A DNA stretch of 64,000 bases from Heliocidaris erythrogramma. Lineage: Eukaryota > Echinodermata > Echinoidea > Camarodonta > Echinometridae. The notes below the pieces were generated by a model. The model ran no database searches and was not told the origin of the DNA. It saw only the letters and a list, made by a program, of their open reading frames with translations. This document shows, piece by piece, positions 1 to 64,000 of the stretch (position 1 is the first letter of the stretch; every line of letters starts with the position of its first letter). The stretch spans positions 47,285,813 to 47,349,812 of the forward strand of contig CM046855.1 of the NCBI GenBank assembly GCA_025617745.1, read 5' to 3'. Both the position numbers and the translations under genes were made by a program.

Positions 1-448
1 GTTTGGGGCTGGACTTCCCCTTTAATATGTGAGGTAAATCACAGAAGAACACATAAAGCCTGGGTTTTGGAGTTTAACACCATTCGAGTATACTCCCAAC
101 AGCAGATGTCATCAAGCACTTAATAGATTGGACATCACTTTAATGATGGACAGGTCTTATGTATTGTGCACACTCTCTATCACCTTCAGAAAAGATGCCC
201 ATATTGACAAATCATCATCATAAATTCCTCACCCGAACCATGACTGAATGCTCTCCGAGACTCGTAGACAAGATCAAGTAGTTTCTAGGTTAGCCACGAG
301 TTTCACAAGATGTGTACACGCATGAATTGAGAATAAACCAAGTGTCATGTCAGTGAATTGCGACGCATTCCATATGGAAAGTCCTGGGAGTATGTCTTTA
401 ACAAGTTATCATTGACCATTGCTGATCATCTTTTACCTTTGTTCACAG
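1..448. other. Intron or upstream DNA of the partial plus-strand gene
   Basis: No exon, RNA gene or repeat could be supported here. The stretch ends in a polypyrimidine-rich acceptor (TTCACAG, ending at 448) that opens the first recognisable exon of the gene to the right, so it is most simply an intron of a gene whose 5' part lies outside the window. Confidence 0.5.
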
Positions 449-3127
449 GGTAGCGAGAGGGACTCCATCCAGCTACTATGCAGCTTACAGTCCTTCCATG
501 ACTATGTAGAGAGTGTACTCTTAGATGAACGCACATTCCTCAACAATATGCATGTCACGTCGTTTTTCTGTATCTTCTTTCCCCGGGTGAGTACAATGCA
601 ATATATACAGAGTGAGTCACGATAAAGAAGACCCATATTCAATCCCCACATCATAAATCCCAAGTGAAATTGCCGAAGATGGTATGACAGTTGACAACTT
701 TTTTAATTTGATAGATTGCTCTCTAAAAGGCTATGATGGATGGCTGAACACTGGCCTTGTGGCAGATTAGCCTTGTGCTAAACAAGTTTTCCAATAAACT
801 CTACTACTACTACTAACTACTGGCCAATTTCGAAAAACATTTCAAAATCATGTTTCCCCTTGTTTGTGATGAAAAGAGTTTGTTTATTAAACCAAAAAAT
901 GTGGAGAAGACTTACAACATGTTAGTAAGAGGCCTAAGTAATATTGTGACAGGTTAAACTCTGCATTACCCTAGAATAACTTGTAATTTTAATGAGACCT
1001 ATTTCATTTTTGATAATCGTGAATTTTATTGCATTAGGTGTATCAACATATACTGTGCAATAACTGGGATACAGTCGTCAAGACAATATGCAACAATGTG
1101 TTAGCTGAGCGAGAGGATATAGCAGGATACGACAGACATCAACTAGCCATCGCAGCTTACAAGCTTAATGGGGTAAGGATTTATCTCGTCCTTAATAGAA
1201 GGAATAAGAAATCATGTTTTAGGAAGAGATGAAAGTGAACGGTCTAGAGTAGAGGAAGAAATGATCTGCCATTATAATCATTTGCTCTTTGCCCTCCTGC
1301 CCATTTCAAATTTGTACGTATATCACTGAGGAGGATCAGAATGATGTTTAGTAGTAAAAAGTCAGTCAGAAGGGGTATGAGTCGTTATGATCAGCTTTTC
1401 TATTTCATACCTGCGTCTTTTTCTGTGGATGGAAATTGCTTGTTTAATTGTGCTAGTAGTACCATGTTTATCATCAGTTGCTTTACACCCATGTAATACA
1501 GTGTCATTATTGCAACGACTGGCTTCACCAGCCACTACCTCGCTGGTGCACAATGAAGAGATACAATAGTGATATATCACTGGAGTTAAAGTGACAGTAA
1601 AATGAAGCTCCTAAATAGTGCCATCTTTTAATAGAATTTTGAAAAGTGTCTGTGCCTCCCAATTGCCCATCATGCCCCATTCTAGTTTGTAGAAGCTTAG
1701 ACATGGTCTTGCAGGCAATTTTCCACATTGCAAGTCAAAACTAATACTTTGAAATATAAAATGTTCCTATTAGCCAAACAAGCTATTTGTCAATTTCAAA
1801 ATCAAGTTCTACCAGTTTAATGCCACTTTAAAACAGTTTATATTGTTTAGATTGAGGGTATGATGATAATGACTCTGATTCACTCTCTGGCGTTCTCCCT
1901 ACAGGACTTGAGAGCACTCCTGCAGATGTTCTCCGTGGTCCTTCCCCAGCAACTGAACCCTGCCCTCGTACCCTCCCTCAAACACATCCTGGAAATCTGC
2001 AAGAGGCATCAGCCAGGCCCCGCCCCAAGGCAACCCCGTCCCGCTGTCAAGAAACACCGGACATCGTCCTCCACGTCATCATCTTCATCATCGTCCAATT
2101 CATCTTCGGACGAGTTTGAAGTGGAGGAGTCGTCATCAAAGGGCGAGGGCACTGAGGCAGGAATGGCCAAGGAGATGTCTTGCGGAGAGGACGAGAAGTC
2201 GTCCAAGAGGAAGGGGAAGAAGGATGGAAAGAAGAGTGAGAAGAAGGAGATCCCTGCCGAAGAAGAAAAGGAGAAGAAAGATGTCAAACAAACCCAGAGT
2301 ACTTCATCAGGTATGTTATTATTTATGGTTCCCTGAAGATGAAAGCATGTGTCTCTTGTGCTTATCTGGAATCTTTAAATAAAGAAAACTGTTTTGATGG
2401 AGTTTCTCTTCAAATGTTATTTTCTTAAGCACCAGTTGTGGATTAATGTACATGTACTTGGTTTTTGTCTTCAATTCTAACTCGGATTGCACACGTCTTT
2501 CATGTGTAGATTTGCATGCAATAATTGCCATGTATTTAAACAATCCATCAATTGAAAGGTTTATTTTTCTCTTCATTCTGCTGAAATGTTAACTTTGTTC
2601 TTTTGTTTATAGATGAGAGTATACCAAGCAAGAGGCGGCGCCTCAGCCAAGATGCTAAGCATCCACCAAAGGACCAAAAGGGAGACTCACAAACCTTGAA
2701 ACCTGGAGCTCTTAAAGTTCCAAAGAAGGAGAGCGACGTCAAAGACTCTGACAATAATGACAGCAGGAAAGTAGGAGCAGTCAAGGAGGGTAAAAGCAGC
2801 AAAAAGAGAACTGCAAGTGAATCACTGGACAGCAAAGTGGAAGAATGTGAGGATGACGCTAAAGTGCCACAATCGCCCGATGTTCCAACCACCAGCCCCC
2901 AACCTCCGCTGCTGTCACCTCGATCACCTACGGAGGCTCCAGGACAGGGCACATCGGCCGCCTCGCCTCCGGGCCAGGGTGGTAGCCAGTCAACTCCTGC
3001 AGGGGGCGAGGAATCCAGATTAGTAGGACCGAAGTCACGGAAACAGGATCCAATTGGTGCTTTTATCAAGAGTTTGGAACGGCTCATTAACCTTCTCAAA
3101 GACCCTAGCGACAGTTCACCGACTTGA
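449..3127 (+). CDS. 3' part of an unrecognised gene: helical region plus Ser/Glu/Lys-rich, probably nuclear tail
   Basis: Four exons join with matching phases: 449-586 (phase 0 to 0), 1038-1172 (0 to 0), 1905-2310 (0 to 1) and 2613-3127 (stop TGA). Donors are gtgagt, gtaagg and gtatgt; each acceptor ends in AG. The first two exons and the start of the third read as amphipathic, helix-rich sequence (for example SIQLLCSLQSFHDYVESVLL, and later PALVPSLKHILEICKR). The rest of exon 3 is a long Ser run followed by acidic and Lys-rich sequence. Exon 4 opens with a basic stretch, PSKRRRLSQ, that looks like a nuclear localisation signal, continues with Pro/Ser-rich disorder, and ends in a short hydrophobic helix (IGAFIKSLERLINLLKDP). 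I do not recognise the family. The 5' part is outside the window and the 3' UTR end was not found. A role in a nuclear complex is an inference from composition only. Confidence 0.72.
700..815 (+). repeat. Possible retroposon 3' end with an (ACT)n tail, in an intron
   Basis: The segment ends in CAATAAACTCT followed by a short run of ACT triplets, the look of a LINE or SINE 3' terminus. It lies inside the intron between exons 586 and 1038. No coding part or target duplication was found, so this is a weak call. Confidence 0.25.
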
Positions 3128-6100
3128 AGTTTGTAGGAGATGGTAACATTGTACAAATGCTGCCTTGTTCTTTTAGGATAGTCACATGATGTGCCCAGTT
3201 CAAAGAACAGTGTATGCCATCCAAAAATGGCCAACTCATCATGGATCTGTGTCCTTTATTTGGAAGGTTCAACACCTTTTCCCTTATAAAGATTCCATGG
3301 AATGTTGGCTGCCTGGAGAATGGTGACCAATCACTGCCTACTGGATGTGGAGTCATTCGCTTTTTCAGTTCAGCTGATGAGAGATGGGGCAAGACTGGTC
3401 GTTTTTAATCAGTAATTTAAAAGAGATGCATACTGTTTATTGAAAAGTCTTATGGATAATTTATTTTTTACTGATATTTTGTTTCTTCAGATCTTTTTTT
3501 TTTTTTTTAGAGAGAGAGATTTGTATCCGAGTCCTCATGCAGAGCTTGCCAAATTGGCAACAAGTATCAAGGCGAAGAATGACAGGCTTTTAAAGATCTT
3601 GTGTCAAGATTGTACATACATCAAAATGTACCAGTGGATGTAAATTTGCAAAACTTAACCGCATAATCAAAATTTATGGATTTTCATGTATCACCCAAAT
3701 TTCTTTTTATGTCAGTGAAAAATTATGAACAATGAAGGAAGCACCCTTGTACTGGTTAATAACCAGTTGTTACGTCATCAAAAGATTTGATTTTAAATTA
3801 CACAGCTACATGTTCTTTCATAAGTCAGACACACTTATGTGTGTAACATCCTATTTTCTTTATTATTTCAAAGACAAATTAACATGGTGTTCTCATGGGG
3901 AATTTGATACCATTTGGTTATTTATCCGATAACTGGTCTTTTCACTCACCGAGAGTGGATTTCATTGCAAAAAACGACAGGTCTTCTGTAATCCGTGCAC
4001 CTTTCGTCACCTTTGGAACTACCCCTTAAGAAAAAAAATCATCATCATGATTTCAGCATCCCAAAAGATGACTGACCGCTTACCAAGGCTCTCGCAGTAA
4101 GTTCCAGGTGACACATGAGTTTTGCTGCGTTCATGATTTGTACACACACTAACTGGTAATTCCACCAAGCCTTGTGAGTGCAAACTGTTACATGTACGTA
4201 TCGTGCATGGAAACTCTTGAAAGTGTGTCTTCAAGGGATGCTTAAAAAACAGGGTCCAAGTTGTGATTGAGGAAGATGTGACAGGGTCCAAACAGTCTCC
4301 ATGTATGTATGAACTTGGTAGGATTTCATTCATTCACTCCAGTTTATTGATGAAAGATAATTCGAGGGCTGATACATAGAGTTAACACTGTTACTTTTTT
4401 AAAACTTCAACAAATTAGGTGGGGGGGGGGGAAGGAGTTCAAATAGCAAAATTTACAAAGAACAACATTCAAGATTAGGAGTCAAATAAGAAAGTTATTG
4501 GGCTTCAAATTGATAATAAGCACAAAAATTTATATGCAACTTAGAAATTAAAAAAGGGGACAACAGAAAAGGGACAGCTAGGAAAAGTGAAAGAGAGAGA
4601 GTACAAAATTTGGAAGAAACAGTTCAGAAAATGTAAAATTTGAAGAATACCATTTCATTTGCGTACAGTTATACATGTAATTGAAATTGAATCAAACAAT
4701 TCTGATTGGCCAAATGCCAAATGGATCACTGCTGGTCTTCATTTCTGTAACCCTGTACATGTGGCAACCAAATCTTTCATCTGTGCGTATGTATGATGTA
4801 TCGCGTCTGCGGTGTTTGTTTGTATGGGTTTACGCTGTGTAGGTTGCAATATTTTTATTCTTCTTCCGTGTTTGCTCTCCATTGGATGTAGATACAAAGG
4901 AAACATTGCTGAAAGTTAGGAAAGGATTAACTTGGTTATTTATGGGACATTGATTTCCTACGCCTTCTATCTAAATATAGCATATTGACTTCTTCGCTTT
5001 GATTAATTATTTTCCTTTTTGGGGGGCAAAATAATGAACTCTCCTTATAAATCTGTGACACTATGAATGTACAACTTTCATTTGCTGTCCCATGTCAGAT
5101 GTTTTTCACATGTTTTGTGGAGATTTTATTTGACCTTTACCTCGTGATCTTTGGGGCAAAGAATTATTAATTGGACAGAACCTTGCTGTTAAAGCTTATC
5201 TACAATTTCGATAAGCCCCCTCCCTCGAAGCTTTTTGTCAGCTTTCTTTGATTTTAGTTGATAAATAAGAAAGATATTAGCAATGCTATATAAAAGCTGA
5301 TGTAAAAAAAGAATCCCCCCCTCACGTGGGAAATTAAACCAATTAGAGGTAGGAGAGTAATTTGTATGCCCACCCCAGAACGAGATTCTAACAATGTCAA
5401 CGTGCAACTGACATGTAAAACCAACAGTCAGGCTGTGTGTTCACAATTTCTACGGAACTGATGCATTTGCTTCCTAACACAACACTGTGTGGGGAGACAG
5501 TCGGCCAAAAACGGGACCCTATTTATTCGCAATTCCTTAAAATATTTACCCGAAAATTTGTTGGAAATCGTGGACGGAGCATCAAAATATCTCACGCAGG
5601 TATGTTTTATACAAGTGAAACAATAATATGATGCAGTCCTACTTCCTTTTTGCTATGATTACTGTTGATTATATTAAAACCAAATCAATTGGATGTTGTC
5701 ACCTTTAACTTGATAGAAATATTGTCGTTATATTAGTAAAATAGTAGTATTAAGATATGGTATTATGAGAACAAGAACTGTACTAATTTGTGGATTTATC
5801 GCCCCTGAAGTTCGTAATAAACTAAAGGAAAATGTTGCTGCTGTAATAGTGTTATGATTACATTATACCTTGAATATGTCGTGTCTTTATTATAAAGCGT
5901 TTTAATTGTTTAGATTGTGTCGCGTGCCAATAAATGCTGGTGTCGTAAGCATATAAAACATATCTGGATGTAATGATCTCATTGAATGCCATGAAAGATT
6001 AAATTGTGGTGCTATTTTCTTCTCCTCTCGCCCCCCCCCCCAATATTTGTTTGTTTGAATTTAATTAATGTCATGCTAGATGTGACAACTATTACTGCAC

Positions 6101-9088
6101 ATGTTATGTCTTAAAGATTGAAAATTCATCTAGGGGATTGTGCCGTAATGTTTTGAAAAGTATCTTTTATTTTCTCCTTTTCTTTTTTCTTCTTTTTTTT
6201 TGTTGCTTTCCGTCCAATCTCAATAAAAGGCCACAAATGAGAAATTCTAAATTATTTTTGTCTGTTTTCAAAATCAAAATTTGATTTCTGTCAAAAGAAA
6301 CTTGTAAAATTTGACGAGGGCAATTGAATTACCAAGCCAATGATTAACAAACTTTTTGTAACTGTCTCCTGAAAATAAAATACTGGTACCAAGTTCTTTA
6401 GCACTTGGTAGGTTGTCTTATGTCTTTTTGCAGGGGGGGGGGGGTTAAAATCTGAAGATGTAAGGTGTCTAATCTGAATGATTAAGATTTATTGATATGT
6501 TGATGTAGTTATTCTTAAGTCGGCATCTGAAAGTTTATGTGCCTTAAAATGGAAAAACAAAGAGATGAGTTGAGTGTTTAAATGTGTTGTATTATGTCTA
6601 TATAGGATGCAACGTGACACGCACATTTTTTCCTGTTTTGCATTCAGTCAAACGTCTATGCATTGTATGAACCATACTTATTGATAAAGTACATATGTTT
6701 TATGAGTTTTAATCAGCGGAGTTGAATGGAGAATGTCTTTTGGATGGAAAGTGACCAACTCATAATCAAACCGTTGCTCTGCAGTAAGTCAGTTCGCAAT
6801 TAAAATTTGAGGTACAAATGACCCTGGAATGACCCCAATTTGTTAGCGCACGCGTATTTGTTTTGGTGGAAGCGCTACTTGTTTAACATGCAAAAGCATG
6901 CTGGTGTGCGCATCGTGGAACATACAAAACGATAGCGTATAAAGGTCAATTGTACTCGGTACAGATGACCTTTATCTGCACATGCGCAAATTGTAATTAT
7001 GAACTGGCTTATTGAATTAGATTCCTATTAAAGCTAATTAGTGCTTCCAGTGGTTATGACGATGGCATGGGTTTGATTGAAAATAATACATTAAAAGCTA
7101 TTACAGTTTGAATTAGGTCTGATATTGATAGTTTTGTTATTGCTTGGTGGGTATTGCGAAAAGATTATTTTTTTTTTCCACTTGAAGTTGATTAAATATG
7201 TTTTTATGAAAAGTGTAGCTCCATCATGATTTTTAGATCAGGTTTTTTACAGTCATAGTAATGAATGAAATAGGGTTAATAACAGACAGTTTCATTTCTA
7301 TAAGAAGACAGATGAGGTTATTCTTGTATAAAACTAACAAAAAATGCAGGAGAAAAGTATTGGATTTCTTTGATTATAAACAAACTCATTGGATATGTGT
7401 TACATAAATTCTTGAAAATTATGTTAATGTGTTTAAAACCTCCACTTATTTTTGAAAGGACTTGATGGGATCAAGTTTGCATATTAAGAATGAACTTTGA
7501 AACAATAGTGCATTTTAATAGAGTCTGCTAGCTGCTACATGGCATGTATAAGAGGGCATTTGAGTTTCAGAAGTGGTATTTGCACAGTGTTCATCATGCT
7601 ACTTGTTGGTATAAGCACAGTTCTATCGCACATCCTGTATTATGTGGATGTACATGTATAATCGGTTAACTGAGTATCTGTGACAGCATACCATTCTTTA
7701 CTTGGTGACAGTGCTCCTGAATGGTCAGAAAAAATAAAGAAAAGGCACACTTTGTTGGTTTTCATATCCAACCGACTTCTGACAGGAATCGGACGGTTCC
7801 TGTATTATTAAAGTGATGATTTGGTAACTTTGTAGAGGCTTGATAAAATCTGAGCTGCCTGGCCTTACAATGCTATCAGTGTATGTAATATGATATAAAA
7901 ATGAAGTCGGGGGGGGGGGGGGGGGGAAAGCACTTCAGAATCATCATGTGCTTCACAAAAGTAAACATATGCAAGTGACCGGAAATGCCAGACTCATTTT
8001 CCTCCATAGACTCAGTGTTAGCTAAAGCGTATGGCCATACGCTTTCGTAAATGGGAGTATACAGTCATAGATATCTTAATGATAGCATTATATATTAGAA
8101 AACCTTTCTATGCCTGGCTATTTGTTTATCCTTCTGAACATTCAACAATTTATTAAATCAAACCTCCACAAAATAACCAAATCCCTTTAAGGGGAGCGAG
8201 GGAATTAAGTCGTCAGCAGAGTAATGAGAGTTTGCGGATGTGCCTATTTGCTCCTGAAAGCTTTTATGAATCTTTCCATGCACTAAAAGAAGCTTGTGTG
8301 AAACAGACATTGACCCAAATACTATTTGACCTTCGCTATTAAAGCAGGGATATACAGTTTTCAGCTATCATAAAAGCGAGATGGACTTTTTTTCCTCCCA
8401 ATTTGACCATTGTTTCTTCAGTACATCCTATTGAAACAACATGGAAGTGTTTGCTATTAAATAAAACATATTTTCCTTTTTCTAGAACATTCCAACTAAT
8501 AATTAATCTGTTATGGAAGTTGCTCTCTTGATTTATTTATTCATTGTGTTATAATAATTTTTTTTTTAAATTTCTCCTTGGTATAGTGAGGAGTAACATA
8601 TCCAGCCATCCAGAGATGAAGTGTACGTCTCATAATACATATGTAGTTATAAGATTCTATAGAGTATGTGTGCCCCTTCAAGTAAATCCCAGTACATGGA
8701 TGGTTACTGAATTGTAGTTTAAAGTAAAAAAAAAATCTAAGTTTAACAAACTTGATACATGCAATAACCTTTGGGCTGAACAAGTTTATTAAATGTTTCT
8801 CATTTATGGACATGTCTATTCATTATGTGGCTTACATTAAGCTTCTCAATTGCGATAAGAGTGATAAGAGATTTGTAAGTTATTTTCCTCTTTCAATTCA
8901 AGTGATGTAAGTTGTTTAACCTGTATGGACAGCACATATCATTGACTGCCAGAAAAAATGCCCCAATGATATGTCACAACCATTTCTTCGATAATTACAA
9001 GTGAAACATTCTTGGTTTGTGTTGCTAATCTGATACAAGAACAAGACAAGACAAGAATTACAACTTTTTTTTTTTTTTTTTTACATCA
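3128..9088. other. 3' UTR and intergenic DNA, AT-rich
   Basis: After the stop at 3127 the sequence presumably starts as 3' UTR, but I could not place its end. No further exon with consistent splice sites was found. The tract contains several homopolymer G or T runs (for example poly-G near 4422, 6435 and 7909) and one miniature TIR element (6786-7011). The short open frames are not supported as genes. Confidence 0.5.
6786..7011. mobile_element. MITE, family 1, copy 1
   Basis: A second copy lies at 18440-18656 in a CATSPERG intron. Both start with a sequence like AGTTCG(C/T)AATT and end in its reverse complement (AATTA(T/C)GAACTGGC-like). They share internal blocks such as GCGCTACTTGTTT, CAATTGTACTCGGTACA and CTGCACATGCGCAAA. 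Two copies bounded by the same inverted termini, with no coding capacity, fit a non-autonomous DNA transposon. Superfamily not determined. Confidence 0.65.
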
Positions 9089-9409
9089 GGGCCATGTATC
9101 ATAAAACTTGTTATCGATAACAAACTACCAGGGATGCCACTAAGAATTGATAAAAAAGTAAGTAAAAAAATCATCTAGAATGGGCCCTTGTGTACATCAA
9201 AAAGTGGTTTTCTGTGGTTAAAAATATGTTGAAAAAGCAGGAATTCCTACCTTTGTCTGAAAAGTGGCATCCCTGAAACTACTATAATTGATATAAGCTG
9301 CTATAATTGTTATAAGCTACTGAAATCATTGTATTTGATTGGCTGTGAGCAAATTTGTCATAGCAATGTGGCAGTTGTTATTGATAACAAGTTTCATAAA
9401 ACAGGGTCC
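9089..9409. mobile_element. MITE, family 2, interrupted by a second MITE
   Basis: The left end reads GGGCCATGTATCATAAAACT and the right end is close to its reverse complement (GTTTCATAAAACAGGGTCC). Related copies are at 24867-25002 and 30331-30464; they share the block with TTATAAGCT...GATTGGCTG...GCAAATTTGT in one orientation or the other. This copy is split by the hAT-like MITE at 9129-9275, which is therefore the younger insertion. Confidence 0.6.
9129..9275. mobile_element. hAT-like MITE, copy 1, nested in another MITE
   Basis: The 147-bp element has termini CAGGGATGCCAC and GTGGCATCCCTG. A second copy lies at 25627-25767. The flanks repeat AAACTAC on both sides (9122-9128 and 9276-9282), a 7-bp match. 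CAGGG termini with a 7-8 bp target duplication are typical of hAT-derived MITEs. No coding sequence. Confidence 0.7.
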
Positions 9410-11104
9410 TGGTCCCCTTTAATTAAGAATGCTATTCACTTTTATGTAATCCAAAACAGAACAAACGGGAAAAGCTCATTCTGTCCATAAATGCAAAATG
9501 AATTTGGATTTTTAAGTGAAGGGTAGATTTACAAATAGCAACAATATTTTTTTTAAAAGCATGTATCAATGAAGTGTATGGTGCTAGACCAGAAATGGAC
9601 TTGAAGGGTCGATGAGCAGGAAAACCAGAAACTTGAGAAAATTACATGATTTTTCAGTGATGATTCATTTATTTTGCAGCAGGAAACTTTTGCAAAATCT
9701 GGACTGTGGGTATAATTCTCGAAAGGTTTGGGCACGCAAAAGTTTGTTTTACACTGGAATGTACATTTGTATTATTCAATGAAGACAGAGCATGATAAGA
9801 TACAAAGTTTACAAGCATTCTTTCCATTTTGTTTCTTAAGAAGAGGGTTGTTTGTATTGAATATGAAAGAAAATGGGAAGTTCTTTTTAATAATGCAATG
9901 TCATAGTGAAGGTTTTTTTTTTTTTTTCCCCCCGTACATTGCAAAAAAAAGACAACACTGAGATCTGCGAATTCTTGTACAGTTATGCCTGCGTATTTAA
10001 ATAATATGGATATTGTTGGTGAAAGACTTGAAGAGAGTTATGATTCGTACGCACTGCACTTAAACTTGTGGCTCTCTCGAAAAGGATTTAAACAATGAAA
10101 TGTGTCTATTGAATAAACTTGCTTTATTGCAACAATGAAATAACAATTTTAACAAATTGAAGTGGTTTTTCTTATGTGTGATGTGGTGTCATGTTTGCAC
10201 TTGTGTGGGGGGGGGGGGGGTGGCCAGAAGATGCCATTTGTCACAGGTAAATATGTTTTTCTGAGGTCATGGGACTTATCAGTATTAAAGTAAAAACATT
10301 GTGAGGGTTTTGTTCAATAAATGCATCTATTTTCTTTCCATTACCATTTTTTCTTCCTGACATCATAAATGCAGCATGCTATTAACATTTATAACAAATA
10401 AGACAGCAATATTTGCTGTCTTATACACAAAGATGATGAATTTTCACATCACTTGACATTGCTAATTTACAGATTTTGATGGGTTTTTTTCCTGTAATAT
10501 TTCCCCCAACAAAACTTGTTCAAATTTGGCAATTTTTTTGTTGCTATATCTGCACGTTTGTTTCACAATTTGTAGCACTCTTAAGTAACCAAATCATAAA
10601 AAATGGAGGGTTTTTTTTTGCTGATGGATAACCAATTTATTTTTGTTCTGCTATGTACAAAGATTCACATATTTACACCATTAAAATTTAGATACCCGTA
10701 CATACATATCCAGAATTCATTACTTGTAAACATTTCTTCAAAATGGAGCACTGAAACAGTAATGAAATTGTTTTAATTCTAATGATTCTATTATTACTAA
10801 ATGCTGTACAGTAAAAACAAAAGGAGCTTTTTATTTTGTTTTATTAACACAGCTGCATTGAAACATGCTATCATTAATAAAAAGTATTTATGCATCACAC
10901 ATAAATGTTTATCAAAATACACTTCTTCGCAAACATATTCAAGTCTATAAACCTTCCACCCTAAGACCCTTGCATGAACCCGTTGTGGTAGATCTAGTAG
11001 CATACATCAGTTGCTGCTAAGTCAAGTAAACCTCTTGTAAGCTTTAGGCCTGTCATTAGTTACCATTACAGCAAAGGCATGCATAATAAATACATTTGTG
11101 ACCT
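9410..11104. other. Intergenic DNA with an 11-bp-arm hairpin
   Basis: No gene is supported. A compact inverted repeat lies at 10399-10423: arms TAAGACAGCAA and TTGCTGTCTTA around a 3-nt loop. Its role is unknown and it may be chance. A poly-G run occurs near 10206. Confidence 0.45.
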
Positions 11105-12846
11105 GGGCCGGTATTCAGTTCAAAGCGTGCAGTAAATTACTAAGCATTTGGCTTGGCTAAGTGAACTGGCTTGACACGTATTCAGATCAAAACTTTTACT
11201 TAACAAGTCTACTTTGAGGCAAAATACTTACTGAAGGCCATTGTGACGTCACACAGCCAGTTCAATATAATGAGCAATAAATGTGTCACATGTCATAAGC
11301 GGTTATATAATCTGCTTGTGTGCAGCTTATACTGCTCTGCGTATGTATGAAAGCCACATACTTGCCAATTAAATGGATACTCAATCGCAGAAAGTGGACG
11401 TTTTTATGCCGCGAGAGGGCACCATGATCGTTACCTGATCATGCCTTTGCCGCGCGCGGGGCAAAGTTCGGACAGACTGGTCGTCGCGCAACATGTACGC
11501 TCAGCTTAAGCTCGAGCTCTTGTGCAGTCCCAAATGTAATTACAGTAGTCCGACGGACGCATTCAACGCAAAAACTTTGTGTACGAGTGAATGGGGATTA
11601 CGCAATCCTGATTTTCCCCACGGCCACCTGGTGGCGTATCCCTTTATTAAGTAATTGCCTTAAGTCTGCTTGTGAGCATTCTTATACTTAGGGTAAAATA
11701 ATTACAGTCAGACCGCAGGTCGTATGCAAATGAGTAATAATCGCGCTTTTTATTTCCAGTGCCTGAAATGGACTCTCTCCCTGCACCCAGTCGGCTGTAT
11801 CGCATGGTCATCTTTAAAGTTATGTTCTTCAATAAATATTAATGCTGTGCTCATTAGACTTTCTGCAAAAATAAATGAATATTTTACCAACACAGGGATA
11901 TTTTGTTTCAGTCAGAACTTTAGAAATAAGTTGTTTAAAATAACTGATGAAATAGTCATACAAAAGCCTTTTTTTCACAAGATTTCAAGTTTCAAGTATG
12001 GAAGCGCTGGAATCTCATCTTTTTCATCGTTACATTCAAAACATCCATAAATTTATGACAGAGTCAGGATCCAGCAATATTCAGCCGCAGATTATCCGTT
12101 GTCAAGACCATGGTCAAGACCATAGAATCTTAGCCCTGTGATTGGCAAGCGAGCCATCTGTAACCAAGTGCGCGTTGAATGAAACAATGCGCAACCTGTT
12201 GCTTCATCCTTGCGCAAACATGCGCATAGCTGTTGCCTAGCTGTGAGAAAACATCTTGCGTGGTGGTAACCAATCGGAATGCTGGAATTGACTTTTTTAA
12301 AGACAAAGTGTGTACATTGGTTACATATTGCTGGATCCTGACCCTGTCATGAAGTGCACATTAATGTTATTTCAATCTTGGAAAGTACAGAAAATGCCCT
12401 TTACGCTCATGTCAAATTTGCCCTGGCTCACAATAAAACTACGGTAGTTTTGACCAGATTTATATTTCATTTCATTTCCATTTTTTGTCATAAAAGGAAC
12501 ACCATTTTTTACCAATTTCGTCTTTTATTTTGAACACAATAAAAGCATGTCACAAATCTCTGATCCCTCTTCTTTTATTTGATGTATAACTCATGACAAT
12601 TGGTGAATGATAAGTAGTCTATTCAATAGTTTGCAAATGAGATGTTCCTGGCTGTTCTTGCTCATTATGTATTCATAGTCAGGCAGAACTGGAAATAAAA
12701 TAGCGCGCTTTTAGGGTACCTGCGGATTGGCTGATTAACCCAAACATTCAAATGAATACCAAAGTTGCTTAAGTATGATATCTCAGCAAAAAAACTAAGT
12801 AAAATACTCTTATTTCATACTTACAGTACCGAATTGAATACGGGCC
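11105..12846. mobile_element. TIR element of about 1.74 kb, hosting another element
   Basis: The left end GGGCCGGTATTCAGTTC matches the reverse complement of the right end, GAATTGAATACGGGCC, with few mismatches. Just inside each end is related sequence with AAGTA/TACTT blocks. No transposase frame was found. The interior contains a separate, complete TIR element at 12055-12350. I call it non-autonomous or decayed, superfamily unknown. Confidence 0.5.
12055..12350. mobile_element. MITE with 26-bp near-perfect TIRs, nested
   Basis: The first 26 bp and the reverse complement of the last 26 bp differ at one position; both contain GTCAGGATCCAGCAATAT. The element is 296 bp and non-coding. It lies inside the larger TIR element 11105-12846. 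Confidence 0.65.
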
Positions 12847-12848
12847 TA

Positions 12849-13098
12849 GGGGCCGTATTCTGAAAACTATGTTATCTGTAATGTTAGTAAAACGATGTTA
12901 ATTGTCATAACAAATCAAAATCATGACAAGTCATTGGTTAATGATTGCGCAAAGATGGCTGTGCTCACGTAAAGTTAACAGACACATCTGCGCAAGCACC
13001 AATGATTAGTGTTCATTGTGCGCAATTTCAGTTTGTTATGACAATTAACATAGTTTTCCTTAACATAAAAGTTAACATAGTTTTCAAAATACTGCCCC
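12849..13098. mobile_element. MITE with GGGCCGTATTCTGAAAAC-type TIRs
   Basis: The left terminus GGGCCGTATTCTGAAAACTA and the right terminus (...TAGTTTTCAAAATACTGCCCC read inward) are inverted copies with few differences. The interior also folds: a block with TTGTCATAACAAA near the left is mirrored by TTTGTTATGACAA near the right. It abuts the right end of the element 11105-12846. Confidence 0.6.
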
Positions 13099-14295
13099 AG
13101 GTCTGTACACAAGTTCAAAGTGAGCACATGTCACAAGTGACCCCAAATACCCACAGATGTTTTTTTTTATAAAACACATGGAGATATCCCATTTGTGCAC
13201 TTTAGAATAATCACTCCCGAAGTGATGGAGGTGTTCCATGAATAGCTTTACCCGTTTGAAAAGTATACATAATGCACTATTGGTGCCTGAACGAATAAAG
13301 CACATAAATTTCATGAACACATCCATTAGCTGTCATATTGCAGATATTGCAGATGTCACAATCTGACAAAAATAACCTTTATCTGCTCATGAGCAGACTG
13401 TAACTACAAACTTGCCTTTCATAGGCAAGCCTTTATGTACAAAATGTACAGTTTATATTCTCTTCAATCAATTCACTGATCAACACATCGGAAGCCAATC
13501 GTAAGTGCAACCAAATACATCTAATCTAGTCACGTAAATCTACCCTAGGTGTGGATATGATTGTATAAAATGACTATCACTTCATCAGAAACGACAAAGA
13601 TACCGCAACAAATTTCAATGCAGCATGCCTGAAGCACTTTTTCTATATAAATGGATGATGCACTTCATATTTTGCTCAACCTCAGAACCAGATAAAAAGT
13701 GGGAGGTCTGAGATTCCAGTCTTGCATCTAAGCACATTTTAGAATAGCAAGAATTCTGACCTGATTGCTGTATGTCTGTAAAATTTTGTTCTTGGCCGTG
13801 TTCTCACTATTAATCCACTGCAACAGTTTACATTTCATTCTGTAGATGAATAATAGGAAAAAGGTGAGAAGTGTTTTTTCTTTATCCTTCTGAAGTATGT
13901 ATTTCACCACGGCCATTTATTCAACACAGCTTATGTCCTCTCTTCACCTTTTGGAATGGTAATTGAAGATTTGTTTTTTCTGGGTAATCTGGTGTACCAA
14001 CTGGTACCTCTATTTATTTTTTTAACCACAAATTCTTTTTTTTTTGGGGGGGGGAGGTTGAAGGAAATCTATATATGGACAATTATCTTTCAAATACAAG
14101 CACAGAAAAGAAGATATATCTTCATATTTCCAAAATGTTCTTAGCATTTAATATCTCACGGTCAGATAATGATTAATCTGCTGTGTCTAATAAAGAGACA
14201 GCAAATTTGAGAGAACTGCATTGTAGCCATTAGTTTTAATATCTCTCGGCACCAGTGGCATACAAAAAGACGTATATCATTTACAAAACAAAACA
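13099..14295. other. Intergenic DNA and presumed CATSPERG 3' UTR
   Basis: No exon supported. On the minus strand an AATAAA signal lies at 14013-14018, about 280 nt past the CATSPERG stop, and is the nearest plausible polyadenylation signal; this is an inference from position only. Confidence 0.4.
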
Positions 14296-15801
14296 TCACG
14301 TTTTTGATCGATCTACAATGCTTGATGAGACAGAACGATGGTGAAGACTGCTAATTCTATGTCTTGAGTCCATGTTTCCTGCATATTCTCGTTCAGCAGA
14401 TTCTGAAATGAGCAATGGCAAAGATGAACGGTTCTTGTATCATTAAATGAGCCAGAAACAAATTTTCACTATTAAAGAAGCTTTCAACATGGTTCAAATC
14501 GTATGAAGACATGCGATTGTATTGTTGAAGACATATTTCCACAAGATGATTGCGACTGAGTCTCCTATCTGCCTCCCCCTAAATTCTGTTGAGTTCATGA
14601 CTCAATCTGTTCTTAAATAGTGTGATAACCACAAGAATTAACCTACAAATACATATTTATTTACATTTTTGACCTTTGACATTTGACATTGCAAACCAAA
14701 AGTCTGATCACTATATCTCCTCCCAGACATGTACACAAAAGAGTTGAGATGTAGCGATAACAAAACTAACAAATCAATTTCAATCATATTGACCTATACG
14801 CCCTTTGACTTCGTAAACAAAATTCTAATCAGTTCATCTTAGTATCACATTTGAAGTTAATGGCTCAAAGCGGGACGGACAGACAGACAACCCGAAAACA
14901 TAATGCCTCTGGCACCTCATTCGGTGGGCAGATCGAGGCATAAAAATAAGATTGTGTTAAGCTAATCATAATTGTTTTGACTTTCTTGGCCTCTGAACAA
15001 TTCGGTCCGCCCTTGGTCTCAAAATTCATAGCTGGATTATTGCACTATATATAATAAAGACAACAAAACCTGAAGAAAAAAAAAAACAATAGAAAATCCA
15101 TGCATGCCAAAAACAGATGTTAAATGTCTATAATTTTCAGGTAAATAGTTTCTTTGTATTTAATTCATTCCACTGTATAATCATTAAGTGTGTTTTTTTT
15201 CTCAAAGAATAACATCATGTAAACTTACCATTGGTAGGGAATCCAAAATAATCTTCATCATTTTTCACTAAGCTTTCAATGACGGTGCTTGTTGTGGATA
15301 GTCCTGAATAGCAGAAATGAGAGGGAAAATTTGCAGGATATTAGTTTAACAATAAGCATGATAATATGAATATGAATTTTGAAATTTCTGAATACATTAA
15401 TATTATACACATCTGCCAACTGTCCAAGCAATACAATAATAGCATTAAAATACTCCATAATTACAGAAATAAAGAAGAGATTATAACCAAAAATATTTCC
15501 CCAAAAATGTGTTAGGCTCAGTTTCAGCTAATTATTCACATTAATTATTAACATATTCCATTCAAGTTATATGATTATCATTACAGAGAATGATTAACTT
15601 ACCAACTGGCCTGTGATTGATACCTTCCCTGTAGTGCACTTCAAGCTCTAACTCCTCTGAGGAATCGCTGCTGACTGGCACCACCCTCCTAGTATGGTCA
15701 GGTCTCCTGCAAGATGCCTTCAAGCACTTCCACAACCGCCTTTCCTTGTAGTTGCATATGATGAACAGGCAGACCGCCAAAATGATCGCCACAAAGGACC
15801 A
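14296..15801 (-). CDS. CATSPERG: CATSPERG exons 19-21: membrane segment and cytoplasmic tail
   Basis: Exon 18 ends AIITIM and exon 19 (15801-15603) continues [18 protein letters not shown], giving one transmembrane helix at about residues 1209-1233. Basic residues follow directly (KERRLWK), so the C-terminus is cytosolic. Exon 20 (15303-15229) and exon 21 (14402-14296) encode a Ser-rich tail ending [18 protein letters not shown]. Phases (1, 1) agree across both junctions. The tail is short and Ser/Arg-rich, like that of the mammalian protein. Confidence 0.87.
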
Positions 15802-18800
15802 CTGCATGGATAGGCAGAGAGGGGAAAGGATTGTGAATGGCAAATAAAAAAAAAAGAAAAAAAAAAGAAAGAAAGAAATCAGGCATGAGAGTGGATACAT
15901 ATATATCTCTAGTCAATTCTAAGATAGTTCCTTTTAGCAATAGAGCATTCTTCATGGAGGTCCTGCATGTGAACAAAATACAGGCAACAGGCAAGAAACA
16001 TTGTTTCTTTACCTGTGCCAAACCAATGAGTGCAGAAAAGAAAATGGGACACTGTGGGTAATGTTTGAATTGGATGCCCAAATGTTTGAGCCCTTGTAAA
16101 AGAGGGCGCCATATAGCCCCACTTAGAGATATACATACAGAGAGTCGCAACACAGGAGGTCGCTTCTTATTGGTCAGTTATTTCAAGGAGCTTCAAACAG
16201 TTCCCTCTCATAGAGAATGTACATGAAAGGGGTATTGGCAGCTCTGTGATACGCCATGTGTTTTAAACAGAGACCGCGTATGTACGCGTAGGCTTATATT
16301 ATGCGCGTGTCACAACTCTCTCCACGTTATGTGGCCCCACTGTAAGAAAAATACTCCCATACCCTGCACAGAAACGGTGTGTACCGCTACCCTTTGTCAT
16401 GTGACACTAAAAGCTACAGAAATAATACTGAAAGAGAGTTCTTCTTTCGTAGGTGCTTGCTTTGCTCCGCTTGGGACACAAGTTACGCAGCATGCAAGAT
16501 TTGTGTATATAAATTCATTATAGTATTTTCACCAAGTCCAGTATATGTGAACTATATGTGAATTGTATGTGAACTATATGCAAATTGCTCAGAATATTCA
16601 TTAGCTTTTATTTCGTTCATGAGAAATAGAGATTGAGAGAATACAGTGTAGAAAAACTAAGTATAAGTGTGAGACGTGTGTCAAAAGGTGAGAATATCTA
16701 CAGGAGCATAAATAAAAAAGAAAGAAAGAAAGATGCCGTCTGAATATTAGGATACAATGCTGATTCCTACATACCCCCTTCCAACTTCCTTTGACGGGGG
16801 TATAAAAAAACGGCAACTAAAAAAAAAGGAAAAGAAAAAGTGAGAGCCAAAAAGCGGAGCCGGGAAGTGAAAGAAAAAAGAGCAAAAAAAGGTCCTATAA
16901 GAGCCATTATCTTTCTCTCAAATTTGCTAAAGTGTCAAAGCTTTCACGCTTTTCACGGGAAGGGAAAAACTCCCCCCTCCCTGTGCCCATCACTGTTAAA
17001 AGCAGTCAGTGCATCAAACCAAATTTTTTCGCCTAAAAAAAGGTGCTACAAGCCGTTATCTTTCTCTCAAATTTGCTCAAATGCCAGAGCTTTTGCTTCT
17101 TTGCACAAGAGGGCGGAAAATCCCCCTCCCTGCATCCACCCCCTTTGTGTGCTCATCCCCCCCCCATAATTAAATCCTTTAAGAAAATCGGTCGTTATGG
17201 AAATGTCTTCATTTTCAATTGCTATGAACACACTCAAACATATCATATTATATATTATATATATCATATATCATATATCTACATGTATCATGAAACAGCT
17301 AAAATACATCGAGCACTCACCATAATAGTGATTATTGCAGTCTTCGTACCGATATCCACGCCATGTACATGCACAACAAACTGCAGATCATAGCGGCAGT
17401 AGGTCGAGTCTGTATCGACTCCAAAGTTAGACATCTGGATGAGGAAATAGTACTCGGGGCTGCGTAGATATTCGCTGGCGGGAACGTCAGAGCACGGGGA
17501 TCCTCCTTGGCAGATCCATTGGATAGTGTTGTTGAGATGAGAGTATACAGGAATGGAGTCGTTTATGATGCTCTCTTTCGTTACAGGATGCCATATGTGT
17601 GAGCCAGGTCTACCAAGAATGAAATTGAAACTAATTCAAAGCGGAATATCATTATACCAAGTCAACAAATCCATGTTCCTGATCACATCATGCAAAAATG
17701 TTATACCTACAATCTGCAACTACTAGCATGAACTTTCATTATATTCAGACAGTTTGAAATGAATTTATTATTATCAATGCAATAACCACACCTACTATTT
17801 TGTCAAATTTTATGATATTTGAACAAGCCACTCTTGCGGAAATATATCATGCCAACAAAAGTTACCCAAGAAATGTAAAAAAAAATTATGCTAAATGATC
17901 AAACGAATGAATTCAAACATATGAGTTGGACAAGTTGGACCAGTGCATCCCAGCTATTAAATCTAAGAAATGAACACTGAATGATACTCACATATCCAAG
18001 TTGTTGTATATTTGTTGCTCTTCTGGTGTAAAAAGAATGATATCCTCTTCACTGGAATGGCTCCCACCCAACACAGTCAGGGTGAAGCGTCCTGTAAATA
18101 GACTAGCTTCTCCTGTTGTGAAATCCACAACCTTGAACATGGGACGAAAGGCTGATAAAAGAACAACAGATTCGGTTGTGACTGACCACACAATCTGGTG
18201 ACTATTGTTGTTAATGCCTTAAAAATAGGAACAGGAATCTTGTGCATAAAATGAGGGCAAGTTATGTAGCTTCCAAAATCATTCATATTGTTGTTTTTTT
18301 ACTGAATACATACAGTTTGATTAAGTCCTACTTTACTTTCAAACATGGCATACATGTATTTGTTTTTCTAACTGTAGGAACCCATGATGTATCCTATCAA
18401 TTCGTTCATGAAATTGTCATTTCCTACAAACTACACTAATAAACCAGTTCGTAATTTGTACATGGTACAGATGACCCCAATTTGTACACGTGCGCACATC
18501 TTTTCTGATGGACGCGCTACTTGTTTGACAACTAATATCATACTGGTTCGCACTTCGTGGAGCGTACAAAATGACAGCGTATATACAGCGTCAATTGTAC
18601 TCGGTACAAATGACCTTCATCTGCACATGCGCAAAATGTAATTACAAGCTGGCGTATTGTAAAATGTACGTGTAACCTATGGCAAAACTGAATTTTCGAT
18701 TAATGAAAACAGAAATTCACCAAATACTAACAAACACATCCTTTTCAATATCCCTTCAAGACAAGAAATATTGCCTTTATGAGCAGGGGACCTTTTATTA

Positions 18801-21800
18801 TAGATCACTTGTGTACCGGTTTCAATGAAAAACATTTCTCAAGGGAAGAAACCAATTGTCTTCGTAGACAGATAGTCGTGAAGGGGGTTTCATCATATTT
18901 TGCAAAATATGATATTCTTACCGTCATGATAATGCAGACAGGGTCTGTTTTCAGTCTTGACGGGACAGTCGTAATAGAACCTCTTTTCAAGTATGTCAAT
19001 GCTGCGCTGGAGATCGAACACTATCTTCCTTCCTGGAGGGCAGCCAAGCATTACATCCATTGTGTAGATACCCTTCAATGTCAGCCAAGATCATACAGAA
19101 AAATCATGAAATTTTCCTGATAAAATCCAATTTAATGACATCCCTATTCTTAATACATAATACTCATCACTGGCTGAGAAAGCATGAATTTTCACACACA
19201 AAAATAATTAATTTGGCTTCTCCATCAAAAGTAGAACAAAAGTACTAAAGCCCATGTACAATTTTGATCAGCACCCCCCTTTAAAAAAAAAAAAAAATCA
19301 GATTTCTTTGATTTTAGTTGATAGATAGCAAGATACTGGGGATACCAGAGTAGAACAATATGAGGCTAAATGTAACATGTTTCATTCCACTTCTACAATT
19401 ACTGTCTTCTACTTTTATAAAGTAACTCATATATGAAATATATTTTATTTATCTCATGAAGATGTAGAAGTACTGGCTACATGACTACAGTAACAATAAT
19501 ACTGAAGTTCACATTTAATGAAATGTTTGAAACAGAGACAGGGGAAGCCAAAAGTAAAGGGAAAGAAAATAAAAAATGACTCATCTCAAAAGCTGAAATG
19601 TACAACACATATTTCAAATCTCATGAAGATGTGGAAGTACCGGCTGCATGACTCCAGTAACAGTAGCACATAACTTAATTAAGCATTTGAAAGAGAGAGA
19701 AAAAGAGGGAAAGAGGGAGGGGGAGGAGGGGGAAGGAGGGGGAGAGGAGGGAGGGGAGGGAGGGGGAAAGGAGGGAGGGGAAAGGAGGGAGGGAGAAAGG
19801 AGGGGAGGGGCGGGACGGATGAGAGGAAGGAGAGAGGGAGGGAGGAAACGAAGGGGAGTTAAAGAGGCAGGGGGAAGGGGGGAGGGTAAGGGAGGAAAGG
19901 AGGGAGGGGGGGGCAAGCTAGGGAAACAAAGAGAAGAGAGAAAGATTAATTACCTCGGGTCTGAAGATGTCTTCTTCCTTGATGAAACATGAGAAGGTAG
20001 AATGCCAGGCATGGATCAGCATAGAGGCTGGGTAGAGGTCCACACCTGGGCCTGCCTGTAGCTCTAAAGCTCCTTTGTCAGATAACACAACCTTCAAAAT
20101 GAATAGAAATGTACGGGAATAAAGATATCGCTTCTGACCAAGTTGCCTCGACAGACCCAAATACTAACTGATACAAGGTGGATATCATCTATATAGATAG
20201 TTAGATACATGTACTTATATAAAAAGATACTATATATTACATGTGAATGAATGAAATACATTGGTGTTTCTTTGCAGAAACACCAATCAACTTCAAAAGA
20301 CTTGTAAACTTGTCAATATGTATGACCTTGACCAAAAAGTACGTTATTCTACAAACAGGTGCAAAAACAATTATTATTTCCTCATACCTCGAATCTGATT
20401 GAGTTGTTCAACTGATACTCAAAGTACTGTGTGTTGACCCCGAGCACATAGTCATTAGACACCTCCACCAAACCATGGAGATCTTCAATATTCACATTGC
20501 TGTGGGTTAGACCAAGTTCCAAAGAGATGGCAAACTCAAAGACTTCATTTCTGTCAAGATAGATAGTAGATGGGAGTGTTTTGGTGTCCTCTGGTATGTT
20601 TCCAAATGGCTGCAGTGGTAAAGAATATAAAAGTGTACAAGTAAGATATGCAGTATGGCCATGCAAAAATGTAAAAGTTGATAGTTTATCAGACACCTCT
20701 TGAAAAGATATACAGAACATAAGTGAAAAAAGTTATTAACTATACAAAATTAAAATGACGGTAGTTTATGCAGGGATGTGAGGGACCAGTAATCCTATAG
20801 ATTACTGTAAAAGTGGAACTTTTAGGTGATCAGTCCTTCAAGCTCGGCCAAGTAAAGTGAAATGCACAAATATTTCCACAGTGCGAAATATCACACGTTT
20901 ACAGTCACTTAACATTAATGAATAGTTTTAGCTACAATTTTGTTATCACCGGTCCAATATATAATTACATCTGGGAATAATAGTTAACTTTGGGAGTCTT
21001 ACTTTTCATGTTATCCATACATTTCGGTTATTTTCCAGAATGGATAATCAAACAGCTCACATTTGATCATGATTTCATTCCTTGATGATAAATGACTTTT
21101 CCCAACAATCCTTTAGTCCTAATTTTCAAATTCATAGAAATTTTTTTGTGTTTTTTTTTCCTTTTCCCCCTAAATATAAAGTTATCAAACTTATAATGAA
21201 TTGTGCATGTTACTACCTCATCTTAGATTCCCCCTTATTTTATAGCGACAGTTTTAACACCCATTATTAATTATTATTGCTTATTACTACAAAAATTTAA
21301 CTAGCAACATCCCTTACTTCTAACTTACTTTATAATATAAATACAAAACTATGTTGATTATCTCCCATTATTATTGTACTTTTACATTTGTCATGTATGT
21401 ATTTTTTTATCTCCAAAATATGTAAAAGAATGTCAATTCAGCTATTAACTGCAATTTTTTTTTGGTCTTCAATAAACCATGTCAAATCAGATCAAATCAA
21501 GTTTATTCTATTCAAGGAGGATTCAGATACTGTAAAAATCTTGATATACAAGTGTGGGACAGTAATGTGTGATCCATTTTCCATGATATTTCACGACACT
21601 TCAAGAATACATTGGCTTGTGTTCCAACATTTCTCTCCATGTGTTATGGAACATGAGCTGACTTATTTTCCCCATTTTAAATTATTACCCACGTTTATGA
21701 CATGTAATGGTTTGCTTTGCACATAATTATTGTTATGATTACTGATGATTATTATGATTACGAGTATGATGATGATTATTACCATTATTATTATCATCAT

Positions 21801-24800
21801 TATAACAACTGACCTGCAAATAGAACACATCGGGATCAATGTGTATCCCAGCTTGCAGATTCTTGTTTCGGAAAAGATACTGATAGAAGTCTTGTAAGGT
21901 GTCTATTTCTCTGTACCAATGGCGGAATGGATTGTGAGTGTCTTCCGCAATTTCCTGCACATTTGAACAGAGGAAAAAGAATTATACCTCCATGCTCTCC
22001 ATCATTTAGGTTCTTTTATATTCAATATCAAATGCAGAGAGTTTCTGCAAACAGTACAATGTCTTTGGTATTGCATGGTGATAACAATGTAACTTGGAAA
22101 TTGATTTATATCAAAAGTTAAGATTATCCCCCCCCCCCCAGTGCCTTTCTTCTACATTTTGTGTCACATAAAGTAGGAGCAATTCTAAAAACACTGAAAT
22201 GTTAATAATACTCTTTAGACAATATTTCATGATAAATCTGAAGCATTTCATCCAATATCATAAATTGATTTTTTGTAAATTATATCTTTTCATGCATTTG
22301 CCAGCAAAAGGAATGTTTTTGGAGGACTTTTTAAAAATTAATTTAAGCAAAGGCCTACTTTTATAGGCAGATATGAAGACGCTTTTCTTTGATGTGATAG
22401 TGATCAGTTTGTCACCAAATATTGCAATGATTGTGAGAGAATTCTTACATTGTCTCTGGGAGTCTGAAGATATTGTCTTTCGCTCAAGAGATGATGGACA
22501 AGAGCTTGGTAGATCATCAGTGATTTGTCTGTATGCTTGTAACTCTCTGCTGATTTGGGTGCACCCATAAAATACCTTTCTCTTCGTTCAATTGAAGAGC
22601 TTCCAAGGATTTCAAAGTTCACTTGACTGTATGGGCATTCATAGTCTAGTAGAGGTGATACACGCCTGTAGGATAACCACAAAATACAGAGGCATTGTTG
22701 TGTGCCCGGCAGGGGGTTAAGTATTATAGATGAACACGTACATAGAGGCCCAATTAGACATGAAGTTGAAAAAAAGACTTTAAAGTCAAGAAAAATAGGA
22801 AAGATATCAAAATGGATCAAAACCATCAATACATCAATTGATATATACATGTTTCTAACCTATTGCAATATCGTAGGATTCCTACATAGCTATCATATGT
22901 ATCAAGAATTTCCTTGAAACAAGTCTAAAAAAATACTGTTTGTATGAATTGGTATTGCTTGTTAATGAAAGGCTAGCACATTTTTTTTAAAGACTTCTTA
23001 CCCCTCATCATGCCCTTTTTCTTCTTCTTCTTCATCATGCTCTTCTTCCTCCCCATGATGCCCTTCTTCTTCTTCTTCCTCATCTTCATCATGATGCCCT
23101 TCTTCCTCTTCTTCTTCCTCTTCCTCATCATGATGCTCTTCTTCCTCTTCTTCTTCCTCTTCCTCATCATGATGCTCTTCTTCCTCTTCTTCTTCCTCTT
23201 CCTCTTCTTCTTCCTCTTCCTCGTCATGATGCTCTTCTTCCTCTTCTTCTTCCTCTTCCTCATCATGATGCTCTTCTTCCTCTTCTTCTTCCTCTTCCTC
23301 ATCATGATGCTCTTCTTCCTCTTCTTCTTCCTCTTCCTCATCATGGTGCCCTTCTTCCTCTTCCTCATCTTCATCATGATGCTCTTCTTCCTCTTCACCA
23401 TGACCTCCTTCCTCTTCACCATGACCTCCTTCCTCTTCACCATGACCTCCTCCTCCACCATGACCACTTTCCTCATGACCATGTTGTAGCTCCACCATGG
23501 CAAAAGCATACATGCTGTTTGCAAGAATTTCACCCTGATCAATTCTCCTCCTCCTCAGGTTGGTCTGGTTTGAGCTTCCAAATCCAATGAACTATGAAGT
23601 AATGGCACAATGCAAATGAAATTTATGAGGGTGTGTTCCCATTTTTCCTTCACACATTCACATGTCAGTTTCAAGTTGCACTTTATGAACACAAGACACA
23701 TTACAAGGGAGAGTTCTTTTCTCATCATGTCAATGTGCTGTTAACAAGGTGAAGTGCAGAGGTGTACGAAGAAAACAAGCTTGTATAATGTATGTCTACA
23801 TTCAATCCAATCTAATCAAATATCTACCTCATAGAGTGTACCCAAGGAATCAAAGAAGATGGAGATTGTGACAGAATCAAAGGAGGGGTCCTCTAGTTCT
23901 TGGCCTGTAAGTCGAAGCATGCGACCCCAGCCAGGAGACGGCCTTAGCTTCTTCACGTAAACATTGTCACCAATCTCACCATACCAGATCTGATTTTCAA
24001 AATTTCACAAGATTGGTAAATAAACAAACTGACAGAGAAATATGAATAATTTGTTCTAAACTCAGCATAACAACAAATTAAGATTGTAGATGACATATTA
24101 AGCAATATGGCTTCATCTAACTGTGTTAGATCAATTCTTACAGTGATATTTTTCACAATACTGAATAATTATCATAAATATTTAAATCAGATCTAATAGA
24201 ATTGAAATTTAGGAAGAAACCTGTCATATGTAATGATCCAAACCATCATCATCTCAAAAATGCTAATAATTCCATGGAGTTTCTTTGCCAAGTATATCCA
24301 AGTTTTAGGTATGACTCTATCTGTCATGGTATCTTCTCCCATTTTGGAGGTTGTTTACAACTTTCTTTCCACACATCTCTGTTTTTTGCAATCATCATGC
24401 AGAAATATTCCACTCCAGGTCCTAGTGGTCTCTTCTTTGTGGCTTTCTTCTTGGTGTAGTACCTTCTACATCTCCTTCCAACATACTTTTCAAGAAACTG
24501 ATGTGACCAAAGCTCTACAGTGCCAACTTTTGATGTAGGAATAAAAAAACAGGCCATGCAGTTAATTTAATTCTGGCCCGAACTGAAAACAATTGCTAAC
24601 ATGACTGCAACTACCCTACTCTCATCACCTCTTGGTCTGCATTGAGAAAAGCAAAAGAAGTATCTTTTCCAACCACAAAGGGCGAGATTGTCGCTTGAGA
24701 CGTGTATGCCACCAGGATGAATACAGTGAGTCCATTGTCGTGACTAAAGCAGTCAATGGTAAAGAAATAAACATAGTTCAATGTGAGTACTCATAGAAAT

Positions 24801-27800
24801 TTAGGGCAAGTCCAAGCTATTTGGTCACATATGTTACCAACCCCAACTAAGATTTTAGCACATCAAGGGAGCATTTCATCAAGTGTTTTGTCAGTGATTT
24901 TTACCGACAACTGTTATAAGCTTCTGAAATCCTTGCATCTGATTGGCTGCGAGCAAATTTGTTGGTAAAAATCACTGACAAAACACTTGATGAAATGCTC
25001 CCCTGGGCACTGTTCATAATAAACTTCTATCAACTGCTGCAGATTTATGACAAATTTGTTCTTAGCCGATCAAATTCAATGATTTCAATAGCTTATAACA
25101 ACTATCATAACTTATCATTGTATCAAGCTGATACCTGTACTAGTGCTTGAATCAGACAAAGTATCAAACAAAATATTTTCAAGTCAATTGATGTTCTCAA
25201 TTCCATAATACCTGTGAACATATTGGAATAATTGGATATACAATGAACTTTTCTTAATCAAAATAAATATACTGGTCCACATTGGCATAAATCCATGCAT
25301 TCTTTGTTTTCATCGGGGGGGGGGGGGGGGGGGGGCTTTGTTCTCCATGAATGGTCATCCCCCCCCCCCCCCCCCCCCCCCAATTGAAAAGATTTTCTTG
25401 CATATCTACGCCCGTGCTGGTTCATTTACTTGACTTTAAAGCAAGAAATCTCTGCCTAACAGTAGTATCCTTAGGCAAGACATTAATTTATATTTGCTCT
25501 TGACCATCATAGTAATGATATGTGTGATGGACATGACCACTAAAGTAGAACCCACTATCATTATTTATTGCATGAATATTACTGTATATTCAAAACAGTT
25601 AAATGTACTCAAAGTTTTCTCTATATCAGGGATGCCACTTAGAATTGATAAAAAAGTAGGAAAAATCATCTAGAATGGGCTTTGTGTACATAAAAAGTGG
25701 TTTTCTATGGCTAAAATATGTTGAAAAAGTAGGAATTCCTACTTTTGTCTGAAATGTGGCATCCCTGCTATAAACTGATATTTAAACAACAAACCAAATG
25801 AAAGTAAATGCACTATTGATATTTAAACAACAAACAAATGAAATTAAATTCAGGATAAATACAGCTAATATGAATTTGTAGGTAAAGTTCTAAGGATTAC
25901 ACCATGTATTCTTTGAAAGGAATAAGACACCTGGAAAGGGGTGGTGAGCTCCGCTAAGAACTCTATTATAAAGCTCTGTTAAAAGCTTATTTTGGTTCTC
26001 AAAGTTTTAATCAATATGCTCTGATCATTTTCAGGTCAGGAAGTCGCTATATTTGAATTTTGGATCAATTCCCATCGATGTTCATAAATGCATTATGAAG
26101 GGATCTCCTCTTAATTTATGAAATAGCTGTTTCTTTGTACTTTCTTTTCATTTGAAAAGAATGATGTATTACAACAACGTGTAATGTATTGGTTTTTTTT
26201 CTTAAATTTTCATGATGGAAATTAAACATTTATGCATCTTAAGGTAGCAGAATAATCACATCCAGTCATTATGGGACTACCTGATAGGAAAAGGCAAAGC
26301 CACGTTGTGTCTCGGTCACCTGGGACCAAATAACATGAATGTCGCCAGAGAGCATTCCTGACCCAAGTTTGGTTGTACTTGAAACAATGTATAAATTTAT
26401 AGTCATAAGAGTCTTGCAGGTAAAAACTTACATTTACCCTACAATGATATGTGACCTCAAATGACGTCTGACCTCGGCATGTGACTCTCCACAACTCCAT
26501 AACATGAAGGTCCCCCAAGTAAATCTCTGACCCAAACCCAAGTTTGTTCACAACAAATTATTAACAGTTGCCACGCTATTTGTCAAGAGTGAGCCTTGCC
26601 CGTAAACTGTAACAGATGACAGACGACGGACGCCGGACGGACGCCCTTTGAATCCCTTGGTCTGGAGTCCACCTTCAGTGGGCCAGACATATATAAAGCA
26701 TACCTGTGCAAAATGTTGTTTCCCCAAAAGAAGAGGTGCTTGGAGACATAGCCACTGAAGGATAATCCAGTTAGCCTAAGAGTCATGCATGTACCATCTG
26801 CTTCAGAATGATTTCCTTCCGAGGCACATCCGCCTAGTCCATTGACATTTATCCAGTCCCTTTCTATTCCTGCGACACCTACAAAGTACAGTCAAGAAAA
26901 ACCAAAGAGACAAACATGAAAATGTTCATTGTAACCTTTAACTTGTTACCTACAGCAATCGGGTGGCACCTGAATCAAGCTTATGAGATTAAGAGAATTC
27001 AGTAGTCCCTTGCTTAAATAGTGATCATAGGAAGTTGTAAACAGTATAATACTTCATTAATAGTGGTAATTTTTTTTTTTAAATGGACTTAAATATAAGC
27101 ATTCATCTATACATAGTAAAAAACTTAACTTTTTTAGTGCCATTGATGGCTTAAACCACCTACACCTTGTATGATATCTCATGACTTTTAGTACAAAGAA
27201 ATCATTGTATTCTGTTCTTGAAATTCAAAATGATTCATATACATATTTGATCTACATTGGAACCAAAAAACAATGTTTGAATCATGATTTAACCACTAAA
27301 AAGTACAATGTTTGAAATAAATCTAACAAAATACTATTTGTCAAAATAGTTTGTAAAACCGTTGGTGTCTTGTTGGTTAAATTCATGAATTTCAAACTGT
27401 CAAAATCTCTCTCTTTCACAGGGAATATCAATAACGTGATTTTGGATACTCTCTTGACAATTCAACAATTCGCTCCTCTATAAAATCAGACAATATATTG
27501 TAATCAAATTAATGATTTAGATGTCCATGGGAAATGAGTGAATTGCCCAATTTACCATTCTAAATAAAAACAGACAACAACCTCAAGCTTACCATGTGGA
27601 ATAGTGAGATTTGCTTCCAGTGACATAATCATATCCCAGCTGCCATGCCCTAACAAACACATTTGGGGAAAAGACATTTGGATTTAAAAAAGATATTAAC
27701 AAAATATACAACAGCACTGCAAAGATATACATTTGGGTGAAGAAGTCATAACAATTTCCATTGCCTATATGGTAAGATGGATCATACATGGCTGGGTACA

Positions 27801-30800
27801 TGGCAACAATTTAATGTAGTAACGATACATGTCTTAGAGAGAATTTTCAGTTTTGAATTGCCTCTAATAATTCAAGGTTCCTACATGTTTCACAGGAATA
27901 ATGTGTTTAGGTCAAATTTAAGGAGAACAAAGTGTGAAATTTGATAGATTTTTAATGGAAATGAATAAGACTATATACAGAAAAACAATATTTGTAATGG
28001 TGATACATGAAGACATTTTCCCCATCTATGTCAGATTTCGTTTTAGACAGCCCCATGGACAAACCTACAGTTAGTACGAATAATGAAACCAGAAACTATA
28101 GCGTGGACCATGATCATGATTTGCGAAATTTCATGCAACAAAACCTTACAATTAAATTACATCACAGCATGAAATATTTGCAATATGAGAAATTTTATTG
28201 TAGTGCCAACAGTTGTCATTAAAAAGTTTCATGCAGCAAAGGTTTCTGGTTTTACAGATTATGATTTACATTGTATCTCCATTTCAGAGTGACACTCACC
28301 ATCAACTTTAAATAGATGATAACGTGTTATGCTTTCATGACTAATAGTCTTTAGCAAGACATACGTAGTTTCCATATAAACACTGCCAAATGTAGCATCA
28401 ATAACGGTGCAGGAAGGCTGATCTAAAGAAGGCAACAAAGAAATCAACCCATAGGAGTTCAGAGTTTTAAAGGTAGTGTTCAGAAGTGGGAAAGTGGGCG
28501 CTTTGAAGATTTAACTACTTTGGCAGCTGGAATGAAAAAATTACTACAAGTACTGATGTAAAATGATTAATTTCAATCATAGGTGACGTTTGTTTGAGAA
28601 AAATTGGTTCAGAAATAGCTAAAATATTAAAGAAATAAATATCAATTTTTGTACGTGGGCGTCATACTTTATTCACACACTAGTAAAACCAATGAGATTT
28701 CCGTTTACGCGACATGTGTACGAAACACTGTGCACCGCTGTGTGGGGAACGGTCAACGCGAGTGGCCCTGGCATAGCGCAGAAGGTAACGGTTGATATGT
28801 GATCATTTCAATTATTTTACTGAAAGTCACCGGAAATCATGAGTGGAATACTAGATGATCTCACGCATGTATCTTTTTTATGTAAGCCGGAAAATATGAG
28901 ACTAATATGTTTAATCAGCTTTATGCCAATTTTCTTTTTGCTACCACTATACTGCACAATACTTTTAAGTTTTCTTATGGTCAAAATTAATCAGTTTTCC
29001 CTCCTCAAATTGACAATTATTTTTATTTTCCACTCCTATATACTTTGAAAAAAATATTCATTACATGAACCAATGTGAATGAAAGCTGCCAAAATTTAAC
29101 AGAAAATTACCAATTTGTACAGGAAAATAGTGATTATATATTTTACACTGTGTTGCCAAATTAGAGACTTTAATGATTAGTTACAAGTGATTTGCTCTCA
29201 TTCGTGAATGGCACAACAGACAGCTTTGTAATCAAACAAAATATTTGATTTGATTTTGCTCATTCTGCTCATGTATAAAGTGTAATTCCTAGAATTCTGG
29301 ATCAATAGATAATGCAAAAACGTCACCAAAAGGCAAGACTCAAGCGAGATATGAAATTAAGTCTCCGACATTTTCACCGTGATTAATATAGTATCAAAAT
29401 GCAGTCATGTGCAATTGTTGAATTCACTTTACCACATACAGATCATACGGCATACATTGCACTGCACAAAACTGTTTTGTTGTCGTTGCTACTGTTGCTG
29501 TTACTGAAAATTAGTTTTAACACTGTTGTTTTTTATTCTACACTTATAATGCTCAGATAAACTACAGATGCCTGTATTAATTAAAATCGATGCAAACTGT
29601 ATGCAACTACAATACATATAATATGAATCTTGTTCTAAATCTAACACATAATACGATGCAAACACTGCAACATTCAGTTTACAGTTGTTTGTTGTTAAAT
29701 TGAATAATGGGGAGACAGACTAAAAGTCAGTCATTAGCCTTCATTTCATCAAACTATGGATAGCTGTCAAATTTAACTGAACTTCAAAATGATTGTTCTA
29801 CATCTACTGTAGATCACAGCATAAATGCAGTGCACTTAGCTCAAAACCCTGTGGAGAGGAAGTTGTTAGGAATAATAAAAATAGAATGTGCATTGGCAAG
29901 TGAACATATATACGACTGCTGCCTGTCATATTGACCATAACTCTTTAAGATAAAACGTTTGATCTACATCTACTGTAGATCGCAACATAAACATTTCACA
30001 AAACAAAGTTAGTTCAAATTTTGACTTTCTAAATAATTTTGCGGAAATAAATATCTATGTATTATTTTTTCTATTGCAAAGACCCTTTGTTCTGCATTTT
30101 AAGGGGTAGTAACAGTATTCATCAGAAATTGAAATCAACACACAATACTCTCTTCATAAAGTACATACTTAAAACCTGCCAGATAATCATGATAATTTAT
30201 TAATTTATTTTATACATAAAAGCTTGTATTCCTAATACTGTCATGAAAAATCATACCAATAAGTTAACTTATGGGAAAAATTCTGAATGTAACTTCATGT
30301 CTAGATACTAATTTAACATCTACTGTAGATACTGTTTCATCAAGTGTCTTGTCGTTGATTTTTACCAACAAATTTGCTCTCAGCCAAACAGATGCAAGGA
30401 TTTCAGTAGCTTATAACAGTTATTGCAACTTGTCATTGATGACAAGTTTTATGAAACAGGGCCCAGGTCCTACTTTATCACATTCATACCTGCTAAAAAA
30501 AAATTTTAAATACAAATTGTGCTTTTATCTTACCAATGTGATCACATGCACTCTTTCCACTGAAATCTACTAACTCGTTCAATTGTGTAGGAACACCTGT
30601 GGTAATAAAGAAAAATAAAGATACTACTGCCTATTCTAATATAGTCCCTTCTTGATTTACTAAACATGTAAGTATCAAAGAGAAATGAAGAATACTAAAT
30701 GTTATAAGCTTTAATTTTTTTTCCTGTTTTAGATCCATCACAATTCTTGGTTCGTTTATGAACAACTTGTTCGTGAACCAGAATAGCCTGGTGGTTAAGT

Positions 30801-33800
30801 CGCTGCCCGGCAAGCAGTAGATGACAGGTTCGAATCCCGCTGGTTCCAATTTTTTCTGACTTGTGTTTTTCATTACAGATCGAGCATACGATCTTTAACA
30901 CTGGGAGTAAAATGCCTAAAGATTTGTTTACAAATTAAAAATTCCTCCCCAGTCAAGCTTCTTTGTTTACTAACCATTGTCTACGGCGGACCGTTAAAAA
31001 TGAATATTAATGAGTCAGAAAGAAGAGGATCTTGGGTATTTGATTCTAGTTCATCGTGACTTGGCCGTGAACCAGAATAGCCTGGTGGTTAAGTCGCTGC
31101 CCGGCAAGCAGTAGATGACAGGTTCGAATCCCGCTGGTTCCAATTTTTCTGACTTGTGTTTTTCATTACAGATCGAGCATACGATCTTTAACACTGGGAG
31201 TAAAATGCCTAAAGATTTGTTTACAAATTAAAAATTCCTCCCCAGTCAAGCTTCTTCGTTTACTAACTTGTTCAAATATTTAAAAAATGATAAACATTAC
31301 ATGAATTGATCTATGTCAAGAAGGAATTTCCTTCCTGCAATACCGGTACTTTACTTAAAATAGTCACTCAAAGAGTCTAAAGTGTTTTGAATTGCTGCAA
31401 AATTCATACCATATCGAAGGGGAAGCCTTACTGATTAGGTATAACAACTTCCCAGGTCAAGATATGTTTTGGGACGGCAGTAATCATCTTTCAAAAATGG
31501 TATTTGTGAGATCCAGATTTTCTGCCTTCAGCAGTCCTCCGTCGAGTGTCGCGATGAGTGACGTCACAAGCTGGACAATAATGAGAGCTTTGCTGACTAG
31601 ATGCGCCGCATGCATTGAAAACACACGCAACTTACGCAATTTACTCATTGATTTTCGAGACTTGGAGATCAAAATGTCGGTTGTAGACGAGGAAATTGAC
31701 ATAGAAATTGGTGAAGAAAGTGATTAATTTTATACAATGTACACCTTATCTTGATACTTTATTTTTCTTCTGTCAATACTATACATAGCATAATTTTGTT
31801 CATGAAAACTATTTCAAGACTCAGAAAAAGGTTTGCGGTACAACCATGTGAGTTGGAATAACTCCACGTTCCGGTCAGAATGCTCTGGCCGTCGTCAGGA
31901 GAATGAGAAGAGCGAATAAATCAGCAGAATTTATATATGAAGCAGCAATTCACTTAATAAAAATGGATGCAAACAAATAACATAGAAAGAAATAGTAACA
32001 GTAACATCAAGGTACCTGCATTGAAAGGATAAGTGACATCAAACGAATCCTGCGTTGAAAAGAAACAATGAAAACAAGTGAACAATAGGACTAAGAAATC
32101 AATTAACCGTCTGGATAAGCTGGAAACAAAAGGGGGATTGGGACCGTAGGTAATCTGTGGAGAGAAACATGACATCCTGTTGAGGAAAGAAATTAAGGTT
32201 AAAACATACATATGGAAAAGGTGAAATATTGACTACAGAATGAGTATACTAATAATAAATGTTGTGAAAGGCTGTGGAGAGAAAAAACAATGATAATGAA
32301 CAAATTGAGGAGAGAAACATGAAATCATGGAGTTATTCCAACTCACATGGTTGTACCGCAAACCTTTTTCTGAATTACAAACTTCACCATGCAAACCTTC
32401 AAATCCTATATTATTTCAAGACTGTATTTACATGTATGTTTTGGTATATTATGCATGTTCTACTCTAAATCCTTTCATTTACATGAAGACATAATTATTA
32501 CAATGAATGTAATGTAAATGACACATTGATTTCCTAGTCAGGTTAAAGTGACTTGTTACTGTAATCTTACATTTTCAGTTATGCTTTTGTGAAGTGTTAT
32601 CGTCTGTGTCCTTTAAAAAAAATATTTTTGCTATTTTATTTTTGAAATTTTATTTTTTTATTTAGTTAGCTATTTATGTATTTATTATAGTTGTTATTAT
32701 TAAATGTAGGTATCTTAGAAATGTTTTTCATTGCTCATTTGTGTACATGATTTCAGAATTGACATGTACTGTACTCATGTATATAATCCGTGATCACTGA
32801 TCGCCAGTTGAGTTGTTGATTGCTATTAATAACCACAGCGCCATCTGCGTTGACTGAATGTATATGTCTGATTGACACTACCACCGCTACACTATAATAA
32901 AGCTTTATCAATCTGTACTACAAAGTTGCACCTGATTCTTCCTCTATTTCGTGGTGGCAGCGCTGGATTTCGACCCACAGCCTAAGTAATACTTGCTCCA
33001 TGCTGGGAGGAACTTTCTTGGCAAAGCCACATCCGGGTGCACCGTAAATGTAAGTTTTACCGTGGACTAGTAGTATCAGTGAACTTTAATTTAGTGTCCA
33101 GTCCCACAGCCTTACAATGGCGTGTGCTATGCCCAAAGTACCCAAGCAATGGTGCTTGGGCAAGGTGGAAACCATTACCTCATTTGAGAGTTGGAGACAG
33201 AATCTCCTGTATACCCTGAACTTAGACCCTCACTTTGCCCCCTTCTTGAATGAATCGGTTACATGGGGCAAGAAGACAAAAGCAAAGCCTACAAGGGGTT
33301 TTGTAGATGACTCTACCTCGACACCTTCAGAGTCGCGCAAAACTGCCCAACAAAAGGCTAACCTGTTAGATCTAATGCTCGGCCAGATAGCCAATTTCTG
33401 CCCTGTAATCGCTAGGAACTGCATTGTTCGCAATTCCACGTCATTGCATGACATCTGGGCGACAATAAGGCTTCACTATGGGTTCCAATCTACAGGTGCC
33501 CATTTCCTTGATTTTTGTGACATAAAATTGGAATCGGACGAGAGACCAGAGGATTTGTATCAGAAAATACTTGCCTTTGTCGAGGATAACTTGTTGACAT
33601 CTGGTGGGGGTATCACCCATCACGGTGATCCTATCCTTGAAGATGAAGAGCTTACACCGACAATCCAGAATTTCATTGTTTTGCAGTGGCTTCACTTGTT
33701 GCACCCAGACCTCCCCAAGGTAGTTAAGCAGAGGTATGGCACGGAGCTCCGGTCACGAACCCTTGCATCTCTCAAGCCCGAGATTTCCCAAGCCCTTACT

Positions 33801-36800
33801 AGCCTTTTAGAGTCGGTTGAGTGTTCTAGGGCCATGCGTACTGCTGCCTTTCCACCCCACAGTCGCAACCAGTCCGCTCCCCGGCGTGCGCAATTGCAGA
33901 CTCCAACTAGATTTCGTGCCAAGCCTGCCAAGTCTTGCCCCCTCTGTGTTCAGGCTGGTCGCCCAAGTGACCATTTCTTGAGTGTATGTCCCTACCTCCC
34001 TGAAACTGATAGGCGATACATGGCCAAAGCCCGGCAGGTTGCCAAGATATTTGACGGTGAGGGAGTCCCAGCAGTTGACTTTGAACCTCAGGAATTTCAT
34101 GTTGAGTCTGATTCTTTGGCTGCTCCAGACCAGGAGGAAACTTCCTCATTGCGTGTCCAGGTGCGTCAGTCTCCATATTTTGATGCATTTTATGACCATC
34201 ATGCCGTTCGTATTACACTTGACAGTGGTGCTACAGGTAATATGCTGCGTGCCTCTACGGCGCATGCCCTAGGTTGTAATGTCTCCCCCACCTCCCAGTC
34301 AGCCCACCAGGCTGATGGATCATCCCCCTTGCAGGTCACTGGTGAAACCCGTCTCTCTTTCTGCCGTGATAGCCATGTGTTTCATTTCGAAGGATTAGTC
34401 GTTGAGAATCTCGATGTTGACGTTCTTGCTGGCACTCCATTTATGGAGCGTAATGATGTGGCTATTCGCCCAGCCAAGCGGCAGATTACCCTAGCAGATG
34501 GCACTGTGTATGCATATGGTTCCAATGGTAAGCATACGGCTGGTCATGCAGTACGCCGTGCACATGTTCTTCGTGCCCCTCCTCAAACGACCACCCTCTG
34601 GCCAGGTGAGTTTCTTGAGCTTGCCCTCCCTCCAGAGTTCGCGGAGGATGAGACCCTGGTCTTGGAGCCTCGTACGGATTCCCCACCTACCCCCACACTG
34701 ACAGCATTTTTTCCAGCCCCCAGCATAGTCTCGTGCGTAGCGGGTAGGATCCGCATTCCCAATCTTTCTGAGGCTCCCTGCATTATTCGTCGCAATGAGC
34801 ATTTGTGTCAGGTTTGCCCCGTACTTATGCGGGATGACAATCAGGTCACCCCCGTCATCTCGGATCGGAATGCTGTACACTCTACGCCACTTGGAGGCAA
34901 AGGACTTCCCCGGTCTTCTGAGTCTGTGGTTGTGGATCCTGATAGTATCCTTCCCCCTAAGGCTAGGAGTGATTTTCAGTCCCTTCATGCTGAGTATGAT
35001 GGTGTGTTTAGTCCTTCATTCGAGGGCTATAATGGTGCTTCTGGTCCGTTCCAGGCTGTTGTGAACATGGGCCCGGTTCAACCACCACAGCGCAAGGGCC
35101 GTCTCCCCTTATATTCCCGTGATAAGCTTGTTGAGTTGCAGGGCAAATTCGATGATCTGGAAAAGCTTGGTGTTTTCGCACGCCCTGAGGATGTTGGCAT
35201 AACGGTTGAATATGTTAATCCGTCATTCCTTGTGAAGAAGCCCAATGGTGGTTCCCGGTTGGTAACAGCCTTTGCTGATGTTGGACGCTACTCCAAACCA
35301 CAGCCCTCAGTTCTCCCAGATGTTGATTCCACCTTGAGAAAAATAGGACAGTGGAGGTACATTATTGCTTCTGATCTTGCAAGTGCTTTTTACCAAATAC
35401 CTCTCTCACGTGAGTCAATGAAGTACTGTGGTGTTGCTACGCCTTTCCGAGGTATCAGAGTGTATACCCGTTGTGCCATGGGTATGCCGGGTTCTGAAAC
35501 TGCATTAGAGGAATTGATGTGTCGAGTACTTGGTGATTTGTTGTGTGAGGGGGTCGTTGTCAAGCTCGCAGATGACTTGTACTGTGGTGCCGACACCCCA
35601 CAGGCCCTTTTGCGGAATTGGTCCCGGGTGTTACAGGCTCTAGCCTCCAATGGACTTCACCTTTCTTCACCCAAGACTACCGTCTGTCCAAAGACCACCA
35701 CTATCTTAGGATGGATCTGGTCTGAGGGAACTCTCAAAGCAAGTCCACACAGAGTGACAACCCTGTCAACTTGCTCACCTCCCTCTACTGTGAAAGGCAT
35801 GAGGTCTTTCATTGGTGCCTACAAAATGCTTGCCCGTGTGCTCCCTAATTGTGCTTCCTACTTGGGCCCCCTTGATGACTCCATTGCTGGGATGAAATCC
35901 CAGGATCGCATTTACTGGACAGATGAGCTACACAATGCTTTCAACAAGGCTCAGTCTGTCATTCAGTCTTCTCAGACTGTCACTCTGCCACGTCCATCTG
36001 ACCAATTGTGGATCGTTACTGACGGGTCCGTTAAGAACTATGGTCTTGGTGCGACCCTGTATGTCACAAGAGACCAGAAACCCTTAGTTGCGGGATTCTT
36101 CAGCGCAAAGCTTCGTGGCCGACAGATTACCTGGCTCCCTTGTGAAGTAGAGGCACTATCCATTTCAGTCCATACATCATACAGTCATGTCACCCTGTCT
36201 GCATCCTTACTGACAGTAAACCGTGTGTCCAGGCCTATGAAAAGCTATGTCGTGGGGAATTTTCTGCCAGTCCGAGGGTCTCCACATTTCTCGCGACGGT
36301 GAGCCGGTACCAGGTTTCCCTACGTCATCTGGCAGGCTCAGCTAACGTACCTGCCGACTTTGCAAGCAGAAATGCTCCCCCATGTCATGATTCAAAATGC
36401 CAGGTATGTGCTTTCATCTCTCAAATGGAGGACTCCGTTGTCCATCTCGCTTCCATTGATGACATTCTCTCAGGGCAGACTCGGCTTCCATTCACGTCCC
36501 GCCATGCATGGGGAAAGATCCAGACTGAATGCCCAGCCCTTCGCCGCACACATGCTCATCTCGTGCAGGGTACCCGCCCATCTAAAAAGCTAACGGATAT
36601 TCGTGACGTGAAGCGATATCTCCAGGTTGCCACCATTGCTAATGATGGCTTACTAGTCGTACGCCGAGACCGTACATTCTTGCCGCAGCGGGAATGTATC
36701 ATTGTTCCCCGTGATGTGCTACAGGGAGTTCTTACTGCCCTTCATCTCCAGCTGAGCCACCCTACGCCACATCAACTCAAACAGGTAGTGTCTCGGTACT

Positions 36801-39800
36801 TCTATGCCTTGGACCTCGATGCAGCCATTCACCAGGTGACTGTTGGTTGCCACAGTTGTCTCTCCCTCCGGAATGTTCCTCACACTGCAACTCCTCAGTC
36901 TACGAGTGACCCCCCTAGTGTTGTAGGGGTATCCTTTGCCGCAGATGTCATCAAGCGTTCGCGCCAGCTCATTTTCGTCCTCAGAGAAACTGTCACTTCG
37001 TATACCGTGAGCACCTTGATATCAGATGAACGCAAAGAGACCCTCTGCAGTGCTCTCCTTCAGTTATGCACACCCTTACGGCCCCTTGACGGTCCCCTTG
37101 CTGTTGTGCGTACCGACCCTGCTCCAGGATTTGTGGCCCTCCAGCGCGATGAATCGCTCCGCAGGCAGGGTATTGCAGTCGAGCTTGGTCATGTCAAAAA
37201 CATCAACAAGAACCCTGTGGCTGAGAAAGCTGTGCGCGAGCTGGAAGATGAGCTTCTACGTGATGACCCCCATGGTGGCCCTGTTACCCCCCTTGCACTC
37301 GCTCTGGCCACTTCGCGCCTTAACAGTCGCCTCCGTGGTGTTGGACTTTCTGCTCGTGAACTGTGGACCCAACGTGATCAATTCACCAGTGAACAGATTC
37401 CTTTGCGCGACATGGACATCATTGCAACTCAACATGACAGACGTCTTTCTAATCATGGGCCAAGCTTACATTCCAAATCGCCCACACGCCCATCTTCCGA
37501 GGTTGAGTCTCACGTTCATGTTGGTGATCTTGTCTACCTGCGTTCTGATCGATCCAAGATCCAGGCCCGCCCTCGCTACCTTGTCTGTAGTGTGGAGGGT
37601 GAGTGGTGTAACATTCGCAAGTTCGTGGGCAGTCAACTCCGCTCCGCATCATACCGTGTCCGCCGTTCTGACTGCCTGAAAGTACCCCCTGAGGTTCCCT
37701 CCTCAAGCTCTTGGCAGCCCAGGGTCCCTGAGAGCGACGATGACCATGCTGACCATCTGCCCATCCCCATGCCAGCAGATGACACCCGGTATTCACAAGA
37801 TGCCTCTGATGACGCCAGTGTGCCCGAGGCCCCCATACCTCCTCCTGACCCCCCTGATATCCCGCACGAACTGTCTACCCCTCAGGATGGATCTTCCCCT
37901 ATTGGACTTGACCCGTCTGCTACACCAGTGACTCCTACTTCTCCTATGCTCCCACGTAGCAGCCGGTATCCCTCACGCCGTCGCTGTCCCCCATCATATT
38001 TTAAGGACTATGTACGTGATTAAATCTGCAGTGTTTTTGTGCTCCCACCCATGTTTTCCCCTCCTGCTCCGATAGTCGGTCGTTTTCAGTGGCCGTTAAT
38101 TTTTTTCACATGTGTTCCCCATATTTTTTTTAGTGGTTTGAGTTTTTCAGGTGAACTTTTATACTACATAAAGATGGGATGTAAGGTTTGTTAACAGCCT
38201 TTGAACAGGTTGAAATAGTAATCTGATCATGTTACATACTTGATTCAGTTTAAGCCTTAGTTAAAAAGGGCTATTTGAGTATTTAGAGTTCATGTGTTGA
38301 TATATACTCAACAACGGTTGAGTGTCCTAAGGTTCCTGCATTATACATTGTTTTTTTTGGTAAGACGTTCTTTGTTTAGATTCTAATGTTATTTGATAGT
38401 CAAGTGCTTTTGTTTATTTGCATATTTAAATGCCATATCAAAATTTTAAAGCTGCTGTGTTAGCTTACATGCACCGTGTATATCGTTATAATGTTTGTAG
38501 GAAGAAAGAAGGGATTACGCCAGTTGAGTTGTTGATTGCTATTAATAACCACAGCGCCATCTGCGTTGACTGTATGTATATGTCTGATTGACACTACCAC
38601 CGCTACACTATAATAAAGCTTTATCAATCTGTACTACAAAGTTGCACCTGATTCCTCCTGTATTTCTGATGGATATTTTTGTACAAACGTTCATATGTCA
38701 GTTAACTTGCTACTCTCATGAAGTAAATATTAGTAACTAGAGTTTACATCTTTCAGCATTTGAAATTTTACATCAAGTGCAATATTCCCAAAGGGTTTCA
38801 GAATATGCTCATTCATGGCAGGCAATATTTATTACGGTAGCGTAAGTGTTATAAGATATTGCTGTAAACGTTAAACCTGTACATGAAATTGAAAATATGA
38901 CAACTTTTTTAACAATCCCTGCGGCTGTCTAACAGTCTGAGTGGTCTGATTATTCTCTCCAAAAATATGAAAGCGAAGAAATCAGTCACACTCACAGTAG
39001 TAGGTCTAGTATTAGGCAACGAAACGCAACATCAGCTCCGGGCGCTCCCCGGGCATACAGGCCCTGAACTCAACTGCACAAGCTGCCAAAGCCGATAAAG
39101 CTGAAGTTGTCAAACTCGCGAAATTGGTTTATAGCCGATTATTGCTTCATAAAAGTTGCAATAATCATGCAGATATATTCTATAACATTTCAAGATGACA
39201 CACTCCTGAATGATATGTCGAATGATATCGAATAATTAACTGAAAGAGCGACAATAAATAGCACAAGAAAACAAACGTACTGTAGTGTAGACTGAAGACT
39301 GTAGTAAACAAACCAGAGTACAGCTTTCGCGCGCAACCCATAGATCATAGCTGCCAAGGGTGTGACGTCACAATTTAGACCTCGCTACGGCCGGTGTTTG
39401 GCTTGGTTTGGGGGTCTGAGAAGGGTCTCTTGAAATTACATTTTAAGCCTTTCCAGGATACTTATATGACTTTTCAGCTCATCATTTGTGTTTTTCAAGT
39501 TGTAATTTTTCCATCCATATATAATTTGTCACTAATTTTCAGTTGTTGTGATTTTTCTTCGAGTGACTACTTTAACCAAACCTGTTTCACCCCCCACCCT
39601 CTCTCTCGATCTCCCGCTCTGTCTCTTTTACTCTCTTTTTCTCATTTGCATCTCCCTCTACAGAAAACTCACCAAATTCCAAATTTGATGTGTAAAGCTT
39701 CTTGCCATCTTGCCCAACAGATAAGAAGCGTGGTCCTTGTCTACCATGCGAAGGCACTACAAGATGGTGAATACACTGCTCAAGTTCTATGCGACGATAT

Positions 39801-42800
39801 ATACCAATATCTGCCTCTTTCATAGTGTCATAGTTGTCTGCAAACATCTCAAATATTCCCCAAGCTGTGCTGAGGATGATTCTGTCAGGGAAGGTAGCTG
39901 CTTCTTTAATGGGTGGTCCTGACAGACAATGTGGGGCTGAATCTCCAAGGCCAATCTAATGGATAAATTACATGTACATAATATTTTATGGTACTGTACA
40001 TAAAATGAGAAAAAGTTTATTGAAAATTATGCACATACTAAAGTGTGTACAGTCCATACTCAACTTTCATAACTTTACATTTCCAACTTTAAAACAGGTT
40101 CCAAAAGCATGTGATTGTGGTACAGTATGGACAAAATTATTCATTTCGTATCAAAATGTTATGCTCTCGTCAAAATACTTATTTAAATAAAAGTTAATTA
40201 TAACATTCTACACAAATAAAAATGACAACTGATTTTAAAAACATATATCCCTGCATACATTTATCTTTTCTTTCTGTTGCTGGTAGTTCAGTGGTGGCTA
40301 TCTTGTATACAGTCAATTGAAAAGTATTACACAGTATCTAATAAAATTGATGAAGGCTCTATTATGGAAAGAAACTTCACTTTTGCATGGTACGATGTGA
40401 TGTAAAGTGATATTGCCCTTTGCTCTCATTGTTGTAAATTGGCCTCTTGAGCCGCACTCATGGATCGAAGCCAAGTAAAAGAGAAATTAACTGTCAAGTT
40501 GTTTGACTATGTGACAGTCATTCTTGATTATTACCTATATGGGGCATTTTTACAGGGCAATTAATATTCATATTTTGCGCGGTCCGCAAATGCCCCAATT
40601 CTGAGCGGTCATCATTCCCTGATATTTTCCCTCTTCCGGGTTTCACCATTCACTTTGTGTACAAAAAGTGCGGTCAACATTGAGCCCGAGTAACATTCAC
40701 CTTTTCTTGTCAGTGCTCTTTTATTAAAGCGCATACGCGCAGTATAGTGTATGCGTTAAATTGTAGGCTTAAACAATGGATACGCGCGGTAACAATTTAC
40801 AATTGCTTGGCCCAGATTACATACCTGCATGAATTATCTGAAATCAGAGAGACTGACAGCCAAACAGACGTGTCCGTCATTGATACAAGATAGGCATATA
40901 CATGATATACATGATTTAGGTATTTTGACTGGCTCTACTTTCGGGGAATATCGAAAATGTTGCCCTTAAAAGAACCATATTGCCCTCGTCTTCAACTCGG
41001 GGCAATATGATTCTGTTGCGGGCAACATTTTCGATGTCCCCCTCAAGGCCAGTCAATATTATATAAGTATATACATGTAGTCCCAAATAATGGCGCTTTA
41101 TAATGTAACAACCAATTATGTGCCTTTTAAACACCTACAGCAAAACAGATGTAACCATTTTTTTTAAAATTACAGATAAATATTCATGTTGGCCTTGTAC
41201 TCACTTCTACTACCCTGAAGTGTTCATAAAAATCTGAGCTGATCAAAGCTATCGGTCTTCTAACAAATCCTGCCATGGCTTGTATAGGTGTAATTCCCCG
41301 AACTGTGTGAACTGGGAGGACCTGATGGCTCTCAAAGAGTCCCAACATGGACAGATCGGCATCAACTCCTATTCTGCTAGTAACATATGAAGAGTTGGCA
41401 GATGTATGCTGGCTGTATCCATCTAATGTTATCATCCGCCTGTCCAAACAAAAGAACAGCAATATACAGTATATACGTTTAACTCAACTCTTGATAGGGG
41501 AATGAAAGTATTTCATTGAAATTACAGGCTCTATGGTATAACCTTCAGAAATGCTTACAGTGTACCAATCACTAAGGAGTATGAAGAAAATGAAGGAAAA
41601 CACTAGAATTTAATTCGTCATGAGGACGAATTAGGTGGTCTGTCTTTCAATTTGTATGATCATGATTGTAATCAGGATGATCATGATAATGGGGAAATAC
41701 TAAACTGAAGATAGGAAGTCAAGAATGCCACGCATGGAGATGCTTCTTGAGGACAGGAATGTAGAAAATGTGTGAAACGGTCATTGGAAGATGTGATAAT
41801 ATTTGTGCAAGATAACAATCATGATAATGGTGATGATTATCATGATGAAGGTGATATAATGATGATGGTGATGACAATTATAATAGCTATGATGATCATG
41901 ACGGTGATGATATTATATCATCATCATCATCATGAATATCATGACAGTGATGATGATAATGATGATGATGATAATCATCATCATGAATATTATTATGACA
42001 GTGATGATGATAATGATGTTGATAATCATGATAGTAATGATGATAATGATGTTGATGATAATCATCATTATCATCATCATCATCATGAATATCATGACAG
42101 TGATGATGATAATGATGTTGATGATTATCATGATAATGATATAATGATGATGATGGTGATGATGATGATGATGATGGTGATGACCATGACTGCAATGACA
42201 GTGAATGACAGAGAAAATCACATTTTCTTATGAAGATACGACCATAAGTTGATTTGTACAAAATGGCGCCTAGATGACGTCACGATAACCTGATGACCTT
42301 GAAAAAGATGTGGGATCTTGACCTTATTAGGACCGATGACTGAAGAAAATTTGAAGATAATTGAGTGGGCCAATTTTGAGAAATTGTGATATGAAATAGG
42401 ACTCATGATATTGCAGGATAGCTTTAATACACTTCAGGGAATCAGATTTTCCATAGGGTTATACATAAACTACTGCACACTACTTTCTAATAGACATAAC
42501 ACGCAAAATAAGGCATTTTATTACTTGGTTTGTGATTGCTTATGTTAAAATAGTCGAACCAGATGGTAAAATGACAGGCAAAAGGAGGCAAAAAATTTTA
42601 TTTTTTTTATTGGACCCCCCGGGGATCGAACCTGGGTCACCGGAGTGAGAGGCAAGTGCTTTGACCAATTATATACCAAAATATTTCCCATAGAGATAAC
42701 ACGTAAACGAAAAACGGGATTCTCAAATCCCATTTTCTAGGGAAAAATTGGGCATAATCCCGACATCTGATCAAAAATTGGAGACCACACTTATGAAAGC

Positions 42801-45800
42801 TTATAGTCTCAGCTATAACATACTGAAATCTGGAAGAAAATGGACCAAAAACAACTGAGATACAGCTCAGAGAACAATGTCATGTAGATTCATGATTCGA
42901 AAAAAAAATCATCTTCCATAGACATAACACGCAAATAGGGAAAATTCTGACATGGCATCTTTAATTGAAAATTTCACTGTGATGACGTCATCAAAATGAA
43001 AAATGGTGGAAACTGATTTTGTAGGAAACTGCCTCAGCTACAACATATTAAAATCTGGGCGAAAAACAACGAATAATTACGAATCTATAGTCAAATGTGC
43101 ATAAATGTGATGACGTCAAAACATGAAAAATGGAAATTTAGACTTCTGGCGCCATTTTGATGACGTCATAATGTTTATAAGGGTCAAATGATACATGAAA
43201 TGAAATCTATGATTCATACCCTACCTGATGATGACAAAATTTTTTAGGGTCAATGGACTATCTAACGAGCTATAGTGAATTTTTTATAGGCATGTTTTTG
43301 CATGTTTTTACGTTATTTTCGCCATAGACGCGCGCACGGATTTTGAGTTTGACGCGCCCGTACGACCTTATTATTGATTGAAAATGATTCCAAATTGATG
43401 GAAATGATGAAGAAAAGTGTTAGGATTGCAAATCAATCGAAAAAACAGCGTTTTAACGTTATTTACGACTTGCGCGCGCGTTAAACGTGCGCACGGACGC
43501 TTACGCACGTTTGAAAATGCTCAAAATGACCTGAAACGTGTGCAGACTTGATCCTACGTGATTTTAGGCATTTTAAAATTTTGAAGCGCGCGTACGCGCA
43601 CGTTCTGACCTCTAGATGACCTGTGAGGACACGACTTGATGACCCGTCAAGTGAAGTTTATGTGATGTGAATATAGTTGATTTTTGATGATCGATTATGA
43701 AGATATAATAGATCTTGAAAATTTACAAAATGGCGTCTTGATGACGTCACGATGACCTGATGACCTCCAAAAGCTTAATGGATCATGTTCATGATTGACC
43801 TCATACATGACATGAAACTCGATGATATTGACCTGGCCGATTTTGAGATTTGGTGGCCACAAAATTTTGTAATAAAAATAAATAAATAAAGAAGAAAATT
43901 CTGACAAAATTAAAAGGAAGTCTGTCATAAATGACAGACCACCTAATAAAACCCCCTCACGCGGAACCCAACTCGGGATTGGGTTCTGCGCGGACCATTA
44001 TTCTATGCGAGCGTTAAAGGGTGCGTCAACTAATCTCCTCACAAGTCGTTGTTTTGTTTCTTGGTGTATTTCAACTTGCAATATCTCTACATTGAATTAA
44101 TATTGGAAGCTCATATTTCAAATTTAGCATAGCGACATGGAACCCCTATATACAGAGCAAAATATTTGTTGGTGATTGATACACTTAAGCTGTCATGCAA
44201 AACTTTTGAGATCATGGAAGGAATTCATAAAAACCATTAAGTGCTTTTTCTTCTTCTGGGCTTCTGCTTTCATCTTTACATACCTCATGTAGAATAATAC
44301 CTCACAGAAAATTTAGTATCAAAATGATCTTTTGACATAAAATTGCTCCTCAATAAAATAATATTTTATGCGCAAAGTAAGTTTTAACTGAATGAAAGTA
44401 CTTTTACTTATAAATGTTGGAAGCAGAAAAATGCAATTTCTTTACGTCCAGAGCGTGGGGGGACGTAGGTCGAATGGCATCACCACAATTATTTTTGCAT
44501 TATGCTAGGTACCCATTCCAAACATGGTTGGAGAGAAGCAATGCCTTGCTTAAAGATGCAAATGCTCTGCCAGAGACTGAACTCTGACCTTTGAACCCCT
44601 GATCTCTCATTTAGAGTCTAAACCACTCAAATACAACATCTCTATGCATGGGGGTCTTTGTCACTCAAAGCTTGTTTCTCCTTTTTTCTCCATTATCCTA
44701 CATTACCATTCATTTATTCTGAAAATGGCCTTTTTTTAATTGTTGTTGCAGGTTTTTTTTAATTAAAAGTGGTTTACTCTATCATGTTTAAATGAGGCTT
44801 TGTCATACTTGCCTAGACACGGAAACAGCCTTGACGATCCCTACAGTTTCCACACCAACATGAATAATTAGGTACTTTTCATTTGTAGGAAGAGGAACCA
44901 GCCACACAGCTCTGCACAATCCCACATGACAGTTTGGATCCATGTCTATGAGTGCACCCTCGAAAACATAATCAGTCCATGTGTGATAGGAGAGACTCTG
45001 ATCCTGATAGGCACCATAAGCTACAGTGATTCTTGGGTAGGATCCAACTGAGAGTAAAGCTTCTATCATACTTGAGCTGGGTATTCCATTGCAATCAACT
45101 TGTACTCGTACAAAATATGGGTACATATATGGTTGCACCTGCATAAAGTATTAAAATAATGAATTTCTTTTTCCATAGTGTTATATGTTAAACATCATCT
45201 TAGATTTCAATTATTCAGTAACTTCTGGTGTTTAACGTGAAATGCAGGAAAAGAATTTTGCACCCGCGATTGAATGTTCATTTATTAAATTGCAGGTAAG
45301 ATGCATGCAAAAATTCACAGATCAGTCTAAACTGTAAAAAAAAGTTTTTTTAAATCCCCTCATCTGAATACTGTCCAAAGAGTCTGTATAAAGTAATAGA
45401 ATGTCCAAATATGGGCCCATGTTTATTTCAGATTTGGAAGGAATACTGGCCAGTGATGCTGAAGTTTTCTTCAGTTCAATATACCTTATTTCTTCTTTGT
45501 TTTAACTCATCACGAACTAGATTATTAATTCGTAATTAAATATCATAATTGATAGGATTGAAGTAAATTGAATATATCATAAAGAAATGTGAGAAAATTA
45601 CAATGCCCCGACCGGGATTTGAACCCGGAACCCTGGATTACATGACCAGTGCTCTACCAACTGAGCTATCCGGGCTCCCGTCGAAGCAAAGTAACAATCT
45701 CACATATAGCCCCTCTCTTTCCATCGAGCGTAGGGGGTACATCCATACCAATTCCATGCGTACGCTATATAATGGCCTACCAATGAGACAGGTCTTCCCT

Positions 45801-46297
45801 CTAAAGTCAGGCAAATCCATGCCAACGAACTTCTATAGAGGACAATTTAAATTCATAATTAAATATCATAATTGATAAGGTCAACTGTCTCATTGGTAGG
45901 CCATTATATAGCGTACGCATGGAATTGGTATGGATGTACCCCCTACGCTCGATGGAAAGAGAGGGGCTATATGTGAGATTATTAATTCACTGGTTCCGCA
46001 TCACTATGGATAAAAGCTCCACATATTTTTCTTATTAGGGTCAGTATGATTTGTAACAAAAATAAATAAAAAGTAAGCTTGTCTTTTAAAAACACATACC
46101 TCATCCGGAAAGTTTCTTATAGTCACGTTCTCAAAATTGACCTCAATATGACCTAATTTGTTTTGAACTATTGGTTCAAAGAGATATGGGAACTCTGATT
46201 GTACAACATCTATGTGCCAGCTACATGATCCATACACATAGGTTATGAAGGCAGCAACGACCGTCAGAATGGCGGTCCAATGGTGTAAAGATAACAT
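14296..46297 (-). CDS. CATSPERG: Cation channel sperm-associated auxiliary subunit gamma (CATSPERG), 21 coding exons
   Basis: Single-pass subunit of the sperm flagellar CatSper Ca2+ channel; with the beta, delta and epsilon subunits it forms the extracellular canopy over the pore (family knowledge). Exons, 5' to 3': 46297-46100, 45138-44813, 41439-41205, 39955-39673, 30596-30534, 28422-28300, 27649-27593, 26878-26704, 24743-24629, 23989-23828, 23591-23002, 22665-22449, 21954-21814, 20609-20388, 20091-19954, 19072-18922, 18151-17992, 17609-17321, 15801-15603, 15303-15229, 14402-14296. All phases agree and the total is 4026 nt (1341 aa). Diagnostic matches to vertebrate CATSPERG, from memory, are [13 protein letters not shown] (exon 16) and a [15 protein letters not shown] motif just before the membrane segment (exon 18). 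Human CATSPERG is about 1160 aa; much of the excess here is a His/Glu repeat in exon 11. Introns carry many transposons, the LTR element among them, in the 9-kb intron between exons 4 and 5, where a small missed exon cannot be excluded. Confidence 0.93.
17321..19072 (-). CDS. CATSPERG: CATSPERG exons 16-18: conserved membrane-proximal ectodomain
   Basis: Exon 16 (19072-18922) has [13 protein letters not shown] and paired Cys (YYDCP, RPCLHY). Exon 17 (18151-17992) has [20 protein letters not shown] and LTVLGGS. Exon 18 (17609-17321) has [42 protein letters not shown] and the final HVHGVD motif. Order and spacing follow the C-terminal ectodomain of vertebrate CATSPERG as I remember it, which is the main basis for naming the gene. 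A copy of MITE family 1 (18440-18656) lies in the intron between exons 16 and 17. Confidence 0.92.
18440..18656. mobile_element. MITE, family 1, copy 2, in a CATSPERG intron
   Basis: Ends CCAGTTCGTAATTTG and, inverted, AATTACAAGCTGG. It shares with the copy at 6786-7011 the blocks GATGACCCCAATTTGT, GCGCTACTTGTTT and CAATTGTACTCGGTACA in the same order. Non-coding. Confidence 0.65.
19690..19916 (+). repeat. Purine-only tract (G/A) of about 220 bp in a CATSPERG intron
   Basis: Almost every base on the plus strand is G or A in GGGA/GGAA-type units, with a few pyrimidine interruptions. On the transcribed minus strand it is a long C/T tract 37 nt downstream of the exon 15 donor. Such tracts can form triplex (H-DNA) structures. 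The apparent open frames here are composition artefacts. Confidence 0.75.
20610..21813 (-). other. CATSPERG intron between exons 13 and 14
   Basis: No exon was found inside. Sequence around 21250-21500 is AT-rich and ends in CAATAAACC followed by repeats of ATCAAATCA type, resembling a LINE 3' tail on the plus strand; no coding part was recognised, so this is tentative. Confidence 0.4.
23002..23591 (-). CDS. CATSPERG: CATSPERG exon 11: translated His/Glu/Asp/Gly repeat of about 160 residues
   Basis: Starts [16 protein letters not shown], then [18 protein letters not shown] (residues 580-617). From about residue 616 to the end (776) it is low complexity: first Gly/His/Glu units (GHGEEEG), then repeats of about 14 residues with HHD followed by 8 to 16 Glu, some with [10 protein letters not shown]. 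The exon ends HDEG and splices (phase 2) to [17 protein letters not shown] in exon 12. The acceptor (TTCATAG) and donor (gtaaga) are both in phase with neighbours, so the repeat is predicted to be translated and extracellular. The other frames on this strand and the opposite strand stay open only because the repeat is built of GAA/GAG/CAT/GAT triplets. Confidence 0.85.
24867..25002. mobile_element. MITE, family 2, hairpin form with long TIRs
   Basis: About 44 bp at each end are nearly perfect inverted copies, starting GGGAGCATTTCATCAAGTGT. The centre has the family block TTATAAGCTTCTGAAATCC and GATTGGCTG. It lies in the CATSPERG intron between exons 8 and 9. The next 120 bp resemble another decayed copy. 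Confidence 0.65.
25315..25381. repeat. Poly-G run facing a poly-C run (hairpin-forming)
   Basis: A run of 21 G (25315-25335) is followed after 23 bp by a run of 23 C (25359-25381). The two runs can pair as one hairpin, and the G run alone can form a quadruplex. Exact lengths are likely to be uncertain in any assembly. Confidence 0.8.
25627..25767. mobile_element. hAT-like MITE, copy 2
   Basis: Same termini (CAGGGATGCCAC and GTGGCATCCCTG) and same interior (CATCTAGAATGGGC, AGTGGTTTTCT, ATGTTGAAAAAG) as the copy at 9129-9275. The flanks share CTATA on both sides, consistent with a decayed target duplication. Confidence 0.7.
30331..30464. mobile_element. MITE, family 2, copy 3
   Basis: Starts ACTGTTTCATCAAGTGTCTT and ends with GACAAGTTTTATGAAACAGG. 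The interior repeats the GCAAATTTGT/CAGATGCAAGG/TTATAACAG blocks of the other copies in the opposite orientation. It lies 70 bp downstream of CATSPERG exon 5 on the gene's strand. Confidence 0.55.
30775..30848 (+). repeat. tRNA-like SINE head, copy 1
   Basis: Acceptor halves GAACCAG and CTGGTTC pair perfectly. An anticodon-like arm (GCTGC/GCAGT around CCGGCAA) would read GGC, but position 33 is C instead of T, and the T-arm stem (ACAGG against CCCGC) pairs badly. It is therefore a tRNA-derived promoter head rather than a working tRNA gene. An identical head is at 31069-31142. Confidence 0.7.
31069..31142 (+). repeat. tRNA-like SINE head, copy 2
   Basis: Same sequence as the head at 30775-30848, with the same A and B boxes and the same T-arm defects. 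It opens the second unit of the dimer. Confidence 0.7.
31821..32373. mobile_element. Non-coding TIR element with 45-bp perfect TIRs
   Basis: The first 45 bp (from TCAGAAAAAGGTTTGCGGTA to GAATAACTCC) recur exactly as the reverse complement at the right end. The 553-bp interior has no coding potential. It lies in the CATSPERG intron between exons 4 and 5, 429 bp left of the LTR element. Confidence 0.65.
32802..32949 (+). repeat. 5' LTR (148 bp)
   Basis: Starts CGCCAGTTGAG and ends CCTCTATTT, without the usual TG...CA. It contains AATAAAGCTTTATC, a likely polyadenylation signal. The copy at the right end has the same length. Confidence 0.85.
38518..38665 (+). repeat. 3' LTR (148 bp)
   Basis: About 98% identical to the left LTR over its full length. 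It is preceded by a purine-rich tract (GGAAGAAAGAAGGG) and followed at once by the target duplication CTGAT. Confidence 0.85.
40925..41057. mobile_element. Hairpin MITE with TTGACTGGC ends
   Basis: Ends TTGACTGGC and GCCAGTCAA. The halves pair along most of their length: GGGGAATATCGAAAATGTTG faces CAACATTTTCGATGTCCCC, and ATATTGCCC faces GGGCAATAT. It is 133 bp, non-coding, and lies in the CATSPERG intron between exons 3 and 4. Confidence 0.6.
41800..42190 (+). repeat. Imperfect GAT/ATC triplet microsatellite
   Basis: Runs of GAT, ATG and CAT triplets alternate over about 390 bp and keep several frames open on both strands. No splice sites or conserved sequence suggest coding. Confidence 0.8.
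42611..42678 (-). repeat. tRNA-derived fragment with a B box
   Basis: On the minus strand the segment reads GGTTCGATCCCC near its 3' end, followed by GGGGTCCA, and has a degraded 5' half ending TTGGTCAAAGCACTTGCC. The arms do not fold as a full tRNA, so it is a tRNA pseudogene or SINE head. Confidence 0.45.
44813..45138 (-). CDS. CATSPERG: CATSPERG exon 2, with a GC donor
   Basis: Encodes residues 67-175 of the N-terminal ectodomain, with the conserved-looking strand pattern [16 protein letters not shown]. The exon ends TCTAG followed by gcaagt, the consensus of a GC-AG intron. Only this donor joins in frame to exon 3 (41439); the nearby GT (CAA/gtatga) would put exon 3 into a frame with an early stop. 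The split codon AG+G reads Arg. Confidence 0.85.
45532..45975 (-). mobile_element. tRNA-derived SINE with an internal perfect 96-bp inverted repeat and 13-bp target duplication
   Basis: AGATTATTAATTC flanks it on both sides (45519-45531 and 45976-45988). The interior holds a tRNA-like head on the minus strand (45605-45675) followed in that strand's upstream direction by two 96-bp arms, 45696-45791 and 45885-45980, that are exact inverted copies; the outermost bases of the right arm overlap the right flanking repeat. A 33-bp direct repeat (with AATTAAATATCATAATTGATA) occurs at 45532 and 45852. It lies in CATSPERG intron 1, about 110 bp from exon 1. Confidence 0.6.
45605..45675 (-). repeat. tRNA-Thr(TGT)-like SINE head or tRNA pseudogene
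   Basis: On the minus strand: acceptor GCCCGGA pairs with TCGGGGC with one mismatch, the D arm is GCTC...GAGC, the anticodon arm is CTGGT-CATGTAA-TCCAG (TGT, but position 33 is A instead of T and one pair is lost), and the T arm has CCGGGTTCAAATCCCGG. The damaged anticodon arm and the flanking repeat structure argue against a working gene. Confidence 0.6.
46100..46297 (-). CDS. CATSPERG: CATSPERG exon 1: start codon and signal peptide
   Basis: I chose the ATG at 46297 because it opens a typical signal peptide, [20 protein letters not shown], followed by a small-residue cleavage region (VYGSCSW). The frame is open a little further upstream, but only without an ATG and across possible acceptor sites (CACAG near 46333, TTAG near 46325). 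A non-coding 5' exon probably precedes it. The exon encodes residues 1-66 and ends in phase 0 at GATGAG/gtatgt. Confidence 0.85.
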
Positions 46298-48479
46298 GCT
46301 GAATATCAGAGGTTGCCGTTTCAAGCTAATTCCTGTGCAGAAAAAAGAGAAAGAAGATAAGAAAAGTAAGAGTGATCCAAATCAGATCAATTCATGTTAA
46401 TTTGTCATGCATGGCTATTTGCAGAGGCTGATAACTTTTAGCTACTGAGGGCTAAATCAGGATATTTATGAATGGGCACTAAAAGTCTATGCTATGTAAC
46501 AATACATATCACTGAAAAACGTTATTATTTCTACATCTTACTGAGATTAGATCTCTGTCAATAAATGAGGAAGGGTTCACTCCAGTAGGACTAAGCCAGG
46601 CCCAGTTTCTATTCTTTTCTCCATCAGCAAAAAAAATTAGGGACTAGTAGTTCTAATAATTAGTACTTTACATCTTACTTAGATCTGGATCTCAAGACAT
46701 GTAAATTAAATAAGACTAGGAAAAGAAATTGTTGCTGTGAGTGCCCATGACCAAAGAATGTTAACACTACATTTATCAAGTGTAGAAATATTTTTGTGGA
46801 TGTTCATAATCTTTAATGTAGAATTTGACTAGATGTCTTCACAACCAACAGAAAATGAGGTCTAACTGTTAAACTTATCATGTGAAGTAGAAATATAATT
46901 TCTTTGGAATAGAATAAGGATTTCCTACAATATTGTGGTAAATTGTTTACAATTTTTTTTTAGAAAGTTGTGAAAAAAATGTGAGTTGATGTGACCGAAC
47001 TGTACAAGTATATATTGAGATTTTCAAATTTGGAATGACCAAAGCTTATGTACGGTACATTTAAATTGCAAGGGAATCTTATATTTTTCCCATGATTTCT
47101 CACATTCTACAAAATCTTTTAACTGAACTGAGATCTAACAAAATTACAGCAATATCAAAGTACAGTAGGCCGAGGCCTAGGTCTAAAATTTGAGACCGAT
47201 GATTGTTGTATGCAGAAAATTAATTATTAATATTATAGAATAGATAATGGCCATCCACAAACTTGCTTTGGTCAGGCACAAATTGTCAACCATCAGTATT
47301 GTGCTGCCATCAATTCTGTCTTGTATCTAAAGTCCAACTCTATATCCTACTCCTAACATTAGCTACAACACATCGACTTGCAAACGTTTGGATTGCATTT
47401 GATAGTTCAAAACGGCCATATTTATATAAGTTAGGCCTAGGCCTAGGGCTAGGCCTATCTAACTTCACTTGTCTTCAGTCTATATTTCAACTCAAGCATG
47501 AGAAATGTTACACCGAAAATTCTGTGTCTCGTTCGTTAGCTCTTCACTTAGAGTAGCCAGAAATAACCGTCTGTTATGGGGAAGTCTTTAATATTTCTGA
47601 CATTTATCAACCTTTTTGTACGGAGGTCTAACAGTTAGTGCCAGTGGAGCCAGACGTAGTCTCAGTGGAACAACCAACGATACAGTCTTTTTACAGAGAC
47701 TGAAGCATTTGGTCTACACTTAGAAGAGCTAACGAACGAGAGACAGAAATTTTCGGTCAAGAGAAATGTAGGTTAGATGAATAAGATAATGGGAGCACAT
47801 AAGGCCACGTTTGTTTTATGATAACTTTTTTGCAATGTAAAAAAAAAGTCAAGGACGAGGGCAAGGCCACTTTTCTTTCGAAAATGACAGCGTTCTCACT
47901 TTTTGACACACTTGGTACCATACATGTACCTCTTTGACTTTAAAAGATAATTATTGGTAGTCAAATGTTAGATTCGCAGACATAGATCTAAAGTTAAATC
48001 TGTGAAAAGTGCCTCACTGTTATAATACTAGTGTTAGAGGTCCCCATTTACCAAATTGAGATCTACGTTAGATAACACCACGTCGCGTCCCCCGTGCGTG
48101 GGCTTGGCCTGGGCGCCGGGCCCCAGCCTGATCCGGCACCCGCGCCCCTGGCTCTCACTGGCTCTTGCCGTCTGCCTTTTCCACATGACATTAAATTAAA
48201 ACTATCGAGTCAAGTGTTAAGCCTAAATAACTGTAGATTTGACGCTGTATCGAGAGATCTAACTTAGGTGAAACTTTAATCAAGTTTCGTATACTAATTT
48301 AGACCCACTAAATCTGTGGAAATATTTTAAACCAAAGACAAAGTTTAAAAACACATTCTGTTTTACCTGAAATTAAGGCGATAGAAAATCAAGAAATCCG
48401 GCATTGCATTATTATCGATCGCGCAATTCGGTACGCATGTATGACGTCATAATTAGAAATGTAGCACGAAGCTAAGATA
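46298..48479. other. Upstream region of CATSPERG, with its presumed promoter
   Basis: No coding exon was found. A possible non-coding first exon on the minus strand ends at 48367 (TTTCAG/gtaaaa). A CRE lies at 48442-48449. The rest is AT-rich with some GC-richer sequence at 48070-48180. The open frame at 47263-47556 has no splice or family support. Confidence 0.4.
48442..48449. promoter_or_regulatory. CRE palindrome TGACGTCA, candidate CATSPERG promoter element
   Basis: A perfect CRE (within ATGACGTCAT) lies about 75 bp upstream of a plausible 5'-UTR donor on the minus strand and about 30 bp from the first LINE remnant. CREM/CREB sites are common in germ-cell promoters (established knowledge); that this one drives CATSPERG is inference. 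Confidence 0.3.
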
Positions 48480-48666
48480 AAAAATATATTGTGCATTATT
48501 TGTTTATGCATTACAAAAAGCATTATTTTGACTTTATAGTTGATCGAAGTACGCTTTGGATTAAATTATATGGGATTAATGGTAAATTGTTGTGTGCAAT
48601 ATTTCAAATGTATGAGAATGCTAAACCTTGCATATCGTCAGAAATCTGTTTTCTTTCGTCGTATAA

Positions 48667-50700
48667 ATGTGTAGGAGTGAGGCAAGCAGAGAAAATAAAG
48701 AGATATATTTAATGGGTGATTATAATATAAATTTATTGAATTATGATAATGACGCCAATGTAAAAGATTTTGTTGATTTTATGTACTCATTTGGATTATT
48801 TTCTCTTATAACAAAACCAACACGTGTCACTGAAAACAGTGCAACATTAATTGATACTATTTTTACCCACTGTATTCAAAATGAATTTAGTTCTGGTATA
48901 ATTAAGGATATAGTTCCGATTGCAGTGTCGAAAGGAAGGCGCCGTTCCCAGTGGATAACACGGGATATTATCATCATGTCAAGAAAAAAGAAACGTGCTT
49001 TCAGAAAGGTTATTAAGAGTAAATCTTCTAATGAATCTGATTTAACAAATAACAGGAACAAGTATCTTTGGTCTAAATATCAAGCAATATCTCGGGAAGT
49101 GAAACGTATGACTAAACAGTCTTACAATGATTATATTCATAGCCTGGCAATGAATGCTAATAATGACCCTAAACGTTTCTGGTCCTTTGTTAAAGCAAAA
49201 CGGAATAATTCGTGTATTAAGAACTTTGAACATAACGGTATATATGAAGCTCCTTCTGACATAGCGTTTGCTTTCAATGAATTCTTTTGTAATAACTTTT
49301 CTGACAATGGAATTTCTGCTATTAATATTCATAGTTTGCTAGACAAATGTAGACATGTTGGTATACTTCCATTGTCACAAATAAGTGTTGATACTTCGGA
49401 TGTTGTTAAAGCAATTGATATGCTCAAGTTTTCTAAACCTCCAGGTCCAGATGGTATATCTCCAGCATTCTTGAAACTTGCTAATAAGTCAATATCCCCT
49501 ATTTTGTCTCGAATCTTTAATCTAAGTTTGCAGTCTGGTATAGTCCCTCGAGATTGGAAAGTTGCGAACGTTATTCCGTTGCATAAAAACGGTAAACGGT
49601 CATTAATTGAAAATTACCGTCCAATTTCGCTTACTTCTGTCCCCTGCAAAATGCTGGAAAAGATTGTAGTTGGCAAACTCATTGATTTCTCCTTAGATCA
49701 TAAGATTATTCTAGACAACCAGCATGGTTTTCTTCCCAAACGTTCTTGTGTCACTCAAGCTTCCGTTCTGTTCCATAAATGGGCTCAGATCTTAGACCGC
49801 CCATCTCCTCCTAGAATTGATGCCATCTTTCTCGATTGGTCTAAAGCTTTCGATAAGGTTAACCATTCTGTACTACTTCGAAAGTTGCATAGTTTCGGAA
49901 TTTGTGGTAATATTCTTAAATGGATTAATTCTTTCGTAAGTGGCCGTGCCCAGCGTGTTTTGTTTGAAGGGAGCGAGTCTGACTGGAGGCCCGTAACCTC
50001 AGGTGTTCCTCAAGGGAGCGTAATAGGGCCTATACTTTTTGATCTGTTTACCGCTGATTTACCAAATTTGATTTCTGCTGGTACAGGTTTGCCCCAATAT
50101 GCAGACGATACTGTACTCTATCGGACAATATCCAATCACAGCGACACCCTTGTGCTCCAGTCAGATCTCGACTCTATCATTTGCTGGTGCAATGATAATT
50201 GTATGGAACTTAACTCTATGAAATGTAAAATAATGCACATTACAAGATCTCGAAAACCAATCTTAGTTTCATATTATGTAAATGATAATATACTTGAAGA
50301 AGTGGACTCGTACAGGTATCTCGGCCTTGTTTTCTCAAATGATCTGTCATGGTCTAAACATGTTCATCATATTGTATCGAAATGCTCAAAACTTTCCGGA
50401 TTTATCCGTAGAATAGTTAATTCAAGAAACCCAGTAGTTCTAAAACGATTATTCTGCTCACTCTGCAGACCAGTTTTAGAATATGGAATACCCGTTTGGC
50501 TTCCTCACCAGAAAAATCACATTCAGTCCCTGGAATCCATTCAAAAACGTTTCACACGTTTTTGTTTTCCATACGACCAAGCGAATGCTCTTACTTACCT
50601 TGAAAGATTACAAAAACTTGATCTTGCTCCACTTTACAACAGACTTGTTTTTCTATCTACGAGCTTCGTCATAAAAATAATGTCTTTTCCGGCTGTATGA
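48667..50700 (+). pseudogene. Chimeric open frame: LINE-B endonuclease end fused in frame to LINE-A reverse transcriptase
   Basis: The 677-codon frame looks like one endonuclease/RT protein but changes element at about 48911. Residues up to SGIIKDI belong to LINE-B, whose next residues (SDHMPIF) are found 4 kb away at 52882. Residues after that belong to the 5'-truncated LINE-A. The endonuclease lacks its N-terminal half and its SDH end, so it cannot be active. Its first few codons (before about 48693) are from LINE-C. Confidence 0.75.
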
Positions 50701-51095
50701 TGTACCTGCCCACTTCTTGCCAAGACCAAGAATTCGAAAAACTGAACATCTCCTTTTCGTTCATGAGTTTGCTAGATGTAACGCCCTGAAGTTTTCATGT
50801 TTCCATACGTTTCCAAGATTGTGGGAATCTATCCCCTCGGAAGACAGAGATTTATGTCTGTACACATCAGTAAAGCCAATCCTCAATGCTCTAAGGAACC
50901 ATTTATTCAGTCTTCCTCCTATTGATAATGCAATATAATCTATACATCTATAAAGTGTAACAAAATGTTACTTGTCTTCCATTCTTCTCGTCTACTCCTC
51001 TAATCTGTTCTATGACTTATTCCTCTTCTCTCTATTTTCTTCCTTCACCCTACACTTCATTCTATTACTCTTGCGCGCTCTCTTTCCCTTTTTCT

Positions 51096-51135
<40 letters not shown>

Positions 51136-51462
51136 CCTCTCTTACTTGCTCTCGCTCTCTCTCTCTTTTCCCTCCCTCTCTCTCTCCACTTGTCTCTCCA
51201 ACAAGTAACTTTTATCACTTTACATGTTCTTCTCAAATGTCTTAATCTGATTAATTTAATTTCATATATTCTCTTTTATTATAAGTACTCAGGGGTTTTT
51301 TCCTGACTCCATTGCTCTCCCTTGCTTGCCTCTTCTTCTTTCTAGCTTTCTTCTTTCTTTTCTTTTCCTCATGTATCACTCTGTTTCATTTTTATGTTTA
51401 TTGTTAGAGTGATCTATAAGAAGATTGTGTGTTTTTATGTACGTGTTTCTATGTTTGTAAAC
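50196..51462 (+). repeat. Tandem duplication in LINE-A, copy 1 (1267 bp)
   Basis: Runs from TAATTGTATGGAACTTAACT to ATGTTTGTAAAC. It includes the last 166 codons of RT and the 3' region with a CT-rich microsatellite (about 51100-51190). Copy 2 follows directly. Confidence 0.9.
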
Positions 51463-52713
51463 TAATTGTATGGAACTTAACTCTATAAAATATAAAATAA
51501 TGCACATTACAAGATCTCGAAAACCAATCTTAGTTTCATATTATGTAAATGATAATATACTTGAAGAAGTGGACTCGTACAGGTATCTCGGCCTTGTTTT
51601 CTCAAATGATCTGTCATGGTCTAAACATGTTCATCATATTGTATCGAAATGCTCAAAACTTTCCGGATTTATCCGTAGAATAGTTAATTCAAGAAACCCA
51701 GTAGTTCTAAAACGATTATTCTGCTCACTCTGCAGACCAGTTTTAGAATATGGAATACCCGTTTGGCTTCCTCACCAGAAAAATCACATTCAGTCCCTGG
51801 AATCCATTCAAAAACGTTTCACACGTTTTTGTTTTCCATACGACCAAGCGAATGCTCTTACTTACCTTGAAAGATTACAAAAACTTGATCTTGCTCCACT
51901 TTACAACAGACTTGTTTTTCTATCTACGAGCTTCGTCATAAAAATAATGTCTTTTCCGGCTGTATGATGTACCTGCCCACTTCTTGCCAAGACCAAGAAT
52001 TCGAAAAACTGAACATCTCCTTTTCGTTCATGAGTTTGCTAGATGTAACGCCCTGAAGTTTTCATGTTTCCATACGTTTCCAAGATTGTGGGAATCTATC
52101 CCCTCGGAAGACAGAGATCTATGTCTGGACACATCAGTAAAGCCAATCCTCAATGCTCTAAGGAACCATTTATTCAGTCTTCCTCCTATTGATAATGCAA
52201 TATAATCTATACATCTATAAAGTGTAACAAAATGTTACTTGTCTTCCATTCTTCTCGTCTACTCCTCTAATCTGTTCTATGACTTATTCCTCTTCTCTCT
52301 ATTTTCTTCCTTCACCCTACACTTCATTCTATCACTCTTGCGCGCTCTCTTTCCCTTTTTCTTTCTCTCCTCTCTCTCTCCCTCCCTCTCTTACTTGCTC
52401 TCGCTCTCTCTCTCTTTTCCCTCCCTCTCTCTCTCCACTTGTCTTTCCAACAAGTAACTTTTATCACTTTACATGTTCTTCTCAAATGTCTTAATCTGAT
52501 TAATTTAATTTCATATATTCTCTTTTATTATAAGTACTCAGGGTTTTTTTCCTGACTCCATTGCTCTCCCTTGCTTGCCTCTTCTTCTTTCTAGCTTTCT
52601 TCTTTCTTTTCTTTTCCTCATGTATCACTCTGTTTCATTTTTATGTTTATTGTTAGAGTGATCTATAAGAAGATTGTGTGTTTTTATGTACGTGTTTCTA
52701 TGTTTGTAAACTA
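51463..52713 (+). repeat. Tandem duplication in LINE-A, copy 2 (about 1250 bp)
   Basis: Matches copy 1 with about seven substitutions and an 18-bp shorter CT run, so the duplication is young. It contains a second copy of the RT C-terminus (51470-51967, open) with no RT core. After it, unique LINE-A 3' sequence continues (CCGACTAGTGTGGGAG) to the tail. Confidence 0.9.
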
Positions 52714-55700
52714 CCGACTAGTGTGGGAGAACCTTTCCGAACAGGAACTAGCTTCCTTTTGGCTATCCCTGGCCACTTGTCGATGGTATTTTCAATTTTC
52801 TTTGTATTTTGTATATTTGTTTCTTTTGCCTGAAATCAAATAAATAAAATAAAAATAAATAAATAAATATGTTCAGATATTTCTGATCATATGCCCATTT
52901 TTTGTGTAAAAAAAAGGTCTCCAGTCAGCTTTGTAAATGGAAAGAGGAAATTCTGTAGGCGGCTAATGAGTGATGATAAAATTTTAATGTTTAAGCAATG
53001 CTTGATGGACACTGACTGGCAGTCTATCTCTTCACTGACAGATGTCAATGACTCATATGATTGTTTTATATCCACATTTTTGGAACTTTATAATTTGTGT
53101 TTCCCGATTGTTGAAGTGTCAATAAAGAGTAAATCTAAAAAGCAGTGGGTAACAAATGGTTTATTAAAATCAATAAATCATAAAAATACTCTCTATAAAA
53201 ATTATATTAAGAGACCAACAGCTGCAAGTAAAAAGAAAAAATATACTGGTTATAACTGTATTGGTTAATGTTCTGCGCAAAGCTAAGCAAAACTACTATA
53301 ATGAGCTGTTCGACAGTGTTATTAAAGGTGATATTCGAAAAACTTGGTCTCATATTAATATTCTGCTTGGCCGATCTATAGTAGACAACCTCTTCCACAA
53401 CTGATGAATTTAATGGATCAGACAGGGCTGAATGTTTTAATAAATATTTTATTGAGTTACCTGATAAAATTAACATGGATATTCCTCAAGTAGATCAGTC
53501 TTTTTGTGATTTTTTGAAACCTCGTGATGATAGCTCTCCTATGTTTTTAAAACCGACTACTAATACTGAGATTATAGATATTGTATTAGCGCTAAAACCG
53601 TCAAAGTCTAGTGGTTCCGACGATATTTCTCCAAGAATATTGTTAAAGAATTATTCAATTGTGTATTGATCCTTTATGTAAAGTTTTTAATATGTCCTTA
53701 TCTCAAGGTGTTGTTCCAGAAAAGCTTAAAGTTGCAAAAGTCGTGCCAGTATATAAGAAGTCCGACCGGAAAAGTATAATTAATTATAGGCCGATAGCAC
53801 TGCTCCCAATCTTTTCAAAAATTCTTGAAAAAATAGTTTATAAACGACTGAGTGCTTTTTTAGACAAAAAGAATATTTTAATACCACAACAATGTGGATT
53901 CCGTAAGTATTTTTCAACACAAATAGGTGTTTTTAATTTATTAAGTAATATTATTCAATCTATTAATGCTAATAAGTATTGTGTTGGAATTTTCTTAGAT
54001 TTATCTGAGGCTTTTGATACCATTGACCACAACATCCTAATTAAAAAACTTGAATATTATGGAATACGTGGTGTAGCACTATCCTGGTTTTGTAGTTATT
54101 TAAATAATAGGACTCAGTTTGTCGTGGTGTGGTATCAATTCTAATCCTGCTTCTATTAAATATGGCGTACCTCAGGGCTCTGTACTTGGCCCCATGCTAT
54201 TCCTAATTTATATCAATGATATAGTATGCTCGTCAAAATTATTCTCTTATTCATTATTTGCAGATGATGCAAGTCTAATTATGGAAGGTCAAGAGGCTGA
54301 GGATGTATTTTTATTGCAAATTGCAAAAATTAAAAAGCTTTATATTTGGTTTTGTTGTAATAAATTATTCTTAAATGTCCAAAAGACCAAGTGTGTTATG
54401 TTCCGGTCAAGAGGTAAAAAGCTTCCAGATGGATTACCCATAATTAATGTTGGAGGCCATGAAGTTGCTCTTAGTGAAAATGTTCAATTCTTAGGTTTAA
54501 TTATTGATGAGAATTTATCATGGAAATGCCATTTAAGTATAGTGTTTACACAAAATTATCCAGAAGTGCTGGGGTGATTTTTAGATTAAAATTCATTCTA
54601 CCAGAAAGAGTATTAATAACACTATATAATACCTTATTTTTACCTTATGTGACATACTGTAATGTTGCCTGGGGGCATACTTTTAAATCTTATCTTGACA
54701 AGCTAAGAGCATTGCAGAAAAGGGTTATACGGTTTATCACCAATTCTCATTTTAGGCAACCAAGTTTTCCATTGTTTCTTAAATTGAAAATGCTATATTG
54801 GATGAACTTGTAACTTTTAATTGCTTATTGTTCATGTTTAAGCTCCAATCAATGCCTTGTGAATGTACATTAAAAGATTTATTCCAGCAGAACTCACAAT
54901 TTCATGATTATAATACACGTCGAAGAAACCATATCCATCAGGCCTTTGAAAGAACAAATGTCACTCTGACTTCTTTCCATATATCCTGCATGTATTAAGG
55001 GGTGGAACAACTTACCTATTAATATTAGGAACTCTACAACTCTCTCCATGTTTAAAAGGTTATCTAAATTGTATTTATTTGATAGATTAGGGTGAATTTC
55101 CCTAATTTTGTATAATCAATGCATAAACAAATTTTACCCATGTGACCTACTGTGTGTCTGGGTGTGTGAGGGTGGGTCTGTTTAGCAGTATGACCGAGGA
55201 CATTTTCGGACAGAGAACAAAAAAAAAATCATGAGAACAATGGTCCTCGGAAGCCGGACAATAGTCCTCGAACGTCGAACAATGAATTTGTGCTTTATTC
55301 CGTCGACTGTCCGAGGACGAGGAACAATAGAGGAACAATACTTGTCCTCGGAAGTAAAGCCATGTAAACCTGCGTGGGTGTGTGTGTGTGGGGTGTTTGT
55401 GTTTGTGGGTGAGTAGTCACTGTATTATGTTATGCTCTGTAGATTAGTCTTCATACCATGTATGTTGTATTTGGTGTTGTCATTAAGTATTCTGTATTAT
55501 TATCTTGCCATAAAGGGGCCCCACCTACAAGCTTTGCTTCTCATGGGGTCCTAAAAACCTTTCAATCAAATAACGATGTCATTTATACCATTGTTCCATA
55601 TTGTATTCTCATATACTTGATTCGTTTGGTTCTGAATAAATTTGAATTGAATTGAATTGAAACATTGTCTCCCATTTTCTTTGCAGTGTACCTAAATGAC

Positions 55701-56262
55701 TTGGAGTCTTGTTTTTACGAGCATAATGGATTGAACTCTCTTTCTTTATCAATACATAATTGTTTGTATGAGAATGAAATTGAATTTATCTTAGCTTATT
55801 TACTCTTCTGTATGATGATGATACTATTTTACTTGCTGAAAGTGCGAATGAGCTCCAAATCGGATTTAATGTTCTTTCTAGCTATTGCAAAATGTGGCAC
55901 CTTTTATACTTCGAATACAAAAGTTTTTTTTAATTTTCTTTCTCGAGGAAAAGTCAGGATCACTCATAATTTTTATTTTGACAATTAATCATTACGTGTT
56001 TATATAAGTTTTTCTTGTAATAGGCCTTTATGTATTTTAATTATTGTTTACTATATTTGCAACATAAAATTAATTATCTACAATAATGCCCTCATTGTTA
56101 TGATATATTATGCGCATTGGTGATGCGCACTATATACTCTTGGGTATATGGGGGAAATATATTTAGAATATAATGCGATCCTCATAGTGACTTTTGTTTC
56201 GATCTTTTTTTAATGGGTATATTTATTGAAAGACATTGTGAACAAGTTTGATATAACCCATG

Positions 56263-56265
<3 letters not shown>

Positions 56266-56300
<35 letters not shown>
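56266..56300 (+). repeat. (CT)n microsatellite
   Basis: A run of CT dinucleotides of about 35 bp in the 3' part of LINE-C or just beyond it. Confidence 0.85.
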
Positions 56301-56301
<1 letters not shown>

Positions 56302-56510
56302 ATTATTTTCTTTGTCGGCCTACCGCTTTCCATTTATTGTTTGCATATAATATTCATTGTATGATCAGTATTTGTGATGAGGACGTCACCTCAAGCTGTG
56401 CTAATGACGGGCCCTTTTATGTGACCATTATGTTGAAAGTTTGTAAATGTATGATGATGTATATGGAAATCAATGAACATCAAATCAAAATCAAAATTAA
56501 ATATTTAACA

Positions 56511-57361
56511 TGGCCTTTAGCTTTACAGTATACTCCGTGTCGTTATAATGTTGAGTCTCATACTCCCTCATACCAATAATCTTTAAGGATTTGGCACTTC
56601 CTGCGCTTGAAAGCAAATTAAATTCTCAATTGGTTCGATAACGACAAATTAAAAAAAACGTAGCAAATTAAATGAGCAAGATGTAATGTTCATGTCTTAT
56701 GGTTTACTCATTAAACGAAGGAAAAACAGAGAAGTAGCCTCAAAAGAGAAAGATAATCACAAAAATGCATCAGATTTTCCCTTTTTGAACAGTGAAATTC
56801 ATGTATTGAATTGAATGTATTATATTTTTGTTGGTTGTTGTTGTTCAAAATCCTCGGCGTGACAACAACGCCCCCCCCCCCCCCCCGTCCTCCCATGCTA
56901 TCAGCGATCCCCAAATGGTCAAGATGCCTTGAGCCTTAACCGTGTTCAATAGTGGATTATTTGATCAAAAGTGTATTATTTTATACACGCTGTTCCAGTA
57001 TGTGGAAATTTTGAATTTCATGCTTTTCAATGATATAGGTGACATTTTTCGGAGCTGGAGGCAAGAGGGGCATAATGACTACCCCCCCCCCCTGAAGGAT
57101 TTCTCATTCTGCTCGCTTGCCATTATTGTGCCCATAATTTACACCAAGTAAGAGCGATATTTCTGAAAATTTCCCGAAAATTCGCTTGCTACCCTCGCTA
57201 TAGCTCCCAATAACAGGTTATGAAATCAAGCATATCTCATAGAGTATGTTGATATCGATGTAATCCTAAAAAAAAGGAGTGAAGTAAAAGATCATTCGAC
57301 ATTCCCCCAAATTAATTTGCTGTAGTCATTTTCATTATATGGCTGTAAATAATGCAAAAAC
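56511..57361. other. Intergenic DNA
   Basis: No gene supported. Contains two poly-C runs (56870-56886 and 57083-57091). The last six bases, AAAAAC, are repeated at 60834-60839 and are the probable target duplication of the fold-back element. Confidence 0.5.
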
Positions 57362-57499
57362 TACGGAAGCGTTAAAGTGCCATTCGACTTGACGACTTGT
57401 CGAGATATTTTATCTCGACAAGTCGACTTAATATCCATATTTTGTCGACTTGTAAAGATATTTATCTAACCATGTCGACTTAATAACTTTCATAAGTCG

Positions 57500-58116
57500 A
57501 CATGGCGATATAAATTATCTTGCCAAGTCAACTTCCCAAAAATTATAAGTCGACATGGCGACATAAATTATCTTACCAAGTCGACTTAACAAAAATACCT
57601 GTCGTCATGGCGAGATATATTATCTTGCCAAGTCGACTTCCCAAATATAATAAGTCAACATGGCGACATGAATTATCTTACCAAGTCGACTTAACAAAAA
57701 AATTATGTCGTCATGGCGAGATATGTTATCTTGCCAAGTCGACTTCCCAAAAATTATAAGTCGACATGGCGACATAAATTATCTTACCAAGTCGACTTAA
57801 CAAATATACATGTCGTAATGGCGAGATATATTATCTTGCCAAGTCGACTTCCCAAAAATTATAAGTCAACATGGCAACATAAATTATCTTAGCAAGTCGA
57901 CTTAACAAAAAAATTATGTCGTCATGGCGAGATATATTATCTTGCCAAGTCGACTTCCCAAAAATTGTAAGTCAACATGGCGACATAAATTATCTTACCA
58001 AGTCGACTTAACAAAAATACATGTCGTCATGGCGAGATATATTATCTTGCCAAGTCGACTTCCCAAAAATTATAAGTCAACATGGCAACATAAATTATCT
58101 TAGCAAGTCGACTTAA
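57500..58116 (+). repeat. Left-arm tandem array, 105-bp units
   Basis: The ACTTCCCAAA mark recurs at 57531, 57636, 57742, 57847, 57953 and 58058, giving a period of 105-106 bp. Each unit carries two AAGTCGACTT palindromes about 50 bp apart (some with one change) separated by ATGGCGACATAAATTATCTT and ATGGCGAGATATATTATCTT. The open frames in this array are by-products of the repeat. Confidence 0.85.
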
Positions 58117-59018
58117 AGGAGAATCAACCCTTAATTACAAATTTACTTATTTTGGAAGGTGTAATATATTCCTACTTATTGGCCTAAATCATTTTCTAAT
58201 AAGATATCAGAAAAAGGGAAAAATAAAGATATTCCAACAGCCGGTATCGTCTCCTACTCATTTCCATGGGGGCTGCCATTTTCTTGCTGATTTGGAGTTG
58301 TACATGAACCATTGAGAAATGTTCCAGTCAAGAAGATATATTGAATCCAATACCTAAATTGCTTTTCTTCATTAACTAAAATCCCATATGTGACGAAAAA
58401 TATAAAGTGGGTGTTTACATGTATTATAAAAATTAAATCTTTATCATGATATTTTTAAATTGTCTGGTTTTGCTTAACAAAAATCTATTTTCTTGGGTTT
58501 GCCAAACAGAGCAGAACATAATATATGCAACATGCATTCTGACTTTTCAAATCCATTATCCGAAAGCAGGTGAATGCATAGCTTGCCGCTATAGATGCTC
58601 AGGGATGAAACATCCATAAATTTGAATTAATTTGCTCCGTCCCATACGTCACAGTATCGAGAAAATAGATTTCTATTAAGCGAATATCGATTTTCAACAG
58701 AAATATATAAAGAAATCTTCAGTTTAAAAATAAATTGACATATCTATTCAATATGTTTAATCTAAAACTGGTTTTTAATTTTGAAAAAGGCAATTGGGCA
58801 TTTGGATTAAGAAAATCTTCATGTACACATAAAAAAAATGGCAGCCTCCATGTACTGCTAGCAGACGATACATATTGGGAGCAGATGATAAATTTTGCTC
58901 AGAAAATCTTGATTCGTATCGATCTCGTATATTTTGACGCGAAGCCATATAGTCCAACAAGTAGGAATAAATAACACCTTTGAACAATATCGTCTGTATT
59001 TTTGAGCGTAATTCTCCT
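58117..59018. mobile_element. TTAA-flanked non-autonomous element (902 bp) in the fold-back arm
   Basis: Ends AGGAGAAT and ATTCTCCT, flanked by TTAA on both sides (58113-58116 and 59019-59022); the empty site GACTTAACAAAA is seen in sister units of the array. Inner inverted blocks (GGCTGCCATTTT near 58270, AAAATGGCAGCC near 58837) extend the symmetry. A TTAA target points to piggyBac or Kolobok. No transposase. Confidence 0.75.
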
Positions 59019-59201
59019 TTAACAAAAAAAATATATCGTCATGGCGAGATATATTATCTTGCCAAGTCGACTTCCCAAAAATTGTAAGTCAACATGGCGA
59101 CATAAATTATCTTAATGTGTAAACAAATCTTTCGGCATATTACTCCCAGTTTTAAAGATCGTATGCTCGATCTGTAATGAAAAACACAAGTCAGAAAAAA
59201 T

Positions 59202-59275
59202 TGGAACCAGCGGGATTCGAACCTGTCATCTACTGCTTGCCGGGCAGCGACTTAACCACCAGGCTATTCTGGTTC
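59202..59275 (-). repeat. tRNA-like head, minus copy
   Basis: Same 74-nt head as at 30775-30848, on the minus strand, with A and B boxes intact and a poorly paired T arm. Confidence 0.7.
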
Positions 59276-59526
59276 ACGGCCAAGTCACGACGAACTAGAA
59301 TCAAATACCCAAGATCCTCTTCTTTCTGACTCATTAATATTCAAACGGTCCGCCGTAGACAATGGTTAGTAAATATGCCGAAAGATTTGTTTACAAATTA
59401 AAAATTCCTCCCCAGTCAAGCTCCTTCGTTTACTAACCATTGTCTACGGCGGACCGTTTGAATATTAATGAGTCAGAAAGAAGAGGATCTTGGGTATTTG
59501 ATTCTAGTTCGTCGTGACTTGGCCGT

Positions 59527-59600
59527 GAACCAGAATAGCCTGGTGGTTAAGTCGCTGCCCGGCAAGCAGTAGATGACAGGTTCGAATCCCGCTGGTTCCA
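59527..59600 (+). repeat. tRNA-like head, plus copy
   Basis: Same head sequence, first of two direct copies in the loop, followed by the TTTTTTCTGACTTGTGTTTT tail. Confidence 0.7.
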
Positions 59601-59826
59601 ATTTTTTCTGACTTGTGTTTTTCATTACAGATCGAGCATACGATCTTTAAAACTGGGAGTAATATGCCGAAAGATTTGTTTACAAATTAAAAATTCCTCC
59701 CCAGTCAAGCTCCTTCGTTTACTAACCATTGTCTACGGCGGACCGTTTGAATATTAATGAGTCAAAAAGAAGAGGATCTTGGGTATTTGATTCTAGTTCG
59801 TCGTGACTTGGCCGTGACTTGGCCGT

Positions 59827-59900
59827 GAACCAGAATAGCCTGGTGGTTAAGTCGCTGCCCGGCAAGCAGTAGATGACAGGTTCGAATCCCGCTGGTTCCA
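59827..59900 (+). repeat. tRNA-like head, plus copy
   Basis: Second direct copy, 300 bp after the first. The preceding linker has a short local duplication (GTGACTTGGCC twice). Confidence 0.7.
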
Positions 59901-59989
59901 ATTTTTTCTGACTTGTGTTTTTCATTACAGATCGAGCATACGATCTTTAAAACTGGGAGTAATATGCCGAAAGATTTGTTTACAAATTA

Positions 59990-60833
59990 AGATAATTTAT
60001 GTCGCCATGTTGACTTACAATTTTTGGGAAGTCGACTTGGCAAGATAATATATCTCGCCATGACGACATAATTTTTTTGTTAAGTCGACTTGCTAAGATA
60101 ATTTATGTTGCCATGTTGACTTATAATTTTTGGGAAGTCGACTTGGCAAGATAATATATCTCGCCATGACGACATGTATTTTTGTTAAGTCGACTTGGTA
60201 AGATAATTTATGTCGCCATGTTGACTTACAATTTTTGGGAAGTCGACTTGGCAAGATAATATATCTCGCCATGACGACATAATTTTTTTGTTAAGTCGAC
60301 TTGCTAAGATAATTTATGTTGCCATGTTGACTTATAATTTTTGGGAAGTCGACTTGGCAAGATAATATATCTCGCCATGACGACATGTATTTTTGTTAAG
60401 TCGACTTGGTAAGATAATTTATGTCGCCATGTCGACTTATAATTTTTGGGAAGTCGACTTGGCAAGATAATATATCTCGCCATGACGACATGTATATTTG
60501 TTAAGTCGACTTGGTAAGATAATTTATGTCGCCATGTTGACTTATTATATTTGGGAAGTCGACTTGGCAAGATAATATATCTCGCCATGACGACATGTAT
60601 TTTTGTTAAGTCGACTTGGTAAGATAATTTATGTCGCCATGTCGACTTATAATTTTTGGGAAGTTGACTTGGCAAGATAATTTATATCGCCATGTCGACT
60701 TATGAAAGTTATTAAGTCGACATGGTTCGATAAATATCTTTACAAGTCGACAAAATATGGATATTAAGTCGACTTGTCGAGATAAAATATCTCGACAAGT
60801 CGTCAAGTCGAATGGCACTTTAACGCTTCCGTA
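59990..60833 (-). repeat. Right-arm tandem array, 105-bp units
   Basis: Reverse complement of the left arm. Read outward from the loop, units marked by GTAAGTC/ATAAGTC, by GGCAAC against GGCGAC and by TTAGCAAG against TTACCAAG follow the same order as in the left arm. Confidence 0.85.
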
Positions 60834-61540
60834 AAAAACAAAAGACTTCAGCGTTAGAAAAGAGAATGGAAATGTTTGCTTGCTCACTTCGCTCGCTCAC
60901 ACATGGATCATTAGACCATCTCATACACAACTGCTAAGTAGGGAAGAAACAGTGTCCAGATCGAACCACAATAAGAAAGAAGATGCGTGGTAATGTAAGG
61001 TAATACCAATGTCACAAAATTGTCTTTTTCGCTTTATGTTCACACCTTGTAGGTGCCTCTTTCCCCCGTAAGTTCCCTTTTTATGGTGCCCCCTCCCCCC
61101 TCTTTGAAAGACGCTCCGCCGCCCCTGTGGCAAGCGGCATCGCATCATATAGTACCGTACAGTACCGAGTTTTTCCTTCTTGTGATGCTAGACCGATCCC
61201 CATCGTGCGATTCCAATGCTGGTCGAGCTAAATGAACGTTGATAATATAAAGTACAAAAATAAAGTTAGATCTACAAAAAATGTATATTTAAAAAAAAAG
61301 TAAATTAATAAAATTAAAAGGATAGAATTTTGTATGCAAATTTATTTCCTTTTCATTGTTTTCCTTATTAATTACCATGCATGTAGACTATGTACCGGTA
61401 ATATAATTGAATGAACGAGGCTATTGTGTTTCCGTTTCTAGCAATTTCTTAGATTTGTGAGTCAGAGACGACGGAAAACTACACGGTTTGTTCACAGTTT
61501 GAAGATATTTTCGAGGAAAATCCTAATCTTTCCGTAGAAA
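60834..61540. other. Spacer and AHSA1 promoter/5' UTR region
   Basis: No coding exon. The AHSA1 transcription start must lie here or further left; no TATA box or clear heat-shock element (nGAAnnTTCn) was identified just before the start codon. Confidence 0.45.
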
Positions 61541-62812
61541 ATGGCCAAGTGGGGACAAGGAGATCCTCGTTGGATTGTGGAAGAGCGAGCAGATGCTACA
61601 AATGTGAATAACTGGCACTGGTAAGACATGCTGTGCAGCTTGATTTCAGTTGCTTCGTTGTGTTCAGGTATTGGGTATTGAAACAGCCAGGCCGGTCGGG
61701 CTGGGTTCTCAGAGGCAGCCGCTGGGGAAGTTAGTTCTCAGCGCAATCTCTTTATGATATGTAATATTCGATCCATGATTTCTCATATTCTACAATAATT
61801 TATTTAATTTAAGATTCTAAATAGATTTATAGAAATTATACCAAACGGAAAGCGAAATTCTGTGCTTAAAGTGATTCCAACAAAATTACATGACAAATTT
61901 TGGACAAAAATATTGCGATCTCAAATTTTTCTGATGTCGCATCGCAACGCCGTGGGGCCAGTTTCTTGAAACCATCATAAGTCTAAGTTCATGGACATCC
62001 TATAGAAATGCGTGTTGAAGAATTAACACATGTTTTAATGAGATGTCCACGAACTTAGACCTATGACGTTTTCGAGAAACACTGAGAAACTGGACCCTGT
62101 CCCTGGAACTGAAAAATAGGGCATAAAAACCACAAGAAATTTCACGCTGGTGAGTTTACATCTAAGTTATCCTATGGCGCAATCCATCAAGTAAAATAAT
62201 TGTGTTATTTGCAAGACGAAATATCATACAATCACGAAAACCATTTGGTATCATGTTCTATAAATTACAATACAAGTTTGATGACATCTTCTCTCAGTCT
62301 CAAATTCATGAAGAAATGTCGGTAACTTCAAAATTTTTGGAAAATGATGTTAAAAATAGCAAAAGGTGCCAATATGTCAATATCTTCATAATTTCTCATC
62401 TAATTTCAAAGAAAATATTGTCCTTAGGTAATTTAGCATCCTATATCCAATGTATCAGATTTTGGAGATTTTGAGTTTTGGAGATATGGCCAAATAAAAA
62501 TTATTCCTAGGTTCTCGTCCCCATCTGCATCCTTTAGGGGGGCCCGTCTCCTTTTTTTTTGTTATTTTGATATTTTTGTAAAAACACTTTTGTGTTCCTG
62601 TAATATAACAGTACAGTGTCTCAGCATTGTTCTGTTTGTTTTTTTGTTTTTTTTGCAGTTTGATATTTAAATAAGAGAGAAAAATGGAAAAGCTAATAAA
62701 TTAATGTTTCATCATGTCTTATTTATTTACAGGACGGAGAGGAATGCATCCAAATGGTCAAAAGAGAAACTGACTGAGTTGTTTACAAATGTCAAGATTG
62801 AGGATGAAAGAG
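61541..62812 (+). CDS. AHSA1: AHSA1 (activator of HSP90 ATPase, AHA1), first two coding exons
   Basis: Cytosolic co-chaperone that stimulates the HSP90 ATPase (family knowledge). Exon 1 coding 61541-61620 reads MAKWGQGDPRWIVEERADAT then NVNNWHW; exon 2 (62733-62812) reads TERNASKWSKEKLTELFTNV then KIEDERG. These match the start of human AHSA1 almost residue for residue (MAKWGEGDPRWIVEERADAT). The split Trp codon TG+G and the phase-1 exit agree with the family. The ATG at 61541 sits in AAAATGG. The remaining exons (rest of the Aha1 N domain and the C-terminal AHSA1 domain) lie beyond the window; none was found in 62813-64000. Confidence 0.95.
61965..62097. mobile_element. Hairpin MITE in AHSA1 intron 1
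   Basis: Ends GGGGCCAGTTTCTTGAAA and, inverted, GAGAAACTGGACCC; inner arms ATAAGTCTAAGTTCATGGAC and GTCCACGAACTTAGACCTAT also pair. About 133 bp, non-coding. Confidence 0.6.
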
Positions 62813-64000
62813 GTGATATGATATACCAGTAATGCTTTACTTTACTTTAATCCCACAATGATATAGGACAATGCCTGTTCATCGATGGTAGCTTGACGCA
62901 TCATGTGATTATACATTTTCCATGTCTTATTAAGTCGAATATGTGTGGGAAATGATAAAAATGTGTGTAGATATAATGACTCATACACCCTATACTGGCT
63001 CGCAAACAAGATCATGCTTTTTAGACCAGTATTTATCTAGTGTATTCTAAGTTGACGCAGTTTACAGAAGTTGCTGAGATAACATATTCAGGGAGACTGT
63101 TATGTAATGTTCTCTAGGCTCTTGTAAAGTTTGAGAATAAAATAATATTGTTGTGTATTTGTATTCCAGGCAGAAGGGCATGAAAAGATACACAGTAAAC
63201 TGGTGTACATTTATAGAAAAATGCATTTTAAAGTTTTTTGAAAAGAAATATATGCAACACATTTCTGTCTGTACATTTTGCAAAGGTGGCTCCCCTTCTA
63301 AAATCAAAAGTTAGTCCATAAGGAAGCTCTGTACTAAAAAAGGTGTTTTTATCCACCTTGTAACGGTAATCCATAAAATTGACGCTAAGCCACCCCACTA
63401 TGAGCTACATAAGTGTCCACACCCAGTTGACATGAGTGAGAGCTACATGTATTCCACTTTCCCCCTGCAAGGAGTTCTGTAAATGGATGCCATTAGGAAT
63501 CAGAAGTTAGAGAGCATCCTTTGGATAGAAGTACGGAACATTTTCAGCAGAGTTCCTCTTGCAGCAACACCTGCTACTTTGGAAGAGGTTGAGAATTATG
63601 CACCTATCAATTGTAAGACGCACCCCTCGACCCCCGGGAAAGGTGCGTCATGGTTGGGTAATTTACCAACAAATGAATGACGCAGGGTATGGTCATGGAA
63701 GCATTTGGTCAGTCACAGCATGGAGAATGGGGTGCGTCATAGTCGGTCATTTTACATGGGTGCGTCATAATGCCTCGCTATGTTTACAAACGGGTCTGTC
63801 CGCGCAATACTCACCGCGTACCGGGCTTTTAAACATGCAAACTCCTTGAATATAAAAAAAAATATATTGGAATCTATACTTTCGCACCGGGCGCCCAAAA
63901 TCGAGTTTGATGACATCAAATAAAATGGAAACCCCCAAATAATAATAATTGATCTCAAATCCTCTCTCATGCTGTCTTCTGTCTGGGTTCTCAAAAAAGG
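62813..64000 (+). other. AHSA1 intron 2 (to window end)
   Basis: No third exon was recognised. Around 63630-63770 the motif GGTGCGTCAT recurs several times with ATGACGCA-type inverted partners, so part of this may be an uncharacterised repeat. Confidence 0.45.

What the first reader, a model, noticed from the sequence alone, without database searches (positions are those of the whole stretch)
57362..60833. Fold-back element whose 105-bp units keep the same variant order in both arms
The two arms are about 843 bp each, with six-base flanking duplication AAAAAC. Units differ by small marks (GGCAAC or GGCGAC, TAGCAAG or TACCAAG, ATAAG or GTAAG), and the same succession appears in both arms from the loop outward. 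Independent expansion of each array would not give this. One arm must have been copied as a whole from the other, by inverted duplication or gene conversion. The unit itself is built from AAGTCGACTT palindromes every 50 bp or so, so each single strand can fold at several scales. I know no named family with these termini.
Basis: seen in the sequence. Interest (0 to 1): 0.75.

Follow-up and report, generated by a model that had tools for sequence, protein, structure and literature searches.

The report
Foldback transposon with copied repeat arms
A stretch of animal DNA here looks like a non-coding jumping gene whose two mirror-image arms carry largely the same run of slightly different repeats, most likely because one arm was copied from the other, and its ends point to a known transposon group called IS3EU.

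Summary
The palindrome is real. Its ends are 57362 and 60833, with a 6-bp AAAAAC duplication on either side. The left arm is split by a 902-bp TTAA-flanked insert (58117-59018, Kolobok-like ends). With the insert set aside, the arms are 847 and 846 bp and 98.6% alike (12 differing columns). Pairing then continues into a tRNA-like repeat at the centre (59115-59987).

Shared unit order holds for the CCC half-units: only 4 of 720 orders do as well, all ties. It is not shown for the AAC half-units: 144 of 720 do as well, and half-units 5 and 7 disagree. So the arms share an ancestral arrangement, and at least one local change followed.

The termini are not nameless. TACGG..CCGTA with a 6-bp duplication fits the published IS3EU signature (TAYGG..CCRTA, 6-bp TSD; PMC12730594). 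Best reading: a non-autonomous IS3EU-type element in foldback form, its arms made by inverted duplication, as described for some Galileo copies.

Not shown: the transposase, other copies and long-read support. No collection of animal genomes could be searched. New variant of a known kind.

The parts
57356..57361 (.). left copy of target site duplication AAAAAC
60834..60839 (.). right copy of target site duplication AAAAAC
57362..57429 (+). left terminal domain, TACGGAAGCG..., with a 15-bp-stem hairpin that resembles an array half-unit
   Evidence: identical over 68 bp to the right terminal domain
57430..57534 (+). left subterminal domain, ending in a diverged half-unit
57535..58116 (+). left array, half-units 2-12 (CCC and AAC types alternating, 52-53 bp)
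58117..59018 (.). 902-bp nested insert in the left arm only; TTAA at 58113-58116 and 59019-59022, ends AGGAGAAT..ATTCTCCT; Kolobok-like by TTAA and 5'-RR..YY-3' ends
   Evidence: leaving one TTAA restores register with the right arm
59023..59114 (+). left array continued beyond the insert, half-units 13-14 (part)
59115..59373 (-). tRNA-like repeat S1, inverted; continues the left arm
59374..59428 (+). 55-bp unpaired centre, from the tail part of another S unit
59429..59690 (+). tRNA-like repeat S2; one difference from S1 in the aligned part
59718..59987 (+). tRNA-like repeat S3, joined to the right array at the same point as S1 to the left array; private 11-bp duplication
59988..60660 (-). right array, half-units 14 to 2
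60661..60765 (-). right subterminal domain
60766..60833 (-). right terminal domain, ...CGCTTCCGTA

Best explanation
This is a non-autonomous DNA transposon of foldback form, most probably of the IS3EU superfamily, in an animal genome. Shown: matching ends TACGG..CCGTA, a 6-bp duplication, no recognisable transposase, internally repetitive arms, and a palindrome that runs through the array into a tRNA-like repeat at the centre. Inferred: an IS3EU-type DDE transposase supplied elsewhere recognises the ends, and perhaps the repeated AAGTCGACTT sites, and moves the element. The array grew from a subterminal half-unit by unequal exchange in 105- and 211-bp steps. An inverted duplication (snap-back copying or template switch) whose turn lies in the tRNA-like repeat made one arm a copy of the other. 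Later, one arm changed locally (half-units 5-7), and a TTAA element landed in the left arm.
For: Ends and duplication match 'generate 6 bp TSDs ... end with TAYGG..CCRTA' (PMC12730594 passage) and 'TA..TA termini. [quoted passage not shown] TAYGG starts at 83 of 64000 plus-strand positions. Arms 98.6% alike over 847 columns and CCC half-unit order shared, 4 of 720. The array/S junction lies at the same point in both arms. The terminal domain aligns with the AAC half-unit at score 46 against at most 19 in 300 shuffles. The 211-bp period is present in both arms. Some Galileo copies lengthen their terminal repeats by duplicating and inverting inner sequence (PMC3573991 passages). The longest ORFs in the element, six of at least 75 aa, gave no Pfam match above a curated cutoff and none to a transposase.
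Against: One copy only; neither a transposase source nor a second copy could be looked for. The AAC half-unit order is not shared beyond chance (144 of 720). [quoted passage not shown] The duplication lies in an A-rich flank. The timing and number of copying events are not resolved: the longest identical run of 307 has P 0.055, and the centre is not significantly cleaner than the array (P 0.12 for at most one difference in 259).
Confidence: 0.68

Rival explanations
1. A Mutator-superfamily foldback, like Tetris or Tm1, with a shortened or misread duplication.
For: [quoted passage not shown] the terminal, array and middle domains resemble Tetris; MuDR and IS256 are quoted with duplications of 4-10 bp (PMC10045372 passage).
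Against: Tetris has 8-10 bp and Tm1 9 bp duplications. Here the match is 6 bp, and moving the boundary by up to 3 bases gives at most 4. The ends fit TAYGG..CCRTA of IS3EU.
Confidence: 0.15
2. The arms are old and are kept alike by repeated gene conversion through hairpin or cruciform intermediates, not made by one inverted duplication. This is about how the arms arose and can hold whichever superfamily is right.
For: 9 of the 12 differing columns lie in half-units 3-7, with a 307-column identical run further in; half-units 5 and 7 differ in type as a patchy or shifted conversion could make them.
Against: The run is not significant (P 0.055), and the centre is not significantly cleaner than the array (P 0.12). 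One event plus later change is simpler.
Confidence: 0.3
3. Each array expanded independently from the same starting unit.
For: AAC half-unit order is not shared beyond chance (144 of 720); Galileo F copies can have different repeat numbers in their two ends (PMC3573991 passage).
Against: CCC half-unit order shared (4 of 720, all ties); both classes together 40 of 20000; reversed order is worse in both classes (19 against 1, 25 against 11). Same number of half-units, and the same array/S junction in both arms.
Confidence: 0.04
4. An assembly or library artefact, for example a missed hairpin adaptor, made the second arm.
For: No reads were available; palindromes are a known assembly hazard (recalled).
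Against: The arms differ at 12 columns, a 902-bp insert with its own TTAA duplication sits in one arm only, and a 6-bp duplication lies exactly at the palindrome ends between different flanks.
Confidence: 0.03

Closest known systems
IS3EU superfamily (PMC10045372, PMC12730594; passages)
   Same: TA..TA termini, in rust-fungus families TAYGG..CCRTA; 6-bp duplications; non-autonomous families exist (45 families in Repbase, 17 autonomous).
   Different: No transposase here; arms of about 850 bp made of tandem palindromic units. The passages shown give terminal repeats only as longer than 30 bp for the fungal families and do not mention foldback form.
Tetris foldback, Drosophila virilis (PMC4079207; abstract, section 10, part 1 of section 16)
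   Same: Long terminal repeats with a flanking domain, a tandem-repeat domain and a variable middle; repeats share a 37-bp stretch with the flanking domain; no conserved ORFs.
   Different: 8-10 bp duplications, Mutator suggested; about 220-bp units. Sequences not compared.
Galileo, P superfamily (PMC3573991 passages; PMC3688188 abstract)
   Same: Long, internally repetitive ends (about 0.3-1.2 kb); in some copies inner sequence duplicated and inverted into the ends; repeats in the ends contain further transposase-domain binding sites.
   Different: 7-bp duplications, P-type transposase. Sequences not compared.
Tm1 Mutator/foldback of root-knot nematodes (PMC3169594; passages)
   Same: Composite terminal repeats with tandem motifs; one copy with a nested element.
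   Different: About 14-bp motif, 9-bp duplications, asymmetric 7-bp terminal motifs.
Oyster satellite repeats CgiSat35 and CgiSat47, annotated DNA/IS3EU (PMC8268682; passages and table)
   Same: Tandem repeats annotated as IS3EU-related.
   Different: Units of 690 and 129 bp; sequences not compared; foldback form not stated in the passages seen.
TU elements of sea urchin (recalled; named only in passing in PMC4079207)
   Same: Recalled: foldback-type animal elements with subrepeats in long inverted ends.
   Different: Recalled: 8-bp duplication and about 15-bp subrepeats. Sequences not compared.

Membership tests
IS3EU superfamily | Termini TA..TA, in the form TAYGG..CCRTA | tested here: met
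   TACGG..CCGTA; signature from passages
IS3EU superfamily | 6-bp target site duplication | tested here: met
   AAAAAC on both sides, one copy only
IS3EU superfamily | IS3EU-type DDE transposase, in the element or in an autonomous relative with the same ends | not testable with these tools
   No transposase match in the element's six longest ORFs, as expected of a non-autonomous copy; the host genome is not held and no animal collection is offered
Foldback-type elements (a form, not a lineage) | Long inverted terminal repeats built of tandem subrepeats around a middle part | tested here: met
Foldback-type elements (a form, not a lineage) | Dispersed copies with varying arm length | not testable with these tools
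   One copy in the window; host genome not held
Mutator foldbacks (Tetris, Tm1) | 8-10 bp target site duplication | tested here: not met
   6 bp; no boundary shift of up to 3 bases improves it
Galileo / P superfamily foldbacks | 7-bp target site duplication | tested here: not met
   6 bp; the 7-bp length is from a passage
Kolobok (nested insert only) | TTAA duplication and 5'-RR..YY-3' ends | tested here: met
   TTAA on both sides, AG..CT ends; the piggyBac ends CC..GG are not met
Kolobok (nested insert only) | Kolobok transposase in an autonomous relative | not testable with these tools
   Three insert ORFs of 76-87 aa gave no match above a cutoff; host genome not held
tRNA-derived SINE (repeat S only) | tRNA-related head with A and B boxes; target site duplication | tested here: inconclusive
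   For: box-like motifs seen by eye (consensus recalled); 9-bp AACTTGTTC on both sides of the copy at 30773-31264 (flank 7-mers match in 31 of 243049 pairs). Against: Rfam tRNA-Sec 19.4 bits, below the cutoff of 47; not called by ARAGORN; RNA fold z -0.51, 58 of 200 shuffles as good

The most novel reading that the evidence does not exclude
An IS3EU-type element has taken the foldback form and lengthens its arms by inverted duplication that also carried a tRNA-like repeat into both arms. Foldback form would then be a state that a further transposase lineage, besides Mutator and P, can reach, with the repeated palindromic sites possibly serving the transposase.
Probability: 0.5. Interest if true: 0.5.

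Novelty: new variant of a known kind. Interest (0 to 1): 0.4.

Why it matters
Foldback elements are mostly placed in Mutator, with Galileo in the P superfamily (PMC4079207, PMC3573991). A clear IS3EU case would suggest that the form arises by a common copying process whatever the transposase. The marked units, the one-sided insert and the shared junction make part of the order of events readable in one copy. With more copies, a single inverted duplication could be told from continuing gene conversion.

Tried and rejected
Other copies. The host genome is not held. Exact patterns from the array and ends and from the tRNA-like repeat gave no match in viral contigs; five of eight scans used, and a viral collection says little about an animal repeat. 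One scan of genome contigs with the 20-base end gave one match, L001, in an Omnitrophota bin. Beyond those 20 bases blastn found only matches with E 1.9 or more, no inverted or direct repeat was found in L001:3200-4200, and 0.93 chance matches are expected, so I take it as chance. Metagenome scans were capped at 0.

Literature. Array and end motifs as words gave 73 papers; none of the 20 listed titles names a transposon, and the other 53 were not seen. Searches (25 of 473 listed; 25 of 2874 listed, the titles all on sea urchin biology) did not test for foldback. One search shows one paper in the library with both 'IS3EU' and 'foldback': PMC8268682, where 'foldback' stands only in a reference title. 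One search shows none with 'IS3EU' and 'fold-back'. Papers outside that library, and Repbase itself, were not searched, so absence from print is not shown.

Rejected. miRNA families over the centre (MIR447, 86.3 bits against a cutoff of 200, and others) are below their cutoffs and reflect a long hairpin. A significantly cleaner centre: one search prints 100% (rounded) for S1/S2 and one search printed P 0.025 for zero differences, but the alignment shows one difference, and P for at most one is 0.12. Recent gene conversion as shown: the run test gives P 0.055. Weak Pfam matches of a repeat ORF at 60307-60681 (DUF2863 22.6 bits against 25, a zinc ribbon 22 against 26, and two more) are below cutoffs and lie in the tandem array.

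Errors corrected. One search aligned only the first part of the left arm. Searches joined the two parts but kept two extra bases at the TTAA; one search uses the one-TTAA join.

Full report
Setting. The window looks like animal DNA: 37.4% G+C, reverse-transcriptase ORFs, and an exon matching the CatSper gamma C-terminal domain at 17291-17635 on the minus strand (Pfam E 1.8e-22; solved CatSper gamma 2 chains, E 5.3e-17 and 6.3e-17). The species was not identified, and no whole genome is held for it.

Anatomy. The element runs from 57362 to 60833, with AAAAAC on each side. In the flanks, 6-mers match by chance in 119 of 245025 pairs. Moving the boundary by up to 3 bases gives a longest match of 4, against 6 at the stated boundary. 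The first 68 bp are identical at both ends and fold into a hairpin with a 15-bp stem. A 105-bp subterminal domain follows, then the array of alternating CCC and AAC half-units of 52-53 bp. Tandem Repeats Finder reports periods of 53, 105 and 211 bp in both arms, with more matches at 211 (95% left, 97% right) than at 105 (90% and 94%). AAGTCGACTT occurs 26 times in the window, all in the element, against 0.04 expected.

Nested insert. The left arm breaks at 58116 and resumes at 59023. Between lie 902 bp with TTAA on either side and inverted ends AGGAGAAT..ATTCTCCT; a second stretch of similarity lies about 30-70 bp in from each end. With a single TTAA kept, the left arm is 847 bp against 846 bp for the right, half-unit for half-unit. 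TTAA plus 5'-RR..YY-3' ends is the description of Kolobok in PMC9587614 (passages). The insert is in one arm only, so it probably arrived after the arms were paired.

Centre. Pairing does not stop at the array. At the same point in both arms the array joins a tRNA-like repeat: S1, inverted, on the left and S3 on the right, with a further copy S2 between. S1 and S2 differ at one place in the aligned part; S3 has one substitution and an 11-bp tandem duplication of its own. The unpaired turn is 55 bp and belongs to the tail of another S unit. By eye the turn can be read as a 2-bp overlap of the two joined sequences, which is weak evidence on mechanism. A head-to-tail dimer of the same repeat stands alone at 30773-31264 with AACTTGTTC on both sides, so S is, or was, mobile on its own. 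Its relation to tRNA is weak: 19.4 bits against a cutoff of 47, not called by ARAGORN, and no better folding than shuffles (z -0.51).

Test of the order claim. I aligned 26 half-units (13 per arm) and compared matched with permuted positions for 12 per arm; the partial half-unit 14 was left out, as were the diverged half-units 0 and 1. CCC class: distance 1, and 4 of 720 orders as good, which are the ties among identical units. AAC class: distance 11, and 144 of 720 as good. Both together: 40 of 20000 within-class shuffles as good, the best at 8 against the observed 12. Order read in reverse is worse in both classes, 19 and 25. The disagreement is at half-units 5 and 7: L5 is 6 steps from R5 but 1 from R9 and R13; L7 is 2 from R7 but 1 from R5. 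One gain and one loss of a 105-bp unit in one arm would produce this, as would one shifted conversion (inference). The arms therefore descend from one arrangement, but not every mark is shared. Of the 12 differing columns, 9 lie in half-units 3-7. The longest identical run is 307 (P 0.055 if placed at random), so recent conversion is not shown.

Growth of the array. The terminal domain aligns with the AAC half-unit at score 46, where 300 shuffles reach at most 19; with the CCC half-unit the score is 30 against 21. The subterminal domain aligns with the CCC half-unit at 66, shuffles at most 27. The array thus probably arose from the element's own end, as proposed for Tetris, where repeats and flanking domain share a 37-bp stretch (PMC4079207 section 16). 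The first 755 nt of the left arm fold far better than shuffles (z -19.5, 20 shuffles), and one 105-nt unit as RNA has z -8.1 (200 shuffles). That such hairpins promoted slippage and template switching is inferred.

What it is. PMC12730594 states for IS3EU elements of rust fungi that they generate 6-bp TSDs and end with TAYGG..CCRTA (passage). [quoted passage not shown] Both fit here. The six ORFs of at least 75 aa that lie in or overlap the element gave no Pfam match above a curated cutoff and none to a transposase, so the assignment rests on ends and duplication in one copy. Tetris (8-10 bp), Tm1 (9 bp) and Galileo (7 bp) differ in duplication length. Galileo offers a precedent for the copying step: copies with inner sequence duplicated and inverted so that the ends lengthened, and copies with internal tandem repeats whose numbers differ between ends (PMC3573991 passages). 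In Galileo the repeats hold additional transposase-domain binding sites (PMC3688188 abstract). That the AAGTCGACTT units do the same here is an untested analogy.

Prior description. In the held library one paper contains both 'IS3EU' and 'foldback', the latter only in a reference title, and none 'IS3EU' and 'fold-back'. Repbase and subscription papers were not searched.

Artefact check. Twelve differing columns, a one-sided insert with its own duplication, and a 6-bp duplication at the palindrome ends argue against a library or assembly fold-back. Reads were not available.

Verdict. The ends have a probable name, and the whole is a new variant of a known kind. Interest 0.4. The boldest open reading is a further transposase lineage in foldback form, carrying a captured tRNA-like repeat in both arms.

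Noticed in passing
window 30773-31264: Head-to-tail dimer of the roughly 300-bp tRNA-like repeat found in the element's centre, with AACTTGTTC on both sides (30764-30772, 31265-31273); possibly a dimeric SINE-like element.
   Followed up: partly
window 58117-59018: 902-bp TTAA-flanked Kolobok-like non-autonomous element nested in the left arm.
   Followed up: partly
window 32802-38666: LTR-retrotransposon-like unit: 149-bp direct repeats 98% identical around ORFs with reverse transcriptase and RNase H above Pfam cutoffs, and protease and integrase zinc-binding matches just below them.
   Followed up: no
window 50196-52713: About 1.27-kb tandem duplication, 98% identical, covering the 3' part of a reverse-transcriptase ORF.
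   Followed up: no
window 17291-17635 (-): Exon encoding a CatSper gamma C-terminal domain, the clearest host gene among the ORFs scanned.
   Followed up: partly
window 45604-45675 (-): tRNA-Thr(TGT) by ARAGORN and Rfam, 59 bits; gene or tRNA-derived repeat not decided.
   Followed up: no
window 22973-23542: Long biased tandem repeat giving overlapping Glu/His-rich and Lys-rich ORFs.
   Followed up: no
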